The position numbers and the translations under genes were made by a program. This document shows positions 1 to 64,000 of a DNA stretch of 64,000 nucleotides, piece after piece. This DNA is from Gemmatimonadota bacterium. GTDB lineage: Bacteria; JAAXHH01. Under the pieces are notes generated by a model, which worked only from the letters and a program-made list of their open reading frames with translations, searched no databases and had not been told where the DNA came from. Each line of letters opens with the position of its first letter. Within the stretch, counting starts at the first letter, position 1. Where the stretch lies: positions 1 to 64,000 of the forward strand of contig JAPPBT010000004.1 in the NCBI GenBank assembly GCA_026702745.1. The letters run 5' to 3'.

Positions 1-342
<342 letters not shown>

Positions 343-394
343 TGCTTCATGCTACGACGTCGTTTCCTCATTCCTTGTAATTGCAACCCATTTC

Positions 395-512
395 TTCCGG
401 TGGCGATAGCGGAGGGGAAACACCTCTTCCCATTCCGAACAGAGTAGTTAAGCCCTCTTGCGCCGATGGTACTGCTTGGGTGACCTTGTGGGAGAGTAGG
501 ACGCTGCCGGGG
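395..512 (+). rRNA. rrf: 5S ribosomal RNA
   Basis: The 5' strand TCCGGTGGCG pairs with the 3' strand CGCTGCCGGG to form helix I. The interior holds the conserved CCATTCCGAACAGAGTAGTTAAGC block and GATGGTACTGC of a bacterial 5S rRNA. Length is about 118 nt. It lies about 50 nt after the 23S end, the normal rRNA operon order. Its 3' two-thirds (from 437) together with the terminator are duplicated exactly at 5920-6040. Confidence 0.96.
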
Positions 513-557
513 GATGCTGAGAAGGCGCTCGATTCATTTCGGGCGCCTTTTCTATTT
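437..557 (+). repeat. 121-bp direct repeat, copy 1 (5S 3' part plus terminator)
   Basis: By direct reading, bases 437-557 are identical to 5920-6040. This copy lies inside the intact 5S gene and its terminator. The other copy is a truncated 5S joined to unrelated DNA. The two copies bracket the segment that holds the GWxTD gene and the restriction-modification transposon. Confidence 0.97.
522..552 (+). terminator. rRNA operon intrinsic terminator
   Basis: AAGGCGC (522-528) pairs with GCGCCTT (543-549) around an AT-rich loop and is followed by a T-rich run. It sits immediately after 5S rRNA, as expected for a Rho-independent terminator. An identical copy lies at 6005-6035. Confidence 0.9.
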
Positions 558-567
558 TGGGGGTGTT

Positions 568-609
568 GAAGTGGCCCGCCATGGCTGTGAAGTGGCTCGC
601 CATGGCGAT
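568..609 (+). repeat. 21-bp tandem duplication (two copies)
   Basis: Two head-to-tail units, 568-588 and 589-609, share GAAGTGGC.CGCCATGGC. They sit between the rRNA terminator and the stop codon of the convergent GWxTD gene. No function is evident; this looks like a slippage duplication. Confidence 0.8.
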
Positions 610-614
610 GTAAG

Positions 615-3071
615 CTATGGCTCCACCACCATGAAGTTGACCGACTTGGAGACGGAACTGTTTGTATGGCGGTCGGTTAGCGTCACGGTGAGCACGTACT
701 CCCCGGCCTCGAGATTCGCGGTATCCAGGGCGGTGTATTCCCCCTCTTCAGCTGAAGTCCCATGCCTGTCGAAGACTGTCATAACCGTCTGCATGTCGCC
801 GGGTGGCCGGGCGGACCGGTTCCGCAGCGCAGGCATGCCCATGGGCGTGATCTCGTAGAGGTTCTCGTACGACGTCCGGCCGGATTCGTCCATGACCAGG
901 TTGTATACCTCGTAGTACACGTAAACCAGGTGTCCCCGAGCGTAGAGGCGACCAGGATTCGGGACGACGTTCAATCCCTTGCGCACAAAGGGGCCAGGAC
1001 CTGGCGCTGGCGTGATTTCCGTTGAGAGCTTGAGATCGCTGATGAGCAGGTCGCTGCCGCGGTAGTCAGACAAGGAAACCGGCTTCTTGTATACACCTAT
1101 GCGTTGCGTGACGTCGTCTCGCATTTCCACGGCGGCCATGAATGTGCCTGGAGGCGCTGACATATTCGCAGCCAGCGTGAAGGCGGCGCCCTGGAACTCC
1201 TGGTTAGCCGCCTGCCGTTCGGGCCGGGCTATGGGACCGAACCGGAACTTGCGCGAATAGGCGGGTGTCTGTACCGAATCGCGCAGGGTAACCTGGTTGT
1301 CGAGCCAGGTACGATCGCCCTTTTCGTCGCCGATGTCTCCAAACTGCCAGACCGGTATACTGTAGGCCAGATCCACTTCGGTCGATCCCTCTTCGCCTCG
1401 GAATGAGACCGCGTCAAAGGCGTATTCGAGGGGCTCCCCGCCGAAGTCATGTGCATAGACCTCGGGGCTTCGGGCGATCAGTGCGGCGGCCTGACGACGG
1501 GGATGCACCGCATCTTGGCGACCGATTTCGTTGGGCTGAATGGTCTGATCGCCGCTCTCGTCGACTGCAAGAGTTTCCAGGGGATAATCGTACCGGCCTC
1601 CCCCCATCTGGTCGACGAAGAACAATTCCAGTTTGTAAGGCACATACACCCAGCTTTCCGCCATGTACGAAGACCCCATTTTTCTTCTCTGCTTAGCGGC
1701 CTGTTCATACATGAGCTGTGCCATAGACTTGCCTTTGACATTTATATCATCATCCATCGTGGGCGCCCCAAAACCGCTTCGCATCTTCTTGTCTGTATCA
1801 AATATCTTCGACACCTCGCCGCGGTTTACCTGCAATTGGTATCCGAACTGAAGGTTCTTCTCCCGTATTGCGTCCACGGCCGGGTTGTCGGACGTAAGAA
1901 ACGACTCATACTGATTCTCGTTCGCCCTGACCATGAAGCGACGCCGGTCGTCGGGCTCACCGTATCGAACGTGGATTTCACCACGCCGATCATAGGGAAA
2001 CTTCTTCTCCGAGAAGTGGATGCGGGCATACATGATGCGGCGATAGTGCTCCACCAAGCGCTCGTTTTCGATCGTGGCCGGATTCGAATCCCGTTCGTTC
2101 CAGAAGGCCAGCCAGAGCGCGTCCCGTTCCGGTTCGGTCGCCGCTTCCCAGGTCGCGAGTTCATCTGGCGGAGCGACATGGCTCAGATCCCTGTATACCG
2201 CCTGTTCGTCGGCGTCCAACTGCGAGATGTAGGACTCCAGCGCCTCCTGAAGACGATCGAATTGCTGATCCGATCCGAGCGCCAGCACTTCGTACTGGGA
2301 GAGCATGGTCCGGATACGGTCCGGCGTATCGTCTCCCCAAGCGTCGACGGTTGCCTTGAGTTCAACAACCCCCAGGTCGTAGCGTTCGGTGCGGTGACTC
2401 ACATTGGCGAAACTTAGCAGCGCCTCGCTGTGTTCAGGATAGACACGGTATTGCTGCATATAGGCGCTGAGCGCCTTTTCGGTCTCAGGTTCGTCGGGAC
2501 TGTCATAACACCGGCCGAGCTGGAAGTACGCATCCGGGTGCGTGGGGTTGAGCTCAACGGCCTTCAGGAAGTGTTTCCTGCCGTCCCTGGCGCTGCCGAT
2601 CAACCGGCCCGAGCGCTCCTGGTCCATGTAGGTCATGCCCATGCGGTATTGCGCGTCCACATTCCCCGGATCGATCTCCAGGGCCCTTCGATAGGCGATT
2701 CGGGCATCGAGCCGCCTTTTAGGCAGTCGTGCGTACACCATACCCATGCCGATGTGGCCCGACAGCCAGTTCCTGTCCAGTTGCACGGTCCTTCTGAATG
2801 CCTTCAACGCTTCGTCATTGTCGCCCACGGCGAACCACGCCATGCCCAGCCAGTAACGCGCCTCGGCCGACGTCTTCTCCTCGCTTACTGCTTGTTGGAA
2901 CGTGGTCAGCGCTTCGTCGTATCGGCCCTGCTGATAGAGGATCTTTCCCGCGTCAACTTTACCCTGGTCGTATGGTTCGCTCGCAGAAACCTCTCTGAGA
3001 GACAGGGTCTGGGAAAGCATATACAACGGATGGATGATCAGCGCGATCAGCAGGAAGTGTCGGGTATTCAT
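615..3071 (-). CDS. TPR and GWxTD domain-containing secreted protein
   Basis: The product is about 818 aa. An N-terminal hydrophobic signal-like segment (about residues 1-18) is followed by several tetratricopeptide repeats (about 25-250) with typical W-x2-A-x-Y spacing. Next comes a GWxTD-family domain (about 310-420) marked by FWNERDSNPAT, NERLVEHYRR and the RRGEIHVRYGEPDDRR region; the signature itself is degenerate (FPYDRRG). The C-terminal third is beta-rich. I chose the ATG at 3071, 12 codons inside the longest frame, because AGGTAGG lies just upstream and the signal sequence then starts cleanly. The function of this family is not established; export and a cell-surface scaffold role are inference. 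The gene converges on the rRNA operon, and its leader is interrupted 14 bp before the start codon by the transposon at 3093-5680, so it may now depend on a promoter in the transposon end. Confidence 0.85.
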   Translation of the reverse strand: MNTRHFLLIALIIHPLYMLSQTLSLREVSASEPYDQGKVDAGKILYQQGRYDEALTTFQQAVSEEKTSAEARYWLGMAWFAVGDNDEALKAFRRTVQLDRNWLSGHIGMGMVYARLPKRRLDARIAYRRALEIDPGNVDAQYRMGMTYMDQERSGRLIGSARDGRKHFLKAVELNPTHPDAYFQLGRCYDSPDEPETEKALSAYMQQYRVYPEHSEALLSFANVSHRTERYDLGVVELKATVDAWGDDTPDRIRTMLSQYEVLALGSDQQFDRLQEALESYISQLDADEQAVYRDLSHVAPPDELATWEAATEPERDALWLAFWNERDSNPATIENERLVEHYRRIMYARIHFSEKKFPYDRRGEIHVRYGEPDDRRRFMVRANENQYESFLTSDNPAVDAIREKNLQFGYQLQVNRGEVSKIFDTDKKMRSGFGAPTMDDDINVKGKSMAQLMYEQAAKQRRKMGSSYMAESWVYVPYKLELFFVDQMGGGRYDYPLETLAVDESGDQTIQPNEIGRQDAVHPRRQAAALIARSPEVYAHDFGGEPLEYAFDAVSFRGEEGSTEVDLAYSIPVWQFGDIGDEKGDRTWLDNQVTLRDSVQTPAYSRKFRFGPIARPERQAANQEFQGAAFTLAANMSAPPGTFMAAVEMRDDVTQRIGVYKKPVSLSDYRGSDLLISDLKLSTEITPAPGPGPFVRKGLNVVPNPGRLYARGHLVYVYYEVYNLVMDESGRTSYENLYEITPMGMPALRNRSARPPGDMQTVMTVFDRHGTSAEEGEYTALDTANLEAGEYVLTVTLTDRHTNSSVSKSVNFMVVEP

Positions 3072-3084
3072 TCCAATACCTACC

Positions 3085-3092
3085 TTTTGTAA
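3085..3092. repeat. 8-bp target-site duplication, left copy
   Basis: TTTTGTAA at 3085-3092 abuts the left terminal repeat and is repeated exactly at 5681-5688 outside the right terminal repeat. Eight base pairs is the duplication length known for IS1595-family transposition. Confidence 0.92.
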
Positions 3093-3115
3093 GGGAATTA
3101 TAACCAATTTTAACC
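3093..3115 (+). repeat. Left terminal inverted repeat of the IS1595-type element
   Basis: This 23-bp sequence, GGGAATTATAACC then AATTTTAACC, matches 5658-5680 perfectly in inverse orientation. The endonuclease stop codon (3110-3112) lies inside it. On the minus strand it contains TATAAT (3097-3102) pointing out toward the GWxTD gene. Confidence 0.95.
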
Positions 3116-3123
3116 GTTGTCAA
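3097..3123 (-). promoter_or_regulatory. Possible outward promoter in the transposon left end
   Basis: On the minus strand TTGACA (3118-3123) is followed after 15 nt by TATAAT (3097-3102). The hexamers are perfect sigma-70 matches but the spacer is two bases short, so activity is uncertain. It points at the GWxTD gene, whose start codon is 26 bp beyond the -10 box. The -35 box lies in the endonuclease coding sequence. Confidence 0.45.
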
Positions 3124-3733
3124 TTGCGGAGAGCAGCGTTTGAAGACCGCCCTCGAAGATAATTTGTCTGGCTACGGCCGTGCTCGCCTTGTGGCTGAAC
3201 CCCGTCATCTCGGTGGGTGGTTTCTTGGTGATCTCCATCGGGATGACGTTGGCGGGATCCTCGGCCAGCATAGCGACGGCCTGGCGTCTCAGGATCACGG
3301 CGTCGCTTACGTCCTTGATCCATTCGCCGGACACCATATCGGGCGCACCGAATACGATCCCGACTTCAGACAGCACGAAAAGGGTGGCCGCGTCCCATTC
3401 ACGGTCTCCGCCTCCCTGCTTGTTGAGCAGCCGAATGTCCGTCAGTCCGCCCGTAAACGTGCTTTTGACGGACAGTTTGCGGTCGTTGGGAAGCAGGATG
3501 TCCCCGGACCGTGCTTGGTCCCCGTACAGCGTGCAGTCGATTCCCACGGAGCGCAACAGGGCGTAGGTGAATACTTCGACCGCTCCGCCCACGATAAAGC
3601 GGTTCTCGAAGATCGTCGTGTTGTACCGCTCAAGCAGCGTCGATATGGCCAGTTCGTACTCCTGCTGGGCCTGGACGCTGCAATCGCTCTTGAGACGCTG
3701 GAAGGCCCGTTGTTCCTGCCGGAATTGGGTCAT
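3110..3733 (-). CDS. Putative type II restriction endonuclease
   Basis: The product is 207 aa. I infer an endonuclease from its overlap with a DNA methyltransferase and from PD-(D/E)XK-like residues: Glu53 in a helix, Gly-Asp78 on a predicted strand, and Ser88-Val-Lys90 on the next. The SVK form of the last motif occurs in Cfr10I/NgoMIV-type enzymes, though spacing here differs. The C-terminal half has no motif I recognise, and the recognition sequence cannot be read from the gene. The start overlaps the methyltransferase stop (ATGA at 3730-3733), so translation is probably coupled. The stop codon lies within the transposon's left repeat. No controller (C) protein gene is present. Another nuclease-like partner role cannot be excluded. 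Confidence 0.7.
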   Translation of the reverse strand: MTQFRQEQRAFQRLKSDCSVQAQQEYELAISTLLERYNTTIFENRFIVGGAVEVFTYALLRSVGIDCTLYGDQARSGDILLPNDRKLSVKSTFTGGLTDIRLLNKQGGGDREWDAATLFVLSEVGIVFGAPDMVSGEWIKDVSDAVILRRQAVAMLAEDPANVIPMEITKKPPTEMTGFSHKASTAVARQIIFEGGLQTLLSAIDNG

Positions 3734-4656
3734 CCTGCCGCGATCCGGTCGAAACGCGGCAGCAGGTTATGCGAGCGTTGCGGGGGGGGGTGGTGGATAC
3801 GCGCTTGAGACAATTCGAGGTACTTTTCTTCAACGTCGTATCCTACGCAACGGCGTCCTTCGCGGAGCGCAACCAGGGCGGTCTGTCCGCTTCCCAGGAA
3901 CGGGTCGAGTATTTCGTCGCCCTCTTCCGAATAGAGCACCACAAGGCGGCGTACCAGTTCTTCGGGGTACGGGCAAGGGTGGTCAATGGTCTTGGGCGGT
4001 ACGGGGGCAATGTGCCAGATATTATTGGCAATGTCCCGCTTGAAGAGCTCGTCGATGTCGAGGGCCTGCTTCATCCCGCGCCGGACGGGGCCGGCCTTGC
4101 GAAACAGCAGGATGTACTCGGTCATGATGTTCGGGTAGTAGTATCCGGCCTGGGGGTGCTGGATGAAACTGCCAGCCCGTTTGACGCCTCCGGTTACCTT
4201 GTTCCAAATGATGTCCTGATGAAACTCCCAGCCCATCTTGAGTATTCGTTCCGTGATGAGCATGGGAATAGGGTGGTGCTTGCCCTCGTGGAGTATCGTG
4301 CCCACCACGATGGCACAGAACCCGCCGTCCATCGTAACCCGCAGGACGTTCTTAAAGACCTTGCCGATGTTGCCCAGGTACTCTTTGAACGTCTCGCCGA
4401 ACGCCTGATATCCGCGCTCCCTGTGCCATGCTTCCTTGCCCTGTCCGGCATGGATGTCGTAGTCGATGGCGTTCCAGTACGGTGGAGATGTGACGGTCAA
4501 GGCAATCGACTGATCGGCGCAATGCTGCATTTTGAGGGACGATTGAGGGTAGAATCGGTACCCCTCTCCATCATAAATCCCCTTGCGCCTGTGTCTGGCC
4601 CTTATGGTCTTACGGGCTGCCCTGTCGAACGAATCAGGAAGCGGTGAGTTTGGCAT
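3730..4656 (-). CDS. DNA methyltransferase (N4-cytosine/N6-adenine, beta-type)
   Basis: The product is 308 aa. The catalytic motif TSPPYW is at 56-61 and the AdoMet-binding motif DPFLGSGQTALVA at about 251-263, so the catalytic motif precedes the cofactor motif, the order of the beta class. SPPY favours N4-cytosine methylation, but N6-adenine cannot be ruled out. The target-recognition region would lie between the motifs. I chose the ATG at 4656; longer versions read into the transposase in another frame and lack methyltransferase features. AAGGG lies about 10 nt upstream. The start lies inside the transposase 3' end and the stop overlaps the endonuclease start, giving a transposase-M-R operon in which the methylase is made before the nuclease. 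Its likely role is to protect host DNA from the neighbouring enzyme. Confidence 0.9.
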   Translation of the reverse strand: MPNSPLPDSFDRAARKTIRARHRRKGIYDGEGYRFYPQSSLKMQHCADQSIALTVTSPPYWNAIDYDIHAGQGKEAWHRERGYQAFGETFKEYLGNIGKVFKNVLRVTMDGGFCAIVVGTILHEGKHHPIPMLITERILKMGWEFHQDIIWNKVTGGVKRAGSFIQHPQAGYYYPNIMTEYILLFRKAGPVRRGMKQALDIDELFKRDIANNIWHIAPVPPKTIDHPCPYPEELVRRLVVLYSEEGDEILDPFLGSGQTALVALREGRRCVGYDVEEKYLELSQARIHHPPPQRSHNLLPRFDRIAAG

Positions 4657-5575
4657 AACCGAGTTTCCCTTCTGCGTTCTTGATGGCGGCGGCGATATGC
4701 TCCATCGTGGTGAAGTCCCGCCGAGACTGGCGGGTTGCAAACTCGTCAACGTAACGCCGCAGGTGCTTAACGCTGAAATGATGAAACGTCCCGATGTACG
4801 CCCGCTTGAGCAAGGCCCAGAACGATTCCACGCCGTTGACGTGCACCATGTCGTTGACGTACTCCCCGACGCTGTGGTCAACGGTGCGGTGCTTGTAGTC
4901 TCGCAGCCCCGTGTAACCCTTGTGGCCGTCGGTGTAGATGGTCGAATCCGGTTCGACCCTGGCTTCGATGATGGTATGCAGCGTCAACTTGTCTACTTCG
5001 TCCACCGGCATGGCCTTGATCCGTCCGGTTGCCCGTTCCTTCAATCCGACTACGGGCTGCTTGCCAGCCGGGCCGCGTCCGTTGCGCTGCTTCTTGTTGG
5101 CGTGCTTGTTCTTTTCGAGACCGCCGAAGTATGCTTCGTCGATTTCCACTTCACCGATGAAGGGCATTTGATCGGCGTCGTTCTGATTCCAGGTTTCGCG
5201 GATACGCTGCTCCAGGTACCAGGCGCTCTTTTGAGCGATTCCCAGTTCGCGAGCCATCTGGCAACTGGATATCGACTTCTTGGCTACGGCCATGAGGTAG
5301 ATGGCGTACAGGCACTTCTGCAGGGACAGGTTGGCCGAATGAAACACCGTACCGGTTTTGACACTGAAAAACTTCCGGCAGTCCTTGCAACGGAACGGCT
5401 GCGGCTTCTCGTTCTTCGGGCGGGAGATTCGGACGCTATCGCAATGCGGGCAACGCGGCGTGCCGTCCCATCGCTGTGTCTCCATGTACGCCCTGGCTGC
5501 GTCTTCGTTGGGGAAGCGTTCGAAGAATCCCCAGGTGCTCATCGTGCCGTCTGTCGGGAGGGTCTTGCTTGCCAT
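4634..5575 (-). CDS. IS1595-family (ISXO2-like) transposase
   Basis: The product is 313 aa. An N-terminal zinc ribbon uses Cys42, Cys45, Cys63 and Cys66. A helix-turn-helix-like stretch covers about 85-125. The ISXO2-like catalytic domain has Asp146 in GEVEIDEAYFGG, Asp216 in IYTDGHKGY, and Asn247/Glu250 in HVNGVESFW, matching the DDN/E pattern of the family. The ATG at 5575 is preceded by AAAGGA at good spacing. The gene lies about 80 bp inside the right terminal repeat, the usual position for a transposase reading inward. Its 3' end overlaps the methyltransferase start. No frameshift or missing catalytic residue is seen, so it is probably active. Confidence 0.95.
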   Translation of the reverse strand: MASKTLPTDGTMSTWGFFERFPNEDAARAYMETQRWDGTPRCPHCDSVRISRPKNEKPQPFRCKDCRKFFSVKTGTVFHSANLSLQKCLYAIYLMAVAKKSISSCQMARELGIAQKSAWYLEQRIRETWNQNDADQMPFIGEVEIDEAYFGGLEKNKHANKKQRNGRGPAGKQPVVGLKERATGRIKAMPVDEVDKLTLHTIIEARVEPDSTIYTDGHKGYTGLRDYKHRTVDHSVGEYVNDMVHVNGVESFWALLKRAYIGTFHHFSVKHLRRYVDEFATRQSRRDFTTMEHIAAAIKNAEGKLGYAKLTAS

Positions 5576-5657
5576 TTCGGGTATCCTTTCGTGTTGTTTG
5601 TTATACCTACAACTTACCCGATTTCGTGGCAAAAGTCAACAAAAATAATGCGATTTT

Positions 5658-5680
5658 GGTTAAAATTGGTTATAATTCCC
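5658..5680 (-). repeat. Right terminal inverted repeat of the IS1595-type element
   Basis: This is the perfect inverse copy of 3093-3115. It contains TATAAT at 5671-5676 facing outward on the plus strand, without a convincing -35 partner. Confidence 0.95.
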
Positions 5681-5688
5681 TTTTGTAA
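5681..5688. repeat. 8-bp target-site duplication, right copy
   Basis: TTTTGTAA here repeats 3085-3092. The next bases, GGTA, mirror the TACC that precedes the left copy, so the empty site would have been a 16-bp dyad. Confidence 0.92.
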
Positions 5689-5836
5689 GGTACGAGCGTG
5701 TCACTCTCATATTAAGCTAACGCAGGTCATACCGAAAATCCACCGTTGAAACATTAATTTGCTCGAATATTCCATCACGCAGTTGAGAACCGATGCCAGA
5801 GGAAGTGGCAGACAAGTCTCAGTCGGGGAGTCTGAC

Positions 5837-5920
5837 CTAGTTGTTCACCTCGATCAAGTTAAGGCTGAATGTCATGCGGATAAGGTCGGGAAGGCTATGC
5901 GTGTTTCGTTTCGCCATCAG
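5837..5920 (-). pseudogene. Truncated NarL/LuxR response regulator, C-terminal remnant
   Basis: On the minus strand this reads 27 residues and a stop, beginning LMAKRNTHSLPDLIR. It matches the end of the intact regulator at 18409-19044 (MAKLNTHSLPELIRTAIKLG). Everything upstream, including the receiver domain and the recognition helix, is missing: the sequence passes directly into the duplicated 5S fragment at 5920. This is a broken gene end, not a functional product. It shows that a second response-regulator locus once existed near the rRNA operon. Confidence 0.85.
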
Positions 5921-6040
5921 AACAGAGTAGTTAAGCCCTCTTGCGCCGATGGTACTGCTTGGGTGACCTTGTGGGAGAGTAGGACGCTGCCGGGGGATGC
6001 TGAGAAGGCGCTCGATTCATTTCGGGCGCCTTTTCTATTT
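5920..6040 (+). repeat. 121-bp direct repeat, copy 2 (truncated 5S plus terminator)
   Basis: These bases are identical to 437-557. The first 76 or so are the 3' part of 5S rRNA, which lacks its 5' strand and cannot fold normally, followed by the terminator hairpin. The left edge abuts a response-regulator remnant and the right edge an ABC ATPase remnant, so it is a relocated fragment and not a second 5S gene. Confidence 0.96.
6005..6035 (+). terminator. Duplicated rRNA-type intrinsic terminator
   Basis: This is a perfect copy of the hairpin at 522-552, with stem AAGGCGC/GCGCCTT and a T-run. It remains structurally intact here and could stop plus-strand transcription entering from the transposon side. 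Confidence 0.75.
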
Positions 6041-6062
6041 GGACCTACGTCGCGGCTTCCTT

Positions 6063-6240
6063 CTACGCCGCGGCTTCCTCCATGATGCGTCCGTCGATTA
6101 GGCGGATGATCCGGTGGACATGGTCGGCCAGCGCCTGGCCGTGGGTCACCTTGATGATGGTCGTGCCCGCCTCGAACTGCCCTTCGATCTCATCGGGGTA
6201 TACTCGTCTGTCCAACAGATCGTATGTGTCGCCGATAAAT
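6063..6240 (-). pseudogene. MacB-type ABC transporter ATPase, C-terminal remnant
   Basis: On the minus strand the frame ends with GTTIIKVTHGQALADHVHR, then IIRLIDGRIMEEAAA and a stop at 6063-6065. This is the region after Walker B in MacB/LolD-type ATPases (the TIVLVTHD...RIIRLRDGRI part). The Walker A, signature and Walker B portions are absent. It resembles the remnant at 21834-21998, which also ends DGRI..EAA, suggesting two decayed copies of the same ABC cassette. With the regulator remnant it fills the 5690-6283 gap; nothing else is recognisable there. Confidence 0.75.
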
Positions 6241-6283
6241 CGAAGGAGCCCTACTCAGCGATGAGGAAAATTCGGTGCGGTGA

Positions 6284-9200
6284 TTACCGCCGAGGGGGGT
6301 CCCCAGGCGCGATCAGACGATAGAGGGCGGGCGTGACGAATAGGACCAGCATCGTTGAGACAGTGAGCCCACTCAAGCCCGTGTAGGATAGGCTGGTCCA
6401 GAGATCCCGCGTGGAGGGATGCCCGGCAATGAGCAGCGGCGTGAGCCCCACGAGCGTCGTCAGGGACGTGATCAGGATGGGACGAAGACGCTGTCGGCAG
6501 GCGGCTGTTATCGCTTTGTCGATGGCCTTGCCGGCTCGCTGAAGACGAGCCATGCGGTCCACGAGCAGTATCGCGTTGTTGACTACGATGCCGATCATAA
6601 AGACGGTGCCGAGATAGGCGCCGCGGTCGAAACTTAGATCGAAAAACCAGAAAACCAGGAAGATGCCGGTCAGCCCCATGGGAACCGTCAGCAGAACGAC
6701 CAACGCCCGGCGGAACGATTCGAACAGGGCCGAGGTAATCAGCAACACAAGCGCGACGGCCAGGCCGAGGGCGAAGTTCATTTCACCGCGTTCAGCCTGA
6801 TCGAAATCGGACCAGTTTGGCACGTCGATGCGGTAGCCTGGCGGTAGGTCGACCGACGCGAGGAATGATCGGCGGTAACTGTCGGCCATGCGGATGGTTC
6901 CGACGAACTCATAGGATATCCACCGCTCATACAGTTGCTCGCTGCGAAGAATGTCCGTCGAAACGCGCTTGAAAGACAGTACTCCGGCGTCCCCGGCGTT
7001 TATTCGGCGATCATCTCCGTCCAGCGGGATACGATCGAAGCCGGTGTTATGGTCCTTACTGGCGATTGTTGTTCGATAGGGCACGCGACGACCCTCTATC
7101 AGTATTTCACCATCCGGCTGGTGGCGGTCGGTGTACGGGAACAACGCCGCGCTCAGGTCGTCCAGTCCCATGCCGGCACGCGCCAGGTTCTGTTGCGACG
7201 GTTTCAATTGTAGCTCGTAATGGGGTCCGCCGCTAGTGAACCCTCCTCGGGGCGAATGGGTGATTTCGACGTTACGAACGCGACGGTGTCTTTCCAGCCT
7301 CCGTGCTAGGCGCTCGGCATGGTTCCGCAGGTCGTCGAAATTGTACCCGCGAAGCCGGTAGTTGATGGAGACGGCCCCTCCTCCCCCCGTCGAAAACCCC
7401 TGGCCGTAACCGAAGACGGCGATATCCAGTCCTCCGAACCGGGTGGCCATGTTCTCCATATCCGCTTGCATGGCGTAAGGCAACCGAGAACGGGCAATCT
7501 CGTCCATGAAGAGGGTGTGCACTCTGGCCTGCGATTCCTGTATCGTCGTGGTTACCTGGACGCCGTTGCCACCTGCAGCCAGTGCGTATCGTTCGAATGC
7601 CGCCGCCACTGAATCCACGGTGGCGGTTTCCATCCCCGGTGGGCCGTATATGGAGACATCGATATAGGTATAGGTACCGCTCCAGGAGAACGACGGTCCT
7701 TTCCACACGTCCGTAACGAAGAGATACACGCTGAGACCGAAACCGGTTAGCGTCACGGCCACGATCGGCCATCGCCACCGGATCATAAAGGTGACGACGC
7801 CTTCGTAACGCCGGCCGATGCGCGTCAGTTTCCGCGCTTCGGCCAGCGGAGCGGCGCCGCGGTCGAGCAGGCGTCCCAGCACGGGCACCCAGATGCCGGC
7901 GACGACCACGGAAGCCAGGAGCGTCAGGCCGAGACCGAGGGCGAAAGGGCCGATGTGTTGCCTCAATTCGTCGGATAGATATATGATGGGGACGAGCGCT
8001 ACGACGGTGGTCAGCGTCGTCGCTGCGACGGGAATCAGCATTTCCGTCGTGCCACGCACCGTCGCACGGTCCCGGTCCTCGCCTTCCTCGCGTCGTCGTC
8101 GGATGTTCTCATACACGACCACCGCGTTGTCCACGAGTATGCCGAAAGCCAGGGCAAGACCCGAAATGGTCAGTAGATCGAGGCCCAGCCCGAGTGCATT
8201 GAAGCAGATCATCGCACCTAATGCAGAAAGGGCGATGGTGGAGAGGAGTATGACGACCGTTCGAAATTGACGTAAAAAAAGTAAAAGCAGCACGACGATG
8301 GCGATCAGGGCGACGGACACACGCAGTGCGAGGTCCTGCAACGCCAGACGCACGTCGTCGCTGCGGTCGACGATTAGCGTCAGGACGACACCCGGCGGGA
8401 ACAGATCGCTCAGGTCCTCCATTTGCTTCTTCACGCGGTCCGCCACGTCGAGCATGTTGGTGCCGGGTTGCCTGGCGATCTCTATGGTGATCGCAGGCAG
8501 CCCGTTGACGCGGGCCACGCCGTGTGGAGTCGAGAGGGTCCACCTTATCTCGGCGAGATCGCCGAGGCGCAGTACGCGATCATGGTTCGCGGAAACGGGC
8601 AGTAGGGTGAGATTGTGCATCCCAACCGCCAGAGGCGTTGTCAACAACGGTACTGTGGCGCCCTGTCGACGGAGGGCCCCGGCGGCGTGAGATTCGACAC
8701 CGAGGCGCATGGCCCTGTGAAGATCCGTCGGAGACAGGCCTGCATTATCCATGCGGCCTGCGTCGAGCAGCAAGTCCAGTTCCTCTTCCCTGCCACCGAT
8801 GACCTCGATGTCCGAAACGCCCTCGACGGCCAGCAGCAAAGGACGGATATCCTCCAGCGCCAGTTGCCGCAGCGCATGATCAGTCACCGGTCCGGACAGG
8901 CGATAGCTCATGAAACCGTCCAGATCGCGGAAAATTTCGGGCAGTGCCTCGGATACACGTGGCCGAACGCGGGGCGGCAGGTCTGGACGCAGGGCAGCGA
9001 GTCGGTCCATGACGAGGGTGCGTGTGGCGGCGACGGAAGCGGCTGGGTCGCAGCCCGCCTGAATGCGCGCATTCCCTTCCCTGGTGACGGACCGGACTTC
9101 GAGGATGCCGGGAACGGTGGCCAGCTCCGATTCGATAGGGGCCGTCACGTGCTTGACGACGGCTTCGGAAGAGGCGCCTGGCCATTCCGCCGAGATGATG

Positions 9201-9337
9201 AGGCTTGGGTAGTCCGTGACGGGCTGCAGCGACAGGGGTAGTTGCGCGAGGGAACCGACGCCCAGCGCCAGGACGACGAGACCCGCCGCGCAGACGGCGA
9301 TGGGGCGATGGATGGCCGAGGAGAGGAGCTTGTCCAT
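6284..9337 (-). CDS. RND-family efflux transporter, inner-membrane permease
   Basis: The product is 1,017 aa, the normal length for an AcrB/HAE-type proton-driven RND pump subunit. It has an N-terminal membrane helix (about 13-30), a first large periplasmic loop to about 335, a helix bundle to about 500, a second large loop, and a closing helix bundle from about 850. The TM4 region reads GILVDNAVVVYENI, with the proton-relay Asp followed by Asn instead of the Asp-Asp pair of AcrB. Substrate cannot be predicted. It is the last gene of a minus-strand run, 86 bp after a second RND permease and an adaptor. No outer-membrane channel gene is present, so a TolC-like partner must be elsewhere if the pump is tripartite. 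Confidence 0.93.
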   Translation of the reverse strand: MDKLLSSAIHRPIAVCAAGLVVLALGVGSLAQLPLSLQPVTDYPSLIISAEWPGASSEAVVKHVTAPIESELATVPGILEVRSVTREGNARIQAGCDPAASVAATRTLVMDRLAALRPDLPPRVRPRVSEALPEIFRDLDGFMSYRLSGPVTDHALRQLALEDIRPLLLAVEGVSDIEVIGGREEELDLLLDAGRMDNAGLSPTDLHRAMRLGVESHAAGALRRQGATVPLLTTPLAVGMHNLTLLPVSANHDRVLRLGDLAEIRWTLSTPHGVARVNGLPAITIEIARQPGTNMLDVADRVKKQMEDLSDLFPPGVVLTLIVDRSDDVRLALQDLALRVSVALIAIVVLLLLFLRQFRTVVILLSTIALSALGAMICFNALGLGLDLLTISGLALAFGILVDNAVVVYENIRRRREEGEDRDRATVRGTTEMLIPVAATTLTTVVALVPIIYLSDELRQHIGPFALGLGLTLLASVVVAGIWVPVLGRLLDRGAAPLAEARKLTRIGRRYEGVVTFMIRWRWPIVAVTLTGFGLSVYLFVTDVWKGPSFSWSGTYTYIDVSIYGPPGMETATVDSVAAAFERYALAAGGNGVQVTTTIQESQARVHTLFMDEIARSRLPYAMQADMENMATRFGGLDIAVFGYGQGFSTGGGGAVSINYRLRGYNFDDLRNHAERLARRLERHRRVRNVEITHSPRGGFTSGGPHYELQLKPSQQNLARAGMGLDDLSAALFPYTDRHQPDGEILIEGRRVPYRTTIASKDHNTGFDRIPLDGDDRRINAGDAGVLSFKRVSTDILRSEQLYERWISYEFVGTIRMADSYRRSFLASVDLPPGYRIDVPNWSDFDQAERGEMNFALGLAVALVLLITSALFESFRRALVVLLTVPMGLTGIFLVFWFFDLSFDRGAYLGTVFMIGIVVNNAILLVDRMARLQRAGKAIDKAITAACRQRLRPILITSLTTLVGLTPLLIAGHPSTRDLWTSLSYTGLSGLTVSTMLVLFVTPALYRLIAPGDPPRR

Positions 9338-9423
9338 GATCGATCAACCGAAAGACGCGTCGATTCGCGGCGGCGCGACACGGATCGCTTCCCGGTCAGT
9401 GCCGTTCCGCGAATTATACGCGG

Positions 9424-12400
9424 TCAGTTCTCGTTGGCGCGGTCCGGTCCCGCCAGCAGCCGGTACGCGAGGGGCACGACGAAAAGGGTCAGCGCGGAGC
9501 CGATGACCAGACCACCGATGAGGGTACGTGCCAGCGGAGCACCCATTTCCCCGCCCGCGCCGAACCCTACGGCCAAGGGAGCGACGCCGCAGACCGTGGT
9601 CACGGTCGTCATCAGAATCGGACGCAAGCGGCGTCGGCCGGCCTCGTGAATGGCCTCCCTGCGGGACAGGCCCTCCCTTTCGGCGCGCACGATGAAATCG
9701 ACTTTCAGAATGGCGTCATTCACCACGATGCCCACCAGTACGATAGCGCCGATCCAGGTGATGACGTTGACACTCGCCCCCCACAAGCTCAGGACGACGA
9801 CGGCGCCTGCCAGTGCCAGTGGAACAACGGCGATGATGATCCACGGAAGGCGTAGCGATTCGAACTGAGCCGCCAGGATCAGGAGGACAATCAGAATCGA
9901 GAAGGCCAGCGAGATCAGCATGGATCGGTAAGTGGTTCGCAACGTTGCCTGTGCGCCGCCGATCTCAATGTCCAGGCCGTCCGCCCGGTCGTACCTCCAT
10001 CCCGCGTCCGCCAGCAGGTCCTGTATGCGATCGGATACGCCGATCAGGTCGTCGCTGGAGATATCCGCGTTTACGATCGCCACGGGCGTCTGGTCGACGC
10101 GGTACAGTTCACCCGCGACTTCGACGGGTTCGACCGTTGCCAGCGCACGGATGGGAATCCGTCCCACCGCCGTATCAATCTGTTCGTCCATAATGGCGTG
10201 CAAGCCGGGCCGTTCCTCCTGGCTCCCGTGCACCACGATGGGTATGCGTTCATCGGTTCGGTTGAACATGGTAGCCGTCCTTCCATCCACGAAAGTACGC
10301 AACGCGTCGGCGATCTTCGCAGGTTCCACGCCGAGTTGCGCCGCGCGACGTTCATCCACTACGACGCGATAGCCCGGCCGTCCTTCGGTCCCTTGGAGGA
10401 CTACGTCAGCCAGCGGCAAACCGGACGCGGTCAACAATGACCGCAGGACGTTCGCGCCGTCTCTGGGCGGGTTTTGATGGTCGCGCCCGTCGATCCTGCG
10501 TGTGAGCACCCGGATGGACACATCGGGCTGGTTTCCGACCAGCGCCGTCGACATGGCGGTGACCGGCGGTTTCAATTCTACCTTGGTTCCCAGGCGTACC
10601 GGAATCAGCTTCCTCAAGGCCGCCATGGTCGTTCGGGCATCTGTCGCAGTCTCGTCGAGATACACCTGTATCTGCGCTCGTTCGAGTTTCGCGGTCCCCG
10701 GCGCCGTTCCCGGCACGAAGGAGGATACAGCCGCGCCCACCGTGGTCAGCGTTCCGCGCACCCCCGGGAGAGTGCGGGCGATTTCGGACAGTTCGCGCGC
10801 GGATTCCTGGGTGGCTTCCAACGATGAACCCTGCGGCAACGACAAGTCCATCCAGAACGATCCTTCATCGACTTTCGGGAAAAAGGCCCGGGGAAGGGTC
10901 CAGCCCAGGGGCACCGCGACTGCCATGAAGACCAGCAACACGACCGAAGCCCGTATGGGATGATCGATGATCGCGTCTACGGCGCGACGATACAAATCAT
11001 GGAACCTGGAAGAACGTGCAGGTTTGCGCGCCATGTCGCGCCGCATCCACCGGGCGACGAGGGTCGGGAGCAGGGTCAGTGCCACGACCCACGCGAGCAG
11101 GAGCGTCACGGTCACGGCCAGCGCCTGATCCCGGAACAGCTGTCCCGCGACGCCCGGTGCCAACGCCATCGGCAGGAAAACCGAGACAGTGGTGAGCGTA
11201 GAAGCCGCCATGGGCAGCGCCACCTCAGAAGCGCCGCGCCCCGCGGCCGAATTCGTGTCGAGGCCGGCTTCCCGGTGTCGCGCGATGTTCTCGACGGAGA
11301 TGATTGCGTTGTCCACCAGCATGCCGACTCCGAGCGCCAGACCGCCTATGGACATGATGTTCAGCCCCACGCCCAGCGTATCGAAAACAAAGAAGGAAGC
11401 GATGACGGCCACCGGCATGGCGATTGCCACGGGGATGGCGTAACGGACGTTACGGAACCAGAGAAGCAGGGCCAGGAACGCCAGCACGCCGCCGCCAGCC
11501 AATGCGGTCAGCGCGCCCTGGATGGACCTTCGAACGAAGTCGGCCTGATCGAAAGCCGCGGTCAGCGAGATGTCCGGGTATTCGGCGTTGAACCCGTCCA
11601 TCGCCCGGCGAACGTCGTCACTGGTCGTCAGCAGATTCGCGTCTGCGGTTTTCTGAATCAGGACGCCGATGGCGGGCATCCCGTCGAAGAGAACGGCTCC
11701 CAGCCGCTCGCGTTCGCCCATCTCGACTTTTGCCACGTCGCGCAAACGTATCTGTGCGGATCCGGGTTCGCGAAGCAGCACGGCTTCGCGCATCTCCTCC
11801 AAAGACTGGAAAGCTCCGTCGATCCGCAGGGCGTAGCGGTAGTTTCCGCGTCTAAGAAGACCGGCGGGCTTGTCCTGATTGTATGCCGCCAGCATCTCAT
11901 GCACGGCGTCCAGCGTCAGATCGTACGCGGAAAGACGTGCGGGGTCTATCGTGATCCGTACCTCCGGCCCCGCTCCGCCGATCACCCTGGCACGGGCGAC
12001 GCCCGGCGTCTGTTCCAGCCGGGGTCGCAGTATACGCTCTCCCACCCGTTGCAACGTGGCCAGGGACGGTCCATCTTCCCGCGACCCGGATCTGAGTGCC
12101 AGGCCCATCATAGGCGCGTTGTCCGGATCGGTGTCCAGAATCACGGGACGGTTGCTGTCCTCGGGCAGGAGAAATCGTTGCGCGTCCAGCCTTTCGCGCA
12201 CGATCAGGACCGTGTTCTTAAGATCGGCACCCCAGGTCAGCTCGACGGTTACCAGGGATTCACCCTCCCGGGAGACGGACCGTACTCGGTGTGCGCCGGG
12301 CAGGTTCCGCAACGTGGATTCTATGGGTTCGGTGATTTCGCGGGCGACCAGACCCGGCGGCGCGTTGGTCCAGGTCGTCCACACGGTGACGGCGGGGATC

Positions 12401-12522
12401 TCAAGCGGCGGCATCAAACTGACAGGAAGACGGTTCAGGGCGATAAGTCCGACGAGCACGGCGGCGCCCATCAGGCTGCATGTTGCGACGGGCCGTTGAA
12501 CGGCGAGACTGGAGAGATTCAT
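9424..12522 (-). CDS. RND-family efflux transporter, second inner-membrane permease
   Basis: The product is 1,032 aa with the same two-fold RND layout as the gene downstream but divergent in sequence, so the two are paralogues rather than a recent duplication. The TM4 region is LVDNAIISVENIARHR, and the C-terminal helix bundle has VGIVVNDAILKVDFI. The start codon follows the adaptor stop by one base (TGA-C-ATG), implying translational coupling. Having two RND permeases with one adaptor suggests a heteromeric pump like MdtBC, or two pumps sharing an adaptor; this is inference. Confidence 0.93.
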   Translation of the reverse strand: MNLSSLAVQRPVATCSLMGAAVLVGLIALNRLPVSLMPPLEIPAVTVWTTWTNAPPGLVAREITEPIESTLRNLPGAHRVRSVSREGESLVTVELTWGADLKNTVLIVRERLDAQRFLLPEDSNRPVILDTDPDNAPMMGLALRSGSREDGPSLATLQRVGERILRPRLEQTPGVARARVIGGAGPEVRITIDPARLSAYDLTLDAVHEMLAAYNQDKPAGLLRRGNYRYALRIDGAFQSLEEMREAVLLREPGSAQIRLRDVAKVEMGERERLGAVLFDGMPAIGVLIQKTADANLLTTSDDVRRAMDGFNAEYPDISLTAAFDQADFVRRSIQGALTALAGGGVLAFLALLLWFRNVRYAIPVAIAMPVAVIASFFVFDTLGVGLNIMSIGGLALGVGMLVDNAIISVENIARHREAGLDTNSAAGRGASEVALPMAASTLTTVSVFLPMALAPGVAGQLFRDQALAVTVTLLLAWVVALTLLPTLVARWMRRDMARKPARSSRFHDLYRRAVDAIIDHPIRASVVLLVFMAVAVPLGWTLPRAFFPKVDEGSFWMDLSLPQGSSLEATQESARELSEIARTLPGVRGTLTTVGAAVSSFVPGTAPGTAKLERAQIQVYLDETATDARTTMAALRKLIPVRLGTKVELKPPVTAMSTALVGNQPDVSIRVLTRRIDGRDHQNPPRDGANVLRSLLTASGLPLADVVLQGTEGRPGYRVVVDERRAAQLGVEPAKIADALRTFVDGRTATMFNRTDERIPIVVHGSQEERPGLHAIMDEQIDTAVGRIPIRALATVEPVEVAGELYRVDQTPVAIVNADISSDDLIGVSDRIQDLLADAGWRYDRADGLDIEIGGAQATLRTTYRSMLISLAFSILIVLLILAAQFESLRLPWIIIAVVPLALAGAVVVLSLWGASVNVITWIGAIVLVGIVVNDAILKVDFIVRAEREGLSRREAIHEAGRRRLRPILMTTVTTVCGVAPLAVGFGAGGEMGAPLARTLIGGLVIGSALTLFVVPLAYRLLAGPDRANEN

Positions 12523-12523
12523 G

Positions 12524-13735
12524 TCATTCTATCCTGCTCACGCGCACCGGAACGTCGTGAGCCAGCGTGACGTTTCCGGTAACGGCAACGGTATCACCTT
12601 CAGCGAGGCCGGTTGTGATTTCCTGCCAGCCATCCACCTCGCGGCCGAGGGCGACGTAGGTCCACTGGGCCCTGCCATCCCGTATACGAAAGACCAGGGG
12701 GCGTTCATCGCGGACGACGACGGCACCAGCTGGAACGACCAGCCGGTTTTCATAAAACGTACCTTCAATCCGAATCTCGGCGTACATTCCCGGTTTCAGC
12801 CGGCTGTCGGTGTTGGGAAGGTCGGCCTCAACAAAGCCCGTGCCGCTTTCCTCGTCCACCGCGGGGTACATGCGGGCGATTTTGCCTTCGAAGGACTCCT
12901 CCGGCCAGGCGGCGACCCGGACCCGTATGCCACGGCCGATTTCGACGGCGCCCAGGTCGCTTTCCAAGACGGCGGCTTTGACGCGGACACGGGACACATC
13001 CAGGAGCGTGAGGCAGGTTTCTCCGGCAGCGACCTGTTGACCTTCTTCGACAAGCCGTTCGTCGATGACGCCGGAAAAGGGAGCAAGAATGGCGGTCTGT
13101 TCCAGATTCAGCACGGCGCGCGCGTGGGCGATCTCCGCTCCGGTCAGGCCAGTGTTCTGAGCGATGAGTTCAAACCTGTGGTCTCCAGAGAGCAACTGCA
13201 CGGCTTCGTAGTCTCTACGGGCGGTCTGAAGCGCCGCAAGATCGATCTCTTCACGCTCGAAGGCCGCCTGCGCCTCATGCCAGGCAGTTCTCTTGATACG
13301 TGTCCAGGTCGTATCGGGCACTGTGACTGCGGTGGTGTCGGTGATGAAAAACGCGTACTTGTACCGGGCGTCCATGAGTGCCGAACGGGTCTCATCCACT
13401 TGGATGCGGAACCGTTCTTCTTCCAGTTTCGCCAGGAGTTGGCCTTTTTGGACGAACTCGCCCTCGCGTACTAGGACGCTTTGGATTCTGCCGCCGACCC
13501 CTGCGCTCAAGTCGGTCCGTCGTCCGGCCAGGAGACGGCCCGAGGCAACGATCGTCCTCGTCAGCGTCCTCCGGCTTGCCACCGCGGCTTCCACTGGGAA
13601 GGGTTGCATCTCGGTTACCGCCGGGACAGCCCCGGCAGGCGCGTCCGAAGAAGCGGTCGTTTCGGGCCGAAGGTAAATGACGGCCGCAACAACGGCGAGG
13701 ACGATAACGATGAGGATGGGAATGAACGTCTTCAT
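12524..13735 (-). CDS. RND efflux periplasmic adaptor (membrane fusion protein)
   Basis: The product is 403 aa. An N-terminal membrane anchor (about 4-22) leads to a barrel-sandwich hybrid/lipoyl half (SAGVGGRIQSVLVREGEFV), a helical hairpin (about 115-215), the second lipoyl half (ILAPFSGVIDERLVEEGQQV), a beta-barrel domain and a membrane-proximal domain ending VRVSRIE. This order is diagnostic of HlyD/AcrA-type adaptors that bridge an RND pump to an outer-membrane channel. It lies directly upstream of two RND permeases and 3 bp downstream of a small secreted-protein gene, so it is cotranscribed with the redox/propeller genes. Confidence 0.93.
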   Translation of the reverse strand: MKTFIPILIVIVLAVVAAVIYLRPETTASSDAPAGAVPAVTEMQPFPVEAAVASRRTLTRTIVASGRLLAGRRTDLSAGVGGRIQSVLVREGEFVQKGQLLAKLEEERFRIQVDETRSALMDARYKYAFFITDTTAVTVPDTTWTRIKRTAWHEAQAAFEREEIDLAALQTARRDYEAVQLLSGDHRFELIAQNTGLTGAEIAHARAVLNLEQTAILAPFSGVIDERLVEEGQQVAAGETCLTLLDVSRVRVKAAVLESDLGAVEIGRGIRVRVAAWPEESFEGKIARMYPAVDEESGTGFVEADLPNTDSRLKPGMYAEIRIEGTFYENRLVVPAGAVVVRDERPLVFRIRDGRAQWTYVALGREVDGWQEITTGLAEGDTVAVTGNVTLAHDVPVRVSRIE

Positions 13736-13738
13736 GAG

Positions 13739-14188
13739 TTACCCCGGATGATCGGATTCCCTCAAGAATATCATTCGATGCTCGAGGAACAACTTCCGAC
13801 GTAAGGGTTTACCGGGAGAATAAGTCAGATATCCCCCAAAGCCGCTCGTTCTTGCATACACGTGCGCGACGGGTTCGAACTGGACCCGATGCATACTGTA
13901 GTAAAACACCATTTGAACGGGACGGATTAATCTGGCCAACAAACTGGCCTTGATCGTACGCCGAGGAAAATGCACGTCACCGTCGTCATTGGTTGTCCTG
14001 GCTTGGCTGCTGTAGGTTTTTTCAAGTGCGAAATGCCGCCAATACTGCTGGACTTCTACGCCTTGCATCGGGTATCCGTCTTTATCGACCACGGTAATGC
14101 TCCAGGCGGGTACAACGGCGGACTCTACAGGATAGCCTAATACAACTGTCGCACCGATAATTACCGCAGCCGCGATGTATTTGCGCAT
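13739..14188 (-). CDS. Small secreted protein with carboxypeptidase-regulatory-like fold
   Basis: The product is 149 aa with a signal peptide (about 1-24) followed by a beta-rich region beginning AWSITVVDKDGYPMQGVEV, the pattern of a transthyretin/carboxypeptidase regulatory-like domain, with TTNDDGDVHFPRR as the next strand pair. I do not recognise the C-terminal half. The start overlaps the stop of the MauE-like gene (TAATG) and the stop is 3 bp before the adaptor, linking the redox genes upstream to the RND genes downstream. Function unknown; a periplasmic accessory is the simplest guess. Confidence 0.75.
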   Translation of the reverse strand: MRKYIAAAVIIGATVVLGYPVESAVVPAWSITVVDKDGYPMQGVEVQQYWRHFALEKTYSSQARTTNDDGDVHFPRRTIKASLLARLIRPVQMVFYYSMHRVQFEPVAHVYARTSGFGGYLTYSPGKPLRRKLFLEHRMIFLRESDHPG

Positions 14189-14646
14189 TATATTGCCTCC
14201 TTCATTGGAAGTGGTACTTGACGCGCAAAGACTAGACCTGAAGCGGCTACCAATATCAACGTATTCCGAACCAGCGCTTCGACAATGGAGACGTCTCTAA
14301 AGTCATCGTAAAATCCGAAACAACCACACGGCACGTCTGCCCCGTGATACAGCCCCCAGGCCATCGCGCCCATAAAGGACAACATCAGCAGCACTACGAT
14401 CATCGCGCTGTATCGGATCCATAACCCGATCACGAGACATAACCCGGTTGAGACTTCGATCCAGGGCAACGCAAGGGCGGCAGGGACTGCCAGCGGTTCG
14501 GGAATGAAGTCATACGACCGCACTACCTGCTCAAAGAGCTCAAATTCCGGCATCTTGGCCAGACCTGCCCAGATAAATATCCCCCCTACCACTAAACGCA
14601 GCGTTACGAGACCGATAAGAACTATACGACTATTTCCGATTGCCAT
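14188..14646 (-). CDS. MauE/DoxX-like integral membrane protein
   Basis: The product is 152 aa with four predicted membrane helices (about 8-27, 52-75, 78-98 and 122-142). After helix three it carries PCGCFG (Cys107, Cys109), the hallmark of MauE-type proteins, which are needed for disulfide-dependent assembly of periplasmic redox enzymes such as methylamine dehydrogenase. There are no mau structural genes here. With a CXXC thioredoxin-like protein three genes upstream in the same run, a role in passing reducing or oxidising equivalents across the membrane is likely but unproven. It overlaps the following gene by one base. Confidence 0.82.
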   Translation of the reverse strand: MAIGNSRIVLIGLVTLRLVVGGIFIWAGLAKMPEFELFEQVVRSYDFIPEPLAVPAALALPWIEVSTGLCLVIGLWIRYSAMIVVLLMLSFMGAMAWGLYHGADVPCGCFGFYDDFRDVSIVEALVRNTLILVAASGLVFARQVPLPMKEAI

Positions 14647-14670
14647 GATTCATCCATACCCGATTAGATT

Positions 14671-15759
14671 CTACAATGTGTCAGGAGGTTTTCTGAGCGC
14701 GTAGGTCACTACGGTGGGATTGGACGACTCGTCAGCGGGTTCAACTAACAAGTACAGAAGACCTTCCCGGGTGAAGAGCGCGCCCGGGCCTCCCATGAAT
14801 TCCGGCAGTTGAAGGCTGCCCGCGATCTGGTTCAGATCGGTATCGTACAGATCCATGAAAACGCGGGATCCTTGCGGGTCGGCGTATACCGCGCCCAGCC
14901 AATGATCGTCGATCTTAAGGAGTTGATAGAACTGGCTCCATGAACGCATATACTCATCCCGCTTTCGCATGTCGTCCAGAACCATTGCGTCGGGTGGCTC
15001 CCGCAACGGCGCGTAGAAGGGAGATTGACCCTGCGCGGTTTTTACGAGATCGCCATCGAGCGAGTATTTCCACAGGGTGTATTCGTACGGGGTCGCGACG
15101 TAGAGGAAACGACCGACCGACACGATACCGCCACCCCGGGAAGCGGCGGCGACATTGTAGTTTTCGGACTGAGGCGCAAATTCCTTGAGCGTACCGCCCT
15201 GACTGTTCAATTCGTGCACAACGTGAAGTTCGCCGCTGGTATTTACGTATCCAAAAACCCGTCCCTCGACGGTAACGTGGATACCTTCCAGTCGTGCCGA
15301 AGGAGAGAAGCTGTTCCTGAAAGCGTAGTCGCTCCCATAAATCGACACCCGCGACAGCATCATGTCGTACAGGTAGAAATCTCCATCGTGCGCGGCCGCC
15401 AATGCGAGGGGATACCGGTATTCGCCGGGGCCGTCGCCCGGGGCGCCGAGATGTTTCTTGCCGCGTCCCTTCCCGTCGAATACGTCGACGCGAGTGGTAA
15501 CGAAGTCCAGCACAATGCAATCACCATTGGACGCAACGGCGCCGATCTTTGGCAGGGGACCGAGCAGGTAGTCATCGCTCGAATCGAGATCGATCCTCGA
15601 TTCCTCCCGGAAGACATCCTCGAAAGTCAGTGGTCGTTCCTGGCTCGCGCATGCCAGCGGTCCGCACAGTCCGCATACCACAAACAGCGCGATGGCGAAA
15701 CGTGAAGCGGGACACCATCTTGTGAAGGATGGCAAGGGATTATGGTTTTTCGTGTTCAC
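14671..15759 (-). CDS. Six-bladed beta-propeller lipoprotein-like protein
   Basis: The product is about 362 aa. The N-terminus is hydrophobic and ends in GPLACAS, a lipobox-like site. The rest has repeated beta-propeller blades (for example VASNGDCIVLDFVTTRVDVF and GKGRGKKHLGAPGDGPGEY), the pattern of BF3164/NHL-type six-bladed propellers. I favour a GTG start at 15759 because GAAAGGA lies 8-9 nt upstream; an ATG at 15777 lacks such a site. It is paralogous to the protein at 16482-17633, sharing the GP-x-AC lipid site and SRGGGIV...LYV.TPYEY blades. These proteins often bind ligands or act as secreted sensors, but no specific function can be assigned. Confidence 0.8.
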   Translation of the reverse strand: MNTKNHNPLPSFTRWCPASRFAIALFVVCGLCGPLACASQERPLTFEDVFREESRIDLDSSDDYLLGPLPKIGAVASNGDCIVLDFVTTRVDVFDGKGRGKKHLGAPGDGPGEYRYPLALAAAHDGDFYLYDMMLSRVSIYGSDYAFRNSFSPSARLEGIHVTVEGRVFGYVNTSGELHVVHELNSQGGTLKEFAPQSENYNVAAASRGGGIVSVGRFLYVATPYEYTLWKYSLDGDLVKTAQGQSPFYAPLREPPDAMVLDDMRKRDEYMRSWSQFYQLLKIDDHWLGAVYADPQGSRVFMDLYDTDLNQIAGSLQLPEFMGGPGALFTREGLLYLLVEPADESSNPTVVTYALRKPPDTL

Positions 15760-15804
15760 GGTGTGATTCCTTTCCATTTCGCGTTGTGCTTCGCAGTCGT
15801 GCAA

Positions 15805-16446
15805 TCAATTCTGTGCCGCGATGGTATTCATGTAGACGCCAAGCTTCTCATAGAATGCGATGCTTCCCTGCTCGTCTTGATAATCCGAGTAATTCGCCAG
15901 TAGAACTCGATCATCACGCCCCAAGAACACGATCAAGGGGTATCTATTGTAATCGAACCTCTTTAACAGATGGGATTCGGCGTCCATTACGGCTACGTCG
16001 TGAATCCGGTACTGTTTCAGATGAGAGAGAAAATGGACCTCCTGAAGATCAGAAAAGACCATAATGGCGGTTATGTTTCTCTCCCTCAAGCGACTACGAT
16101 ACTCATTGAACAATCGAAGTTCCATGTCCAGGCAGCGGTTGCAATTCGTTCCCGTAAAATGGTACACAAGCTTATAATCGCCCGAATCTGTAAACAGGTC
16201 TCTGAACCTGGAGTTAGCGCGTTGCAATCGAGCCAGATCCGATCCTAGACTGGCGCCTTCGAGCGTATGTTCACGGATGGTCAGTTGTTCGCCTATGCTC
16301 ATGGTTACCTTGTTTTTCCACGTTCCGTTTTCGGCGGTTAACTCCGAAACTCTTTGGAACAGAACGATATTCAATGCGAGCAAGGATACAATTCCGACTA
16401 AGAGCCATCTTCGAGGTATTTCGAGACCGTACATATTTGATGACAT
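15805..16446 (-). CDS. Membrane-anchored thioredoxin-like protein
   Basis: The product is 213 aa. One N-terminal membrane helix (about 13-31) is followed by a short coiled segment and a periplasmic thioredoxin-like domain. The strand LVYHFTGT runs into Cys102-Asn-Arg-Cys105, the active-site CXXC, and later YPLIVFLGRDDRV supplies the cis-Pro strand. This layout fits a periplasmic redoxin or disulfide reductase. GAGGAGGTG lies six bases before the ATG. It lies between two beta-propeller genes and near the MauE-like gene; together they look like a redox module acting on a secreted cysteine-containing product. Confidence 0.82.
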   Translation of the reverse strand: MSSNMYGLEIPRRWLLVGIVSLLALNIVLFQRVSELTAENGTWKNKVTMSIGEQLTIREHTLEGASLGSDLARLQRANSRFRDLFTDSGDYKLVYHFTGTNCNRCLDMELRLFNEYRSRLRERNITAIMVFSDLQEVHFLSHLKQYRIHDVAVMDAESHLLKRFDYNRYPLIVFLGRDDRVLLANYSDYQDEQGSIAFYEKLGVYMNTIAAQN

Positions 16447-16481
16447 GCTGACACCTCCTCGGGGTGTTGTCTGAAATCTGC

Positions 16482-17633
16482 TTAATCTGAAAGTTTGAGC
16501 TTGTAGACGACTACAGTTGGATTAGGCAGATTCTTAACGTCCCGCGACAACACGACGGGTTCTTCGGAACGCAATAGATAGAGTCGGTCACCCCTGGAAA
16601 CGATACCCTGCGAACCACCACCAATGTGCTCGGGTAATTGCAGGTCGCCGGTAACGAAATTGAGATCGGTGTCGTAGAGATCTAAAAACACCCGACGCTC
16701 ATTGGGTTCGGCCAGGACCACTCCAATCATCTCGTCTCCTATCTTCAACAACTGTCTAATGTGGCTCCAAGTGGCGTGGTACGCTTGTCGTTTGCGGAGA
16801 TCGCTCGAGACCTCGCGCTCATCAAAGTCTGTCGATGGCGGCACGTAGTGCGACGATCTGCCCCGTACCGTTCGAATCAGTTTTCCGCCAAGATCATACT
16901 TCCGCAGTTCGTACTCATAGGGGGTGATTACGTAAAGGTGTGAGCCAAGCAGCACAATTCCTCCCCCTCTGGACTCTCCCGCGGTACTGAACTTCTCGTA
17001 TTGATCGGCGAAACTGTTACCAATCTCTCCCGACCTGGTACACTCGTAGACCACCTTGTCGGCACCCTTCCTGCTCGCGACGCCACTCGAATAGCAAAAG
17101 AAGCGGTCATCGGCTGTCACGATCATCTGACCCAGGTAAAGAGGGAGATCGACACTGCTGTTAAATTGAAAGTCTTCGTTGTATTCCTGGATTCGCAGAA
17201 GATCCCCATCATATACGTAGTACTTGCGTGTATGGTCGCTATAGTAAAGGTTATCGGGATAGAGGTACTGGTCCGCGTTCGTCCCAAGACTTCCTATCTT
17301 CGCCTTGCTTCCTCCTTCGGAGTCGAAAACAAGGATTTGTCGAACGCCGAAGTTATCCAGCACAATGAAATCGCCCTGTTCGTTTATGGCGCTGAGCCAG
17401 GGCAAAGCGCTCAGCGTGAAGCCCGAATCATTGGCAAGCGGGATCTGGCGTATTTCTGTGTACACGTCAGAAAAAGCCCGTTTATCTCCATAAGAATCGA
17501 CGAGATGGGCAATCGATGTATTGCGGGCTTCTTCCATTGAACCATGAGTACTCTGGCATGCCATTGGTCCCATGGATACCGCCATAAGCGAAAAGGACAG
17601 CATCCGTATCGTTTCTTTCAGTCTCTTGGCCAT
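16482..17633 (-). CDS. Six-bladed beta-propeller lipoprotein-like protein
   Basis: The product is 383 aa. A hydrophobic N-terminus ends in GPMACQS (putative lipidated Cys26). Repeated propeller blades follow, for example LSAINEQGDFIVLDNFG and ESRGGGIVLLGSHLYVITPY. It is a diverged paralogue of the protein at 14671-15759. A strong ribosome site (GAGGAGGG) lies 8 bases before the ATG. It is the first large gene after the 69-aa secreted peptide. A KpnI-type dyad (TGGTACC/GGTACCA, 17699-17719) lies 66 bp upstream of the start codon. Confidence 0.82.
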   Translation of the reverse strand: MAKRLKETIRMLSFSLMAVSMGPMACQSTHGSMEEARNTSIAHLVDSYGDKRAFSDVYTEIRQIPLANDSGFTLSALPWLSAINEQGDFIVLDNFGVRQILVFDSEGGSKAKIGSLGTNADQYLYPDNLYYSDHTRKYYVYDGDLLRIQEYNEDFQFNSSVDLPLYLGQMIVTADDRFFCYSSGVASRKGADKVVYECTRSGEIGNSFADQYEKFSTAGESRGGGIVLLGSHLYVITPYEYELRKYDLGGKLIRTVRGRSSHYVPPSTDFDEREVSSDLRKRQAYHATWSHIRQLLKIGDEMIGVVLAEPNERRVFLDLYDTDLNFVTGDLQLPEHIGGGSQGIVSRGDRLYLLRSEEPVVLSRDVKNLPNPTVVVYKLKLSD

Positions 17634-17665
17634 GATTGAATTCCCTCCTCACCAGGTAGTCTTTG

Positions 17666-17682
17666 ACAGTACAACCGGAAAG
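17666..17682 (+). repeat. 17-bp inverted repeat flanking the peptide gene, left arm
   Basis: ACAGTACAACCGGAAAG here is the exact reverse complement of 17983-17999. The two arms bracket the peptide gene. A second pair (17727-17742 with 18015-18030) is interleaved with this one. Confidence 0.85.
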
Positions 17683-17698
17683 TGCTCGTTTTGTAAAT

Positions 17699-17719
17699 TG
17701 GTACCAGTCTTAGGTACCA
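17699..17719. promoter_or_regulatory. Small dyad upstream of the propeller gene
   Basis: TGGTACC and GGTACCA form a 7-bp perfect stem around a 7-nt loop. No T-run follows on either strand, so it is not a convincing terminator. It may be an operator for the downstream minus-strand gene. Confidence 0.35.
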
Positions 17720-17726
17720 CCACTAC

Positions 17727-17742
17727 ACTATCGGTCAGGCGT
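17727..17742 (+). repeat. 16-bp inverted repeat flanking the peptide gene, left arm
   Basis: ACTATCGGTCAGGCGT is the exact reverse complement of 18015-18030. It lies just downstream of the peptide stop codon. Confidence 0.85.
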
Positions 17743-17750
17743 GACAACGC

Positions 17751-17960
17751 TTACGGCCATGAGTGCGCGCTGAAAGGCGTGCAGTGATGGGATGTGGAGG
17801 CCTGGCAGTGGTACACGTTATTGGCAATATGAACCCAATTGTACACCTGATTGGCTCCTGCCGGCTCCGTGGACAACGCCAGCATGCTCATTGCGCCGGC
17901 CATCGTCAATGCACCGACGAACATTACACGAGTGAAGATGCTTCTGATTGAAGTTTTCAT
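17751..17960 (-). CDS. Small secreted Cys/His/aromatic-rich peptide (unknown)
   Basis: The product is 69 aa. A signal peptide (1-36) ends in AGA before Asn37. The predicted mature part is 33 residues with two cysteines (Cys52 and Cys60), five histidines, two tryptophans and three tyrosines, including NVYHC and SHHC. AAAGGAG sits at good spacing before the ATG, supporting real translation. I recognise no family. By position it resembles Bacteroidetes small secreted precursors that sit beside six-bladed propeller lipoproteins. It leads a minus-strand run of propeller, redoxin and MauE-like genes and could be the substrate they oxidise, modify or carry. Inverted repeats of 17 and 16 bp flank it, and a TAGGG dyad lies 113 bp upstream. 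Confidence 0.65.
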   Translation of the reverse strand: MKTSIRSIFTRVMFVGALTMAGAMSMLALSTEPAGANQVYNWVHIANNVYHCQASTSHHCTPFSAHSWP

Positions 17961-17982
17961 TGCCGTGCTCCTTTCTTTGTGC

Positions 17983-17999
17983 CTTTCCGGTTGTACTGT
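17983..17999 (-). repeat. 17-bp inverted repeat flanking the peptide gene, right arm
   Basis: This is the exact inverse of 17666-17682. It lies 22 bp upstream of the peptide start codon, between the leader and the ribosome-binding site. Confidence 0.85.
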
Positions 18000-18014
18000 G
18001 CAATGAAGAAAACG

Positions 18015-18030
18015 ACGCCTGACCGATAGT
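18015..18030 (-). repeat. 16-bp inverted repeat flanking the peptide gene, right arm
   Basis: This is the exact inverse of 17727-17742. Because the order on the plus strand is A, B, gene, A', B', the two pairs interlock instead of forming one long inverted repeat. Confidence 0.85.
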
Positions 18031-18072
18031 CATCTACAGTTGTAAATTAGGAAATGGGAACCGCCAAATCTA

Positions 18073-18087
18073 TGGGGTGTAACCCTA
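18073..18087 (-). promoter_or_regulatory. TAGGG-N5-CCCTA dyad, copy 1 (variant TGGGG)
   Basis: Reads TGGGG-TGTAA-CCCTA on the plus strand. It lies 113 bp upstream of the secreted-peptide start codon. Three relatives occur at 18313, 19128 and 22088 in the same orientation. Confidence 0.6.
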
Positions 18088-18312
18088 CTTTCAACCATTT
18101 AGCATCCGATCTGACACGTAGCCTAATCAACCCACCTCCATAATCTCCTCGGTTCGTCCTCGGGTTATGGGAAATGCTCCTGGGTACCTCGATTGACCCG
18201 GGCCATGCATTCCCCGAACACCATGTCTTCCCTTTTCAGTTCCGAAGTCCTGTGAATGTATTCCCCGGAACGATCTACCCATGAATGAAAGGAAAGCCGG
18301 ATTGGATTTCCA

Positions 18313-18327
18313 TAGGGTGTATCCCTA
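18313..18327 (-). promoter_or_regulatory. TAGGG-N5-CCCTA dyad, copy 2
   Basis: Reads TAGGG-TGTAT-CCCTA, a perfect dyad, preceded by CCA as in copy 3. It lies in the 370-bp gap between the peptide gene and the response regulator. I see no gene in that gap (18040-18408); it holds copies 1 and 2 of this motif and no recognisable coding sequence. Confidence 0.6.
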
Positions 18328-18408
18328 ATTCGCTCGGTTTTTCACCGGAATCGAAAAAGGTTTATGTCGGTATTGGAGAGTGTGAGTGTTACGACGAACA
18401 GGCGGGAT

Positions 18409-19044
18409 TTACTCTTTCAAATCGATCAGACCAAGTTTGATCGCCGTACGAATCAGTTCTGGAAGGCTGTGCGTGTTGAGTTTCGCCATCAGATTTATGC
18501 GGTGGTTTTGCACGGTTTTTATACTGATTCGCATGGTTTCGGCTATTTTGGGATTGGATTGTCCCGACGCAATCAGTCGAAGGATTTCGTGCTCACGGGG
18601 AGTCAGCTGAGGTGGTGTGCCGTGTGGGTATTCGGCATACAAATAGTCGGCATGATCCATGGCCCGCGATTGGTAAGTGATACCCCTGCAAACGGTGCGT
18701 ATCGCTTTGACCAATTCCTCACTGGCCGATTTCTTGAGCACGTAGCCCTTGGCGCCGTTGTCCATCGCTTTGCGGATCAGACCGGGATCTGAATGCATCG
18801 ACAGCATGACAACCTGGGTATCTGAAAACGACGCGCGTATCCTCCTCGTCGCTTCGATACCACCGATACCGGGCATCTCAACGTCCATCACTATGACGTC
18901 CGTTCGGACTCGACGTATCGTTTCCATTGCGTCCTGGCCGTCCGTGGCCTCGGCGACGATTTGAATATCGGATTCTTTCGAGAGCAGATCCCGAAGTCCC
19001 TGACGTATCAGATGATGATCGTCTGCGATTAATACGCGTATCAT
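18409..19044 (-). CDS. NarL/FixJ-family response regulator
   Basis: The product is 211 aa. The receiver domain (1-120) has the acidic pair Asp8-Asp9, phospho-acceptor Asp54 in VIVMDVEMPG and the conserved Lys in GYVLKKS. A LuxR-type helix-turn-helix follows (about 145-205: LTPREHEILRLIASGQSNPK, then TVQNHRINLMAKLNTHS). I chose the ATG at 19044, since MIRVLIADDHH is the standard start and GGGGA lies upstream. No kinase gene is adjacent; the kinase at 22844 has its own regulator, so this one may be an orphan or share that kinase. A TAGGG dyad 84 bp upstream suggests autoregulation. Confidence 0.93.
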   Translation of the reverse strand: MIRVLIADDHHLIRQGLRDLLSKESDIQIVAEATDGQDAMETIRRVRTDVIVMDVEMPGIGGIEATRRIRASFSDTQVVMLSMHSDPGLIRKAMDNGAKGYVLKKSASEELVKAIRTVCRGITYQSRAMDHADYLYAEYPHGTPPQLTPREHEILRLIASGQSNPKIAETMRISIKTVQNHRINLMAKLNTHSLPELIRTAIKLGLIDLKE

Positions 19045-19127
19045 ATGAAATCCCCGGTCTGTCATGATGTCTGTGGCTGTTAAATCTGTCGTTTGTCGAT
19101 ATTAACTCCTAACAACATGGTTTTCCA

Positions 19128-19142
19128 TAGGGTGTTTACCTA
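19128..19142 (-). promoter_or_regulatory. TAGGG-N5-CCCTA dyad, copy 3 (variant ACCTA)
   Basis: Reads TAGGG-TGTTT-ACCTA. It lies 84 bp upstream of the response-regulator start at 19044. About 20 bases further from the gene is GTATCGAACGGTATTG, similar to the block ATCGGACGGTATCG found in the same place at copy 4. Confidence 0.6.
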
Positions 19143-19249
19143 CGGCTGGCGTTTTATAAGGTATCGAACGGTATTGAAAACTAGCGAGGTAGACTAGTAG
19201 TCTGTGGCCGACCGGATCGCCAACTAACAGGTCAAGACGACGGATTACT

Positions 19250-19357
19250 CATCACCAGTTCGATCGTAGCCGGATTTGCGTATCGTTCATTCCAGAAGGC
19301 CGGCCAGAGCGCGTCGCGTGCCAATTCAGTCACCGCATCCCATCTCGCAAGTTCAAA
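19250..19357 (-). pseudogene. GWxTD-domain protein fragment
   Basis: On the minus strand this reads FELARWDAVTELARDALWPA then FWNERYANPATIELVM. It aligns with ELATWEAATEPERDALWLA then FWNERDSNPATIENERLVE of the intact protein at 615-3071. Only about 36 codons survive, with no start and no GWxTD core, so it is a decayed copy. The rest of the 19045-19379 gap holds the dyad at 19128 and nothing else I recognise. Confidence 0.82.
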
Positions 19358-19379
19358 ACGAAAAGTAAACTGCTCGAAC

Positions 19380-21785
19380 TCACTCGGATTGCAACGCATC
19401 TACCGGATTGGCTGTAGCCGCCGTGATTACCTGGTATCCGTTTGTGAGCCAGGCTATAACCAAAGTAACGAAGCCCGAGAAGACAAATACCCATACGTCC
19501 ATTTCGATGCGGTAAGCAAAATCCTCAAGCCAGGCCTGTAATCCGAAGTAACCTATCGGGGTACCTATAACAAACGCCACGAGGATGAGCATCGTAAGAT
19601 CTTTCGACATCAATAAGACTATACTCGTTATCGAGGCGCCAACGACCTTGCGAACGCCTATCTCCTTGGTCCTCTGTTCTGCCATAAAGGAAGAAAGACC
19701 CAGGAGTCCCAGGCAAGCGATGAGTATGGAAAGCGTTGCACCGGCGCTAAAGACGGAACCCAGTCTTTGTTCGGCATGGTAGAGTTGGTCGAGGTTTTCA
19801 TCAAGAAACGAGAAATCCATGGAAGGATGTTCCGGATATGTCCGCCCCCACTGATCCTTCAGGATTTCAAGTCCACGGGATTCGGCGTTCCCTTCCAACC
19901 TTACAGCCACATGCGAATGTGACCAAGGTGAAGCCATGATCATCAGCGGCTCGATGGGTTGGTGCAACGACTGATCGTGGAAATCGGCAATCATGCCGGT
20001 GACTTCGATAGGCGGACTGAAACCGCGCGGACCTGGGTATCTGAACGTCTTTCCAATTGGATCGTCCCAACCGAAGGCCCTTGCGGCCGCTTCATTGATC
20101 AGGATGGAGTTAGCGTCAGAAGGGTGATCGCGTGAGAACGCACGGCCTGATTTCACCTCGATGCCCAGCGTTTCGATGTAATCAAAGTCCGCCCATATCG
20201 TTCGGACCGATACATTCTGATCCTCCTTGAATCCTTCAGGTTGGATCACACTGAGGTCCGCTTCATATCCTGGTACGCTGGAGGCTGAACTCACGTTTAA
20301 AACTTCAGGATATTGCAGGATTGCGTTCTTAAAGGCCGGATATCGTTGTAAGGCTTCAGGATCGGGCAAACGAACCACAACCACGTTTTCTTCATCGAAT
20401 CCCAGGTTTTTATTCTGCATGTACTCCAACTGATCAAGGACAACGACTGTCCCCACGATCATGACAATCGAGACGACAAACTGGAAGACAATAAGCAGTT
20501 TCCGAAGTGATGAATAGGAAGCTCCCGCTTTCAATGCACCGGTCAGCACGGCAACTGGCTTGAAGGACGAAAGTACAAAAGAGGGATACCCGCCGGCGAC
20601 AATCCCCGTAGCAATGGCGATGGATATCAGTGTAGGCACAAACCAGGTTGAATCGTAATTGATCTCCAGCGTCTTGCCCGATAAATGATTGAACTGGGGC
20701 AGGAAAAGATGAACCAGACCCAATGCCACAATCAATGCGATCAGGGAATACAGGATCGACTCACCCATGAACTGTGAAATCAGCTGGTTCCGCTTTACGC
20801 CCAGTACCTTCCGAATGCCGATTTCCTGCGCCCTCCGGGCAGAACGGGCGGTGGAGAGGTTCATGAAGTTGACACAGGCTATCAGCAGCACAAAGGCGGC
20901 CAATGTGGAGAATATGTAGACATACGTGATCTTGCCGTTTGATTCAAACTCACCGATAAGATCCGAATGAAGATGTATTTCGGTGAGAGGCTGAAAGAAA
21001 GGGGTCATTGCAATGCCAAGCGTTTCCAGTCGCTCGCTGAGATGTTGGTCCAGGAATCCAGGCAGTTTACGCTCCAGGTCTTCAGGCGCTGCGACATTGC
21101 GAAGTAGTATATAGGTAAACACGGAACTGTAATGGTTCTGCATCGTGGACGGTTCGTCATACAACCGGTTCGGCGCAAGTGATGCGTAGGAAGCCAGAAA
21201 ATCGAAATGAAAATGTGAGTTATCCGGTAAATCCCGCATGATTCCGGTAACGCTGAACTCATATTTGTCATCGCCGGTGATTACTTTTCCGATTGGGTTT
21301 TCGTCCCCGAAGTACTTTTGCGCCATGGATTCAGACAGTACGACGGAATGAGGTTCGGTCAGGGCGGTATTGGCGTTGCCCTGCACAAGGGGCATGGTGA
21401 AAATGTCAAAGACCGTTGAATCTGCGAACACTAAATTTGCTTCATAAAACCGTTTTTCCCCGTATCGAATCAACCAACGGGATGCGGGCGGCCTGATCCG
21501 CGTAATCGCTTCGATTTCAGGATATTCCTGCGCCAATGCCGGACCCCATGCCGGTGGCGATTTCGCCCATACATCGAGTCTTCCTTCTGCGGTTTCGGAA
21601 ACCGCCAGACGGTATATCCGATCTTTGTTCTGATGGTACTGGTCATAACTGAGCTCGTCATGCACGTAGAGTACGATCAAAACACATCCGGCTATTCCTA
21701 TGGCAAGCCCCAGTACGTTGATAAGCGAATAACCTTTGTACCTTAGCAGAAGCCTGATACCGATGGTCAGATAGTTGTTGAACAT
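19380..21785 (-). CDS. FtsX/MacB-family ABC transporter permease
   Basis: The product is 801 aa. It has the two-repeat layout of FtsX-like permeases common in Bacteroidetes relatives: an N-terminal helix (about 20-40, LINVLGLAIGIAGCVLIVLY), a MacB-type periplasmic domain (about 50-260), a three-helix FtsX block (about 285-405), then a second periplasmic domain and a second FtsX block (about 670-790). TARSARRAQEIGIRKVLG and EQRTKEIGVRKVVGA are the characteristic cytoplasmic coupling sequences. CGGAGGT precedes the ATG. Such permeases need a LolD/MacB-type ATPase for lipoprotein, peptide or drug export or mechanotransmission; here the upstream ATPase is only a remnant (21834-21998), so activity would require an ATPase from elsewhere. 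Confidence 0.92.
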   Translation of the reverse strand: MFNNYLTIGIRLLLRYKGYSLINVLGLAIGIAGCVLIVLYVHDELSYDQYHQNKDRIYRLAVSETAEGRLDVWAKSPPAWGPALAQEYPEIEAITRIRPPASRWLIRYGEKRFYEANLVFADSTVFDIFTMPLVQGNANTALTEPHSVVLSESMAQKYFGDENPIGKVITGDDKYEFSVTGIMRDLPDNSHFHFDFLASYASLAPNRLYDEPSTMQNHYSSVFTYILLRNVAAPEDLERKLPGFLDQHLSERLETLGIAMTPFFQPLTEIHLHSDLIGEFESNGKITYVYIFSTLAAFVLLIACVNFMNLSTARSARRAQEIGIRKVLGVKRNQLISQFMGESILYSLIALIVALGLVHLFLPQFNHLSGKTLEINYDSTWFVPTLISIAIATGIVAGGYPSFVLSSFKPVAVLTGALKAGASYSSLRKLLIVFQFVVSIVMIVGTVVVLDQLEYMQNKNLGFDEENVVVVRLPDPEALQRYPAFKNAILQYPEVLNVSSASSVPGYEADLSVIQPEGFKEDQNVSVRTIWADFDYIETLGIEVKSGRAFSRDHPSDANSILINEAAARAFGWDDPIGKTFRYPGPRGFSPPIEVTGMIADFHDQSLHQPIEPLMIMASPWSHSHVAVRLEGNAESRGLEILKDQWGRTYPEHPSMDFSFLDENLDQLYHAEQRLGSVFSAGATLSILIACLGLLGLSSFMAEQRTKEIGVRKVVGASITSIVLLMSKDLTMLILVAFVIGTPIGYFGLQAWLEDFAYRIEMDVWVFVFSGFVTLVIAWLTNGYQVITAATANPVDALQSE

Positions 21786-21833
21786 GGTTATGACCTCCGT
21801 TCAGGTCAATGCGCACGAGTTACGCGTCCCCGT

Positions 21834-21998
21834 TCATGCGGCTTCCTTCACGATGCGCCCGTCGAAGAGGCGGATGATCCGGTGGTCTTGGTCGGCCAGG
21901 ATCAGCCTGAGATTCCCGATGACTGCCCACGCCACGGCCACGCGCTCCTGCTTGGACGTGTCCAGGTAAATCTGGGGCAGCTTGATGTTCTCGTACAC
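21834..21998 (-). pseudogene. MacB-type ABC ATPase with internal deletion (remnant)
   Basis: The minus-strand frame reads VYENIKLPQIYLDTSKQERV, AVAWAVIGNLRLILAD, then jumps to QDHRIIRLFDGRIVKEAA and a stop. The first part corresponds to the signature-to-Walker-B region (normally RVAIARALxxxPxLILADEPT) and the second to the extreme C-terminus. The D-loop, H-loop and all sequence before the signature are missing. It lies just upstream of the intact FtsX-type permease and would have been its partner. Its ending resembles the remnant at 6063-6240. Confidence 0.8.
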
Positions 21999-22087
21999 AG
22001 TTGATATTCGTGATCCCCTCTTAAGGTCGTTTCATGACGATATCCAGCTTCTGCTTAATACTTAACACCGATAAAGAGCATTATCCG

Positions 22088-22102
22088 TAGGGTGTTTCCC
22101 TA
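22088..22102 (-). promoter_or_regulatory. TAGGG-N5-CCCTA dyad, copy 4
   Basis: Reads TAGGG-TGTTT-CCCTA, a perfect dyad, preceded by TCCG. It lies about 90 bp upstream of the ABC remnant and permease genes. ATCGGACGGTATCG follows on the plus strand about 10 bases later, as at copy 3. Confidence 0.6.
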
Positions 22103-22196
22103 TTTTCCGCATTCATCGGACGGTATCGGGGGTTAAAAATGCGGGAGAGGAAGGCCGCGGCCGACTGCATTGCTGCCAGGCGAGGAAACACAACGA

Positions 22197-22847
22197 TCAT
22201 TCATCCAGGAAGGCAAGACGGTGCTTTAGCGCTAAGATTATGAGGTCCGGCAGATTGTGTACTTCCAGCTTTTTCATCAGGATCGCGCGGTGTTTTTCCA
22301 CGGTCTTTTCGCTGATACTCAGGACCTCCGCAGCGGCCTGGTTGGTATGTCCCTCGACGATGAGCTGGAGTATCTCCCGTTCGCGGGATGAAAGCTCCAG
22401 TACGGCCGATGACTCATTTGTCGATTCCGTCTGCAGGAATCTCGACAGAACCGTTTGAGCAATCGAAGGAGAAAGATAGATTTCGCCCTTGTTTACGGAC
22501 CGGACAGCGATCAGGAGTTCCTCCACGACGGAGTTCTTGAGGAGATATCCGCTGGCCCCGTATCTGAGTGCCTGGCGCACCACGTCCTCTTCTGAATGCA
22601 TGGATAGTATGACGACACGTGTATCGACGGATAGCGTCTGTATCCGCCGCGTGGTCTCGATACCGTTCAGCAAAGGCATGGCGATATCCAACATGGCCAC
22701 ATCCGGACTCTTTCGTTGTACCAGGTTCAGTGCCTCGTGCCCATCGGCCGCTTCGCCGACAACTTCCATATCCTCGGCCTTTTCGATGAGAGATACGATG
22801 CTTTGACGGACCATTTGGTGATCGTCGGCAACAACGATCCTGATCAT
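22197..22847 (-). CDS. NarL/FixJ-family response regulator
   Basis: The product is 216 aa. The receiver has Asp8/Asp9, phospho-acceptor Asp54 in VAMLDIAMPLL and Lys in GYLLKNS. The LuxR-type helix-turn-helix covers about 148-210 (LSSREREILQLIVEGHTNQ, then TVEKHRAILMKKLEVHN). The start overlaps the histidine-kinase stop (ATGA, 22844-22847) and its ribosome site GGAGGAGAA lies in the end of the kinase gene, so the pair is cotranscribed and coupled. It most likely controls the neighbouring ABC/peptide region, because the repeated dyad occurs only in that stretch; this is inference. Confidence 0.94.
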   Translation of the reverse strand: MIRIVVADDHQMVRQSIVSLIEKAEDMEVVGEAADGHEALNLVQRKSPDVAMLDIAMPLLNGIETTRRIQTLSVDTRVVILSMHSEEDVVRQALRYGASGYLLKNSVVEELLIAVRSVNKGEIYLSPSIAQTVLSRFLQTESTNESSAVLELSSREREILQLIVEGHTNQAAAEVLSISEKTVEKHRAILMKKLEVHNLPDLIILALKHRLAFLDE

Positions 22848-25546
22848 TTCTCCTCCAAAGGAATCGTAGCGACCAGAAGGGCTCCCGCGCCTGGTTTCGA
22901 GTGAACCTTCATACGACCGTTCAGCGATTCGAGGCGTTCCTGCATGTCTATCAGACCGATTCCTGTTTCATTCTGATCAGCAAGTGTATCTGCAAGATCA
23001 AAGCCCCGGCCGTTATCCTGTATAGATAGTTGTACAACCTCGCCATTGCGTTTCAAGCTGACTTCCACATGAGAGGCTTGTCCGTGTTTGGCACAGTTTG
23101 TCAGCCCTTCCTGCAGTATACGATACAGGCAGATATCGATTGGATTGGAGATCTTTGTAGTATCCATGCCAACGTATGAGACCGGTATTTGAGTTCGTTG
23201 CGTGAAACCCTTGCATAGTCCTTCCAGTGCTGAATTCAGCCCGACGGTATCCAGTGTCGGAGGACGAAGGTTATGGGAGATCGCACGTAGTTTCTCCAGC
23301 GTATCGTCGGCCAGTGACACAGCGTCATTCAGTCGATCTGCAGTATGATCGGCATCTCCGGACAACTCGTTCCGGGTTATTTCCAGGCTCATTTTCAGCG
23401 CCGTAAGCGCCTGTCCTGTATCATCGTGGAGATCCCGTGCCAGCCGACGTCTTTCTGATTCCTGAATGTCGATGAGTCGGTTGGAAAGTCTCTTGAGGCG
23501 TTGTGTCTGCATGCTCAGCGATGTGGTTGCTTTTATATTCTTCAGCACCATCTCCATTTCAGCAGCCAGCACCAGTAACTGTTCTTTTTCTTCGCCGGTA
23601 AAGGGCTCTTCCGAAACTTTGGCTCCGAATGCGATACAACCTTGAGCATGCAATTCACCCCGTAGCAAGATGATGAGTTCGTAACCAAGATCTGAAACCC
23701 GATTTTGGAGATACGGGTCTTCAGATTCAACCAATGGTCGTTCCGGAGACATCAGATTCAACAACGCTTCGATTTTGACAACTGAATCATTGAAGAAGGC
23801 TTCGTTATTCTTCGGCTTGCTGATGGACTTTTCGTTTACGTCGTACCAGGCAACCGATATCGACTTCCGAGGTCCATCGCTGAGGTAGATGGCTACATAC
23901 GAGATGTCCAGCACCTCAAGCAGTTCACTTCCGCTACCGGTAAGAAGGGCGTTTCGATCCTGAAAATGCGTTAACTCACGTCTGAGCCTGAAGAGTCGCT
24001 GACGGTTCTCTATTTCATCACGAAACAGGTGTCTGTCGATAAACCGGATGACTGCTGGTTTAGCAAGGGTCCAGCCACCGACGAGTATCAGGATGAGTCC
24101 CGCGGTAACAACCATAATCAACAGGTCGGAGGCTTCTACACCAGTAGCCGCGAAAGTGATCGTTTCATAGATAATCAGGAGCAATCCAAGACTCAGCAGG
24201 ATATTCACGCCCTGGTTGGATATGAATTTCCGAAGGCTTTTTCCAATAACAAACCTGAGGCCGAATACCCGGTGAGCCAGCACTGAATATGCAAAGGAAA
24301 GGGGCAGAATACACTTCAACCCGACGAGGACAACATGGTCGAGCAACCAGACGAGCAATGGCAATAAGGCACCTTGCAGCGGTGCCATTACCCATGTGGC
24401 CATGAATGTGCCTGGTTGAGTCATGGTCCAGACCGGTGCTAAAACAAAGGCTGACACGAAACCGACGTTGATGAACTGAAGGCGCGTGTACAGCTGTCGA
24501 CGCGCGACGGAACGTTGGGCGAGAAGCAGGCAGGCCGCTATGAAAACAACAAGAACGGGTAACGCAGAGACCGGAACAGATTCAACCAGAAAGATGATGG
24601 TTTGTATCGCATCAGTATTCCATCCATTGGTCAGACTTAGAACGTAAATAATACGAATGACGATCCAGACGAATAGTGGTATCAGGATCCACCCCGCCCG
24701 TTTTCGCATCCATGATCCGAGTTCGGTTTCGATAGGAAATACGGTCAGGATGCTAAACAGAAGCACGAACTCAAGAAAGTAAGCCAGGGTAATGACGAAA
24801 ACACTGAGTGATAATATCCAAGCGGGCCAACCAGCGATCATGGGATGGAACGCGGGCGATACGGAGAGCGCTGTTGCGAGGAAAAGCAACGCGCATTGAA
24901 AAGCGATTTTATTGCCTGGGCGTCTGAATCCGATCCATGAACCGAAGACCAGCAAAACCATCGGAAAGATCAGATACGAGCCCCGTTGGAACCACGTCAT
25001 CGCGCCAACACCTAGCACGAGTTCCTGCTGATTTACCTCGACGGCGTACCGTACCTGTTCTGTGGCCTCAAGCGTGAGGATACCGTTTTGCATATTGCCG
25101 TCGCGAAGCCAGGCGAGATTGAATTGGTCACCGGGCCTGCTCCGCAAACGCGTCTGAAAATAGGCTTCGGGACGTGTTCTGAGATCCGTTCCATTGATGG
25201 AGATCACCAGATCACCCGGTCGCAATCCGGCTCTGTCCGCAGGGCTGTCCGCGTCTACTTGCGTGACGTTAATACCGCCGTCCTCGCGTATGCGAACGAG
25301 ATGGAACCACGTGCCCTCTTGCAGGTTGTTCACCGCGCTTTTCGTCAGTCCCTTCGTCTGTATCATTTCATTTCCGAAGAATTGGATGCCCGGCGACCAG
25401 TGCTCGATCTGTGTAAACCGGACCAGCGTCCACACGACCAGACCCATCTGTGCGCATAGCGCAACGACAAGCGTGCTGAGCAAAAAGTAACGCAGTCCGA
25501 TTGTTTTTAGAGGTTTCAACGGTAGGCTACATGGATGAGTAGGCAA
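22844..25546 (-). CDS. PDZ-containing membrane sensor histidine kinase (HisKA_3)
   Basis: The product is about 900 aa. It has an N-terminal membrane helix (19-41), an extracytoplasmic PDZ-like domain (about 93-155: DADSPADRAGLRPGDLVISI), a block of about eight helices (about 190-495), a GAF-like region (about 525-670), then a HisKA_3 dimerisation helix with phospho-acceptor His707 in RRLARDLHDDTGQAL. The ATPase domain has Asn817, DNGRGF (844-849) and GIGL (862-865). The kinase core is the NarX/DegS type that pairs with LuxR-type regulators, and the next gene is one. The PDZ domain suggests sensing of exposed protein C-termini or peptides, by analogy with DegS-like proteases. The start codon is unclear: the longest version begins with TTG and has no obvious ribosome site. 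Confidence 0.9.
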   Translation of the reverse strand: MPTHPCSLPLKPLKTIGLRYFLLSTLVVALCAQMGLVVWTLVRFTQIEHWSPGIQFFGNEMIQTKGLTKSAVNNLQEGTWFHLVRIREDGGINVTQVDADSPADRAGLRPGDLVISINGTDLRTRPEAYFQTRLRSRPGDQFNLAWLRDGNMQNGILTLEATEQVRYAVEVNQQELVLGVGAMTWFQRGSYLIFPMVLLVFGSWIGFRRPGNKIAFQCALLFLATALSVSPAFHPMIAGWPAWILSLSVFVITLAYFLEFVLLFSILTVFPIETELGSWMRKRAGWILIPLFVWIVIRIIYVLSLTNGWNTDAIQTIIFLVESVPVSALPVLVVFIAACLLLAQRSVARRQLYTRLQFINVGFVSAFVLAPVWTMTQPGTFMATWVMAPLQGALLPLLVWLLDHVVLVGLKCILPLSFAYSVLAHRVFGLRFVIGKSLRKFISNQGVNILLSLGLLLIIYETITFAATGVEASDLLIMVVTAGLILILVGGWTLAKPAVIRFIDRHLFRDEIENRQRLFRLRRELTHFQDRNALLTGSGSELLEVLDISYVAIYLSDGPRKSISVAWYDVNEKSISKPKNNEAFFNDSVVKIEALLNLMSPERPLVESEDPYLQNRVSDLGYELIILLRGELHAQGCIAFGAKVSEEPFTGEEKEQLLVLAAEMEMVLKNIKATTSLSMQTQRLKRLSNRLIDIQESERRRLARDLHDDTGQALTALKMSLEITRNELSGDADHTADRLNDAVSLADDTLEKLRAISHNLRPPTLDTVGLNSALEGLCKGFTQRTQIPVSYVGMDTTKISNPIDICLYRILQEGLTNCAKHGQASHVEVSLKRNGEVVQLSIQDNGRGFDLADTLADQNETGIGLIDMQERLESLNGRMKVHSKPGAGALLVATIPLEEK

Positions 25547-25686
25547 CGGAGAAACGAGATGCCGCTAACCGGAATCTTCGTATCCTGCCATATTTCAATG
25601 CAGTGGTGTAATTACATACATAGTCGCCCAGCGGATTGATGTCAACTATGGGTGAAAGGATTAGCCTGGCGGACCGCCCTAAAACC

Positions 25687-25716
25687 TTGACACCTGAAGC
25701 CGGATCGAAACATATT
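25687..25716 (+). promoter_or_regulatory. Candidate sigma-70 promoter for the EF-G paralogue
   Basis: TTGACA (25687-25692) is followed after 18 nt by CATATT (25711-25716), about 90 bp before the start codon. The -35 is perfect and the -10 matches four of six positions. The intergenic gap 25547-25804 also has to hold the promoter of the divergent kinase operon, which I cannot place. Confidence 0.5.
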
Positions 25717-25810
25717 AGAGTTTTCCCGGAAAGTTGACTGTCGTACTGACGATCTTACTGAAATAAAGCGTAATACTCGGAAAGCGCAGTCCCTAAGAGG
25801 AGGGGTGTTC

Positions 25811-27892
25811 GTGAAGGACTATAACATCGAAAAAATCAGAAACATTTGCCTCGCGGGCCACGGGGGGAGCGGCAAGACCTCCCTGGCGGAGGCCATGCTC
25901 TTCAACGCCGGCGCGACTACCCGGCTCGGCAGCGTGGACGACGGCAACACGGTGTCGGACTACCGCGAGGAAGAGATCGAACACCGCATTTCCATGAACC
26001 TTACGCCGCTGTACTGCGAGTGGAACGACCACGACCTCCATGTTCTCGACACCCCGGGCTATTCCGATTTCACCAGCGAAGTGCACTGCGCGATGCGCGT
26101 CACGGACAACGTGGCCATCGTGGTCAAGGCCATCGAAGGCATCGAGGTGGAGACGGAGCGCGCCTGGGAGTATGCGGACCAGTACGGCCTGCCCCGCATG
26201 GTGGTGGTCAATCTCCTGGACAAGGAGCACGCGAACTTCTATGACGCGCTGGCTCGTCTGCAGGAACGCTTCGGCACGCAGGCCGTTCCCGTCCAGATTC
26301 CGATCGGTGAAGCCGATGGATTCTCGGGCGTCGTCGACCTGGTCGCCATGCAAGCGGTGACGTTCGAGGGCGGCGACGGCAAGGGCAAGCGCTCCGAGAT
26401 CCCTGGAGACCTCGCTGACCAGGCGGAAGAACACCGGGAAAAACTGGTAGAAACCGTGGCGGAATCCGACGACGAACTGCTCGAGGTTTACTTCGAAGAA
26501 GGCGCGTTGACCGATGAGCAGCTCCTCGAAGGGTTGCGCAAGGGGGTGAAGGACGGGGCCATCTACCCCGTATTGGCGACGTGCGCATCTGCAAACATTG
26601 GGGTCTCCGGCGTGATGGACGCAGCGGCTGCGTACATGGTTTCTCCAGCGGACCGCCCGCCGGTGACGGCCACCCCATCGGGCGGCGGCGAGGAAGTCGC
26701 GCTGGACCCGGACCCGTCCGGTCCGCTGGCCGCGCTGGTGTTCAAGACGGTCTCCGAGGCCCATATCGGGGAACTGACCTATTTCCGGGTTTTTTCCGGA
26801 GAAATCAAGCACGGCGGCGACGTGTACAATTCGACGAAGAACACGTCGGAAAGATTCGGCCAGATCTACCACACCAACGGTCACGCACGCAACGAACTGA
26901 ACGTCATCCGCGCCGGCGAGATCGGGGCCACCGTGAAGCTGAAAGACACCCACACCGGCGACTCCCTGGGTACGCGGCAGAAGTCCTTCGGCCTGGAATG
27001 GGTGGACTTCGCCGAGCCCGTGGCGAACGTGGCCGTCCTGCCGAAGAGCAAGGACGACGAGGAGAAGATCAGTACCGGCCTCTCCCGGCTTCACGAGGAG
27101 GATCCCTCCTTCACCTTCCGGTACAACTCCGAGATCAAGCAGCTGATCCTGGCCGGGGCCGGCGAAATGCACCTTGACCTCATCGTCGAGCGGCTGAGCC
27201 GCCGTTTCGGCGTGGAAGTCGAGATGGTGCAGCCGCGCATCCCCTACCGCGAGGCGATCAAGGGTAAGTCCGAGGCCCAGGGCCGGTTCAAGCGGCAGAG
27301 CGGAGGGCGCGGCCAGTTCGGCGACGTATGGCTGCGCGTGGAACCCCGGCAGCGCGGTGAAGGGTACGAATTCGACAACGGCATCGTCGGCGGCGCCGTC
27401 CCTAGCCGGTTCATTCCGGCCGTGGACAAGGGCATCCAGGAAGCCATGGTGGAGGGCGTGGTCGCCAAGTACCCCGTGGTCGACCTGAAGGCCACGCTGT
27501 ACGACGGTTCCTTCCACACGGTCGATTCGTCCGAAATGGCCTTCAAGGTGGCCGCGTCCATGGGGTTCAAGAAGGCCTTCATGGAAGCCCGTCCCGTCCT
27601 GCTCGAACCGATCTACGAGGTGGACGTGGTCGTCCCCGAGGACTACATGGGCGATGTGATGGGCGATCTTTCCAGCCGGCGAGGCCGCATCCTGGGCATG
27701 TCGCCCCGAGGGAGCAACCAGGTGGTCCGGGCCGAAGTGCCCCTGGCCGAACTGTATCGGTACTCCACCGTGCTGCGATCCATCACGCACGGCCGCGGAA
27801 GCCATGCGCGGAAATTCATCCGCTACGAGGAAATGCCCCGGGAAATCGAAACCAAGGTGATCGAAGAGTCCAAGTCACTGGAAGAGGAATAG
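25811..27892 (+). CDS. Elongation factor G paralogue (EF-G-like GTPase)
   Basis: The product is 693 aa with the full five-domain EF-G layout. The P-loop reads AGHGGSGKTS instead of the AHVDHGKT-type loop of canonical EF-G, switch II has DTPGYSDF, and the G4 motif NKxD is replaced by NLLDKE. These features are typical of the second EF-G (FusA2) class, whose role differs from normal translocation and is not uniform. I chose the GTG at 25811 over the one at 25805 because AGGAGG (25797-25803) then has proper spacing and MKDYNIEKIRN matches usual EF-G starts. It precedes OppD/OppF genes. It is not next to str-operon genes, which also fits a paralogue. Confidence 0.9.
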   Translation: MKDYNIEKIRNICLAGHGGSGKTSLAEAMLFNAGATTRLGSVDDGNTVSDYREEEIEHRISMNLTPLYCEWNDHDLHVLDTPGYSDFTSEVHCAMRVTDNVAIVVKAIEGIEVETERAWEYADQYGLPRMVVVNLLDKEHANFYDALARLQERFGTQAVPVQIPIGEADGFSGVVDLVAMQAVTFEGGDGKGKRSEIPGDLADQAEEHREKLVETVAESDDELLEVYFEEGALTDEQLLEGLRKGVKDGAIYPVLATCASANIGVSGVMDAAAAYMVSPADRPPVTATPSGGGEEVALDPDPSGPLAALVFKTVSEAHIGELTYFRVFSGEIKHGGDVYNSTKNTSERFGQIYHTNGHARNELNVIRAGEIGATVKLKDTHTGDSLGTRQKSFGLEWVDFAEPVANVAVLPKSKDDEEKISTGLSRLHEEDPSFTFRYNSEIKQLILAGAGEMHLDLIVERLSRRFGVEVEMVQPRIPYREAIKGKSEAQGRFKRQSGGRGQFGDVWLRVEPRQRGEGYEFDNGIVGGAVPSRFIPAVDKGIQEAMVEGVVAKYPVVDLKATLYDGSFHTVDSSEMAFKVAASMGFKKAFMEARPVLLEPIYEVDVVVPEDYMGDVMGDLSSRRGRILGMSPRGSNQVVRAEVPLAELYRYSTVLRSITHGRGSHARKFIRYEEMPREIETKVIEESKSLEEE

Positions 27893-27918
27893 CGGCGGGA
27901 ACAGGCGCTGTGAGCCGT

Positions 27919-27964
27919 CGGCCCAGCGACCCGCCGGCCCAGCGACCCGCCGGCCCAGCGACCC
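27919..27964 (+). repeat. 16-bp tandem repeat (2.9 copies)
   Basis: Units 27919-27934, 27935-27950 and 27951-27964 share CGGCCCAGCGACCCGC. They fill most of the gap between the EF-G paralogue stop and the OppD start, 15 bp before the ATG. No gene or terminator is visible. Confidence 0.9.
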
Positions 27965-27978
27965 AAAAGCGTGAAATT

Positions 27979-28959
27979 ATGGAACCCTTACTTAAGGTCG
28001 ACAACCTTTCAACCCACTTCCTCACCCGCGGCGGCGCGGTGCGGGCCGTGGACGACGTCAGTTTCGAAGTGGCCGAAGGGGAAACGGTGGGCATCGTGGG
28101 GGAAAGCGGGTGCGGCAAGAGCGCTACGGTGCTTTCCATCATGCGGCTCATTCCGAGCCCACCGGGCCGCATCGTCAGCGGCAACATCGTTTTCAATCCC
28201 GGTGGCGACGAACCGCCGGTGGACCTGCGCACCATATCAGAACCCGATATGCAGGAGATCCGGGGCAATATCGTCTCCATGGTGTTCCAGGACCCCATGA
28301 CGTCGCTCAACCCGGTGCTGACCATCGGATGGCAGCTGCGGGAACCCCTCCAGCTTCATCTCGGCCTCGACAAGAAGCAGGCCACCGACCGCAGCATCGA
28401 ACTGCTGCAGATGGTCAACATCCCGAGCCCGGAACAGCGCCTGAACGACTACCCCCACCAGTTCAGCGGGGGGATGCGGCAGCGCGTCATGATCGCCATG
28501 GCCATCGCGTGCAACCCGAAACTGCTCATCGCCGACGAGCCGACCACGGCGCTGGACGTCACGATACAGGCGCAGATCCTGGAACTGATGATGAAGCTCC
28601 AGGAAGAACTGAACATGTCCGTCGTCATCATCACCCACGATCTCGGCGTCGTGGGCGAGGTGTGCGACCGGGTGATCGTCATGTACGCCGGCCGGATCAT
28701 CGAATCGGGCCCGGTGGACACGCTGCTCGACGATCCGAAGCACCCCTATACCCACGGGCTGCTGCAGTCCGTGCCCAAGCTGGGTCCCTCGGTGAAGGAA
28801 CGCATGGAACCCATCGACGGCGTGCCGCCGAACCTGATCCAGCTGCCGCCCGGCTGCCGGTTCGCGCCCCGGTGTCCGAGCCGTTTCGACCGGTGCGAGG
28901 AAGATCCGGCGCTGAAAGACGTGGCCTCGGAGCACGACTGCGCCTGCTGGCTGTATTAA
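27979..28959 (+). CDS. Oligopeptide/dipeptide ABC transporter ATPase (OppD/DppD type)
   Basis: The product is 326 aa. Walker A is GESGCGKSA, the signature is FSGGMRQR, Walker B is [12 protein letters not shown], and the H-loop is IITHDLGVV. The C-terminal extension contains the Opp/Dpp signature region with [14 protein letters not shown], whose cysteines bind an iron-sulfur cluster in some homologues. It powers uptake of peptides or similar solutes with an OppF-type partner, which follows 74 bp downstream. I chose the ATG at 27979 since upstream sequence is only tandem repeat. No permease or binding-protein genes are in the window. Confidence 0.93.
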
Positions 28960-29033
28960 AATGGGCGGCTGACGCCTTTGCCGGCCGCTGACATGGGCCG
29001 CCGAGACGGGCGGCCGACATCCTGGAGGATGCG

Positions 29034-30002
29034 TTGAACGAGCCTTTGCTGCAATTGGACAACGTAGTCAAGCACTTCGAACTGGAAGAAGGGCTGGGCC
29101 GCAAGGAGGAAGGCGGCACCGTCCGGGCCCTGGACGGCGTTTCCTTTTCCATCAATCGCGGCGAGACCTTCGGCCTGGTGGGCGAGAGCGGCTGCGGGAA
29201 GTCCACCCTGGGACTGACCGTGCTGCAGCTGTACCGCCCCACGGCGGGGAAGGTCTTCTTCGAAGGCAACGACCTGGCGGACATGTCGGAAAATGACCTG
29301 AAGCCCGTCCGCAAGCGGCTCCAGATGATCTTCCAGGACCCCTACGCCTCGCTGGACCCGCGCATGACGGTGGGGAACATCGTCCAGGAACCCCTCGACA
29401 TCCATCGCGTGGGCAGCCGGCAGGAACGCAGGGAGAGGCTGGTCAGTCTCCTCGAGATGGTGGGACTGGGCGAGGCCTACGTGGACCGCTATCCCCACGA
29501 GTTCAGCGGCGGCCAGCGGCAGCGCATAGGCATCGCCCGGGCCATCGCGCTGAACCCGAGCCTGATCATCTGCGACGAGCCGGTTTCCGCCCTGGACGTG
29601 TCCATCCAGGTCCAGATCCTGAACCTGCTACAGGACCTGCAGAACGAACTGAACCTGACCTATATGTTCATCGCCCACAACCTGGCCGTCGTCGCCCACA
29701 TCAGCGACCGCATCGGGGTCATGTACCTCGGCAAGCTCATCGAGGCGGGACGGACCGACGAGGTAACGGACAACCCCCAGCACCCCTACACGCAGAGCCT
29801 GCTTTCCGCGGTCCCGGAGATCAGCAAGCGGCGCCAGAAGCAGCGCATTCAGCTCACGGGCGACGTCCCCAGTCCGGTCAACCCGCCCTCCGGCTGTCGT
29901 TTCCATCCCCGCTGCCCCATCGCCAAGGCCGACTGCGCCGAGCACGAACCGGAACTCAAACAGAACGACAGCGGCCACTGGGTGGCCTGCCATTACGCCT
30001 GA
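29034..30002 (+). CDS. Oligopeptide/dipeptide ABC transporter ATPase (OppF/DppF type)
   Basis: The product is 322 aa. Walker A is GESGCGKST, the signature is FSGGQRQRIGIARA, Walker B is LIICDEPVSALD and the H-loop is FIAHNLAVV. The C-terminal Opp/Dpp extension has CRFHPRCPIAKADC. It starts with TTG at 29034; CTGGAGGA lies just upstream. It pairs with the OppD-type ATPase as the second subunit of a heterodimeric peptide importer. The 163-bp gap after it (30003-30165) holds no recognisable feature. Confidence 0.93.
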   Translation: MNEPLLQLDNVVKHFELEEGLGRKEEGGTVRALDGVSFSINRGETFGLVGESGCGKSTLGLTVLQLYRPTAGKVFFEGNDLADMSENDLKPVRKRLQMIFQDPYASLDPRMTVGNIVQEPLDIHRVGSRQERRERLVSLLEMVGLGEAYVDRYPHEFSGGQRQRIGIARAIALNPSLIICDEPVSALDVSIQVQILNLLQDLQNELNLTYMFIAHNLAVVAHISDRIGVMYLGKLIEAGRTDEVTDNPQHPYTQSLLSAVPEISKRRQKQRIQLTGDVPSPVNPPSGCRFHPRCPIAKADCAEHEPELKQNDSGHWVACHYA

Positions 30003-30165
30003 GGTGGTGCCCGGCTGAGGTGACGCAGCAAGCCTGAGGCGACTGGCCCGTACTTTCGAGACGCGGGGTGCATATCTGGGGCGCCTGGCCTGGGGCGCCG
30101 CCGCAAGCCCGAAGCGCCGCGCTCTCGCATACCAGAGACGCCGCGTCCGAACAACCAATCCGAAC

Positions 30166-31341
30166 ATGTCCTCTTCCTCTCCTTCCGGCGCGCCTTCCCG
30201 ACCGCGGTACGACGTCGTTACCTTCGGCGAGACGATGATCCGGTTCTCGCCCGTGGACGGCGAGATGCTGGAACAGGCCGATTATCTGCGGGCCGACGCA
30301 GCGGGCACCGAATCCAACATGGCGGCGGCCCTGTCCAGGATGGGCGCCGACGTGGCCTGGGTCTCCGTCCTCCCCGACCATCCCGCCGGGCGGTGGATCG
30401 CCTCCAGGCTGGCTCAGCACGGGGTGGACACGTCCCATGTGGGGTGGCAAGGCGACCAGGTCGAGCCGTCGGATGGGCGGGGCGAGCGGAACGACCGGAC
30501 CGGGCAAGCCGAACAGACGGACGACCGGGGCGACACGGTCAGTCGGCCCAATCGGCCCAGTCGACCCGGCGTGTTCTTTCTCGAGCCCGGATCGCCGCCG
30601 AGAGGCAGCCGGGTCGTCTACGACCGCGCCGGGTCCGCGGCGACCGGCATGACGCCCGAGGTGGTGGAAAAGGCGCTCCGTTCCGGCGCCCGGATCGTGC
30701 ATACGTCCGGCATCACGGCTTCCCTGAGTTCCGATTGCCGCGAGACCGTCGCCCGGGTCCTGGGCAACCGGACGGAGGGTGGTTACCGTACCTCATTCGA
30801 CGTCAACTACCGGGCCAAGCTGTGGTCGCCCGGGGAGGCATGCGCCGTCCTGGAATCGATGCTGGGCGAGGTCGACATCCTCGTATCGACTTCCGATGAC
30901 GCCGCGTTGATCTTCGGGTTGGACGGGAAGCCGGAGGAAACCGTCGAAGCCCTCCACGGGCGGTTCGGGAACGAGATCGTGGTGCTGACGATGGCCGAGG
31001 GCGGGGCCGTGGGCTGGTCCGCGGCGACCGGCTTTCTCTACACGCAGCCCTACGTGGTGGAACCGGTCGACCGGCTCGGCGCAGGCGACGCCTTCGATGC
31101 CGGTCTGCTGTATGGCCTGTTGCGCGAGGATCTAGCGGTTGGATTGTCTTACGGCACCGCGCTGTCCGCACTGTGCTTGTCGGAACGGGGCGACATGACG
31201 TGGTCCACGCTGGCGGAAGTACAACAGATGGCCCGTCCGGTCCGTGACAGCCAGTCCGCATCGTCGGCACCGACGGTGCCGTCCACCGGCTCCGCGCCGT
31301 CCGCATCGCCCACACCGTCCACTCGGACCGCAGGATCATGA
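30166..31341 (+). CDS. PfkB-family sugar kinase (KdgK-like)
   Basis: The product is 391 aa. The N-terminal TFGETMIRFSP and the C-terminal RLGAGDAFDAGLLYGLL (anion hole and catalytic Asp) are PfkB signatures. Substrate is probably 2-keto-3-deoxygluconate or another sugar acid, by similarity to KdgK; this is not certain. Two oddities stand out: a low-complexity insertion rich in G, R, D and T at about residues 102-140, and a Ser/Thr/Pro/Ala tail of about 30 residues after position 355. Both look like repeat expansions, not domains. It overlaps the next gene by four bases (ATGA). Confidence 0.88.
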   Translation: MSSSSPSGAPSRPRYDVVTFGETMIRFSPVDGEMLEQADYLRADAAGTESNMAAALSRMGADVAWVSVLPDHPAGRWIASRLAQHGVDTSHVGWQGDQVEPSDGRGERNDRTGQAEQTDDRGDTVSRPNRPSRPGVFFLEPGSPPRGSRVVYDRAGSAATGMTPEVVEKALRSGARIVHTSGITASLSSDCRETVARVLGNRTEGGYRTSFDVNYRAKLWSPGEACAVLESMLGEVDILVSTSDDAALIFGLDGKPEETVEALHGRFGNEIVVLTMAEGGAVGWSAATGFLYTQPYVVEPVDRLGAGDAFDAGLLYGLLREDLAVGLSYGTALSALCLSERGDMTWSTLAEVQQMARPVRDSQSASSAPTVPSTGSAPSASPTPSTRTAGS

Positions 31342-32504
31342 ATACGAAGGCCAAGTTCACCGTGGGCATATTGACCCGCCGGGCACCCGACGAGCAAGGC
31401 CGGCCTTTCGGTCCCCCCACGGTGTTTTTCGAAGAGTGCTGCGAGGCGGCAGCTGCGTTGGACCTGCGTGCGGTTGTGTTCGACGCGGCTGACGTGAATA
31501 GCGCGCAAGGGACGGTGTCGGCGGCCACGGTCGTGGACGGCCGGTGGGTCGAATGCGGCCCCGATCCCTGGCCGGCGGTCATCTACGACCGGGCACCCGT
31601 GCTGGATCCCGCCGATGCTCGCGCCGCGGACCGCGCGCGGGACCTCTTCGACCGGGCGGGCATACCCTTCGTGAATCCCGGGTCCTTCGTCCGGCTGGCG
31701 GTGGACAAGTTGGAGATGCACCGACGCCTGGCGGATGCCGGCCTCGCCTTACCCCATACCGAGATCCTCAATGCGTACGCGCTGCGGGCGTTCCTGGCGC
31801 GGTACGATCACGTATACGTCAAGCCCAGGGTCGGGTCCCTGGGAACGGGCGTCATGGAAATCGTCCGGACCGCGGGGGGACGCCAGGTCATCAGGACGCT
31901 GGACGCAACTTATGAGACCCGTGGCGCCGGGTCGGCCATGGACCGGATCATGGCACTGACTGCCGGAGCGCGCGAGGAACCCATGGGTTGTCTGGTGCAA
32001 CAGGGGATATCGGCAGAACCGCCGGATGAAAGGCGTTTTCCGAGGTTCGACTTGCGACTGCTCATGCAGAAGAACGGGCAGGCCCGGTGGGACCTTACCG
32101 GCCTGGCGGCCCGCGTCGGCCAGACCAGCGGCCCCACGACCAACCTGAGCAACGGCGCTCGCGCCGAGGAGGCCGAACCCGTCCTCGACGTGCTGTACGG
32201 CCGGCCGCTCAGGAAGGAGATCCTGCGCCGTGCTGAGGAGGCTTCTTTCGCGGCCTGCAGCTTACTGGACACGGAACTCGGACCCATTGGAGAGGTGGGC
32301 CTCGATATCGTGCCGGACACCGCCGGCCTGCCGTGGATCATCGAGATCAACGCTCGTCCGGGCCGGAACGTGTTCAGGCGAATCGCCCACAGCGCGGACG
32401 TTTCCGCCCCGGTCCGCCAACGGTACGGCGCGATACGCCGCAGGTCGGTAGCCCGTCCCTTCGAATACGCGAAGGCCCTGGCCGGAATCGGGACGACCGC
32501 ATGA
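31338..32504 (+). CDS. YheC/YheD-like ATP-grasp protein
   Basis: The product is 388 aa. The N-terminal domain starts FTVGILTRRAP, and the ATP-grasp part includes YVKPRVGSLGTGVMEI (nucleotide-binding strand) and the metal-binding GEVGLDIVPD...IIEINARPGR near the end. These match the YheC/YheD family, originally named from Bacillus spore coat association, but widespread in non-sporulating bacteria with unknown substrates. An ATP-dependent carboxylate-amine ligation is the general expectation. The stop overlaps the ATG of a tandem micro-ORF (32501), the first of two leading into folC. Confidence 0.82.
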   Translation: MNTKAKFTVGILTRRAPDEQGRPFGPPTVFFEECCEAAAALDLRAVVFDAADVNSAQGTVSAATVVDGRWVECGPDPWPAVIYDRAPVLDPADARAADRARDLFDRAGIPFVNPGSFVRLAVDKLEMHRRLADAGLALPHTEILNAYALRAFLARYDHVYVKPRVGSLGTGVMEIVRTAGGRQVIRTLDATYETRGAGSAMDRIMALTAGAREEPMGCLVQQGISAEPPDERRFPRFDLRLLMQKNGQARWDLTGLAARVGQTSGPTTNLSNGARAEEAEPVLDVLYGRPLRKEILRRAEEASFAACSLLDTELGPIGEVGLDIVPDTAGLPWIIEINARPGRNVFRRIAHSADVSAPVRQRYGAIRRRSVARPFEYAKALAGIGTTA

Positions 32505-32582
32505 CGCCAGAAGAGGCCCTGGCCGGAATCGGGGCGACCGCATGACGCCAGAAGAGGCCCTGGCCGGAATCGGGACGACCGC
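32475..32582 (+). repeat. 41-bp tandem repeat at the ATP-grasp/folC junction
   Basis: Units 32475-32515, 32516-32556 and the partial 32557-32582 are near identical (one A/G change). Each carries the end of the upstream gene (ALAGIGTTA) followed by ATGACGCCAGAAGAG. This is a duplicated gene junction that generates two extra ATGs before the true folC start. Confidence 0.93.
32501..32545 (+). other. Micro-ORF 1 (14 codons) in the folC leader
   Basis: The frame reads MTPEEALAGIGATA and a stop. It starts inside the ATP-grasp stop codon (ATGA) and its own stop overlaps the ATG of micro-ORF 2. MTPEEAL resembles the start of a FolC protein. It may act only in passing ribosomes along. Confidence 0.5.
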
Positions 32583-32586
32583 ATGA
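32542..32586 (+). other. Micro-ORF 2 (14 codons) in the folC leader
   Basis: The frame reads MTPEEALAGIGTTA and a stop that overlaps the folC start codon (ATGA at 32583-32586). With micro-ORF 1 it forms a chain of ATGA overlaps from the ATP-grasp gene to folC. Confidence 0.5.
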
Positions 32587-33926
32587 ACTATAAAGAAGCG
32601 CTGGACTATCTGTACGGATTCGTGGACTTCGAACAGCGGCCGGGCGCCGCCCCGGTCCGCATGGACCTGTCGGGCATAAGCGCCCTGACGGAAGCCCTGG
32701 ACCACCCCGAACGACAGTGGAAATCCGTACACGTGGCCGGGACCAAGGGGAAGGGATCCACCGCCGCCATGATCGCGGCGATCGTCCGCGAATGCGGTTA
32801 CAGCGTGGGCCTGTACACCTCGCCCCACCTCGTCTCCCTGCGCGAACGCATACAGATCGACGGCGAGCCCATTTCCGAACCGGATTTCGCCGAACTCACG
32901 GAACGCGCTCGCCCGACGATCGAAGGAACCGGGCCGCGGTGGAAGGACATGGGTTCGTTTTTTGATGTACTCACCGCCCTGGCCTTTGTGTATTTTAGGG
33001 AACGCCGGGTGGACCTGGCCGTGGTCGAATGCGGTCTGGGCGGACGGCTGGATTCGACCAACGTAATCCGGCCCCGGGTCTGCGCGATTACGCCCATCGG
33101 ACTGGACCACACGGATCGGCTCGGCGGGACGATCGCGGAAATCGCCCGCGAGAAAGCCGGGATCGTGAAAGAAGGCGTCTGTACCGTTTCCGCCGCCCAG
33201 CTACCGGAGGCGTCCAGGGAGATCCGAAAAGCCTGCCGGCGCCAAGGGAGTTCCCTGGTGCAGGTGGGCGACGATGTGCGGTACGCGCTCAAAGAAGCGG
33301 CGATCGGCCGGCAGGTGATCGACATTGAGGCCGCGGGCGGGACGTACGAAGACCTTACGCTGCCGCTCTCCGGGACGTACCAGGCCGCCAACGCGGCCAT
33401 GGCGGTGGGGGTGGCGCAGGCGCTTTCCGAAGGGGGCATGGAAATCACGGACCGGGGCGTGCGCCGCGGCCTGGCCTCGGTGCGGCTGCCCGGACGCATG
33501 CAGGTCCTTCAGGACCGGCCCTGGGTAGTGCTGGACGGCGCCCACAACGTGCTGGCGGCCGAAAGCCTGACGGACAGCCTGCGCGGCCTGTTTCCGGTCC
33601 GGCGCGCCATTGTCGTGCTCTCCGCGCACCGGGACAAGAACGTAGGCGATCTGTGCGCGGTCATCGCGCGGTACGCCAACGAGATCATCATCCCCGAGCG
33701 GTGCGTGCTGCGGAAACGGCAGGCGGATCCCCCGGACGTGGCTGCAGCCTGCATGGGTGCGGGAACACCTGCCCGGACGGCGCCGTCGGTGGCGGCGGCC
33801 CTCTCCGAATCGATCGGCATCGCGGGACCGGACGACCTGGTCCTGGTGACGGGGTGTTTCGCGCTGGTGGGAGAGGCCCTGGAAGTGCTGAACGAACTGG
33901 AACCCGAAGAAACGGCAAGTCGTTGA
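32583..33926 (+). CDS. folC: Folylpolyglutamate/dihydrofolate synthase
   Basis: The product is 447 aa. The P-loop is GTKGKGST (about 56-63), followed by YTSPHLVSLRERIQI and the Mur-ligase core (VVECGLGGRLDSTN, PIGLDHTDRLG). The C-terminal domain has LDGAHN. It adds glutamate to folates and may also make dihydrofolate from dihydropteroate, in the cytoplasm. The start MNYKEALDYLYGF is typical of FolC. Its ATG overlaps the second micro-ORF stop, and no strong independent ribosome site is seen, so coupling to upstream translation is likely. Confidence 0.94.
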   Translation: MNYKEALDYLYGFVDFEQRPGAAPVRMDLSGISALTEALDHPERQWKSVHVAGTKGKGSTAAMIAAIVRECGYSVGLYTSPHLVSLRERIQIDGEPISEPDFAELTERARPTIEGTGPRWKDMGSFFDVLTALAFVYFRERRVDLAVVECGLGGRLDSTNVIRPRVCAITPIGLDHTDRLGGTIAEIAREKAGIVKEGVCTVSAAQLPEASREIRKACRRQGSSLVQVGDDVRYALKEAAIGRQVIDIEAAGGTYEDLTLPLSGTYQAANAAMAVGVAQALSEGGMEITDRGVRRGLASVRLPGRMQVLQDRPWVVLDGAHNVLAAESLTDSLRGLFPVRRAIVVLSAHRDKNVGDLCAVIARYANEIIIPERCVLRKRQADPPDVAAACMGAGTPARTAPSVAAALSESIGIAGPDDLVLVTGCFALVGEALEVLNELEPEETASR

Positions 33927-33995
33927 AAGCAAACGCGAAACCGTTGAAGAGATACGAGAAGCAATTTAAGCGGTAAATACCGGAGGACGGAAGGA

Positions 33996-35564
33996 ATGAG
34001 CAAGGTCAATCAGAAAGGGGAAACCGCATGGGGCCGGCCGGGGACATGGCTGGCATCTTGTGCCCTATGTCTTTATCTCATCGGGGCAGGTCCGGCTGTC
34101 GCGCAGACGACCACTGATCCGCCGCCCGGGACGGAAGCAACGGGCGCCGCGAATGCTCCAGCCGACGCTGTGGCACCGACGACCCAGCAAGACACGACCG
34201 GTGCGGAGATCCAGCCCGGAGCGACCACCCCTCAGGACGCGCAGCCGGACACTACACTGACACTTGAGCAGCGTCAGCAGGCCGCGGTACAACAGTTCCT
34301 GACCACCGTCGCCCTGACGAAGAACAACCTCGGCGCGGTGTATTTCGAGCAGGGACAGTACGACAGCGCCCAGGTTCATCTCGAACACGCCCTGGAGATC
34401 GCGCCGGGTTTCGCCGCCGCCTACCTCACGATGGGGCTGGTACACCACGCCAGGGGGGATTCGGCCGCGGCGCTGGACGCGTTCATGAAGACCGTCGAGG
34501 GCGATACGCTCAGCGTCGCGCGCATGAGCACCGTCCCGCCCGATACCGTCTATGCCTGGGCCCGAAGCCAGTACGACCGGATGATGGTGGGGATACCGAA
34601 CCTGGCCGCGGCCCATACCGACATGGCGATCGCGTACAACCAGGGCGGATACCTCAACGAAGCGGTCCATCACTACCGGCAGGCCATTGAAAGCGATTCC
34701 TCCTACGTCGACGCCTATACGAATCTCGGAAAGGTCTATTCGGATACCGAGGAATACGAACAGTCGGCCGAGGCCTACGAGAAAGTGCTTACTCTGTCGC
34801 CCCCGGAGGACCAGCTGCCCAGGATCCATCTCAATCTCGGTGTGGCCTACATGGGCCTGGAGCGCCTCGACGACGCGATAGTGGAGTGGAATCGGGCCGT
34901 GGCGCTCGCACCGGACTACATGGACGCCTACATGAACCTGGGGACCGCCTACCAGAACAAGAACATGCCGGACAGCACGCGGGCCGTCTGGGAAAGGGCC
35001 CTGGTGGTCGGAGGGCAGTCGGTCGTGCCCCGCGTAGCGCTGGCCCGCCTGTCCTTTGCGGAAGGGCGTCTCGACGATGCCCTGCGATACTACGGGGAAA
35101 TACTCGACCTGGGCGCGAGGGACCCGCGCATTTCCGCGGAAATCGCCCTGGTTTACGAGCGGCGGGAAGACTTCGACCTGGCGATCACAAACTATGAACA
35201 GGCCCTCGAGCTCGTGCCGGAAAACGCGCAGCTGAAAGCCGCGTTGAACCGGGTCAGGCGGATCGTGGAGGAGCGGGAGAAGGCCATCGAATCCAACAAG
35301 ATCCGCGTCCGCCAGATCGTCGTCGCCACGCGGGAGGCCGCGGATGCCGTGATGGAACGGCTGACCGCCGGCGCCGATTTCGCCGAACTGGCCCGTGAGA
35401 CCTCCATCGATTCGAGCCGGGACAGCGGGGGCGACCTCGGGTTCTTCGGTCCCGGCGAAATGATCCCGGAATTCGAGCAGGCCGCGATGGGTCTGGAGGT
35501 CGGCGAGCTCAGCGGGGTCGTCCAGACGCCCATGGGCTTTCACATCATCATGCGGATCGAGTAA
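33996..35564 (+). CDS. TPR protein with C-terminal parvulin-type prolyl isomerase domain
   Basis: The product is 522 aa. A signal peptide (about 1-36, ending AVAQ) and a Thr/Pro/Ala-rich linker (37-85) precede tetratricopeptide repeats (about 105-430). The last 85 or so residues form a PpiC/parvulin domain: AGADFAELARETSIDSS, SGGDLGFFGPGEMIPEFE and TPMGFHIIMRIE. Parvulins normally have their own helical chaperone domain; here TPRs take that place, so this may be a periplasmic folding factor. GGAGGACGGAAGGA precedes the ATG. The stop codon abuts the trxB start. Confidence 0.88.
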   Translation: MSKVNQKGETAWGRPGTWLASCALCLYLIGAGPAVAQTTTDPPPGTEATGAANAPADAVAPTTQQDTTGAEIQPGATTPQDAQPDTTLTLEQRQQAAVQQFLTTVALTKNNLGAVYFEQGQYDSAQVHLEHALEIAPGFAAAYLTMGLVHHARGDSAAALDAFMKTVEGDTLSVARMSTVPPDTVYAWARSQYDRMMVGIPNLAAAHTDMAIAYNQGGYLNEAVHHYRQAIESDSSYVDAYTNLGKVYSDTEEYEQSAEAYEKVLTLSPPEDQLPRIHLNLGVAYMGLERLDDAIVEWNRAVALAPDYMDAYMNLGTAYQNKNMPDSTRAVWERALVVGGQSVVPRVALARLSFAEGRLDDALRYYGEILDLGARDPRISAEIALVYERREDFDLAITNYEQALELVPENAQLKAALNRVRRIVEEREKAIESNKIRVRQIVVATREAADAVMERLTAGADFAELARETSIDSSRDSGGDLGFFGPGEMIPEFEQAAMGLEVGELSGVVQTPMGFHIIMRIE

Positions 35565-36488
35565 ATGGAGCAGGTCGTCATCATCGGCGGTGGCCCGGCA
35601 GGTTATACGGCAGCCCTTTACGCGGCCCGGGCGAACCTGTCCCCCGTCGTGTTGACGGGCAGCACGGTCGGCGGGCAGCTGTCGCTCACCAGCGAGATCG
35701 AGAACTTCCCGGGATTCCCCGAAAGTCTGGGCGGCATGGACCTCATGGACCGCATGAGGCAGCAGGCCGAACGTTTCGGCGCCGAGATGAAGTACGAGGA
35801 AGTCACCTCCGTGGCCTTCGAACCGGGGGCGCACCGGATCACGACGGACCGCAACCAGTACACGGCGAAGGCCGTGGTGATCAGCACCGGGTCGTCGCCC
35901 CGCCTGCTCGACGTGCCGGGCGAGGAACGGTTCTTCGGACGGGGTGTCTCCACCTGTGCGACCTGCGACGGCGCCTTCTACCGGGACCGGAAAGTCGCCG
36001 TGGTGGGCGGCGGCGACAGCGCCATGGAGGAAGGGCTCTTCCTGACGCGCTTCGCAAGCCACGTCTGGATCATACACCGCCGCCACGAACTGAGGGCGAG
36101 CAGGATCATGCAGGAACGGGCCCTGAAACATCCGAAGATCGCGTTCCAGTGGGGGGCCGTGGTCGACGAAGTCCTGGGCGACGAAACCACCGGTGTGACC
36201 GGCCTGCGCGTGCGGGAACTGGAATCGGACCGGGTCCGGGATCTGGACGCCGAGGGCCTCTTCATCGCCATCGGCCACACGCCCAATACCGGTCTCTTCA
36301 AAGACAAGCTCGAAATGGACGAGCAGGGCTATATCCTGACGGACCGGAGGCAGCACACCAGCGTGCCCGGCGTGTTCGCGGGCGGGGACGTGCAGGACCA
36401 CGTTTACCGCCAGGCGGTCACCGCGGCGGGCACGGGATGCGCCGCCGCCATGGAAGCCGAGAAATACATCGCTGAAATCGCGGACTAG
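35565..36488 (+). CDS. trxB: Thioredoxin reductase
   Basis: The product is 307 aa, the usual length of the low-molecular-weight enzyme. It has the FAD motif GGGPAGYTAALYAAR, redox-active CATCDG (about 134-139), the NADPH motif GGGDSAMEEG with HRRHELRAS for the 2'-phosphate, and the C-terminal FAD contact GGDVQD. It reduces thioredoxin with NADPH in the cytoplasm. It starts directly at the stop codon of the preceding TPR-parvulin gene. Confidence 0.95.
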   Translation: MEQVVIIGGGPAGYTAALYAARANLSPVVLTGSTVGGQLSLTSEIENFPGFPESLGGMDLMDRMRQQAERFGAEMKYEEVTSVAFEPGAHRITTDRNQYTAKAVVISTGSSPRLLDVPGEERFFGRGVSTCATCDGAFYRDRKVAVVGGGDSAMEEGLFLTRFASHVWIIHRRHELRASRIMQERALKHPKIAFQWGAVVDEVLGDETTGVTGLRVRELESDRVRDLDAEGLFIAIGHTPNTGLFKDKLEMDEQGYILTDRRQHTSVPGVFAGGDVQDHVYRQAVTAAGTGCAAAMEAEKYIAEIAD

Positions 36489-36571
36489 GCGGACCGGTAA
36501 GGGAAGGCGGCCGCTCAGCGCAGGTGGCCGCTCAGGGCAAGCGACCGTCCATGCTAGGCTGGCCAGGTTGG

Positions 36572-37555
36572 TCAGGCCGTTCGGGCGTCGTGCTTCACTA
36601 CGTCCAGGCTCGGGTCGCCGATGGTAACCTTGGAATGGGGAGGCACCGGTTCAGTCAGCCAGACATTGGCCCCGATGACGGCATCGTGGCCGATGGTCGT
36701 TCCGCCGCCCAGGATCGTCGCCCCGGAGTAGATGACCACGTCGTCCTCGATGGTGGGGTGGCGCTTGCCGCCCTTGATGAGGCGTCCGCCGTCATCCTTC
36801 CTGAAACTCAGCGCGCCGAGCGTCACGCCCTGGTAGAGTTTCACATTGTTGCCGATCAGCGCCGTTTCCCCGATGACGACGCCCGTTCCGTGGTCGATGA
36901 AGAAACGGGTGCCGATGGTCGCGCCCGGGTGGATGTCGATGCCCGTGCGGCTGTGGGCGTGCTCGGACATGATCCGCGGGATGAGCGGCGTATTCCTCAA
37001 GTACAGTTCATGGGCGATCCGGTAGGTGGCGATGGCTTCCACGCACGGATAGCTGAGGATGATCTCGTCATGGCTCTTCGCCGCGGGATCTCCATCGTAG
37101 GCGGCTTCCACGTCCCCCATGAGCAGTTTCCGGATATCGGGAACGGCTTCCAGCAGTTCGAGTGCGATCCGGTCGGCGATCTCCTCGCAGGCCACGGGGT
37201 CCTTTCCCTTGCACTGCGCGTCGTGCATGAGGCTCCGGGTCACTTCCTCTCTCAGGCGGATGTAGATGGTGTCCACCAGTCCGTCCACGTAGAAGGCCAC
37301 GTTCTTCGTCACAAGAGGTTCGGCGCCGAAGTAGCCGGGAAAGCAGAGCGCCAGCAGGTCCTTCAGGATGCCGTAGACCCGTTCCCTGGAAGGCAGGTTC
37401 TTGCCGTCGATACGGTTCAGGCCGCCGATCGTGTCGTAGGATTGCACGATCCGGGAGGAAATGGCGCCGATCTGGCTGCGTGTTTCGGACATGGTCATGT
37501 TGAAGTTCGGCACCAGCTTCTCTTCCGTGGTCTTATTGCTCCGGGATGCTGCCAT
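36572..37555 (-). CDS. cysE: Serine O-acetyltransferase (CysE/EpsC type)
   Basis: The product is about 327 aa. An alpha-helical N-terminal domain is followed by left-handed beta-helix hexapeptide repeats. Recognisable sites are AYRIAHELY, SEHAHSRTGIDIHPGATIG (catalytic His region), FIDHGTGVVIGETA and YQGVTLGALSF, close to bacterial and plant-type serine acetyltransferases of the EpsC group. It makes O-acetylserine for cysteine synthesis. I chose the ATG at 37555 because TTGGAG lies upstream; an in-frame start at 37660 would add a non-conserved 35-residue leader. It converges on trxB and diverges from the S55 protease gene. Confidence 0.9.
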   Translation of the reverse strand: MAASRSNKTTEEKLVPNFNMTMSETRSQIGAISSRIVQSYDTIGGLNRIDGKNLPSRERVYGILKDLLALCFPGYFGAEPLVTKNVAFYVDGLVDTIYIRLREEVTRSLMHDAQCKGKDPVACEEIADRIALELLEAVPDIRKLLMGDVEAAYDGDPAAKSHDEIILSYPCVEAIATYRIAHELYLRNTPLIPRIMSEHAHSRTGIDIHPGATIGTRFFIDHGTGVVIGETALIGNNVKLYQGVTLGALSFRKDDGGRLIKGGKRHPTIEDDVVIYSGATILGGGTTIGHDAVIGANVWLTEPVPPHSKVTIGDPSLDVVKHDARTA

Positions 37556-37729
37556 GGTGCTCCAACCGGTTATCGCCTGCCGTTTTCCGAAGGTGTCCAG
37601 GAATGCGCGGGGGACTGCTTTCCGTACCCTTGCGCGACTGTCTGAATCTCGGGGAACCATCGCGGTAAGTCAAGCGGTTTCTGCCATTAACGGCTGCGCC
37701 GCGGTCGTCCAAAAGCCGCTACAAACCAG

Positions 37730-37759
37730 TTGCCAGGGGAAGCGGTGGGACCTTATATT
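37730..37759 (+). promoter_or_regulatory. Candidate sigma-70 promoter for the S55 protease operon
   Basis: TTGCCA (37730-37735) and TATATT (37754-37759) are separated by 18 nt, about 50 bp before the start codon at 37811. Each hexamer matches five of six consensus positions. The gap is otherwise empty. Confidence 0.6.
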
Positions 37760-37810
37760 GCAGTAGTTTAGCGTCGTTTTCCAATCCCCTGCTCACCGCG
37801 CATCGGCCCT

Positions 37811-39841
37811 ATGTATATCATTCAATCGATGGTCGTGCTTTTTCTCTTCGCAGGCCTGCTTTCACCCGCTCTGCCGGCCGGGGGCCAGTCTGCTTCGCCG
37901 GCCACGGCCCGGTCCGGCCTGCCAGCCGAAGCCCAATCCGCTTCGCCGGCGATGGATCGATCCGCCGACCAGCATGCCGGGTACATGGACATTGACGATG
38001 TAAAGCCGGGCATGCGGGGATACGGCCTCACGGTCTTTCAGGATGCCCGGATCGATACCTTCGACGTCGAAGTGATCGGCGTCATCAAAAACCAGTTCTA
38101 CACGGATCACGACATCATCATGGTGGGGGTCTCGGGTCCCTATGTCGACGAAGCAGGCGTCATCGCGGGGATGAGCGGCAGCCCCGTGTACATCGATGGA
38201 AAACTCGTCGGTGCACTGGCGTACCGTTTCGGAGCGTTTCCGATGAAGCCCATCGGCGGCGTCACGCCGATAGGCCATATGCTGGACATTCGCGAGGTCG
38301 TGGAAACGGAAACGAAGCCGGGAAGTAACGCGCCCGATGGGACGCCGGGCGGAATGGGCGGCGGCCAGAACGATCTCGGTCCACCCGATCTCGGCCCTCC
38401 AGGTTTCCATCCGTCCGGTCTCGGTCCATCCGGTCTCAAACCCATTGCCGTTCCCATGGTGTTTTCGGGATTCCACCCGGGCACCGTATCCCTTTTCGAA
38501 GATGAACTGCGCCGGCGTGGACTCGTTCCGGTGGCCGGCGGCAGCGTGGCCGGCGGTAGTGTGGCCGGCGGTAGTGTGGCCGGTGCGTCCGGCAGGATAC
38601 CGGGCAGCAAGGCTGGCGATGTCGCGGGCTCGAAACCGGATGGCCGGGCTGCTGTCGGCGCTGACGCAAACCCTGAACAGGAAGGCCTGGCGTCGACCGG
38701 CAACGGGACGTCCCTCCTTGAACCCGGATCCGCCGTGAGCGCGCAGCTCATCCGGGGCGATTACAATATGGCGGGCACGGGTACGGTCACCTGGCGCGAG
38801 GATGACGCCATACTGGCCTTCGGGCATCCCTTCCTGTGGACGGGTGCCCTGAATGTCCCGATGAACCGGGCGGAAATCATCACGGTTATCCCGGACCAGA
38901 CCGGGTCCACCAAGATCAGCAGCGTGGCGGACGAAGTCGGTTCGGTCCTTTGGGACCATACGAACGGGATATACGGCCAACTCGGCGATACGGCGCGCAT
39001 GATCCCGGTGGAACTCTCCTACGACGATGCCATTCGCGCGCCCCGGACCTACCGTTTCGATGTGATGATGGCGAACGGGTGGACGCCGCTTCTGGTGAAC
39101 ATGGCCGTGTCGAATACGATCCTCGCGAACGGCCGCATCGCCGGCGAGCGAACCATAGCAATTGGTGGCCGGATCGCCCTGCAGGACCATCCGGACATCG
39201 TTTTCGACGACCAGTTTTCCGGCCAGGCGTCCCTGTCGGCACTGGCCAGGGATGTGAACGGCGTGCTTGATTTCGTCCTCGATAACCGGTTCATCACGCC
39301 GATGATCGAGTCCCTCAGGATCGATATCCATTCGTCGGACGAACGCAGTACGGCCGTTATTGAAGACGTCTGGTTCGGTTCGGAAACCGTCGAGCCGGGC
39401 GACACGCTCGAAGTCAGGGTATACCTCCGGCCCTACCGGGGCGACCGCCTGGTCAGACGGATGGACGTGACGATCCCCAAGACCGTATCGGCCGGATCGG
39501 TACAGGTACTGGTAGGTTCCGCCCGGGCCGTCACCCGCCACGATCTGAATGCCGTTCCCCAGAGGTACAGGCCCACGGACGGTCCCCGGCTGATTGAGCT
39601 GCTCAACAACCGCCGGACCGGTAACCGGGTGTACCTGAAGATGTTCCAGGGCGGCGCGGGCGGCATGGTGAAGGGAAGGGAAATGCCCGGCCTGCCCCCG
39701 TCGGTCCTCGCCGTCATGAATTCGGAGCGGACAAAGGGAAGTTTCGTACCGATCCGCGAGAAGGTGGTGGCCGAAGAAACGATCCGCACGGACTACGTCG
39801 TCGCCGGTCAGAACTGGAGCCGGCTGACCGTAAAGCGATAG
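37811..39841 (+). CDS. SpoIVB peptidase S55 domain-containing exported protein
   Basis: The product is about 676 aa. A signal peptide (to about residue 25) is followed by MDIDDVKPGMRGYGLTVFQD and the S55 serine-protease region, including VIAGMSGSPVYIDGKLVGAL (active-site Ser in GMSGSP) and GGVTPIGHML. A low-complexity segment (about 175-300) contains GPPDLGPPG and four copies of VAGGS/VAGAS, coded by a 15-bp tandem repeat at 38530-38585. A second conserved portion starts IRGDYNMAGTGTVTW and has FGHPF. In Bacillus SpoIVB cleaves a sporulation protein, but this long form occurs in non-sporulating FCB bacteria and its substrate is unknown. The start is uncertain: no good ribosome site precedes 37811 or the ATG at 37829. 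Confidence 0.85.
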   Translation: MYIIQSMVVLFLFAGLLSPALPAGGQSASPATARSGLPAEAQSASPAMDRSADQHAGYMDIDDVKPGMRGYGLTVFQDARIDTFDVEVIGVIKNQFYTDHDIIMVGVSGPYVDEAGVIAGMSGSPVYIDGKLVGALAYRFGAFPMKPIGGVTPIGHMLDIREVVETETKPGSNAPDGTPGGMGGGQNDLGPPDLGPPGFHPSGLGPSGLKPIAVPMVFSGFHPGTVSLFEDELRRRGLVPVAGGSVAGGSVAGGSVAGASGRIPGSKAGDVAGSKPDGRAAVGADANPEQEGLASTGNGTSLLEPGSAVSAQLIRGDYNMAGTGTVTWREDDAILAFGHPFLWTGALNVPMNRAEIITVIPDQTGSTKISSVADEVGSVLWDHTNGIYGQLGDTARMIPVELSYDDAIRAPRTYRFDVMMANGWTPLLVNMAVSNTILANGRIAGERTIAIGGRIALQDHPDIVFDDQFSGQASLSALARDVNGVLDFVLDNRFITPMIESLRIDIHSSDERSTAVIEDVWFGSETVEPGDTLEVRVYLRPYRGDRLVRRMDVTIPKTVSAGSVQVLVGSARAVTRHDLNAVPQRYRPTDGPRLIELLNNRRTGNRVYLKMFQGGAGGMVKGREMPGLPPSVLAVMNSERTKGSFVPIREKVVAEETIRTDYVVAGQNWSRLTVKR

Positions 39842-39850
39842 GAGCGATAC

Positions 39851-42181
39851 TTGAGAAAGGTACCGGGGTGGCGAGTGCTGTGCATGGCCGTGGTGTTTCT
39901 GCCGGCGGCGCTGGTCGTCCACGCGTCGACGACGGTCATCTGGAAACAGGCCGGACACGGGAATTTCCTGAAAGGGGAAACCCGGGGCGTTTCCATCACC
40001 GGCAAGGGCCGCCTGACCCTGTCACCGGTCCTGGATCTCGTTTTCGAGAGCGACGAGCCGCTGATCTGGAGTCTCGCGGCCGATTCCAGGGGGAACCTGT
40101 ACGCGGGTTCGGGAAACGACGGCAAGTTGTACCGGATAGGTCCTTCGGGCCGGTCCGAGGTGTTTTTCGATGCGGACGAGTTGGAGATCCGCAGCGTCGT
40201 GATCGATCGGAATGACCGGGTCTACGCCGCCACCTTCCCCGATGGCCGGATCTACCGGATCGAACCGGACGGGACGCACGCGGTGTTTTTCGATCCCGCG
40301 CGGGATGGCGGCATGAATGGCCCGGACGGCGGCCCGGACGACGGCACAGGCGATAGTCCGGACGGCGTAACGGACGACAGTCCGGATGACGGTCCGAGCG
40401 GCGGTACGAACTACATCTGGTCCCTGGCGCTGGACGCGGGGGGCGGACTTTACGCGGGAACGGGTGAGCAGGGAAGGATCTATCGTATCGACGAAGACGG
40501 CGAAGCACACCTGCTGGCCGAGCTGGAGGAGGCCCATGTGATGGCCCTGGCCGTGGATGGATCGGGCCGGCTCATCGCCGGGACCGAACCGGGCGGAAGA
40601 GTCTACCGGATTTCGTCCGACGGCGCCATCTCGGTCCTCCATGATTCTCCCTACGGTGAAGTGAACACCCTTCTGGTCGCCGAAGACGGCGCGGTGTTCG
40701 CCGGTGCGCTGAGCGGACCGCGCCGGGGCGCCCGCGGCGGCCGGGCCGGATCGGCGGGCGCTTCGATGCCTCCGCCATCCTCTGGCGCACCCGATGATCC
40801 GGGCGGAGGTCCGATGCTCAACGCGGTTCAAGTGACCGCCACGGCAGAAACCGCAGATCGCCCGTCCGTCGGCAATTTCGCCACGGGAGGCAGCGTCGTC
40901 TTCAGGATCGATCCGGACGGCCGGGTGGAAGAGTGGTGGCGATCCCAGACGGACGTAGGCCTGTCGCTGGCGATACGCGGGGATAACGAACTGCTCATCG
41001 GTACCGGGTCGAGCGGCCGGTTATACAGCGTCCGGGAAAGGGGCACCGGCACGCTGCTGAACGAACTGCAGGAATCGCAGATCACGGCGCTGTCGCCCGA
41101 CGCGTCAAACGGCGTAGTCGTGGCGACGAGCAATCGCGGCAACCTGTACCGCCTGCGTTCCACACCGGTGCGCGAGGGCGAGTACGAGTCCGACGTCCGG
41201 GATACCCGGGGCATGGCGCGGTGGGGCCGAATCCGTTGGGAGAGCGAGCAGCCCCCCGGAACGTCGGTCCGCCTGTTCGCGCGGTCCGGCAATACGGATT
41301 CGCCGGACCAGACCTGGAGCGAGTGGACCGGTCCCTATACCGACCCGGAAGGGGAAGCCCTGGCCTGCCCGCCCGCCCGCTACTTGCAGTGGAAGGCAGT
41401 CCTGGGCACGGAGAACGAAGAATCGCCCTCCGTCTCGTCCGTTTCGGCCTCGTACCTGACGCGGAACAATCCGCCCAGGGTGCATGGGGTCACGGTGTAC
41501 GAGCCGGGCGTCTACCTGCGGGATGCCGCGACGGGCCAGGTCGGGCAGTCCGCACAAGCCGATCTCCCCCCGGGCATCGCCGCGCAGGTCGGCAACCGGG
41601 GCAACGGCCGCGGCCAGAGCGCATCCTCCGGGACGCCCGCCTACCGGAAGGGCATGCGGGCGGTGGCCGTCCGGGCGAGCGATCCCGATGGGGACGGACT
41701 GTCTTACGAGATCTATTTCCGGGGCGAAGCCGAAGCATCGTGGAAACTCCTGGAGTCGGAGCGGCGCACGCCTTCCTATTCGTGGGATTCCGAAACCTTT
41801 CCGGACGGCGAGTACGTCCTTCGCGTCGTGGCCAGCGACGCCCCCTCCAATCCTCCGGACCAGGCCCTGGAGGCGGAATACTTGAGCGACCCCTTCCTGG
41901 TGGACAATACCGGTCCGCAGGTAACCGGGATCGACGTGACGGGCGGCCAGCTGTCCTTCATAGTCCGGGACAGCGCCAGTCCCCTTTTCCGGGTCGAATA
42001 CGCGATTGACGGAGGCGACTGGCGGGTGGTCCATCCCGAAGACGGCGTAACGGATTCGGAGACGGAGGCCTTCGAGATCGCCCTGGACGGCCTGGAGACC
42101 GGAGAACATACCCTCGCCATTCGCGCCAGGGATACTTCCAATAACACGGGAACGGGGAAACGGGTCGTTACGATGCCCTGA
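39851..42181 (+). CDS. Large exported beta-propeller protein
   Basis: The product is 776 aa. It has a signal peptide (1-25), then repeating propeller blades of the pattern GNLYAGSG..GKLYRI, VYAATFPDGRIYRI, LYAGTGEQGRIYRI and LIAGTEPGGRVYRI (about 60-440). An Asp/Gly/Pro-rich insertion splits the blades at about 150-185. The C-terminal half has Ig/fibronectin-like strands, for example ASDPDGDGLSYEIYFRG. It starts with TTG at 39851, with TAGGAG just upstream, 10 bp after the S55 gene, so the two are probably cotranscribed. Function unknown; protein or glycan binding at the cell surface is a guess. Confidence 0.82.
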   Translation: MRKVPGWRVLCMAVVFLPAALVVHASTTVIWKQAGHGNFLKGETRGVSITGKGRLTLSPVLDLVFESDEPLIWSLAADSRGNLYAGSGNDGKLYRIGPSGRSEVFFDADELEIRSVVIDRNDRVYAATFPDGRIYRIEPDGTHAVFFDPARDGGMNGPDGGPDDGTGDSPDGVTDDSPDDGPSGGTNYIWSLALDAGGGLYAGTGEQGRIYRIDEDGEAHLLAELEEAHVMALAVDGSGRLIAGTEPGGRVYRISSDGAISVLHDSPYGEVNTLLVAEDGAVFAGALSGPRRGARGGRAGSAGASMPPPSSGAPDDPGGGPMLNAVQVTATAETADRPSVGNFATGGSVVFRIDPDGRVEEWWRSQTDVGLSLAIRGDNELLIGTGSSGRLYSVRERGTGTLLNELQESQITALSPDASNGVVVATSNRGNLYRLRSTPVREGEYESDVRDTRGMARWGRIRWESEQPPGTSVRLFARSGNTDSPDQTWSEWTGPYTDPEGEALACPPARYLQWKAVLGTENEESPSVSSVSASYLTRNNPPRVHGVTVYEPGVYLRDAATGQVGQSAQADLPPGIAAQVGNRGNGRGQSASSGTPAYRKGMRAVAVRASDPDGDGLSYEIYFRGEAEASWKLLESERRTPSYSWDSETFPDGEYVLRVVASDAPSNPPDQALEAEYLSDPFLVDNTGPQVTGIDVTGGQLSFIVRDSASPLFRVEYAIDGGDWRVVHPEDGVTDSETEAFEIALDGLETGEHTLAIRARDTSNNTGTGKRVVTMP

Positions 42182-42191
42182 GGAGGCCAAG

Positions 42192-42941
42192 TTGTCGGGT
42201 CATTCCAAGTGGAGCACGATCAAGCGGAAGAAGGAGCAGAAAGACGCCGCCCGCGGGAAGATCTTCACCCGGGTCATCAAGGAGATCACTATCGCCGCGC
42301 GGCAGGGCGGCGGATCGGTTACGGCCAACCCCCGGCTCCGGACGGCCGTACTCGCCGCCAGGGCGGAAAATGTGCCCCAGGCCAACATCGACCGGGCCAT
42401 CGCGCGCGGCACGGGTGAGCTGGACGGCGTGCATTACGAGGAACTGGTCTACGAGGGCTACGGACCGGCGGGCGTGGCACTGCTGGTGGAAGCGGTGACG
42501 GACAACAAGAACCGCACCACGTCCGAGATGCGCCATGCCTTCACCAAGAACGGCGGCAACATGGGAGAGTCGGGCTGCGTGGCCTGGATGTTCGACCAGA
42601 AGGGCACGATCGTGGTGGACAAAGGCGGCGTCGACGAGGACGAGGTCATGATGATCGCCCTCGACGCCGGTGCGGAAGACATTCTGGACGAGGGAGATAC
42701 CCTGGACGTGCTGACGGCCGTTTCCGATTTCGAGGCGGTCCGGGTCCAGCTCGAGGAAAGCGGCTTCTCCCCCCTGCGGGCGGAAATCGGTCGCATCCCG
42801 CAGTCGACCGTGGCCGTCGCGGGCAAGGAAGCGGAACAGCTTCTCAGGTTGATGGAAGTCCTCGAGGACCACGACGACGTCCAGCATGTATACGCCAATT
42901 TCGACATGGACGACAAGGTGCTGGAGGAAATGAACGGGTAG
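42192..42941 (+). CDS. yebC: YebC/PmpR-family protein
   Basis: The product is 249 aa. The start MSGHSKWSTIKRKK is the family hallmark, encoded from TTG at 42192 with GAGG seven bases upstream. Also seen are NPRLRTAV, NIDRAIARG and YEGYGPAGVALLVE. YebC proteins have been described as transcriptional regulators and, more recently, as factors that help ribosomes through proline stretches. The gene lies directly upstream of ruvC, as in many bacteria. Confidence 0.95.
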   Translation: MSGHSKWSTIKRKKEQKDAARGKIFTRVIKEITIAARQGGGSVTANPRLRTAVLAARAENVPQANIDRAIARGTGELDGVHYEELVYEGYGPAGVALLVEAVTDNKNRTTSEMRHAFTKNGGNMGESGCVAWMFDQKGTIVVDKGGVDEDEVMMIALDAGAEDILDEGDTLDVLTAVSDFEAVRVQLEESGFSPLRAEIGRIPQSTVAVAGKEAEQLLRLMEVLEDHDDVQHVYANFDMDDKVLEEMNG

Positions 42942-42950
42942 CGGGTATCC

Positions 42951-43469
42951 ATGATCATCCTCGGAATCGATCCGGGCAGCGTGATTACGGGATACGGCGT
43001 GATCGAGGCCCGGGGCAGGCAGTGCCGGTTGCTGGACCAGGGCGTGTTGCGTCCGGGTTCGCGAAAACCCCTCGCGGACCGGCTCAAGGTCATCTACGAC
43101 GGGCTGTGCGAGGTCATCGACCGGAACCAACCGGAACTGGTAGCCGTCGAGTCCACCTTCGGAGGCCGGTTTCCCAGGGCGGCCCTCGTACTGGGCCATG
43201 CCCGGGGCGTCGCCCTCCTGGCCGCGGCGAACCGGGGACTGCAGGTCTGGGAATACGCCCCGCGCGAAGTGAAATCGGCCATCGTCCGCGCGGGAGGTGC
43301 ATCGAAGCAGCAGGTACAGTACATGGTCGGCGCCATGCTGAACCTCGACCGGGGCCCCGGCAGTGAACCTCTGCCGGAGGACGCGTCCGACGCGCTGGCG
43401 GTCGCCATCTGCCACTATCACAGGGTAACCGGAGGGATCAAGGCCGTTGATCGCATTCGTCGAAGGTGA
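42951..43469 (+). CDS. ruvC: Holliday junction endonuclease RuvC
   Basis: The product is 172 aa, the normal size. The catalytic carboxylates are Asp7 (LGIDPGS), Glu67 (AVESTFGG), Asp144 and Asp147 (EDASDALAVA). It resolves Holliday junctions made by RuvAB. It begins 10 bp after yebC and overlaps the ruvA start by 23 bp. Confidence 0.96.
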   Translation: MIILGIDPGSVITGYGVIEARGRQCRLLDQGVLRPGSRKPLADRLKVIYDGLCEVIDRNQPELVAVESTFGGRFPRAALVLGHARGVALLAAANRGLQVWEYAPREVKSAIVRAGGASKQQVQYMVGAMLNLDRGPGSEPLPEDASDALAVAICHYHRVTGGIKAVDRIRRR

Positions 43470-44055
43470 ACTGGTCGACAAGCAGCCCGACGCCATCACG
43501 GTGTCCGTCGGCGGGATCGGCCTGCAAATGTTCGTCCCCCTTTCCACGCTCGAAGCTTTAGGTCCCGCGCGCGCGCAGGTCCGCGTGGAAACGGTGCTGC
43601 ATGTGCGGGAGGACGGCATGCAGCTCTACGGTTTCGCCACCGCGGAAGAGAAGCACCTCTTCGAAGTGCTGATCACCCTGCCCGGCATCGGTCCCGGCGT
43701 GGCACTGAACATCCTTTCCGGCGCGACGGTCTCCGAGTTCACCGCGGCCATCATCAACGAAGACATCGGGAAACTGGTCTCGCTGCCCAAGATCGGCCGG
43801 AAGACGGCGCAGCGGCTGATCATGGAACTGCGCGACAAGCTGGCCGCCATGGATACCGGCGGAACGACGGCACTGCCCGTGGCGCCGGCGGGAGAGACCC
43901 CCGAAGTGGACGACGCGATCACGGGCCTGGTGTCCCTGGGCCTCGATCATCCCGAAGCACGCAGGCAGGTCATCCGCGTGCTGTCCGAAAGCGCGGAGAC
44001 GCCCGTCGCGGAGGAAATCATCAGAACGGTGCTCAAAAACCAGAAAAGGCAATAG
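43447..44055 (+). CDS. ruvA: Holliday junction DNA helicase subunit RuvA
   Basis: The product is 202 aa. The OB-fold starts MIAFVEGELVDKQPDAITV; the helix-hairpin-helix repeats are LPGIGPGVAL and LPKIGRKTAQRL; a C-terminal domain (about 148-200) binds RuvB. The start is TTG at 43447, inside the end of ruvC. The stop is immediately followed by ruvB. Confidence 0.95.
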   Translation: MIAFVEGELVDKQPDAITVSVGGIGLQMFVPLSTLEALGPARAQVRVETVLHVREDGMQLYGFATAEEKHLFEVLITLPGIGPGVALNILSGATVSEFTAAIINEDIGKLVSLPKIGRKTAQRLIMELRDKLAAMDTGGTTALPVAPAGETPEVDDAITGLVSLGLDHPEARRQVIRVLSESAETPVAEEIIRTVLKNQKRQ

Positions 44056-45108
44056 ATGGACGAACGGGACTTCCCGCTTACCGACCCCGACCGGCTCGAA
44101 GAGGATGCCGAGTTCGACCGCGCGCTGCGTCCGGGCCGCTTCGATGAATTCCCCGGCCAGGAAAAGGCCAAGGCGGAGCTGCAGCTCTACATCGAGGCCG
44201 CGAAGACCCGCGGTGAGAACTACATCGACCACGTGCTGCTCCACGGGCCGCCCGGACTGGGGAAGACCACGCTGGCCACCATTCTCGCCAATGAGATGGG
44301 GGTGGAGATCCGCCAGACCGCGGGGCCGGTGCTGGACAAGCCGGCCGATCTGGCGGGGCTGCTGACCAACCTGCAGCCGGGCGACGTGTTCTTCATCGAC
44401 GAGATCCATCGCTTGAACCACGTGGTGGAAGAGCACATGTACGCAGCGATGGAGGATTTCAAGATCGACATCCTCGTGGACCGCGGACCGAACGCCCGTT
44501 CCCTTGCCCTCAACCTGGACCATTTCACCCTGGTGGGCGCGACGACGCGCACGGGCCTGCTCACGGCGCCGCTCCTTGCGCGATTCGGGATCCCCATCCG
44601 CCTCGATTTCTACACGCCGGACGAGCTTTACCTGATCGTTGCGCGGGCGGCGGAAATCATCGGCGTGGAGACCGACGAGTCCGGTGCGATGGAGATCGCC
44701 CTGCGGTCCAGGGGAACCCCCCGGATCGCCAACCGGTACCTGAAGCGGGTGCGGGACTACGCCCAGGTCAAGGGCGACGGCCGCATCACCGGAGAGACCG
44801 CGAAGGCCGCCTTCGAAATGCTGGGCGTGGACCACATGGGGCTGGACGACATGAACCGGCTGATCCTCACGACCATCATCGAGAAGTACGAGGGCGGTCC
44901 CGTGGGCCTGAACACGCTGGCCGTGGCCGTGGGCGAGGAGAGCGGAACGCTCGAGGAGGTGTATGAACCCTTCCTCATCGTCCAGGGACTGATCAAGCGC
45001 ACCCCCCGGGGCAGGGTGGCCACCGAGCTGGCGTACGACCACCTGGGATTCGCCGGGCCGCCCGGACCGCCCCCGCCTCCCAGGCCACAGGCCGGACTGT
45101 TCGACTGA
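44056..45108 (+). CDS. ruvB: Holliday junction branch-migration ATPase RuvB
   Basis: The product is 350 aa. Walker A is GPPGLGKT (64-71), Walker B is FFIDEIHRL, sensor 1 is LVGATTRTG and the winged-helix domain is C-terminal. The arginine-finger segment [17 protein letters not shown] is intact. The tail has a short run of Gly and Pro ending AGLFD. It is in the yebC-ruvCAB-queA cluster. Confidence 0.96.
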
Positions 45109-45182
45109 CGGCTTTCCCTGAATCTGCTGTCGCGCCGCGGCATCCGTCGCCGTCCTGCCCCGACCCACATCAACGACCACCC

Positions 45183-46340
45183 GTGAATCTAGCCGAATAC
45201 GACTATTCCCTGCCGGAAGACCTGATCGCCCAATACCCCGCCGAACCCCGCGACGGGTCCCGGTTGATGGTGGTGCACCGCCTCACCGGCGAGATCGAAC
45301 ACCGAAATTTCCGGGATATCGTCGACTACCTGGCCCCGGCCGACACGCTGGTGCTCAATCGCACCCGGGTGATGCCGGCCAGGCTCCGGGGAGTGCGGCC
45401 CGATACCGGCGGAAAGGTTGAAGTGGTGCTGGTGCGCCGGGTCAACCAGACTCCAGAAACCGCGTCTGCTCCCGAACCTTCGTCGGCCCGCACGTCCTCT
45501 CCGGCCCGCGTATCCGCACCCGCCCGTGAAACCGCGCCAGCTTGCGAACTCGAGCCAGCCCGTTGGGAAACGCTGCTGAAACCGTCCGCGCGGCTCGCGA
45601 AAGGGACGCGCCTGGAGCTGGAGGGCGGCGTCCTGACCGCCACCGTGGAGGACGATCCCGGGAAGGAGATACGCCGCGTCCGTTTCGAAGGGGACGCGGA
45701 CGTGACCCGGGTCGTCGAGCAGGTGGGCCGCACGCCCTTGCCGCCCTATATACGCCGCGCCCCGAATGCGGAGGACCGGGACCGCTACCAGACGGTCTAT
45801 GCGGAGGAATACGGCGCCGTGGCCGCGCCCACGGCCGGGCTGCATTTCACGGCGCCCCTGCTGGACCGCATCCGTTTCCAGGGCACGGCCGTGGTGCCGG
45901 TCCTGCTCCACGTCGGACCGGGAACGTTCCAGCCGATCCGCGGCGACGCCGTGGAGGACCACGAGATGGACGCGGAATACTACCGGGTGGAAGCGCGCCA
46001 GGCGGAAACGATTGTGAGCAGGCGGTCCGAGGGGCGGGTGGTCGCCGTGGGGACGACGACCGTGCGCGTCCTGGAGACGATTGCGGCGGGGGGCGGCGTC
46101 GCGGGAGGACCAGGACTCGAACCGCGCCGGTACGAGGGCCTTACCCGGTGTTTCATCTATCCGTCCTTCGAATTCAAGCTGGTCGACGTGCTGCTGACCA
46201 ATTTCCACCTGCCGAAATCGACGCTCCTGCTACTGGTCAGCGCCTTCGCCGGGAGGGAACTGATCCTTGCCGCGTACGAGGATGCGGTCCGGGAGAAGTA
46301 CCGGTTCTACAGTTATGGCGACGCTATGCTGATTGTCTGA
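45183..46340 (+). CDS. queA: tRNA preQ1(34) S-adenosylmethionine ribosyltransferase-isomerase
   Basis: The product is 385 aa. The start is GTG. The beginning has YDYSLPEDLIAQYPAEPRDG and the core has AAPTAGLHFTAPLLDRI, HVGPGTFQPI and FKLVDVLLTNFHLPKSTLL. It transfers and isomerises the ribosyl part of AdoMet to make epoxyqueuosine in tRNA. An insertion of about 35 residues rich in Ala, Ser, Pro, Arg and Glu (about 82-117) is not found in typical QueA and looks like a repeat expansion. It ends the ruv cluster. Confidence 0.94.
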   Translation: MNLAEYDYSLPEDLIAQYPAEPRDGSRLMVVHRLTGEIEHRNFRDIVDYLAPADTLVLNRTRVMPARLRGVRPDTGGKVEVVLVRRVNQTPETASAPEPSSARTSSPARVSAPARETAPACELEPARWETLLKPSARLAKGTRLELEGGVLTATVEDDPGKEIRRVRFEGDADVTRVVEQVGRTPLPPYIRRAPNAEDRDRYQTVYAEEYGAVAAPTAGLHFTAPLLDRIRFQGTAVVPVLLHVGPGTFQPIRGDAVEDHEMDAEYYRVEARQAETIVSRRSEGRVVAVGTTTVRVLETIAAGGGVAGGPGLEPRRYEGLTRCFIYPSFEFKLVDVLLTNFHLPKSTLLLLVSAFAGRELILAAYEDAVREKYRFYSYGDAMLIV

Positions 46341-46370
46341 GCTAATTCATTTTTCTAAACATCAAACATC

Positions 46371-46398
46371 TTTACTTTAACGTTTAAACACATATTTT
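46371..46398 (+). promoter_or_regulatory. Candidate promoter after queA
   Basis: TTTACT (46371-46376) and TATTTT (46393-46398) are separated by 16 nt in an AT-rich island unusual for this GC-rich part. Immediately downstream is a 10-bp perfect inverted repeat, ACTCATCGGA (46400-46409) with TCCGATGAGT (46430-46439), which lacks a T-run and could be an operator or a leader hairpin. Confidence 0.4.
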
Positions 46399-46461
46399 AA
46401 CTCATCGGAAACAGATGGTCATTGGATTATCCGATGAGTGCCGTACCGTAATGCTCGCGAC

Positions 46462-46541
46462 GGTCGAATCCGGCGGCGGTCGAATCCGCCGGCGGTTGAA
46501 TCCGGCGGCGGTCGAATCCGGCAGCAGTCGAATCCGGCGGC
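46462..46541 (+). repeat. 16-bp tandem repeat (five copies)
   Basis: Five consecutive 16-bp units (46462, 46478, 46494, 46510 and 46526) follow GGTCGAATCCGGCGGC with one to three changes each. They lie between the queA 3' region and the start of the small membrane-protein gene. 16 is not a multiple of three, so a coding role is unlikely. Confidence 0.92.
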
Positions 46542-46573
46542 ACTCCTGGCGGCCTCAACCAACGAGAGCGGAC

Positions 46574-46957
46574 ATGACCCTTGACGAGATCGGCGCGGCG
46601 GCCGCGTCCCACGAGTATGTTGGCCTTTTCGATCCCCTGGCCGATGCCATCATCCTGGTATGCGCCTTGCTGACCATCCTCTTAACCTGGCGTGCCTGGA
46701 GCAGGCGGACCCGTATCGGCGCGGTTCCGACCACGCCCTGGCCCGGAGACAGTGCGGATTCCAGCCGTGATCACGGCAATCCGGCCCGGGACCGGGGTCC
46801 GGTCCGTTTCCGCAAGATCCGGCGCGTCGAGGACGCCGTAAAATGGGCCCGCGCCATGCTGTGGCGCGCCTTTTTGCTCGTGTTTTTCGTCGGAGCGATC
46901 CTCACGGCCGGAACCTCCGGAAGTCTGCTGGCCTGGTGGTATCTGGGCGGCCCCTGA
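46574..46957 (+). CDS. Small membrane protein of unknown function
   Basis: The product is about 127 aa. Two predicted membrane helices (about 21-40 and 100-122) flank a charged loop with ARDRGPVRFRKIRRVEDAV. I placed the start at 46574 (MTLDEIG) because the longer frame runs through the tandem repeats; the ribosome site is weak. I recognise no family. The 250-bp gap after it (46958-47209) has AT-rich patches and partial repeats (TGAACGC/TGAATGC) but no clear gene. Confidence 0.55.
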   Translation: MTLDEIGAAAASHEYVGLFDPLADAIILVCALLTILLTWRAWSRRTRIGAVPTTPWPGDSADSSRDHGNPARDRGPVRFRKIRRVEDAVKWARAMLWRAFLLVFFVGAILTAGTSGSLLAWWYLGGP

Positions 46958-47209
46958 TCCGGGGATGATACGTCCTCGTCCCGGTTTTTTGAATCGATAC
47001 CAAAATATCACTCAAATTCCTTCACGCGATCGCTTTAATTTGTATTGATTAAGGCAGGCTCGCTGTGGAGCGCGTGAACGAACGTTTTTCCGGCCTGCAG
47101 ATTGAACGCGCTCGCCGGCGTTCGCTGAATGCGTCCGGCGGCACTCGTTGAACGCATCCCACCGACCCCGCGCCCGTCGCTCGATTCGGCTCGGAAGGAG
47201 GCATAGCCG

Positions 47210-47908
47210 TTGAATTCGGTCATGGGTATCATCCCAGCCGCCGGAACCGGCCTGCGCATGCGGTCGGCCCAAGAGAAACCGTATATCGAGATCGGCGGCA
47301 GGTCAATCCTGGCCCATACCCTGGCAGTCTTCGAAGCCTGCCCGGCCGTGGACGGCTACGTGGTGGTTGTGGAACCGTCCCGGGCAGCGTCCTGCCGGGA
47401 GGATCTGGCCGAGGCGGGCTGCGCCCATCCGAAGCTGGCCGATGTGGTTGCCGGCGGAAGCACGCGCCAGGAGTCGGTCTACCGCGGCCTGATGGCCCTG
47501 GCCGAGGGCACCGGGGCCGTGCTGATTCACGACGCGGCGCGGCCCTGCGTCGAACAGGGCGCGCTCGAAGCGTCCGTCCTCGAGGGAGCCAGGCACGGCG
47601 CCGTGATATCGGCCACCCCGGCCACGGATACGATGAAGATCATCCGAGACGGCGTGGTCGAAGCGACCCCGGACCGGTCTGCGCTCTGGCGGGCGCAGAC
47701 GCCGCAGACCTTCGCATACCGGATCCTGCGGGCGGCCCATGAACGGGCCCGCGAAGAAGGCTACGTGGGTACCGACGACGCCGAACTGGTGGAACGGGCC
47801 GGATACGTGGTGCGGGTGCTGGAGGGCAGTCCCGACAACATCAAGGTGACCACGGCGGAGGACCTGGAAATCGCCGAGCGCATATTGCGGCGGCAGGGGC
47901 GGATCTGA
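47210..47908 (+). CDS. ispD: 2-C-methyl-D-erythritol 4-phosphate cytidylyltransferase
   Basis: The product is 232 aa. The nucleotide-binding start MGIIPAAGTGLRMRSAQEK, the central VLIHDAARPCV and the C-terminal DNIKVTTAEDLEIAERIL are IspD signatures. It makes CDP-methylerythritol in the MEP isoprenoid pathway. The start is TTG at 47210, with AAGGAGG eight bases upstream. ispF follows 40 bp downstream. Confidence 0.95.
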   Translation: MNSVMGIIPAAGTGLRMRSAQEKPYIEIGGRSILAHTLAVFEACPAVDGYVVVVEPSRAASCREDLAEAGCAHPKLADVVAGGSTRQESVYRGLMALAEGTGAVLIHDAARPCVEQGALEASVLEGARHGAVISATPATDTMKIIRDGVVEATPDRSALWRAQTPQTFAYRILRAAHERAREEGYVGTDDAELVERAGYVVRVLEGSPDNIKVTTAEDLEIAERILRRQGRI

Positions 47909-47948
47909 CTGTGCGGCAACCGAAAATCGACGAACGAGGCTAAAGGAC

Positions 47949-48440
47949 ATGGATGATATACGCGTAGGTACCGGCTACGACGTCCACGCCTTCGCGGAAG
48001 GCCGGCCCCTCGTGCTGGGCGGCGTGACCATTCCCCACGAACGCGGGCTGCAGGGCCACTCGGACGCGGACGTCCTCTCGCACGCCATCGGCGACGCTAT
48101 GCTGGGCGCGGCCGGGCTGGGAGACATCGGGGTTCACTTCCCGGATGACGACGCCCGATACCGCGGGATTTCCAGCCTCGTACTGCTCCAACGGACTGTT
48201 GACGCACTGGGTGAATCCGGTTATACTGTAACGAATGTGGACGCCACCGTCGTAGCGGAACGTCCGAAACTTTCGCCCTACGTGCAGCAGATGCGCAGCC
48301 GTATCGGCGAAGCCCTGGGACTTCCGGACGACCGCGTGTCGATCAAGGCCACAACTTCAGAGAGACTCGGATTCACGGGACGGGAAGAAGGCATCGCGGC
48401 CCACGCCGTGGTACTGATCCGTTCCGCTGACGGCGGGTGA
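47949..48440 (+). CDS. ispF: 2-C-methyl-D-erythritol 2,4-cyclodiphosphate synthase
   Basis: The product is 163 aa. Metal ligands lie in GTGYDVHAF and in HSDADVLSHAIGDA; GDIGVHFPD and TTSERLGFTGREEGIAAHA are family blocks. It cyclises the MEP-pathway diphosphocytidyl intermediate. It is separate from ispD, not fused as in some bacteria. Its stop codon lies inside the first unit of a tandem repeat. Confidence 0.96.
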   Translation: MDDIRVGTGYDVHAFAEGRPLVLGGVTIPHERGLQGHSDADVLSHAIGDAMLGAAGLGDIGVHFPDDDARYRGISSLVLLQRTVDALGESGYTVTNVDATVVAERPKLSPYVQQMRSRIGEALGLPDDRVSIKATTSERLGFTGREEGIAAHAVVLIRSADGG

Positions 48441-48516
48441 CCTGCGTTTATTTAAGGACGGCGGGTGACCTGCGTTAGTTTGTGTTTAAAAACGGCGTGT
48501 GATTTGCGTTTTCGCG
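48429..48516 (+). repeat. Degenerate tandem repeat of the ispF end (three copies)
   Basis: Units starting at 48429, 48457 and 48491 share (G/A)ACGGCGGGTGACCTGCGTT and then AT-rich spacers of different length. The first unit includes the ispF stop codon (GGGTGA). They fill the gap before parA and appear to be duplications of the gene end. Confidence 0.85.
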
Positions 48517-48543
48517 CGCCGCAGTGCCGCCGTAAGGTATTTC

Positions 48544-49347
48544 ATGGGCAAGGTCATTTCGATAGCGAACCAGAAGGGCGGGGTGGGCAAGACGACGACG
48601 TCCGTCAACCTGTCCGCCTGCCTGGGTGTCGCGGAAAAGAAGACGCTGCTGGTCGACCTGGACCCGCAGTCGAACGCCACGTCGGGACTCGGCCTGCAGG
48701 ACCGGACGCTGGACGTGACGATTTACGAAGTCCTGCTGGACGAGCGCGACATCGAAGAAGCCGTCCAGCAGACCGAGATCCCCGCGCTTCACGCCGTTCC
48801 GGCCCATCGGCGGCTGGTCGGCGCCGAAATCGAGCTGGTATCGGCCATCGCCCGGGAACGGAAACTGGAAGAGGCGATCAAGCCCATTCGCGACGAGTAC
48901 GAATACATCCTGATCGACTGCCCGCCCTCCCTGAGCCTGCTCACCCTGAACGCCCTCACGGCGGCCGACTCGGTGTTGATTCCCATCCAGTGCGAGTATT
49001 ACGCCCTTGAGGGACTCGGGCAGCTGCTCAATTCGATCCGGAAGATCCAGAAGCACCTGAACCGCAACCTGAAGATCGAAGGCATTCTCCTGACGATGTA
49101 CGACAAGCGGCTCAATCTCTCGAGACAGATCGAGGTGGAAGCCAAGCAGTATTTCGCGGACAAGGTCTACCAGACCACCATCCCGAGAAACGTCCGATTG
49201 AGCGAAGCGCCGAGTTTCGGGAGTCCGATCATCCTCTACGATATTCTCTCGTCTGGCGCGGAAAGCTATATGAATCTGGCCAGAGAGGTGATGGCAAATG
49301 GCAGCCAGGAAAGCGCTGGGACGGGGGCTGGAAGCGCTGATTCCTGA
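48544..49347 (+). CDS. parA: Chromosome-partitioning ATPase ParA/Soj
   Basis: The product is 267 aa. The deviant Walker A KGGVGKTT is at 11-18, with LLVDLDPQSNATSG and LIDCPPSLSLLTLNAL following. It segregates chromosomal origins with ParB. The ATG at 48544 gives the standard MGKVISIANQKGG start. It overlaps parB by 50 bp. I looked for a parS site (TGTTTCACGTGAAACA type) and saw none in the window. Confidence 0.95.
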   Translation: MGKVISIANQKGGVGKTTTSVNLSACLGVAEKKTLLVDLDPQSNATSGLGLQDRTLDVTIYEVLLDERDIEEAVQQTEIPALHAVPAHRRLVGAEIELVSAIARERKLEEAIKPIRDEYEYILIDCPPSLSLLTLNALTAADSVLIPIQCEYYALEGLGQLLNSIRKIQKHLNRNLKIEGILLTMYDKRLNLSRQIEVEAKQYFADKVYQTTIPRNVRLSEAPSFGSPIILYDILSSGAESYMNLAREVMANGSQESAGTGAGSADS

Positions 49348-50158
49348 CCTTCCGGACGACCAGGAAGGCCGGCAAAGTGTGCTCCAGGTGCCCATAGACC
49401 GGATTTCGGCCAATCCCTACCAACCGAGGCAGACTTTCGACCAGGCCCGGCTCGACGAACTGGCTCGGTCCATTCTCGAAAAGGGCGTGATCCAGCCGGT
49501 CACCGTCCGCCGGAAGAACGGGCAGGGGGAATACGAACTGATTGCCGGGGAGCGGAGGCTGCGGGCCGCCAGGCAAACGGGCTACCAGACCATACCGGCC
49601 ATCGTCATGGCGGTTTCATCTCCCGAAGAAATGATGGAACTCTCGCTGATCGAGAACATCCAGCGGGACGACCTGAACCCGATCCACGAAGCCCGAGCGT
49701 ACCTGCGGCTTCAGGAAGAATGCCACCTCACGCAGGAGGAAGTCGCCACCCGCGTTGGGAAGAACAGGACGACGGTGGCCAATACGCTCCGGTTGCTGAA
49801 ACTGCCGGCCGATGTCCAGAAGTGCCTCCTGGCCGACGAGATCACCATGGGCCACGCGCGAGCGCTGCTCGGCCTGGAAAACCGCACGGAACAGGCCGAG
49901 TTGTGCAAGCAGATCGTTAAGAAAGGCCTGTCGGTACGCAAGGTGGAAGAACTGGTCAAGAAACGCTACGAGGAGAAGCGGGAAAGCACTCCGGCGCGCA
50001 AGCCCCACGACCTCGCGGCCGCCGAGTCCATCATGCAGCGCATTCTCGGCACGAAGGTGAACATCAATCGCAGGCAGCACAAAGGGAAGATCGAAATCGA
50101 GTTCTATTCCACGGACGACCTGAACCGCATCCTCGAACTGCTGAAAGTCCGGCTGTGA
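49298..50158 (+). CDS. parB: Chromosome-partitioning protein ParB
   Basis: The product is 286 aa. It starts with the typical LGRGLEALIPD helix (ParA contact), then the ParB nuclease-like CTPase fold with GERRLRAARQTGY and ENIQRDDLNPIHEARAY, a helix-turn-helix (TQEEVATRVGKNRTTVANTL) and a C-terminal dimerisation domain. It binds parS and spreads on DNA. The start lies inside the end of parA. Confidence 0.95.
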   Translation: MAARKALGRGLEALIPDLPDDQEGRQSVLQVPIDRISANPYQPRQTFDQARLDELARSILEKGVIQPVTVRRKNGQGEYELIAGERRLRAARQTGYQTIPAIVMAVSSPEEMMELSLIENIQRDDLNPIHEARAYLRLQEECHLTQEEVATRVGKNRTTVANTLRLLKLPADVQKCLLADEITMGHARALLGLENRTEQAELCKQIVKKGLSVRKVEELVKKRYEEKRESTPARKPHDLAAAESIMQRILGTKVNINRRQHKGKIEIEFYSTDDLNRILELLKVRL

Positions 50159-50219
50159 GACCCGCCTGACCCTGCACACGCCCCACGCCTGTTCCGCCCC
50201 GTTATTTTGCCGATATCCG

Positions 50220-50247
50220 TTGACTTTTCGGGTCGGTCGACTATATT
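50220..50247 (+). promoter_or_regulatory. Candidate sigma-70 promoter for the M23-bactofilin-atp run
   Basis: TTGACT (50220-50225) and TATATT (50242-50247) are 16 nt apart, about 75 bp before the M23 peptidase start. Both hexamers match five of six positions. It is the best-looking promoter upstream of the ATP synthase genes. Confidence 0.65.
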
Positions 50248-50322
50248 TATGCTGTTGCGCCGAATCCGTCGAATGGCGTGACGGAACAAGGAGGTACGCA
50301 CCTATCCGGAGCGGTGTCGGCC

Positions 50323-51291
50323 ATGTTCAGAATGCACTGGATGACCCTGGTTTTCGTCTCCGACCGATCGGGCCGGGCGCACGAACTGCGCATGCCGCGG
50401 TTCCTGTTCGGCGCGCTCGTCGTGGCGATTGGCCTGTGCGTACTCGCGCCGGTGGCTGTCCTGGTCCTTCCGGCGGGTATTGTCGACGTTACGTTCGGAC
50501 ATTCATGGAAGGCGCAGATGCAGTCGGTGGAGGACAAATCCACGGAACTGGCCCGTGAACTTGAGGAATTGAAGGAGACCGCCCGAACCATTCGAAGGTT
50601 GGCGGGCGTCGAGGGGATCGAATCCGGATACCTGGCCCGCGTGGACGAAGAAACCGGCCATCGGTCGGCCTGGTCCGTCCTGACCGCCCGCCGGGACGGG
50701 CTGCCCTTCCTGGCGGATCACGGCCTGCCGGCGGGAGCTTCGGCCAGCCTGGCCGTCCAGGCTGGACCTTCCGTGACCGGCGCGTCCGGTATGGCCGCCG
50801 TGTCCGGTGAGGCCGCCGCGTCCGGTGAGGCCGCCGCGGAAAACGAAAGTGCGGTGCTGTTCCGTTACGTGCCGTCCATATGGCCCGTGGCGGGCTGGGT
50901 GACCCGGGAGTTTCAAACCGGGGACGACCCGATCGTCACGACGCATTTCGGCCTGGACGTCGCCGCCCGCGAAAGTACGCCGGTCGTGTCCACGGCCGAC
51001 GGGATTGTGACGTTCGCGGACTGGGACCAGAACCTGGGCTGGCTGGTGGAGATCGATCACGGATATGATATGTCGACGCGTTACGGTCACAACGCAAGGC
51101 TGCGCGTCGACCGCGGACAGACGGTCCGCAGAGGGCAGATCATCGCCCTGGTCGGGAATACGGGCCGAAGTACGGCGCCGCATCTGCATTACGAGGTCTG
51201 GAAGGACGAAGTTCCCGTAGATCCCCGCGGCTACCTGCCCGAGGTGATCCACTGGGACGATTTGCTGTTGAGCCTGCGGACGCAACGCTGA
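50323..51291 (+). CDS. M23/LytM-family metallopeptidase, membrane-anchored
   Basis: The product is about 322 aa. A membrane helix (about 27-50) and a coiled coil (about 65-95) precede a Zn-peptidase domain. Zinc ligands are His and Asp in HFGLDVAA and the second His of HLHYEVW. It is likely a cell-wall endopeptidase or a catalytically active envelope regulator. A linker holds an 18-bp tandem repeat coding AAVSGE/AAASGE (50794-50829). The start could be the ATG at 50323 or a nearby upstream in-frame codon; AAGGAGG at about 50287 is too far from either to decide. It precedes a bactofilin gene, a common and probably functional pairing. Confidence 0.88.
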   Translation: MFRMHWMTLVFVSDRSGRAHELRMPRFLFGALVVAIGLCVLAPVAVLVLPAGIVDVTFGHSWKAQMQSVEDKSTELARELEELKETARTIRRLAGVEGIESGYLARVDEETGHRSAWSVLTARRDGLPFLADHGLPAGASASLAVQAGPSVTGASGMAAVSGEAAASGEAAAENESAVLFRYVPSIWPVAGWVTREFQTGDDPIVTTHFGLDVAARESTPVVSTADGIVTFADWDQNLGWLVEIDHGYDMSTRYGHNARLRVDRGQTVRRGQIIALVGNTGRSTAPHLHYEVWKDEVPVDPRGYLPEVIHWDDLLLSLRTQR

Positions 51292-51343
51292 AACGCACGG
51301 GACAGGCGGTCCATCAGGCACAGGACGATACCAGGAGCGCGGT

Positions 51344-51799
51344 ATGACGATCATAGCCAAAGGTGCTGAAATGAACGGCTCGATGGACGTAGAGGGCAAT
51401 GTCCGGGTAGACGGCACCGTGCACGGAGACGTGAGAGCTACGGAAGGGGTCGAGGTCGGCAAGACCGGCCGTATCGTGGGAACGACCATAGAATCCAAGA
51501 CCGCGGTCATTCATGGTTACGTGGAAAGCCACCTGATCGTGTCGCAACATATTCTCCTGGGCGGCAAATCCACCCTGGTCGGCGACCTGAACACCAAGAC
51601 CCTCGTCATCGAGGAAGGGGCGGTCTTCCACGGGAATTCGGCCATGATGGACGAACCCGCCGGATCAGGCCAGGCTGACCAGGCAGGCCGCGCGAACAAG
51701 GCGGGCCAGGCGGACCAGGCGGGCCAGGCAGACCAGGCGGACGGTGGAGACGACACCGCATCCAGTACGTCCGGTACTCCGTATTCCTACGAGCGTTGA
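51344..51799 (+). CDS. Bactofilin (polymer-forming cytoskeletal protein)
   Basis: The product is 151 aa. The beta-helix core (about 1-105) has regular short strands such as GNVRVDGTVHGDVRATEGV and KSTLVGDLNTKTLVIEEGA. The C-terminal tail (about 108-140) is a low-complexity run of GQADQA-type repeats. Bactofilins polymerise at the membrane and position cell-wall enzymes; the adjacent M23 peptidase fits that role. Confidence 0.9.
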   Translation: MTIIAKGAEMNGSMDVEGNVRVDGTVHGDVRATEGVEVGKTGRIVGTTIESKTAVIHGYVESHLIVSQHILLGGKSTLVGDLNTKTLVIEEGAVFHGNSAMMDEPAGSGQADQAGRANKAGQADQAGQADQADGGDDTASSTSGTPYSYER

Positions 51800-51809
51800 C
51801 TGATGGTCT

Positions 51810-52079
51810 ATGGCACGGGACACGCAGGGCAAATGGCAATACATGAGGGAAGCCGGGGAGCTCGCCGTAATCGGCCTGACCCTGGTGTTCGCCACCGCGA
51901 TCGGGTACTTCCTGGGACACCAGGTTGAACGGGTCTGGCCTGAGTTTAAGCCCTGGGGCGGCGTCGTCGGCGCCATGCTCGGGGTCGTGGCCGGGTTCCT
52001 GGAGATGGCGAGGACGTTGAAACGGCTGAACAGAAAGATCGAAGCGGCGGAACGGGAGAGAGATGGCGCAGAGCACTGA
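51810..52079 (+). CDS. atpZ: AtpZ-like small membrane protein (ATP synthase leader gene)
   Basis: The product is 89 aa with two membrane helices (about 15-35 and 45-65) separated by a short polar turn (GHQVERVWPEFKPWG), the AtpZ/AtpI pattern. Homologues next to ATP synthase operons are thought to aid c-ring assembly or Mg2+ supply. It overlaps the next gene by 17 bp. Confidence 0.8.
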   Translation: MARDTQGKWQYMREAGELAVIGLTLVFATAIGYFLGHQVERVWPEFKPWGGVVGAMLGVVAGFLEMARTLKRLNRKIEAAERERDGAEH

Positions 52080-52524
52080 ACATGACAACGAACCACTGAG
52101 GCGGTTCCTGCCCCGTGTCTACCGGATCAGCGCCGTGCTGACCATCGTCGGTACGATCGCGGCGCGGGTGGCGGGCGCGGACCTGCTTGCCGTCAATTTC
52201 TTCGTCGGATCGATGATCGGGCTGATGATGCTCTACGTCACGGCCTGGCTGGTCCGCCGTTTCGTGACGCCCGGCGAGCAGATCAAGCGGAACCGCAACA
52301 AGCTGTTCCTGCTGCTGATGGCCAAGCTTCCGCTGCTGGGGATCGTGCTCTATTTCGTGACGTCGGGGGACTGGTTCCACCCCATCGGGTTACTGACGGG
52401 CGTGTCCCTGATTCCCTTCACGCTGACCCTGTGCGGCCTCGTCCTGGTCATGAGACAGGGTTCATCGGATAATCGGGCAGACTGGACCGCCGTGTTGAAC
52501 AAGCCGAAGCGGTCCTACCGGTAA
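52063..52524 (+). CDS. atpI: ATP synthase subunit I-like membrane protein
   Basis: The product is 153 aa with four predicted membrane helices (about 20-38, 43-62, 80-100 and 107-130). Its position directly before atpB and this topology identify it as an AtpI-type assembly factor; sequence conservation in the family is low. It starts inside the preceding gene. Confidence 0.78.
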   Translation: MAQSTEHDNEPLRRFLPRVYRISAVLTIVGTIAARVAGADLLAVNFFVGSMIGLMMLYVTAWLVRRFVTPGEQIKRNRNKLFLLLMAKLPLLGIVLYFVTSGDWFHPIGLLTGVSLIPFTLTLCGLVLVMRQGSSDNRADWTAVLNKPKRSYR

Positions 52525-52536
52525 GGAGGTTGTCCT

Positions 52537-53349
52537 TTGACTGGTCCGTGGTCGAGTGTCCTCTCTCTGGAGATGGCGACCGAGGGAGGAAGCGGTGAAG
52601 CGCACTACTCGATTCTACATGGTATATTTTACCTGCTGGGCCCGCTGGCCGATTGGATTCCCCAACCCGTCAGACAGCCGGATCTCCTGCTGAACACCCT
52701 GCTCGTCTTCGTAATTGTCCTCGTTCTCGTAACCATTGCGGTACGATCGTTCAAGCGCATACCCGAAGGATCGGTCCAGACGCTGTTCGAAATGGCCGTC
52801 GAGGGACTGACCGGGTTCTTCCTCAATATCGTCGGGGAGCGCGGCCGGAAGTACATACCCTTTTTCGCCTCCTTCTTCATCTACATCTGGTTCATGAACA
52901 TGCTGGGCGTCATTCCCGGCATGCAGTCGCCCACCGCCGATCTGAACACCACGCTCGGATTCGCCCTGATCTCCATCGTATCGGCCCATCTCATCGGCCT
53001 GCGCGAGATCGGACTCAAGGCCTATCTCTGGCATTTCTGGGGCGAGCCCAAGTGGATGGGCGTACTCATGTGCCCGCTTCATATCGTGGGCGAGTTCGCC
53101 AAGGTCATCTCCCTGTCGATCCGCCTCTTCGGAAACGTGTTCGGAGAAGAGATGATCGTACTGGTGCTGCTGGGCCTGTCCCCGGTGTTTCTTATCGGCG
53201 CCCTCGAGGTGCCCTTCGTGCCGATGCAGGTTCCGATGTTGATGTTCGGCGTGTTTTCGGGGACGGTACAGGCGATGATCTTCTCGGTGCTCAGCGCCGT
53301 GTACGTGGCCCAGTTCCTGGATCACGACCACGGGGAGGAAGACCACTGA
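52537..53349 (+). CDS. atpB: ATP synthase F0 subunit a
   Basis: The product is 270 aa. Membrane helices include the conserved ISLSIRLFGNVFGEEMIV with the essential Arg that faces the c-ring, and the GVFSGTVQAMIFSVLSAVYV half-channel helix. It begins with TTG at 52537, with AAGGAGG six to seven bases upstream. It forms the ion half-channels of the membrane sector. Confidence 0.94.
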   Translation: MTGPWSSVLSLEMATEGGSGEAHYSILHGIFYLLGPLADWIPQPVRQPDLLLNTLLVFVIVLVLVTIAVRSFKRIPEGSVQTLFEMAVEGLTGFFLNIVGERGRKYIPFFASFFIYIWFMNMLGVIPGMQSPTADLNTTLGFALISIVSAHLIGLREIGLKAYLWHFWGEPKWMGVLMCPLHIVGEFAKVISLSIRLFGNVFGEEMIVLVLLGLSPVFLIGALEVPFVPMQVPMLMFGVFSGTVQAMIFSVLSAVYVAQFLDHDHGEEDH

Positions 53350-53458
53350 TGGGGAGGAAGACCACTGATTACGACATAACTGATGCTGGCATACTGATTT
53401 CGATACAGATGTTTGATTCTGTTGTAGTTCATTCTCCATTCCGAAAGGAGCTCGCTTC

Positions 53459-53731
53459 ATGCTGTACTACATGGGTTTAGGACTTGGCGTGGCGCTGGCC
53501 GTTTCCGTTGCGGCCATCGGCTCGGGTGTCGGTCAGGGGATCGCAACCGGTCTGGCCTGTCAGGGCATTTCCCGTCAACCCGAATCCGCCGGCCGGATCC
53601 AGCTGGTGTTGATCATCGGCCTGGCGTTCATGGAATCGCTGGCGATCTACGGCCTGCTGGTGTTCTTCATGCTCCAGGGCCAGTTGCCGTCCTTCGAACA
53701 GGTCATGGAACTGAGCCGCCTCGCCCAGTAG
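53459..53731 (+). CDS. atpE: ATP synthase F0 subunit c
   Basis: The product is 90 aa, a two-helix hairpin with loop RQPES. The ion-carrying carboxylate is Glu59. Gln26 (GVGQG), Ser60 and Tyr64 (MESLAIY) are also present. Gln, Glu, Ser and Tyr with this spacing are the Na+ ligands and supporting Tyr of Ilyobacter-type c subunits, so Na+ coupling is possible; many residues of that site also occur in H+ enzymes. AAAGGAG precedes the ATG. Confidence 0.95.
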
Positions 53732-53796
53732 CAGACAAGGGGCTTGCGGCGCGCGCCTGACCGGGCGTGCCGCCGGCGTTCGAAGGAGCATAGCGC

Positions 53797-54303
53797 GTGT
53801 TAGATATACTGCACGATCTTGGCATTGACCTGAGCACCCTGATCATCCAGATGATCGGGTTCGCCGTCCTGTTCTTCGTCCTGAGGAAGTATGTTTTCGG
53901 CATTATCGCCCAGGCCATCGAAGACAGGAAACGGGATATCCGCGACCGCATGGAGGGACTGGACGCGGACCGGGCGGAACTGGACCGTCTGCACGAAGAA
54001 GCCAGGCGGCGGCTCGAGGAAATCGAGACCGAGGCCCGCGAGAAGATGCAGGCCGCGGTCGACCAGGCCAACGCGGAACGGGGTCGGATCCTCGAGCAGA
54101 CCCAGCAGGAAGCGGAGCGCGAGCTCGAGAAGGCACGCAACACGATCAGGCGCGAGAAGGAATACGCCGTGGCCGAACTGCGCGCACAGGTAGGCGATCT
54201 GGCGGTGGAAATCGCGGGCAGGATCCTGAACAGCACCTTGGACGCGACGGAACACCGGAAGGTCGTGGACGAGTTCATCGCTCAGATGCCTTCAAAGGAA
54301 TAA
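53797..54303 (+). CDS. atpF: ATP synthase F0 subunit b
   Basis: The product is 168 aa. One N-terminal membrane helix (about 8-28) is followed by a long charged coiled coil (about 35-150) that forms the peripheral stalk. It starts with GTG at 53797, with GAAGGAG upstream. The coil is rich in Glu, Arg and Ala, as usual. Confidence 0.94.
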   Translation: MLDILHDLGIDLSTLIIQMIGFAVLFFVLRKYVFGIIAQAIEDRKRDIRDRMEGLDADRAELDRLHEEARRRLEEIETEAREKMQAAVDQANAERGRILEQTQQEAERELEKARNTIRREKEYAVAELRAQVGDLAVEIAGRILNSTLDATEHRKVVDEFIAQMPSKE

Positions 54304-54310
54304 GGGACCG

Positions 54311-54853
54311 ATGGCCAGCAAGTCAGACATCGCATACCGCTACGCCGGGGCGTGGCTGGAAGCCGCGGCGGAAACCAACACCCTGGACACGGTGCGCGGG
54401 GAAATCACGGCTTTCGAGCAGTTGTGCCGGGACTCGCAACCCTTCGTGGACTTTATCACGGACAAAGTCATTCCCGCTGACGTAAAGCAACGCATGCTGG
54501 GTGAGATATTCGAAGGCAAGGTCCAGGACATCACCCTCAATTTCCTCTATCTGCTGGCTTCCAGGCGGCGGGCGCGCAACCTGCCGGAGATCCTGGACGC
54601 CTGCCGCACGATCCTGGACGAATGGGACGGCATCGTAAACGCGGACGTCGCGAGCGCGGTGGCGCTGACCGACGGGCAGGAAGACGACTTGAAGACCAGA
54701 CTGGAAGCGCAGACAGGAAAAAGCGTTCGTATGCGGACCACGGTAGACGAAGACTTGATCGGTGGATTCGTGGTGCGCGTGGGCGACCTGGTTTTCGACA
54801 GCAGCCTGGCGACCCAGCTCCAGCAGGTCCGGCAGGCGCTTGTTCGTAAATGA
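54311..54853 (+). CDS. atpH: ATP synthase F1 subunit delta
   Basis: The product is 180 aa. It has the family start IAYRYAGAWLEAA, a six-helix N-terminal domain that caps the alpha subunits, and a C-terminal DLIGGFVVRVGDLVFDSS motif that links to subunit b. Confidence 0.93.
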   Translation: MASKSDIAYRYAGAWLEAAAETNTLDTVRGEITAFEQLCRDSQPFVDFITDKVIPADVKQRMLGEIFEGKVQDITLNFLYLLASRRRARNLPEILDACRTILDEWDGIVNADVASAVALTDGQEDDLKTRLEAQTGKSVRMRTTVDEDLIGGFVVRVGDLVFDSSLATQLQQVRQALVRK

Positions 54854-54871
54854 CCTTCGATGGAGAAGACA

Positions 54872-56404
54872 ATGGCGTTTGATGAAATTGCAATTCGTGC
54901 GGACGAGGTCTCCGAACTCCTCAAGCAGCAGGTGCTCGACTACAAGAGAGAGGTCGACATCTACGAAACGGGTACCGCGCTCCAGGTGGGCGACGGGATT
55001 GCCCGCGTGCAGGGCCTCTCCAACGTGATGGCGAACGAGTTGGTCGAGTTTCCCAACGACGTGGTGGGCATGGTGCTGAACCTGGAAGAGGACAACGTCG
55101 GGTGCATCCTCTTCGGGGACGACCAGCTGATCAAGGAGGGCGATCCGGTCAAGCGCACGGGGCGGATCGTCGAGTGCGCCGTGGGCGACGGCCTGCTGGG
55201 CCGCGTGGTGGATTCCCTGGGCCGGCCGATAGATGGAAAGGGACCGATCGTAGACGCGGATTCCCGCCCGATCGAGACGAAGGCCCCCGGCGTGGTGCAA
55301 CGCCAACCCGTGAACGAACCCATGTATACCGGCCTGAAGGTGATCGACAGCATGTTCCCCATCGGAAGGGGGCAGCGCGAGTTGATTATCGGCGACCGGC
55401 AGACGGGCAAGACGGCCGTGGCCCTGGACGCGATCATCAACCAGAAGGGCCAGGACGTGGTCTGCATCTACGTCGCCGTCGGCCAGAAGGGATCCACGAT
55501 CGCCAAGACGGTCGCGACCCTGGAGGAACACGGCGCCATGGAGTACACCACCGTGGTCGTGGCCTCGGCCAGCACGCCGGCGCCGATGCAGTTCCTGGCG
55601 CCCTACGGCGGCGCGACCATGGGCGAGCACTACCGCGACAACGGCAAGCACGCCCTCGTCATCTACGACGATCTGACCAAGCACGCGGTGGCCTACCGGC
55701 AACTGTCGCTGAACCTGCGGCGGCCGCCGGGCCGGGAAGCCTATCCGGGGGACGTGTTCTACCTCCACTCCCGGCTCCTTGAACGAGCGGCCAAGATGAG
55801 CGACGAATACGGATCCGGATCGCTGACCGCGCTGCCCGTCATCGAGACCCAGTTCGGCGACGTGTCGACCTACATTCCGACCAACGTGATTTCCATCACC
55901 GACGGTCAGATCTTCCTGGAGTCGAACCTGTTCTTCGCCGGTCAGCGGCCGGCGGTGAACGTGGGCCTGTCGGTCTCCCGCGTGGGCGGCGCCGCGCAGA
56001 TCAAGGCGATGAAATCGCGCCAGGTGGCCGGGCTGCTCCGAACGTCGCTGGCCCGGTACCGCGAGCTGGAGGCCTTCGCCCGGTTCGGCACGTCGGGACT
56101 GGACCAGACCACGCAGCGGGAGCTGCACCTGGGCGAGCGGCTGGTCGAGCTGCTCAAGCAGCCCCAGTACCGGCCCATGGCGGTCGAGGAACAGATCCTC
56201 TCGCTCTACGTGGGTGTCAACGGGCTGTTGAACGACCTCGAGGTGGGCGACGTGCAGCCCTTCGTGGCGGCCTTCCTCCAGCACATGGAGACGCACCACT
56301 CGGACGTGGGCCGCGAGATCCGGGAGACCAGGGAACTGAGCGAAGAAACCGAGCAGCGCATCCGGGACGCCGTCGAGGAATTCAGCAAGACGTACAACGC
56401 GTAG
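54872..56404 (+). CDS. atpA: ATP synthase F1 subunit alpha
   Basis: The product is about 510 aa. Walker A is GDRQTGKT (about 174-181), Walker B region is [13 protein letters not shown], and the arginine-finger segment [13 protein letters not shown] is intact. It forms the non-catalytic nucleotide sites of the F1 hexamer. I chose the ATG at 54872 ([13 protein letters not shown]) over 54860, because GGAGA then lies at correct spacing. Confidence 0.96.
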
Positions 56405-56414
56405 AAAGGGCCAC

Positions 56415-57269
56415 ATGCCGTCACTTCGCGAAATCAGGCGACGCATCGCGAGCACGAAGGACATCCAGAAGATCACGCGGGCCATGCAGACGGTGGCCGG
56501 CGTCCGCCTGCGCCGGGCGCAAAGCCGGTTGTTCGCCGCCCGTCCCTACGCCCGCAAGCTGGACGGGATGATGAAGCACCTGGCGGCGCAGACGGCCGAC
56601 GAGCGGCATCCGCTCATGACTCCCCGCGAGGTGAAGGCCTCCGCGCTGATCGTCGTGACGGCCGACCGCGGATTCTGCGGAGGGTTCAACTCGAACGTCG
56701 TGCGCCGCGCCCTGGAAAGCGTCCGAGAGGGTTCGCCGACCCCCGCGTTGTTCTGCGTGGGTCGCAAGGGTTCGGATACGCTCTCCCGCCAGCGGCTGGA
56801 GATCCTGTCCCGCCATACCAACGTGTTCCAGGCGCTGGAATACGCCCAGGCCGGCGAGATCGCCGACGAGGTGACCAGGCTTTTCAACAGTGGCAAGATC
56901 GACCGGGTGGACATGCTCTACAACGAGTTCAAGTCCGCCGGGCAGCAGAGCCTCGTGACCGAGCAACTGCTCCCCGTGCCGCCCATGGCGGTGGAGGACG
57001 ATCCGGGGTTCACCGGCTACGTGTACGAGCCGTCGCAGCCCCTGCTCCTGAACGACCTGCTGCCGCAGCATCTCCGCTTCCAGCTGTGGCGCGTGCTGCT
57101 CGAATCCAACACGGCGGAGGAAGCCGCCCGCATGATGGCCATGGACAACGCCACGCGGAATGCGAGCGACCTGATCGACGATCTGACCCTGACGGCCAAC
57201 AAGATCCGCCAGGAAACCATTACATCCGAACTGATGGACATCGTGGGCGGCGCCGAAGCACTGAAGTAA
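56415..57269 (+). CDS. atpG: ATP synthase F1 subunit gamma
   Basis: The product is 284 aa. The N-terminal helix PSLREIRRRIASTKDIQKIT and the C-terminal helix RNASDLIDDLTLTANKIRQ form the rotor coiled coil; TADRGFCGGFN is the family block between them. It couples c-ring rotation to catalysis. Confidence 0.95.
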   Translation: MPSLREIRRRIASTKDIQKITRAMQTVAGVRLRRAQSRLFAARPYARKLDGMMKHLAAQTADERHPLMTPREVKASALIVVTADRGFCGGFNSNVVRRALESVREGSPTPALFCVGRKGSDTLSRQRLEILSRHTNVFQALEYAQAGEIADEVTRLFNSGKIDRVDMLYNEFKSAGQQSLVTEQLLPVPPMAVEDDPGFTGYVYEPSQPLLLNDLLPQHLRFQLWRVLLESNTAEEAARMMAMDNATRNASDLIDDLTLTANKIRQETITSELMDIVGGAEALK

Positions 57270-57291
57270 CGCCAGGACGGCCGTCCGTTGA

Positions 57292-58707
<1,416 letters not shown>

Positions 58708-58710
58708 ATC

Positions 58711-59112
58711 ATGGCAGTCGAATTCCCCCTGGTCATCGTAACGCCTTCGAGCATGGCCTTCGAAGGCGAGGCGCGCAGCGTGCTCGCCCCCGGTACGGAC
58801 GGCTATTTCGAGGTGCTGATCGGCCACGTGCCCATGCTCACCTCCCTGCGGCCGGGTCTACTGACCATCCGGAACGACGAGGGCCGGACGCAGTACACCG
58901 TGTCCGGCGGATTCGTCGAGGTGCTTCGGGCCCAGGTGACGGTCCTGGCCGAGACCATCGAAGAGGTGGGCGCGATCGACCTGGATCGCGCGCGCCAGGC
59001 CGAGGAACGGGCGCGCCAGCGCCTGGGATCGGGCGAAGAAGACGTCGACGTCGACCGGGCGCGGGCTTCGCTGGACCGGGCGGTCAACCGCATCAAGGCG
59101 ACCCAGCAGTAG
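58711..59112 (+). CDS. atpC: ATP synthase F1 subunit epsilon
   Basis: The product is 133 aa. The N-terminal beta-sandwich (FPLVIVTPSSMAFEGEARSV, GHVPMLTSLRPG) contacts the c-ring and the C-terminal two-helix arm (about 90-133) can regulate hydrolysis. It closes the operon; I see no strong terminator in the 168 bp after it. Confidence 0.95.
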   Translation: MAVEFPLVIVTPSSMAFEGEARSVLAPGTDGYFEVLIGHVPMLTSLRPGLLTIRNDEGRTQYTVSGGFVEVLRAQVTVLAETIEEVGAIDLDRARQAEERARQRLGSGEEDVDVDRARASLDRAVNRIKATQQ

Positions 59113-59280
59113 TCCTTCCGCTGCTATCGACGTTTATTCCTGGCTGGTGAAGCGGAACTTAAAGCCGTTAATATCGTTGTATAGACCATAGTCTCCCTAT
59201 CAGACGAGTTTTCCTGGCCGATCCGATTCTACGGCTTCTTTCAGGAATACTCTAACACAATCACCCAGAGGAAACCAGCA

Positions 59281-59898
59281 ATGAAACGCTTTAAATTGCT
59301 GTTTACACGCTATGTCGTCATTCTGATCGTGGCGACCCTGGCGGCATGCGGGAAGGACAGTCCCACGGAGCCGGCCCGGGTTTCTTCAAGCATCGTCCTC
59401 TCTTCGCAATCCGTGATTTTCACCGCGCTGGGACATACGTTGCAGATCAACGCAACGGTACTGGATCAGGACAACAACGTCCTAACAGGCGCGACCGTTG
59501 CCTGGTCAAGCAGTAATCCGGCCATCGCCTCGGTCAGCAGCACCGGTCTCGTGACGGTGGTGTCGCGCGGCATCACCCGGATCAGCGCCACATCAGGCGG
59601 CGTATCCGCCGTTGCGAATGTACAGGTCGCGCAGGTGGCGGTCAGAGTAGCCATCGCCCCGACTTCCGTCACGCTGGCTTTATTGGGTGAGAGCGTCCAG
59701 CTCGAGGCCGAGGCGTACGACAGCGGGAACGCGCCTATCCCCGGCGCGTCCGTTACCTGGTCGAGCAGTAATCCGGCCGTCGCCACGGTCAGCTCTACCG
59801 GACTCGTGACGGCTGTGTCGAACGGCACCGCGCGGATTACCGCCGAATCGCAATCCGTAACCTCGAGTATCGAAGTCGTCGTGGAGATACCTGACTAG
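59281..59898 (+). CDS. Lipoprotein with two Big-2 immunoglobulin-like domains
   Basis: The product is 205 aa. The lipobox TLAAC puts the lipidated Cys at residue 23. Two bacterial Ig-like (BIG_2) repeats follow (about 35-118 and 120-203), each with the WSSSNPA(I/V)A(S/T)VSSTGLVT signature, which is nearly identical between the two and points to an internal duplication. Such domains occur in surface and adhesion proteins. GAGGAAACC precedes the ATG. It is monocistronic as far as can be seen. Confidence 0.88.
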   Translation: MKRFKLLFTRYVVILIVATLAACGKDSPTEPARVSSSIVLSSQSVIFTALGHTLQINATVLDQDNNVLTGATVAWSSSNPAIASVSSTGLVTVVSRGITRISATSGGVSAVANVQVAQVAVRVAIAPTSVTLALLGESVQLEAEAYDSGNAPIPGASVTWSSSNPAVATVSSTGLVTAVSNGTARITAESQSVTSSIEVVVEIPD

Positions 59899-60029
59899 GA
59901 CCGGGAAGCTCTGGTGCTAACGAATTACGGCAACGATCCCTTAACAGGATGTATTCCTGATAGCGTGAGCGAAAAACTGTATCAAGAGAGCAGAGACTAG
60001 CAGGATAGTTTCATGCTGCCTGGCTGCGA

Positions 60030-61037
60030 ATGAACGAACTGGAGAATCCGATTGGCAGTGGCGTCGAACTGGACCTGGTCTCGGTCCCCTGCGCGATGTG
60101 CGGAAGCTCGGAGACGAAGCCGCGTCCGGTCTTCGAAGGGTACGACTACGAGTACCGCACTTGCGAGAACCGGTTTCTGTACGTCGCGTGCTCGGACTGT
60201 GGGCATGTGTACCTGTCGCCGAGGGTCCGGATGCGGGACATTGATCGTATCTATCCGAGAAACTACACGGTTCGCGTTACGGAAACCCAGTATCCTGCGT
60301 TCGCTCCGATCAGGTGGCTGAAGCTCAACGTACTAGACCGCGGTTGGATCAGGAAAGTGATCGCGAATCTACGGCCCGGATCCAGGGTGCTGGACATCGG
60401 CGCGGGATTCGGTGGGAACCTGACCTACCTGGCGAAACTTGCGCCTTTTCCACTCCAACTCTTCGCCAATGACCTCAAGTTCGAACCCGAAGCCCGTTCA
60501 TATCTTTCCGACCGCGGCGTGACGCTTATTGAAGGACCTGTCGAGGAAGTACAGTGCGAGGATCGGTTCGATGCCATCATCAGTCAGCATGCCATCGAAC
60601 ACGTGCCCGATCCCGGACGGATGGTCCGATGGATTTCGGATCATCTGGCGCCGGGTGGCGTCTTGTATCTTGAAACGCCCGATCTGAACGCGCTGTCACG
60701 ATACTTCTTCAAGAACCAGTGGCAGGCCCTGAGTACTCCTCGGCACTTCCACGTGTTTTCCCGAAAGGCCCTCGCGGCCTGCGTCCGTGACAGCGACCTG
60801 GAGATCGCGTTCCACGGTGCCATCGTCGAAGCTAGTCATTGGCCGGGAAGCCTCCGCATCAAACTGGGCATGGAACCCCATGCGCCCCGGTCGACCGGAT
60901 TGCTGTACCGCATCATCAGCTACGATAACTTTTTCATCAAGTCGGTATGCTGCATGATCGATCTGATGACTATAGGGCTGGGACTGTCCACGGTGAGCCA
61001 GGCACTGATCGCGAGGAAACCTTCGGCAGCGGCATGA
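60030..61037 (+). CDS. Class I SAM-dependent methyltransferase with zinc-finger head
   Basis: The product is 335 aa. The N-terminal region has two Cys pairs, PCAMC and ACSDC, likely binding zinc, followed by YLSPRVRM. The Rossmann fold has motif I VLDIGAGFGGNL, then SQHAIEHVPDPGRM and GGVLYLETPDLNAL. This Zn-head plus MTase layout is common among enzymes in sugar, glycan and lipid modification clusters. The substrate is unknown. It precedes a block of minus-strand genes that includes a polyprenol-phosphate glycosyltransferase. Confidence 0.85.
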   Translation: MNELENPIGSGVELDLVSVPCAMCGSSETKPRPVFEGYDYEYRTCENRFLYVACSDCGHVYLSPRVRMRDIDRIYPRNYTVRVTETQYPAFAPIRWLKLNVLDRGWIRKVIANLRPGSRVLDIGAGFGGNLTYLAKLAPFPLQLFANDLKFEPEARSYLSDRGVTLIEGPVEEVQCEDRFDAIISQHAIEHVPDPGRMVRWISDHLAPGGVLYLETPDLNALSRYFFKNQWQALSTPRHFHVFSRKALAACVRDSDLEIAFHGAIVEASHWPGSLRIKLGMEPHAPRSTGLLYRIISYDNFFIKSVCCMIDLMTIGLGLSTVSQALIARKPSAAA

Positions 61038-61079
61038 CGGACGCGCAGACGTGGTGTCGTGAAACTGCGGAATCCGACT

Positions 61080-61859
61080 TTAGCGCCGCAAAAATGCCAG
61101 TTCTGCGACCGCCCGTCGTAACCCGTCCCTCAATACCGGCTCGTCGCCTCCCACGAGCAGCAGACGCACCCCTTCTTCCACCTGCCTGAGGACGTTCTCC
61201 TCGTCATCCATAGAACCGAGCAGCGGATGGCCTACGGGCTTTCCCGCTCGCCGGCCGGCTTCCCGAACGCGACGGAGCGCATCCAGGTATTTTGGATGGT
61301 CGAATCGGAAGGGGATGCCGAGGGAAATGCACAGGTCCACCGGACCCACGATACAGCCGTCCACGCCCTCCACGGCCATGATATCGTCGATGCGCGCGAC
61401 CGCTTCAGCGGACTCGATGATCGGCGCGTATATCACCATGTCGTCGATTTCAGCGGTGTACTCTTTTTCGAACAGCCCATAGCCCGCTGCACGGTGAGGC
61501 CCCCATCCCCGGGTGCCGCGCGGAGGATAGCGGCAGGCATCGGCCCCCAGCTTCGCCTCTTCCGGCGTGTTTACGAAGGGGACTACGATGCCCATGGCGC
61601 CCATGTCGAGGTACAGCTTGATCAGATCGGGATCGGTGCGGGTGATCCGGACGATCGGCGCGGCCGGTGTGCAGCCTGCCGCCTGGATCTGGACCTGCAC
61701 GGTCACCGGCGTCTGAGGCGCGTGCTCCGTGTCGATCAGGATCCAGTCGAAGCCGGCCAGGCCGGCCAGTTCCGCGATGGCGGGCGAACCGAACCGGAGC
61801 TGTATGCCGAAGGCGGGTTTCCCGTCGTCCAGCAGATTCTTGAGTCGACTGTTCATCAT
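61080..61859 (-). CDS. HpcH/HpaI-family aldolase
   Basis: The product is 259 aa. It has GFDWILIDTEHAP, AAPIVRITRTDPDLIKLYLD, MGIVVPFVNTPEEA and VEGVDGCIVGPVDLCISLG, all class II pyruvate-aldolase blocks of the HpaI type. It would cleave or form 2-keto-4-hydroxy acids; the natural substrate cannot be read. Its start overlaps the stop of the PhyH-type oxygenase (ATGA), so the two are coupled. Confidence 0.9.
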   Translation of the reverse strand: MMNSRLKNLLDDGKPAFGIQLRFGSPAIAELAGLAGFDWILIDTEHAPQTPVTVQVQIQAAGCTPAAPIVRITRTDPDLIKLYLDMGAMGIVVPFVNTPEEAKLGADACRYPPRGTRGWGPHRAAGYGLFEKEYTAEIDDMVIYAPIIESAEAVARIDDIMAVEGVDGCIVGPVDLCISLGIPFRFDHPKYLDALRRVREAGRRAGKPVGHPLLGSMDDEENVLRQVEEGVRLLLVGGDEPVLRDGLRRAVAELAFLRR

Positions 61860-62653
61860 GAATCGTCAGTGACCATGTTCTGGTAAAAACCCAGCTCGAG
61901 AAGGCGGTCCAGCCATCGCCGCCGCTTCGGACTGAGATCTGGATTCGTAAGCCAGAACGGGTCGACCGGGGGGTCGTTCGGTCGGTTGTACTTGGCGGTG
62001 GCCTTGCTGTTGTTCGCCCCCTGATCCCTGGTGGTTACGATCTCTTCCGGCGTTCTCGGGTTGTTGTAGTAAACGCAGGTACACATGCGCCGGTCGCTGG
62101 AGCCCCCGTAGCTGGCGTGCCATAATCTCAGGTCGAATCCCACCACGTCGCCCGGTTCCGAGTCGCAGACGTAACAGGGCACCTCCTTTTGGCGGTCGAA
62201 TTCGGGAATGAACCGTCTCAGCTCGCCGTGGAAGGGGTTGCGGTGCGACCCCGGAATGACACGCAGCGCTCCGGTTTCTGCCCCTACGGGTTGCAGGTAG
62301 AAGGCGAACTTGATGCCGTACTGGTGGATGCTGTGGGTATCCGGATGCCATCCCGTGTTGCCCACGTAACGGTTCGCGTCGGTGGCGATGCCCAGCGCAT
62401 CCTTGCCGTAGAGTTGTTCGGCGATACTGCACAGCCGGTCATCCTCCAGCAAGCCCGCGAAGAATGGTGTGGATCTACCCATCATCGTGACCCAGTGACG
62501 GACGGTGCCATCGAAGGGCATGTGGCGATAGGCGGATTCCAGCCCGTGGTCGAACTCGCTGTTGATGATGTCCATTTCATCGGGAGTGAAGACCTGGCGA
62601 AGGACGACAAACCCAAAGGACTTGAAGTGTAGGTACTGCTTTTCCGTCAGCAT
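61856..62653 (-). CDS. Phytanoyl-CoA dioxygenase family protein
   Basis: The product is 265 aa. The iron ligands are His and Asp in GWHPDTHS and the distal His in LWHASYGGSS, with Arg in SDRRM as the 2-oxoglutarate contact. Conserved YLQPVGAETGALRVIPGSH supports the PhyH assignment. It should be a Fe(II)/2-oxoglutarate oxygenase; the substrate is not predictable. It is translationally coupled to the aldolase downstream, so the two may act in one catabolic pathway. Confidence 0.9.
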   Translation of the reverse strand: MLTEKQYLHFKSFGFVVLRQVFTPDEMDIINSEFDHGLESAYRHMPFDGTVRHWVTMMGRSTPFFAGLLEDDRLCSIAEQLYGKDALGIATDANRYVGNTGWHPDTHSIHQYGIKFAFYLQPVGAETGALRVIPGSHRNPFHGELRRFIPEFDRQKEVPCYVCDSEPGDVVGFDLRLWHASYGGSSDRRMCTCVYYNNPRTPEEIVTTRDQGANNSKATAKYNRPNDPPVDPFWLTNPDLSPKRRRWLDRLLELGFYQNMVTDDS

Positions 62654-62729
62654 GACGCGGCTCCCTCAATCTCCAGGTTGCGGCTTCCTACATGCGGTTT
62701 CCGATATGCGGCTTCCGATGTGCGGCTTG

Positions 62730-63443
62730 CTATAAGCGGCGCAGTATGCGTTGCAGGCGCAGCCACCAGACGATCCAAACCGCTTCGTTGATCACGCCGT
62801 GGGAGAGTTTCGACGTACCCGAACGACGGTCTACGAAGATAATGGGGATTTCACGGATGCGGTATCCCTTGCGCCAGCACCGGAAATTCATCTCGATCTG
62901 GAAGGCGTATCCGTCGGACCGGACGCTGTCCAGGTCGATGTGCTCGAGTACTTTGCGCCGGAAGCACTTGAATCCCGACGTGGTGTCCCGGATCGTCATG
63001 CCCGTGGCCACGCGGGTGTAGATGTTGGCGAAATAGCTGAGCAACAGCCGGGACATGGGCCAGTTCACCACGTTGATGCCGCTGATGTACCGGGATCCGA
63101 TCACCACATCGCAGGACGCGATCTCTTCTATGAACTCAGGGATCATGGCGGGATCGTGGGAAAAGTCCGCATCCATCTCGAATACGCAGTCCACGTCCTG
63201 CTGGACGGCATACCTGAAACCCGCCACGTAGGCCGAGCCCAACCCCAGCTTTTCGGGCCGATGCAGGACAGTGATCCGTTCGTTCTCCGCGGCCAGTTTA
63301 TCGGCGAGCTTACCCGTCCCGTCCGGCGAGTTGTCGTCCACCACGAGCACGCGGACATCCTGGTCCAGCGCCATCAATTCGGGCAGAAGCCGCCGTATGT
63401 TCTCGAGTTCGTTGTAGGTGGGGACGATGATCAGGGATTTCAT
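62730..63443 (-). CDS. Polyprenol-phosphate mannose synthase-like glycosyltransferase (GT2)
   Basis: The product is 237 aa. It has the GT2 start IIVPTYNELENIRRLLPEL, DDNSPDGT, the metal-binding EMDADFSHDP and the acceptor-side RDTTSGFKCFRR. Without a C-terminal membrane domain it resembles the catalytic part of Dpm1. It transfers a sugar, probably mannose, to polyprenyl phosphate at the inner membrane face. The start overlaps the next gene's stop by four bases. Confidence 0.92.
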   Translation of the reverse strand: MKSLIIVPTYNELENIRRLLPELMALDQDVRVLVVDDNSPDGTGKLADKLAAENERITVLHRPEKLGLGSAYVAGFRYAVQQDVDCVFEMDADFSHDPAMIPEFIEEIASCDVVIGSRYISGINVVNWPMSRLLLSYFANIYTRVATGMTIRDTTSGFKCFRRKVLEHIDLDSVRSDGYAFQIEMNFRCWRKGYRIREIPIIFVDRRSGTSKLSHGVINEAVWIVWWLRLQRILRRL

Positions 63444-64000
63444 GGTTTCCGGTCGGTTTCCGGTCCGGTTCCGGTCCGGTTTTTCAGGCTTTTTCTGATG
63501 CTCATGGCACCCGCGGCGATCAGTCCGGCCAGCACCAGCGCACTGGCGATCCGGCTCACCAGGTGGCCCGCGGTGAAGCTCGACGGCTGGAACGTCATGG
63601 TTACTTCATAGCGCCCCTCCGGGACGGCCAGGGAGCGAAGCACGTAGTTGGTCTGGTGTATCTCGGCAGGTTGACCGTCCATCGTGGCTTGCCACCCGGC
63701 TGGATAATAGATCTCGCTGAGCACCAGCAGACAAGGCGCGTCTGCGTCCACGGCCATCTCGATGCGATGCGGTGTGTGAAGTGTGATCTCCACGGACGAA
63801 TTTCCCAGCGGACCGAGCCGCTCCGTGACGGGTTGTTCCAGGATCGCGTATTCGCCGGGACGGAATCCGGGATCTCCTAAAGCCTCGAAGATGGCGTCCT
63901 TCTCGGCGATGACGCGCACGCTGTCCACCAGGAAGGCCCTCGGCAGGGCGGCATCGTTCCGGTAGAGGAATCCGGCATCGGACTCTACAACGGGAGTAAG
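63440..64000 (-). CDS. YfhO-like membrane protein, C-terminal part (cut by window end)
   Basis: At least 186 aa are visible, reading from the window edge with no start codon. The visible part has LYRNDAALPRAFLVDSVRV, a beta-rich region with SEIYYPAGWQATMDGQPAEI and VPEGRYEVTMTF, and one final membrane helix (SRIASALVLAGLIAAGAMSI). This ending is typical of YfhO-family proteins, large multispanning membrane enzymes linked to lipid-carrier glycosylation. It is coupled to the Dpm1-like gene, which would supply its polyprenyl-phosphate sugar donor. Confidence 0.8.
   Translation of the reverse strand, partial: LTPVVESDAGFLYRNDAALPRAFLVDSVRVIAEKDAIFEALGDPGFRPGEYAILEQPVTERLGPLGNSSVEITLHTPHRIEMAVDADAPCLLVLSEIYYPAGWQATMDGQPAEIHQTNYVLRSLAVPEGRYEVTMTFQPSSFTAGHLVSRIASALVLAGLIAAGAMSIRKSLKNRTGTGPETDRKP

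Follow-up and report, generated by a model that had tools for sequence, protein, structure and literature searches.

We identified a complete 2588-bp insertion element of the IS1595 family (positions 3093-5680) in a 64,000-nucleotide stretch of a Gemmatimonadota bacterium contig (JAPPBT010000004.1; hereafter, the window). We consider it likely that this element is a transposon moving a Type II restriction-modification (R-M) pair and that IS1595 elements serve as a chassis that has been loaded with R-M systems repeatedly. This reading draws on the ends and duplications of the element, an empty site in related genomes, a second independent copy, the domain content of the genes and the recurrent association of IS1595 elements with R-M genes, all as read from sequence.

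Structure and insertion site of the element

The initial annotation described perfect 23-bp terminal inverted repeats, an exact 8-bp target duplication and three genes between the ends, and all of these were recovered (Table 1), with no more than three plausible genes between the ends, each of them in the minus orientation. When the first 8 kb of the window was subjected to mononucleotide shuffling, a loose arrangement (a 14/23 repeat with an 8-bp duplication) arose 0.16 times per shuffle, compared to the 23/23 match of the real ends, and chance repeats were thereby ruled out as the source of the element ends. Elsewhere in the 3.88-Mb genome, the 23-bp end sequence was not found, and the element is therefore single-copy. 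Where a composite transposon would have two IS copies bracketing the cargo, this element has one transposase, and its ends are single 23-bp repeats.

Table 1. Coordinates of the element, its ends, genes and target duplication in the window.
Feature	Position	Strand	Details
Target-site duplication, copy 1	3085..3092	.	8 bp TTTTGTAA; exact copy at 5681-5688
Terminal inverted repeat, cargo end	3093..3115	+	GGGAATTATAACCAATTTTAACC; 23/23 inverted match to 5658-5680
R, 207-aa putative restriction endonuclease	3110..3733	-	motif D78-x9-S88-V-K90
M, beta-class N6/N4 DNA methyltransferase	3730..4656	-	PF01555 2.3e-36; PADLOC MTase_II 2.6e-62; PDB 2zie 4.6e-30
IS1595-family DDE transposase, N-terminal zinc ribbon	4634..5575	-	PF12762 3.5e-41; PF12760 1.6e-10
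Terminal inverted repeat, transposase end	5658..5680	-	reverse complement of GGGAATTATAACCAATTTTAACC, 23/23
Target-site duplication, copy 2	5681..5688	.	8 bp TTTTGTAA

Members of the IS1595 family generate 8-bp target duplications. The assignment of the element to this family, as originally proposed, is strong, given this duplication together with the zinc ribbon and the match of the transposase, encoded by an intact ORF, to PF12762 and to NF033547 (190.3 bits, cut-off 75). The transposase and M genes overlap by 23 bases, and M and the gene immediately after it, R, by four (ATGA). These co-directional, overlapping genes would fit expression as an operon and underlie the suggestion of a single-ended promoter in the initial annotation; this suggestion was not borne out by a scan of the region upstream of the transposase, in which no consensus sigma-70 promoter was found.

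As a comparison with empty sites in relatives had been called for, a query made of both element flanks was searched in siblings of the same genus. The orthologous site is empty in at least three of these (G006, G008 and G010), in which the start of a TPR-protein gene runs directly into the right flank and the target site is single and unduplicated. The site in G006 reads ...TTTCGTACCTCCTTCAGAATGGGTACGAG..., versus ...AATACCTACC TTTTGTAA (element) TTTTGTAA GGTACGAG... in the window; the sibling flanks are ~72% alike to those of the window, conservation does not extend to the exact target bases, and neither the element nor a duplication is present. The occurrence of M and R at the same spot in relatives lacking the terminal repeats, which the initial annotation had named as grounds for abandoning its proposal, was not observed, the sibling site containing neither gene. 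The target duplication and the empty site appear to be traces of past transposition.

The element is inserted upstream of the TPR-protein gene (615-3071), ~14 bp from its ATG, with a ribosome-binding-site-like stretch left with this gene and all element genes reading towards it. The element may displace or replace the promoter of the TPR-protein gene. On the other side of the element, the region 5872-5995 is a weak second copy similar to 5S rRNA (38.6 bits), part of which is 99% identical to window positions 434-557, at and after the real 5S gene (396-512); pieces similar to this region recur in the sibling genomes.

The M-R pair and its putative nuclease

M has the PF01555 domain and the catalytic motifs SPPYW (motif IV) and DPFLGSG (motif I) looked for in the methyltransferase of a Type II R-M system. 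Its best solved relative is PDB 2zie, and the SPPY motif suggests m4C as the product. Searches with R against Pfam, NCBIfam, PADLOC, PDB sequences and PDB folds returned no match. The predicted model of R (pLDDT 61.5) is too weak to show a nuclease fold, and a second model, with one homolog added, was worse than the first. The residues of the D-x9-S-x-K motif (D78, S88 and K90) are invariant, and the weak model places a helix followed by strands around this motif; on these features, R is probably a PD-(D/E)xK-type enzyme, and we treat it as a putative endonuclease. R is rare: a pattern scan of an 85,000-species genome collection yielded five loci, and the gene was detected in 2 of the 246 genomes of one order and 1 of the 301 genomes of one phylum, with none found in plasmid, phage and viral-contig collections. 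Comparison of the copies in loci L004 and L005 points to purifying selection (dN 0.037, dS 0.99, dN/dS ~0.04).

The search for the same M and R genes between IS1595 ends at other loci, as the initial annotation had advised, revealed a second full element with the transposase-M-R order in a member of Rhodobacteraceae (L005), with ends GGGAATTATATACAATGTTGCC and GGGAACTATATACAATGTTGCC at 3082/5648 and an exact target duplication, TTAATTTT, that differs from the one in the window. The gene order and the ATGA overlaps are as in the window, and the identity between the two elements is 49% for the transposase, 73% for M and 61% for R. The end sequences are akin among members of the family (GGGAATTATAACC in the window, and GGGAATTATATAC in both L005 and L115). 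Both the L005 copy, which has different flanks and comes from another bacterial group, and the empty sibling site support the proposed movement of the cassette as one unit.

R adjoins M in the window, L003, L005, L006 and L064, the two genes being inherited as a pair, as in a Type II R-M system. In L006, the pair is preceded by a scrap of transposase, and in L003 and L064, no transposase was detected, the L003 contig beginning only ~240 bases before M. The M-R pair is thus a unit in its own right that joined the IS and is sometimes its cargo, because in other bacteria (L003 and L064) it stands alone. Directly after the stand-alone pair in L003, there are two more genes with DPPW motifs (L003:1709-2741), MT-A70-like by eye. 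The exception to the pairing is L004, where R and one end are kept in a 5'-truncated element from which M and the transposase are lost. This copy of R is intact (L004:5001-5621), and no close M was found in that genome. Given that an active, expressed R without M would be lethal, either R lacks strong nuclease activity or its L004 copy is silent.

The most serious alternative, which we nevertheless regard as unlikely, takes the element to be a real IS1595 transposon, the cargo of which is an epigenetic or regulatory pair, made up of a methyltransferase with an accessory DNA-binding protein, rather than a restriction system. M might then tune transposition by methylating the ends or the promoter, in the same way as Dam methylation tunes the transposition of IS10 and IS50. 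The orphan intact R in L004 and the failure to place R in a known family or fold are compatible with such a role. However, sister elements have a recognisable nuclease at the position of R: REase_II in L052, L056 and L058, PDDEXK_11 in L060, and HNH or Mrr domains in L026, L028, L029, L096 and L115. This and the invariant motif carried by R itself argue against the alternative.

Restriction-modification cargo in the IS1595 family

In sibling genomes, IS1595 transposases were followed up because they too adjoined methyltransferases. Methylase-Mrr-like fusions lie inside ends with exact 8-bp duplications in L028 (CAATAATG) and L096 (TATACTTT). Methylase-HNH fusions are carried by L025 (AAATCTTA; in the window's own genome, frameshifted), L026 (AATGATAT; 6.6 kb), L029 (CGATAAAT) and L115 (CTTTTTTA), HNH in L115, as in L118, being a motif visible in the translation rather than a Pfam match. 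In L050 (TTTTTTAT) and L056 (AAAAAAAG), M is accompanied by a separate nuclease-like gene, in L105 (AAAAATTT), by a small gene, and in L126 (TAAAAGAA), an m5C methylase (PF00145, 6.6e-75) is paired with a 242-aa nuclease-like partner. The partners in L052, L056 and L058 match PADLOC REase_II (L058 at 7.6e-52), and that in L060 matches PDDEXK_11. Loci without clear end pairs (L052, L058, L060, L118 and L121-L123) were not counted as delimited, nor did loci with doubtful ends (L030, L107, L114, L120 and L127) enter the count. A 3.9-kb "element" delineated by the script in L060 proved spurious, with an IS1595-type end at L060:4324. In one genome (G498), several IS1595 copies (L121, L122 and L123) overlap or adjoin beta-class methyltransferase genes; no element ends were found for these three. 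Seven annotated plasmid records with IS1595 transposases contained no annotated R-M cargo.

Ends and duplication delimit 30 IS1595 elements. A DNA methyltransferase is present in 12 of these (11 detected with a home-made profile and one, m5C, with Pfam), compared to none, by profile, in the ~176 kb of flanks of the same loci. The duplications are exact over 8 bp in 29 of the 30 delimited relatives and 7/8 in the remaining one, the search itself having required a near-exact copy, and their A+T content is 82% versus 51% in the flanks. When loci were sampled across the domain via the transposase family alone, 3 of the 17 delimited elements carried R-M. The R-M label requires about 9 changes on a 48-transposase tree (8-10 in bootstraps, with at least 6 changes forced by supported branches) and is clustered, none of 500 shuffles giving a number as low. 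The sister transposases of L026 and L027 (100/100) differ in that one is associated with R-M and the other is not. Furthermore, the window element and L005 share M-R, and the L005 transposase is sister to that of L050 (96/81), the R-M system of which is different. This topology fits an exchange of cargo between transposases.

The initial annotation had also held that related elements ending just after the transposase would count against the cassette. Such relatives do exist among distant members of the family (L103, 981 bp; L128, 736 bp; L131, 898 bp; L132, 736 bp), and M-R is therefore optional cargo, but they do not show that the pair lies outside the transposon.

A further alternative, improbable in our estimate, accepts the description of the element but takes the broader link between IS1595 and R-M to be a sampling effect devoid of functional meaning, produced by host-associated metagenome bins rich in both. 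The best examples do come from few genomes, reached via the genus of the window or via R, and the fraction in the broad sample is low. Yet the methyltransferases are inside the ends, with none in the flanks of the same loci (Fisher's test on block counts, which is crude: p = 0.013 for the broad sample and 6e-8 for all elements), and several structurally different R-M types are involved. Finally, we rejected, as highly implausible, a resident R-M system flanked by IS1595 ends by chance, which the M-R pairs lacking a transposase in L003 and L064 might bring to mind, on the strength of the empty sibling site, the duplication bracketing all three genes and the same gene order between ends in L005.

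Proposed mechanism and relation to known mobile R-M systems

Under the preferred reading, that of a transposon moving a Type II R-M pair, one overlapping gene run consisting of the transposase, the methyltransferase and the putative nuclease lies between ends that the transposase recognises, and the transposase would insert this unit in its entirety at AT-rich sites, duplicating 8 bp of the target. The R-M pair would travel with the element because everything between the ends is inserted. Host DNA would be marked and protected by M, and DNA without the mark is the expected substrate of R. A host with the element would therefore restrict incoming DNA, and would pay for losing the element once M is diluted. 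More generally, IS1595 elements would be a chassis on which compact R-M modules are repeatedly captured, exchanged and lost. Defence and post-segregational killing by Type II R-M systems have been discussed previously (PMC3031569, PMC10273834), and both effects can be predicted for the window element from this knowledge. The pair may also stabilise the IS, as the initial annotation suggested. Several observations weigh against this explanation: R lacks a detectable relative of known function and its model is weak, intact R occurs without M in L004, the promoter scan was negative, and the element is single-copy, so that copy number gives no sign of recent activity.

The usual vehicles of R-M systems are a plasmid, a prophage, a long island or a pair of IS copies. 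IS1595 members with passenger genes, known as transporter IS (tIS), have been described (PMC3129680 and PMC7986276, citing Siguier, Gagnevin and Chandler 2009). The window element resembles tIS in its transposase family, 8-bp duplication and passenger genes between the ends, and differs from tIS, as we found them described, in carrying a full R-M pair. R-M genes between two IS copies, that is, in composite transposons, and IS-linked movement of R-M are likewise on record (PMC3031569), as is an R-M system on a mobile unit, the PluTI element (Khan 2010, as cited in PMC3031569). In common with these, the window element is a mobile unit carrying an R-M system, but here the R-M genes are inside the ends of a single IS and overlap with its own transposase, so that a second IS copy is unneeded. 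The pair also resembles a stand-alone Type II R-M system (M then R, with a 4-bp overlap), the form in which it occurs in L003 and L064; in the window and L005, by contrast, it sits on a transposon chassis. Type IIG-like methylase-nuclease fusions have the same layout as the M::HNH and M::Mrr fusions of sibling IS1595 elements, in contrast to the separate M and R in the window. Both IS1595 elements with passengers and R-M genes located on transposons or flanked by IS copies are thus already known, and the literature searched, to which Siguier 2009 and ISfinder did not belong, contained no description of complete R-M systems inside IS1595 elements. Priority for R-M-carrying IS1595 elements is uncertain, as Siguier 2009 may mention methyltransferase passengers.

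A broader reading, which we put forward tentatively and would not presume, is that IS1595 elements are widespread minimal "restriction transposons" that swap defence or addiction modules across phyla, each with one transposase and one compact R-M system, other members having small nuclease or toxin-like modules, and that R-M is under selection for the penalty it imposes on transposon loss. A single small IS that is loaded time and again with R-M systems, both complete and varied, would be close to the smallest self-contained vehicle for them, and the question of selfish, host-addicting R-M systems would be directly testable in a 2.6-kb element. A gene of unidentified family beside a methyltransferase inside IS1595 ends could also offer a cheap route to new restriction enzymes, and the recurrent pick-up of R-M by IS1595 suggests a simple route for the spread of bacterial immune and addiction systems.

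Additionally, IS1595 transposases in other genomes adjoin further small defence- or toxin-like genes, namely, DUF3800, MazF/PemK-like, NYN and PIN genes (L100:3057-3881, L107:5517-5879, L108:2984-3574, L114:2576-3118 and L160:5206-5781). L160 is not delimited, and L107 and L114 have doubtful ends; the genes in L100 and L108 are inside ends with exact duplications.

Follow-up and report, generated by a model that had tools for sequence, protein, structure and literature searches.

A candidate operon for the maturation and handling of a short secreted disulfide peptide, combining MauE, redoxin, propeller and RND genes

The NVEALA proteins (PF14055) of Bacteroides are short exported precursors, and these small proteins associate with propellers. 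MauD and MauE take part in the maturation of methylamine dehydrogenase, and it has been speculated that MauE makes disulfides in the beta subunit of that enzyme (PMC7794033). In candidate families put forward by decRiPPter in Streptomyces, MauE (in one family also MauD) is encoded beside short precursors with at least eight cysteines (PMC7794033). Bufferins and HvfX-type MNIO RiPPs are Sec-exported Cys peptides found with a DoxX-family membrane protein (PMC12452194).

The locus described here has something of each of these. It lies within a stretch of 64,000 nucleotides (the window) from an uncultured bacterium, in which a minus-strand run from 6284 to 17960 encodes, in order, an exported peptide, propeller 2, a redoxin, propeller 1, MauE, a 149-aa protein and the RND genes, an adaptor and then two pumps (Table 1). 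As in the Mau system, MauE (PF07291) and a partner, here only putatively thioredoxin-like, stand beside a secreted Cys-containing product; as with NVEALA, the precursor is short and exported. The gaps between the genes are mostly 0 to 35 nt, the exceptions being 118 nt after the peptide gene and 87 nt between the pumps. A first-pass annotation, made from the sequence alone, had listed all of these parts, and all are confirmed; the adaptor and both pumps lie outside the span 13739-18030 to which it was attached. Since the same unusual parts recur in at least two other phyla, the genes appear to make up a genuine and so far undescribed system that produces and handles disulfide-bonded secreted peptides.

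The peptide gene is preceded by a Shine-Dalgarno sequence (GAAAGGAG), and a cut of the signal peptidase I type is predicted after AGA (...STEPAGA/NQVYNWVHIANNVYHCQASTSHHCTPFSAHSWP), leaving a mature part of 33 residues. These hold 2 Cys, 5 His and 5 aromatic residues, much as had been described, the cysteines being laid out as C-X7-C. The peptide has no sequence homologue in the genomes searched and no family in Pfam or NCBIfam. Neither it nor nine related peptides matched PF14055 at E <= 5, and no PF14055 protein was found in 384 genomes. There is no terminator between the peptide gene and propeller 2, and the folding energy there is not unusual.

The propellers proved to be paralogous lipoproteins, as had been claimed: both have a lipobox, and both exceed the PF17170 (DUF5128) cut-off (43.5 and 38.6 vs 22.9 bits; E of 1e-9 for propeller 2 and 3e-11 for propeller 1). 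The true start of propeller 1 is probably downstream of the TTG. Its AlphaFold model (overall pLDDT 82, confident from about residue 60) is closest to BF0058 (4raa) and to NHL propellers, with a TM score of 0.61. The redoxin has the membrane anchor and the CXXC (as CNRC) attributed to it at the outset, but its likeness to thioredoxins is weak: PF13905 matches at E 0.011, and the best six PDB matches, all ResA, lie at E 0.06-0.11. Since its model is poor (pLDDT 43) and gave no PDB fold match, a redoxin fold is tentatively assigned from the CXXC alignment and the weak ResA matches. MauE, with the Cys-Gly-Cys noted earlier, stands well above the cut-off of its own family and below that of HvfX (NF050144; 26.6 vs 80 bits). 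No confident family emerged from the profile search with the 149-aa secreted protein.

Table 1. Features of the window discussed in the text
Feature	Position	Strand	Basis
Exported Cys/His peptide precursor, 69 aa	17751..17960	-	Shine-Dalgarno, ORF; single detector match in window; single copy in genome
Six-bladed propeller lipoprotein 2, PF17170	16482..17633	-	profile match; 41% identical to propeller 1
Membrane-anchored CXXC (CNRC) redoxin, putatively ResA/TlpA-like	15805..16446	-	weak PF13905, weak ResA; CXXC alignment with L198, L199 and L247 redoxins
Propeller lipoprotein 1, PF17170, orthologue of genus operon gene	14671..15804	-	profile match; six blades in the AlphaFold model, 4raa the best PDB match
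MauE, 4-TM, Cys-Gly-Cys	14188..14646	-	PF07291 94.9 bits (cut-off 27); in none of the congeners
149-aa secreted protein	13739..14188	-	weak DUF6795 resemblance, below cut-off; overlaps MauE stop
RND periplasmic adaptor	12524..13735	-	TIGR01730 206.6 bits; 56% identical to congener adaptor
RND permease 1, multidrug-type rather than CusA-type	9424..12522	-	NF033617 602 vs TIGR00914 374 bits, each under its own cut-off; 66% to congener
RND permease 2	6284..9337	-	profile search; 62% to congener
NarL/LuxR-type response regulator, candidate operon regulator	18409..19065	-	Response_reg + GerE
Palindrome copy, 113 nt upstream of peptide start	18073..18087	-	TAGGGTTACACCCCA
Palindrome copy upstream of peptide gene	18313..18327	-	TAGGGATACACCCTA
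Palindrome upstream of LuxR-type response regulator	19128..19142	-	TAGGTAAACACCCTA
Palindrome upstream of FtsX/MacB-like permease gene	22088..22102	-	TAGGGAAACACCCTA

Diverse genomes searched with MauE yielded a locus (L107, in G359, a genome congeneric with one of the Calditrichota) in which MauE is followed by two short exported Cys peptides, a propeller lipoprotein, MauE, a peptide, a propeller, a broken MauE, a peptide whose start is disrupted, and a propeller; beyond these cassettes (L155) come an O-antigen-ligase-like gene and then an RND adaptor and pump. Within the Calditrichota, L141 reads MauE, peptide, propeller, adaptor, RND, and L198 reads MauE, peptide, propeller, CXXC redoxin, propellers, RND, adaptor, RND. 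The order peptide-propeller-redoxin is identical in L198 and the window (the first-pass annotation had proposed a search for the same gene order), and L198 has MauE and RND besides. The genome of L198 carries a second peptide-propeller-redoxin set at a contig end (L199), and L200 has peptide-propeller. A third phylum is represented by G335, outside both the window's and the Calditrichota genome sets, where propeller-peptide-MauE occurs twice (L246); here the mature peptides have 10 and 11 Cys, and there is no RND gene within 14 kb. The cysteines are common to the peptides of the compared loci, but the histidines are not: the mature peptide of L198, also of 33 residues and with a C-X6-C layout similar to that of the window (homology is not claimed), has none.

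In L247, a propeller adjoins a protein in which MauE and redoxin are fused, and this speaks for a joint action of the two. It had been held against the proposal in advance if relatives kept the order and lacked the small gene; none of the order-keeping loci lacks it, though L247 has no detectable peptide. L248 and L252 show the propeller-RND linkage without a peptide, and most MauE loci from the diverse genomes adjoin rhodanese genes instead. A further scan of contigs with MauE returned two Calditrichota contigs already known (L157, L158), a rhodanese-linked MauE (L156) and otherwise mostly Bacteroidota DoxX proteins of the BT_3928 type, without the cassette. Among apparent relatives of the redoxin, a viral one (L047) was a chance match within a phage tail gene, and two others (L003, L056) were generic TlpA proteins. 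Neither redoxin nor propeller matched in the plasmid search, nor did the propeller profile in eight Bacteroidota genomes.

How often would such a peptide gene be met by chance? A detector was made that called for a Shine-Dalgarno sequence, a signal peptide, an A-X-A site, a mature part of 15-70 residues with two or more Cys, and no overlap with a large frame. It found 7 matches in 50.5 kb of loci with MauE and propellers, whereas the 84 propeller-free MauE loci (584 kb) gave none. Other propeller loci, 211 kb in all, gave 4, of which the peptides of L199/L194 and L200 make up three. Over the 64-kb window it found exactly one, the peptide of Table 1. Counted by locus and with the window left out, a peptide is present in 4 of 5 MauE+propeller loci and 0 of 84 with MauE only (p = 2e-6), a figure to be read knowing that the loci were not sampled at random and that the criteria were loosened once, the first version having missed peptides already seen.

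Selection was measured on the Calditrichota peptides, that of the window having no homologue to compare, and these are under purifying selection: the two peptides of G230 have a mature dN of 0.08, and the G359/G390 pair is likewise conserved (mature dN 0.25), with dS saturated in both cases. In the paralogous peptides of G359, dN is 0.09 for the leader and 0.69 for the mature part. The MauE copies of this genome are 94% identical and the propellers 27-30%; in L246, the figures are 78% and 50%. Specificity, then, seems to reside in peptide and propeller, and maturation in MauE. Tandem copies with a variable core and a conserved leader suggest a diversifying pair of peptide and receptor or of peptide and immunity protein; the divergence pattern by itself is compatible with a pair of the bacteriocin-immunity type.

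The genes, their presence in three phyla, the purifying selection on the peptides of Calditrichota and the common palindrome are read from the sequence; from these we infer a possible chain of events. The 69-aa precursor would leave the cytoplasm through Sec, and signal peptidase I would release from it a 33-aa periplasmic peptide. The membrane-anchored redoxin would join its two cysteines, and MauE would re-oxidise the redoxin, in a relay like that of MauD and MauE; in our judgement, oxidation by this pair is likely. The disulfide peptide may pair with its cognate propeller lipoprotein, which would be its receptor, chaperone or immunity protein, and this we judge plausible. The adaptor and the two RND pumps would then move the peptide over the outer membrane via a TolC-type channel encoded elsewhere, a step we regard with some doubt. 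The operon would probably be driven by the NarL-type two-component regulator through a TAGGG-N5-CCCTA palindrome. That the operon serves to mature and handle the peptide, by these steps as a whole, we give a probability of about 0.5. The first-pass annotation had likewise supposed a peptide matured in the periplasm, bound by the propellers and moved by the RND pump. Recurrence in L107/L155, L141, L198 and L246 bears out the grouping of the peptide with propeller, redoxin and MauE; binding by the propellers and transport by the pump are proposals. The pump may serve something else, because L246 has peptides without RND and because five congeners keep propeller, adaptor and RND without the peptide.

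Those congeners come from a comparison of 16 genomes of the phylum, 12 of them in the genus (11 congeners). G003, G006, G008, G009 and G010 keep propeller 1, the adaptor, several more propellers and two RND pumps, some of these arrays ending at contig ends. Identities to the window in G008 are 48% for propeller 1, 56% for the adaptor and 66% for pump 1; pump 2 is 62% identical in G003. Redoxin and MauE are both missing from all 11, and the detector found no exported Cys peptide in the congener arrays (84 kb). In the window, GC is about 0.64 over the pumps, drops to about 0.50 from roughly 15 to 25.5 kb, a stretch that includes peptide, propeller 2 and redoxin, and then rises again. Since the congener arrays lack them and GC drops here, peptide, redoxin and MauE form a single accessory set within a low-GC island, probably acquired together with the adjoining two-component and FtsX genes.

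The palindrome TAGGG-N5-CCCTA or a near copy stands twice before the peptide gene, once before the response regulator and once before the FtsX-like gene; with one mismatch allowed, TAGGGNNACACCC gives 4 matches against 0.81 expected, a count reached in none of 100 shuffles. Three congeners (L048, L049, L050) also have it directly before propeller 1, where it is missing in L052 and L054. Because the palindrome is common to the upstream regions of the peptide and of the congeners' propeller 1, the peptide seems, on this motif, to fall within the regulon to which the ancestral operon of propellers and RND pumps belongs.

Perhaps, however, two operons have merely come to lie together. The RND pumps and propellers would then form a separate operon for efflux or sensing of small molecules, and peptide, redoxin and MauE would be neighbouring cargo sharing its promoter region, the peptide being periplasmic or at the cell surface and leaving without RND. 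The five congeners, the RND-free surroundings of L246, the peptide-free propeller-RND loci L248 and L252, and the change in GC all fit such an arrangement. But peptide and RND stand in one run in the window and in L107/L155, L141 and L198, and the palindrome is common to the peptide's upstream region and the congener pump operon. We consider a separate operon possible but rather unlikely. There is a small chance that the peptide instead binds copper or another metal in the periplasm through its Cys and His, with redoxin and MauE holding the thiols reduced and RND exporting the metal. One might think so from 2 Cys and 5 His within 33 residues, from the CusB/HlyD barrel-sandwich domain of the adaptor, and from the bufferins, Sec-exported copper-chelating Cys peptides often found with DoxX partners (PMC12452194). 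Against this, the His content is not conserved, permease 1 scores far better as a multidrug-type than as a CusA-type pump, and the operon has no MNIO or DUF2282 gene.

The peptide might also be a bystander, redoxin and MauE acting on the propellers or on some other secreted protein. Propeller 2 does have two Cys besides that of its lipobox, and L247 has its propeller and fusion without a detectable peptide, but the cysteines are not conserved across the propellers compared, and exported Cys peptides cluster in loci that have both MauE and propellers, with none in MauE loci without propellers. We hold a bystander improbable. As for the 69-aa frame being a chance ORF and no gene, its lack of a homologue in anything searched must be set against its Shine-Dalgarno sequence, its signal peptide, its position (as in L198) and its being the sole such ORF in 64 kb, the control loci (MauE-only loci and congener arrays, 668 kb together) having yielded none; a chance ORF is very improbable. 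To return to the peptide-handling operon, a broader form of it is tentative: a new class of secreted disulfide peptides across phyla, with a dedicated redoxin-MauE pair, their own propeller and a dedicated RND pump, the diversifying pairs serving as signals or antagonists.

If the peptide-handling reading is true, MauE proteins would have a role beyond methylamine metabolism, some members of the DUF5128 propeller family, which is large and uncharacterised, would gain a function, and Calditrichota and uncultured phyla would offer named secreted peptides for testing. A ribosomal peptide exported by RND would, to our knowledge, be new. A literature search gave nothing relevant on NVEALA, DUF5128 or the composite system. 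The exported BF0058-type propeller of Bacteroides fragilis, for which we know of no peptide partner, and the NHL propellers are the closest solved folds to propeller 1, at 13% identity. Unlike the mau cluster, the operon has no mauA, mauB or other mau genes (the genes scanned there are propellers, redoxin, MauE, adaptor and RND), it adds propellers and RND, and its substrate would be a 33-aa peptide. The decRiPPter mauE families are actinobacterial computational candidates for which propellers go unmentioned in PMC7794033, and the window peptide has only 2 Cys. Bufferins need an MNIO enzyme and a DUF2063 partner, whereas neither MNIO (DUF692) nor DUF2063 was found among the scanned operon and flanking proteins. 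The set of propeller, redoxin and RND is in neither the decRiPPter mauE families nor the bufferins, according to the text of PMC7794033 and PMC12452194. Like the hetero-RND pumps of the MdtABC type, the operon combines one adaptor with two RND permeases, but these score under the MdtB and MdtC cut-offs and are embedded among propellers and a peptide.

From 13700 to 25500, the GC fraction of the window is low, with a minimum of about 0.50, versus 0.6-0.66 across most of the remaining sequence. This stretch, possibly an acquired island, holds the accessory genes (peptide, redoxin, and MauE) together with two-component genes (for a PDZ histidine kinase and two response regulators) and the gene for an FtsX/MacB-like permease. 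Copies of a palindrome, TAGGG-N5-CCCTA, lie within 18073-22102, upstream of the peptide, a response regulator, and the permease gene. The palindrome, a candidate regulator site, is also found upstream of propeller 1 in three congener loci (L048, L049, and L050). Two of these carry tandem periplasmic propellers, about five, between adaptor and RND (L048 8354-13503; L049 3570-8547), and peptides are absent from these tandem arrays.

Features near the operon in the window
Feature	Position	Strand	Remark
54-aa frame	21834-21998	-	Resembles C-terminal remnant of ABC ATPase, which may be truncated; directly upstream of FtsX-like permease
DNA N6/N4 methylase gene (PF01555)	3730-4881	-	Adjoins RND genes

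Among the repeated Calditrichota cassettes of L107 (genome G359), the region at about 8240-8430 shows cassette decay: the third MauE copy is interrupted by stops, and the peptide following it lacks a normal start. Genome G344, rich in solitary propellers, encodes at L090 (5627-7326) a MauE-rhodanese fusion and an anchored protein of 213 aa that lacks CXXC; the same locus also has a short exported Cys peptide, which extends past the contig end. Finally, translated stretches such as RITRMNTNK recur in non-genic frames of two other Calditrichota loci, L198 and L199, and suggest that genome G230 contains an interspersed repeat.
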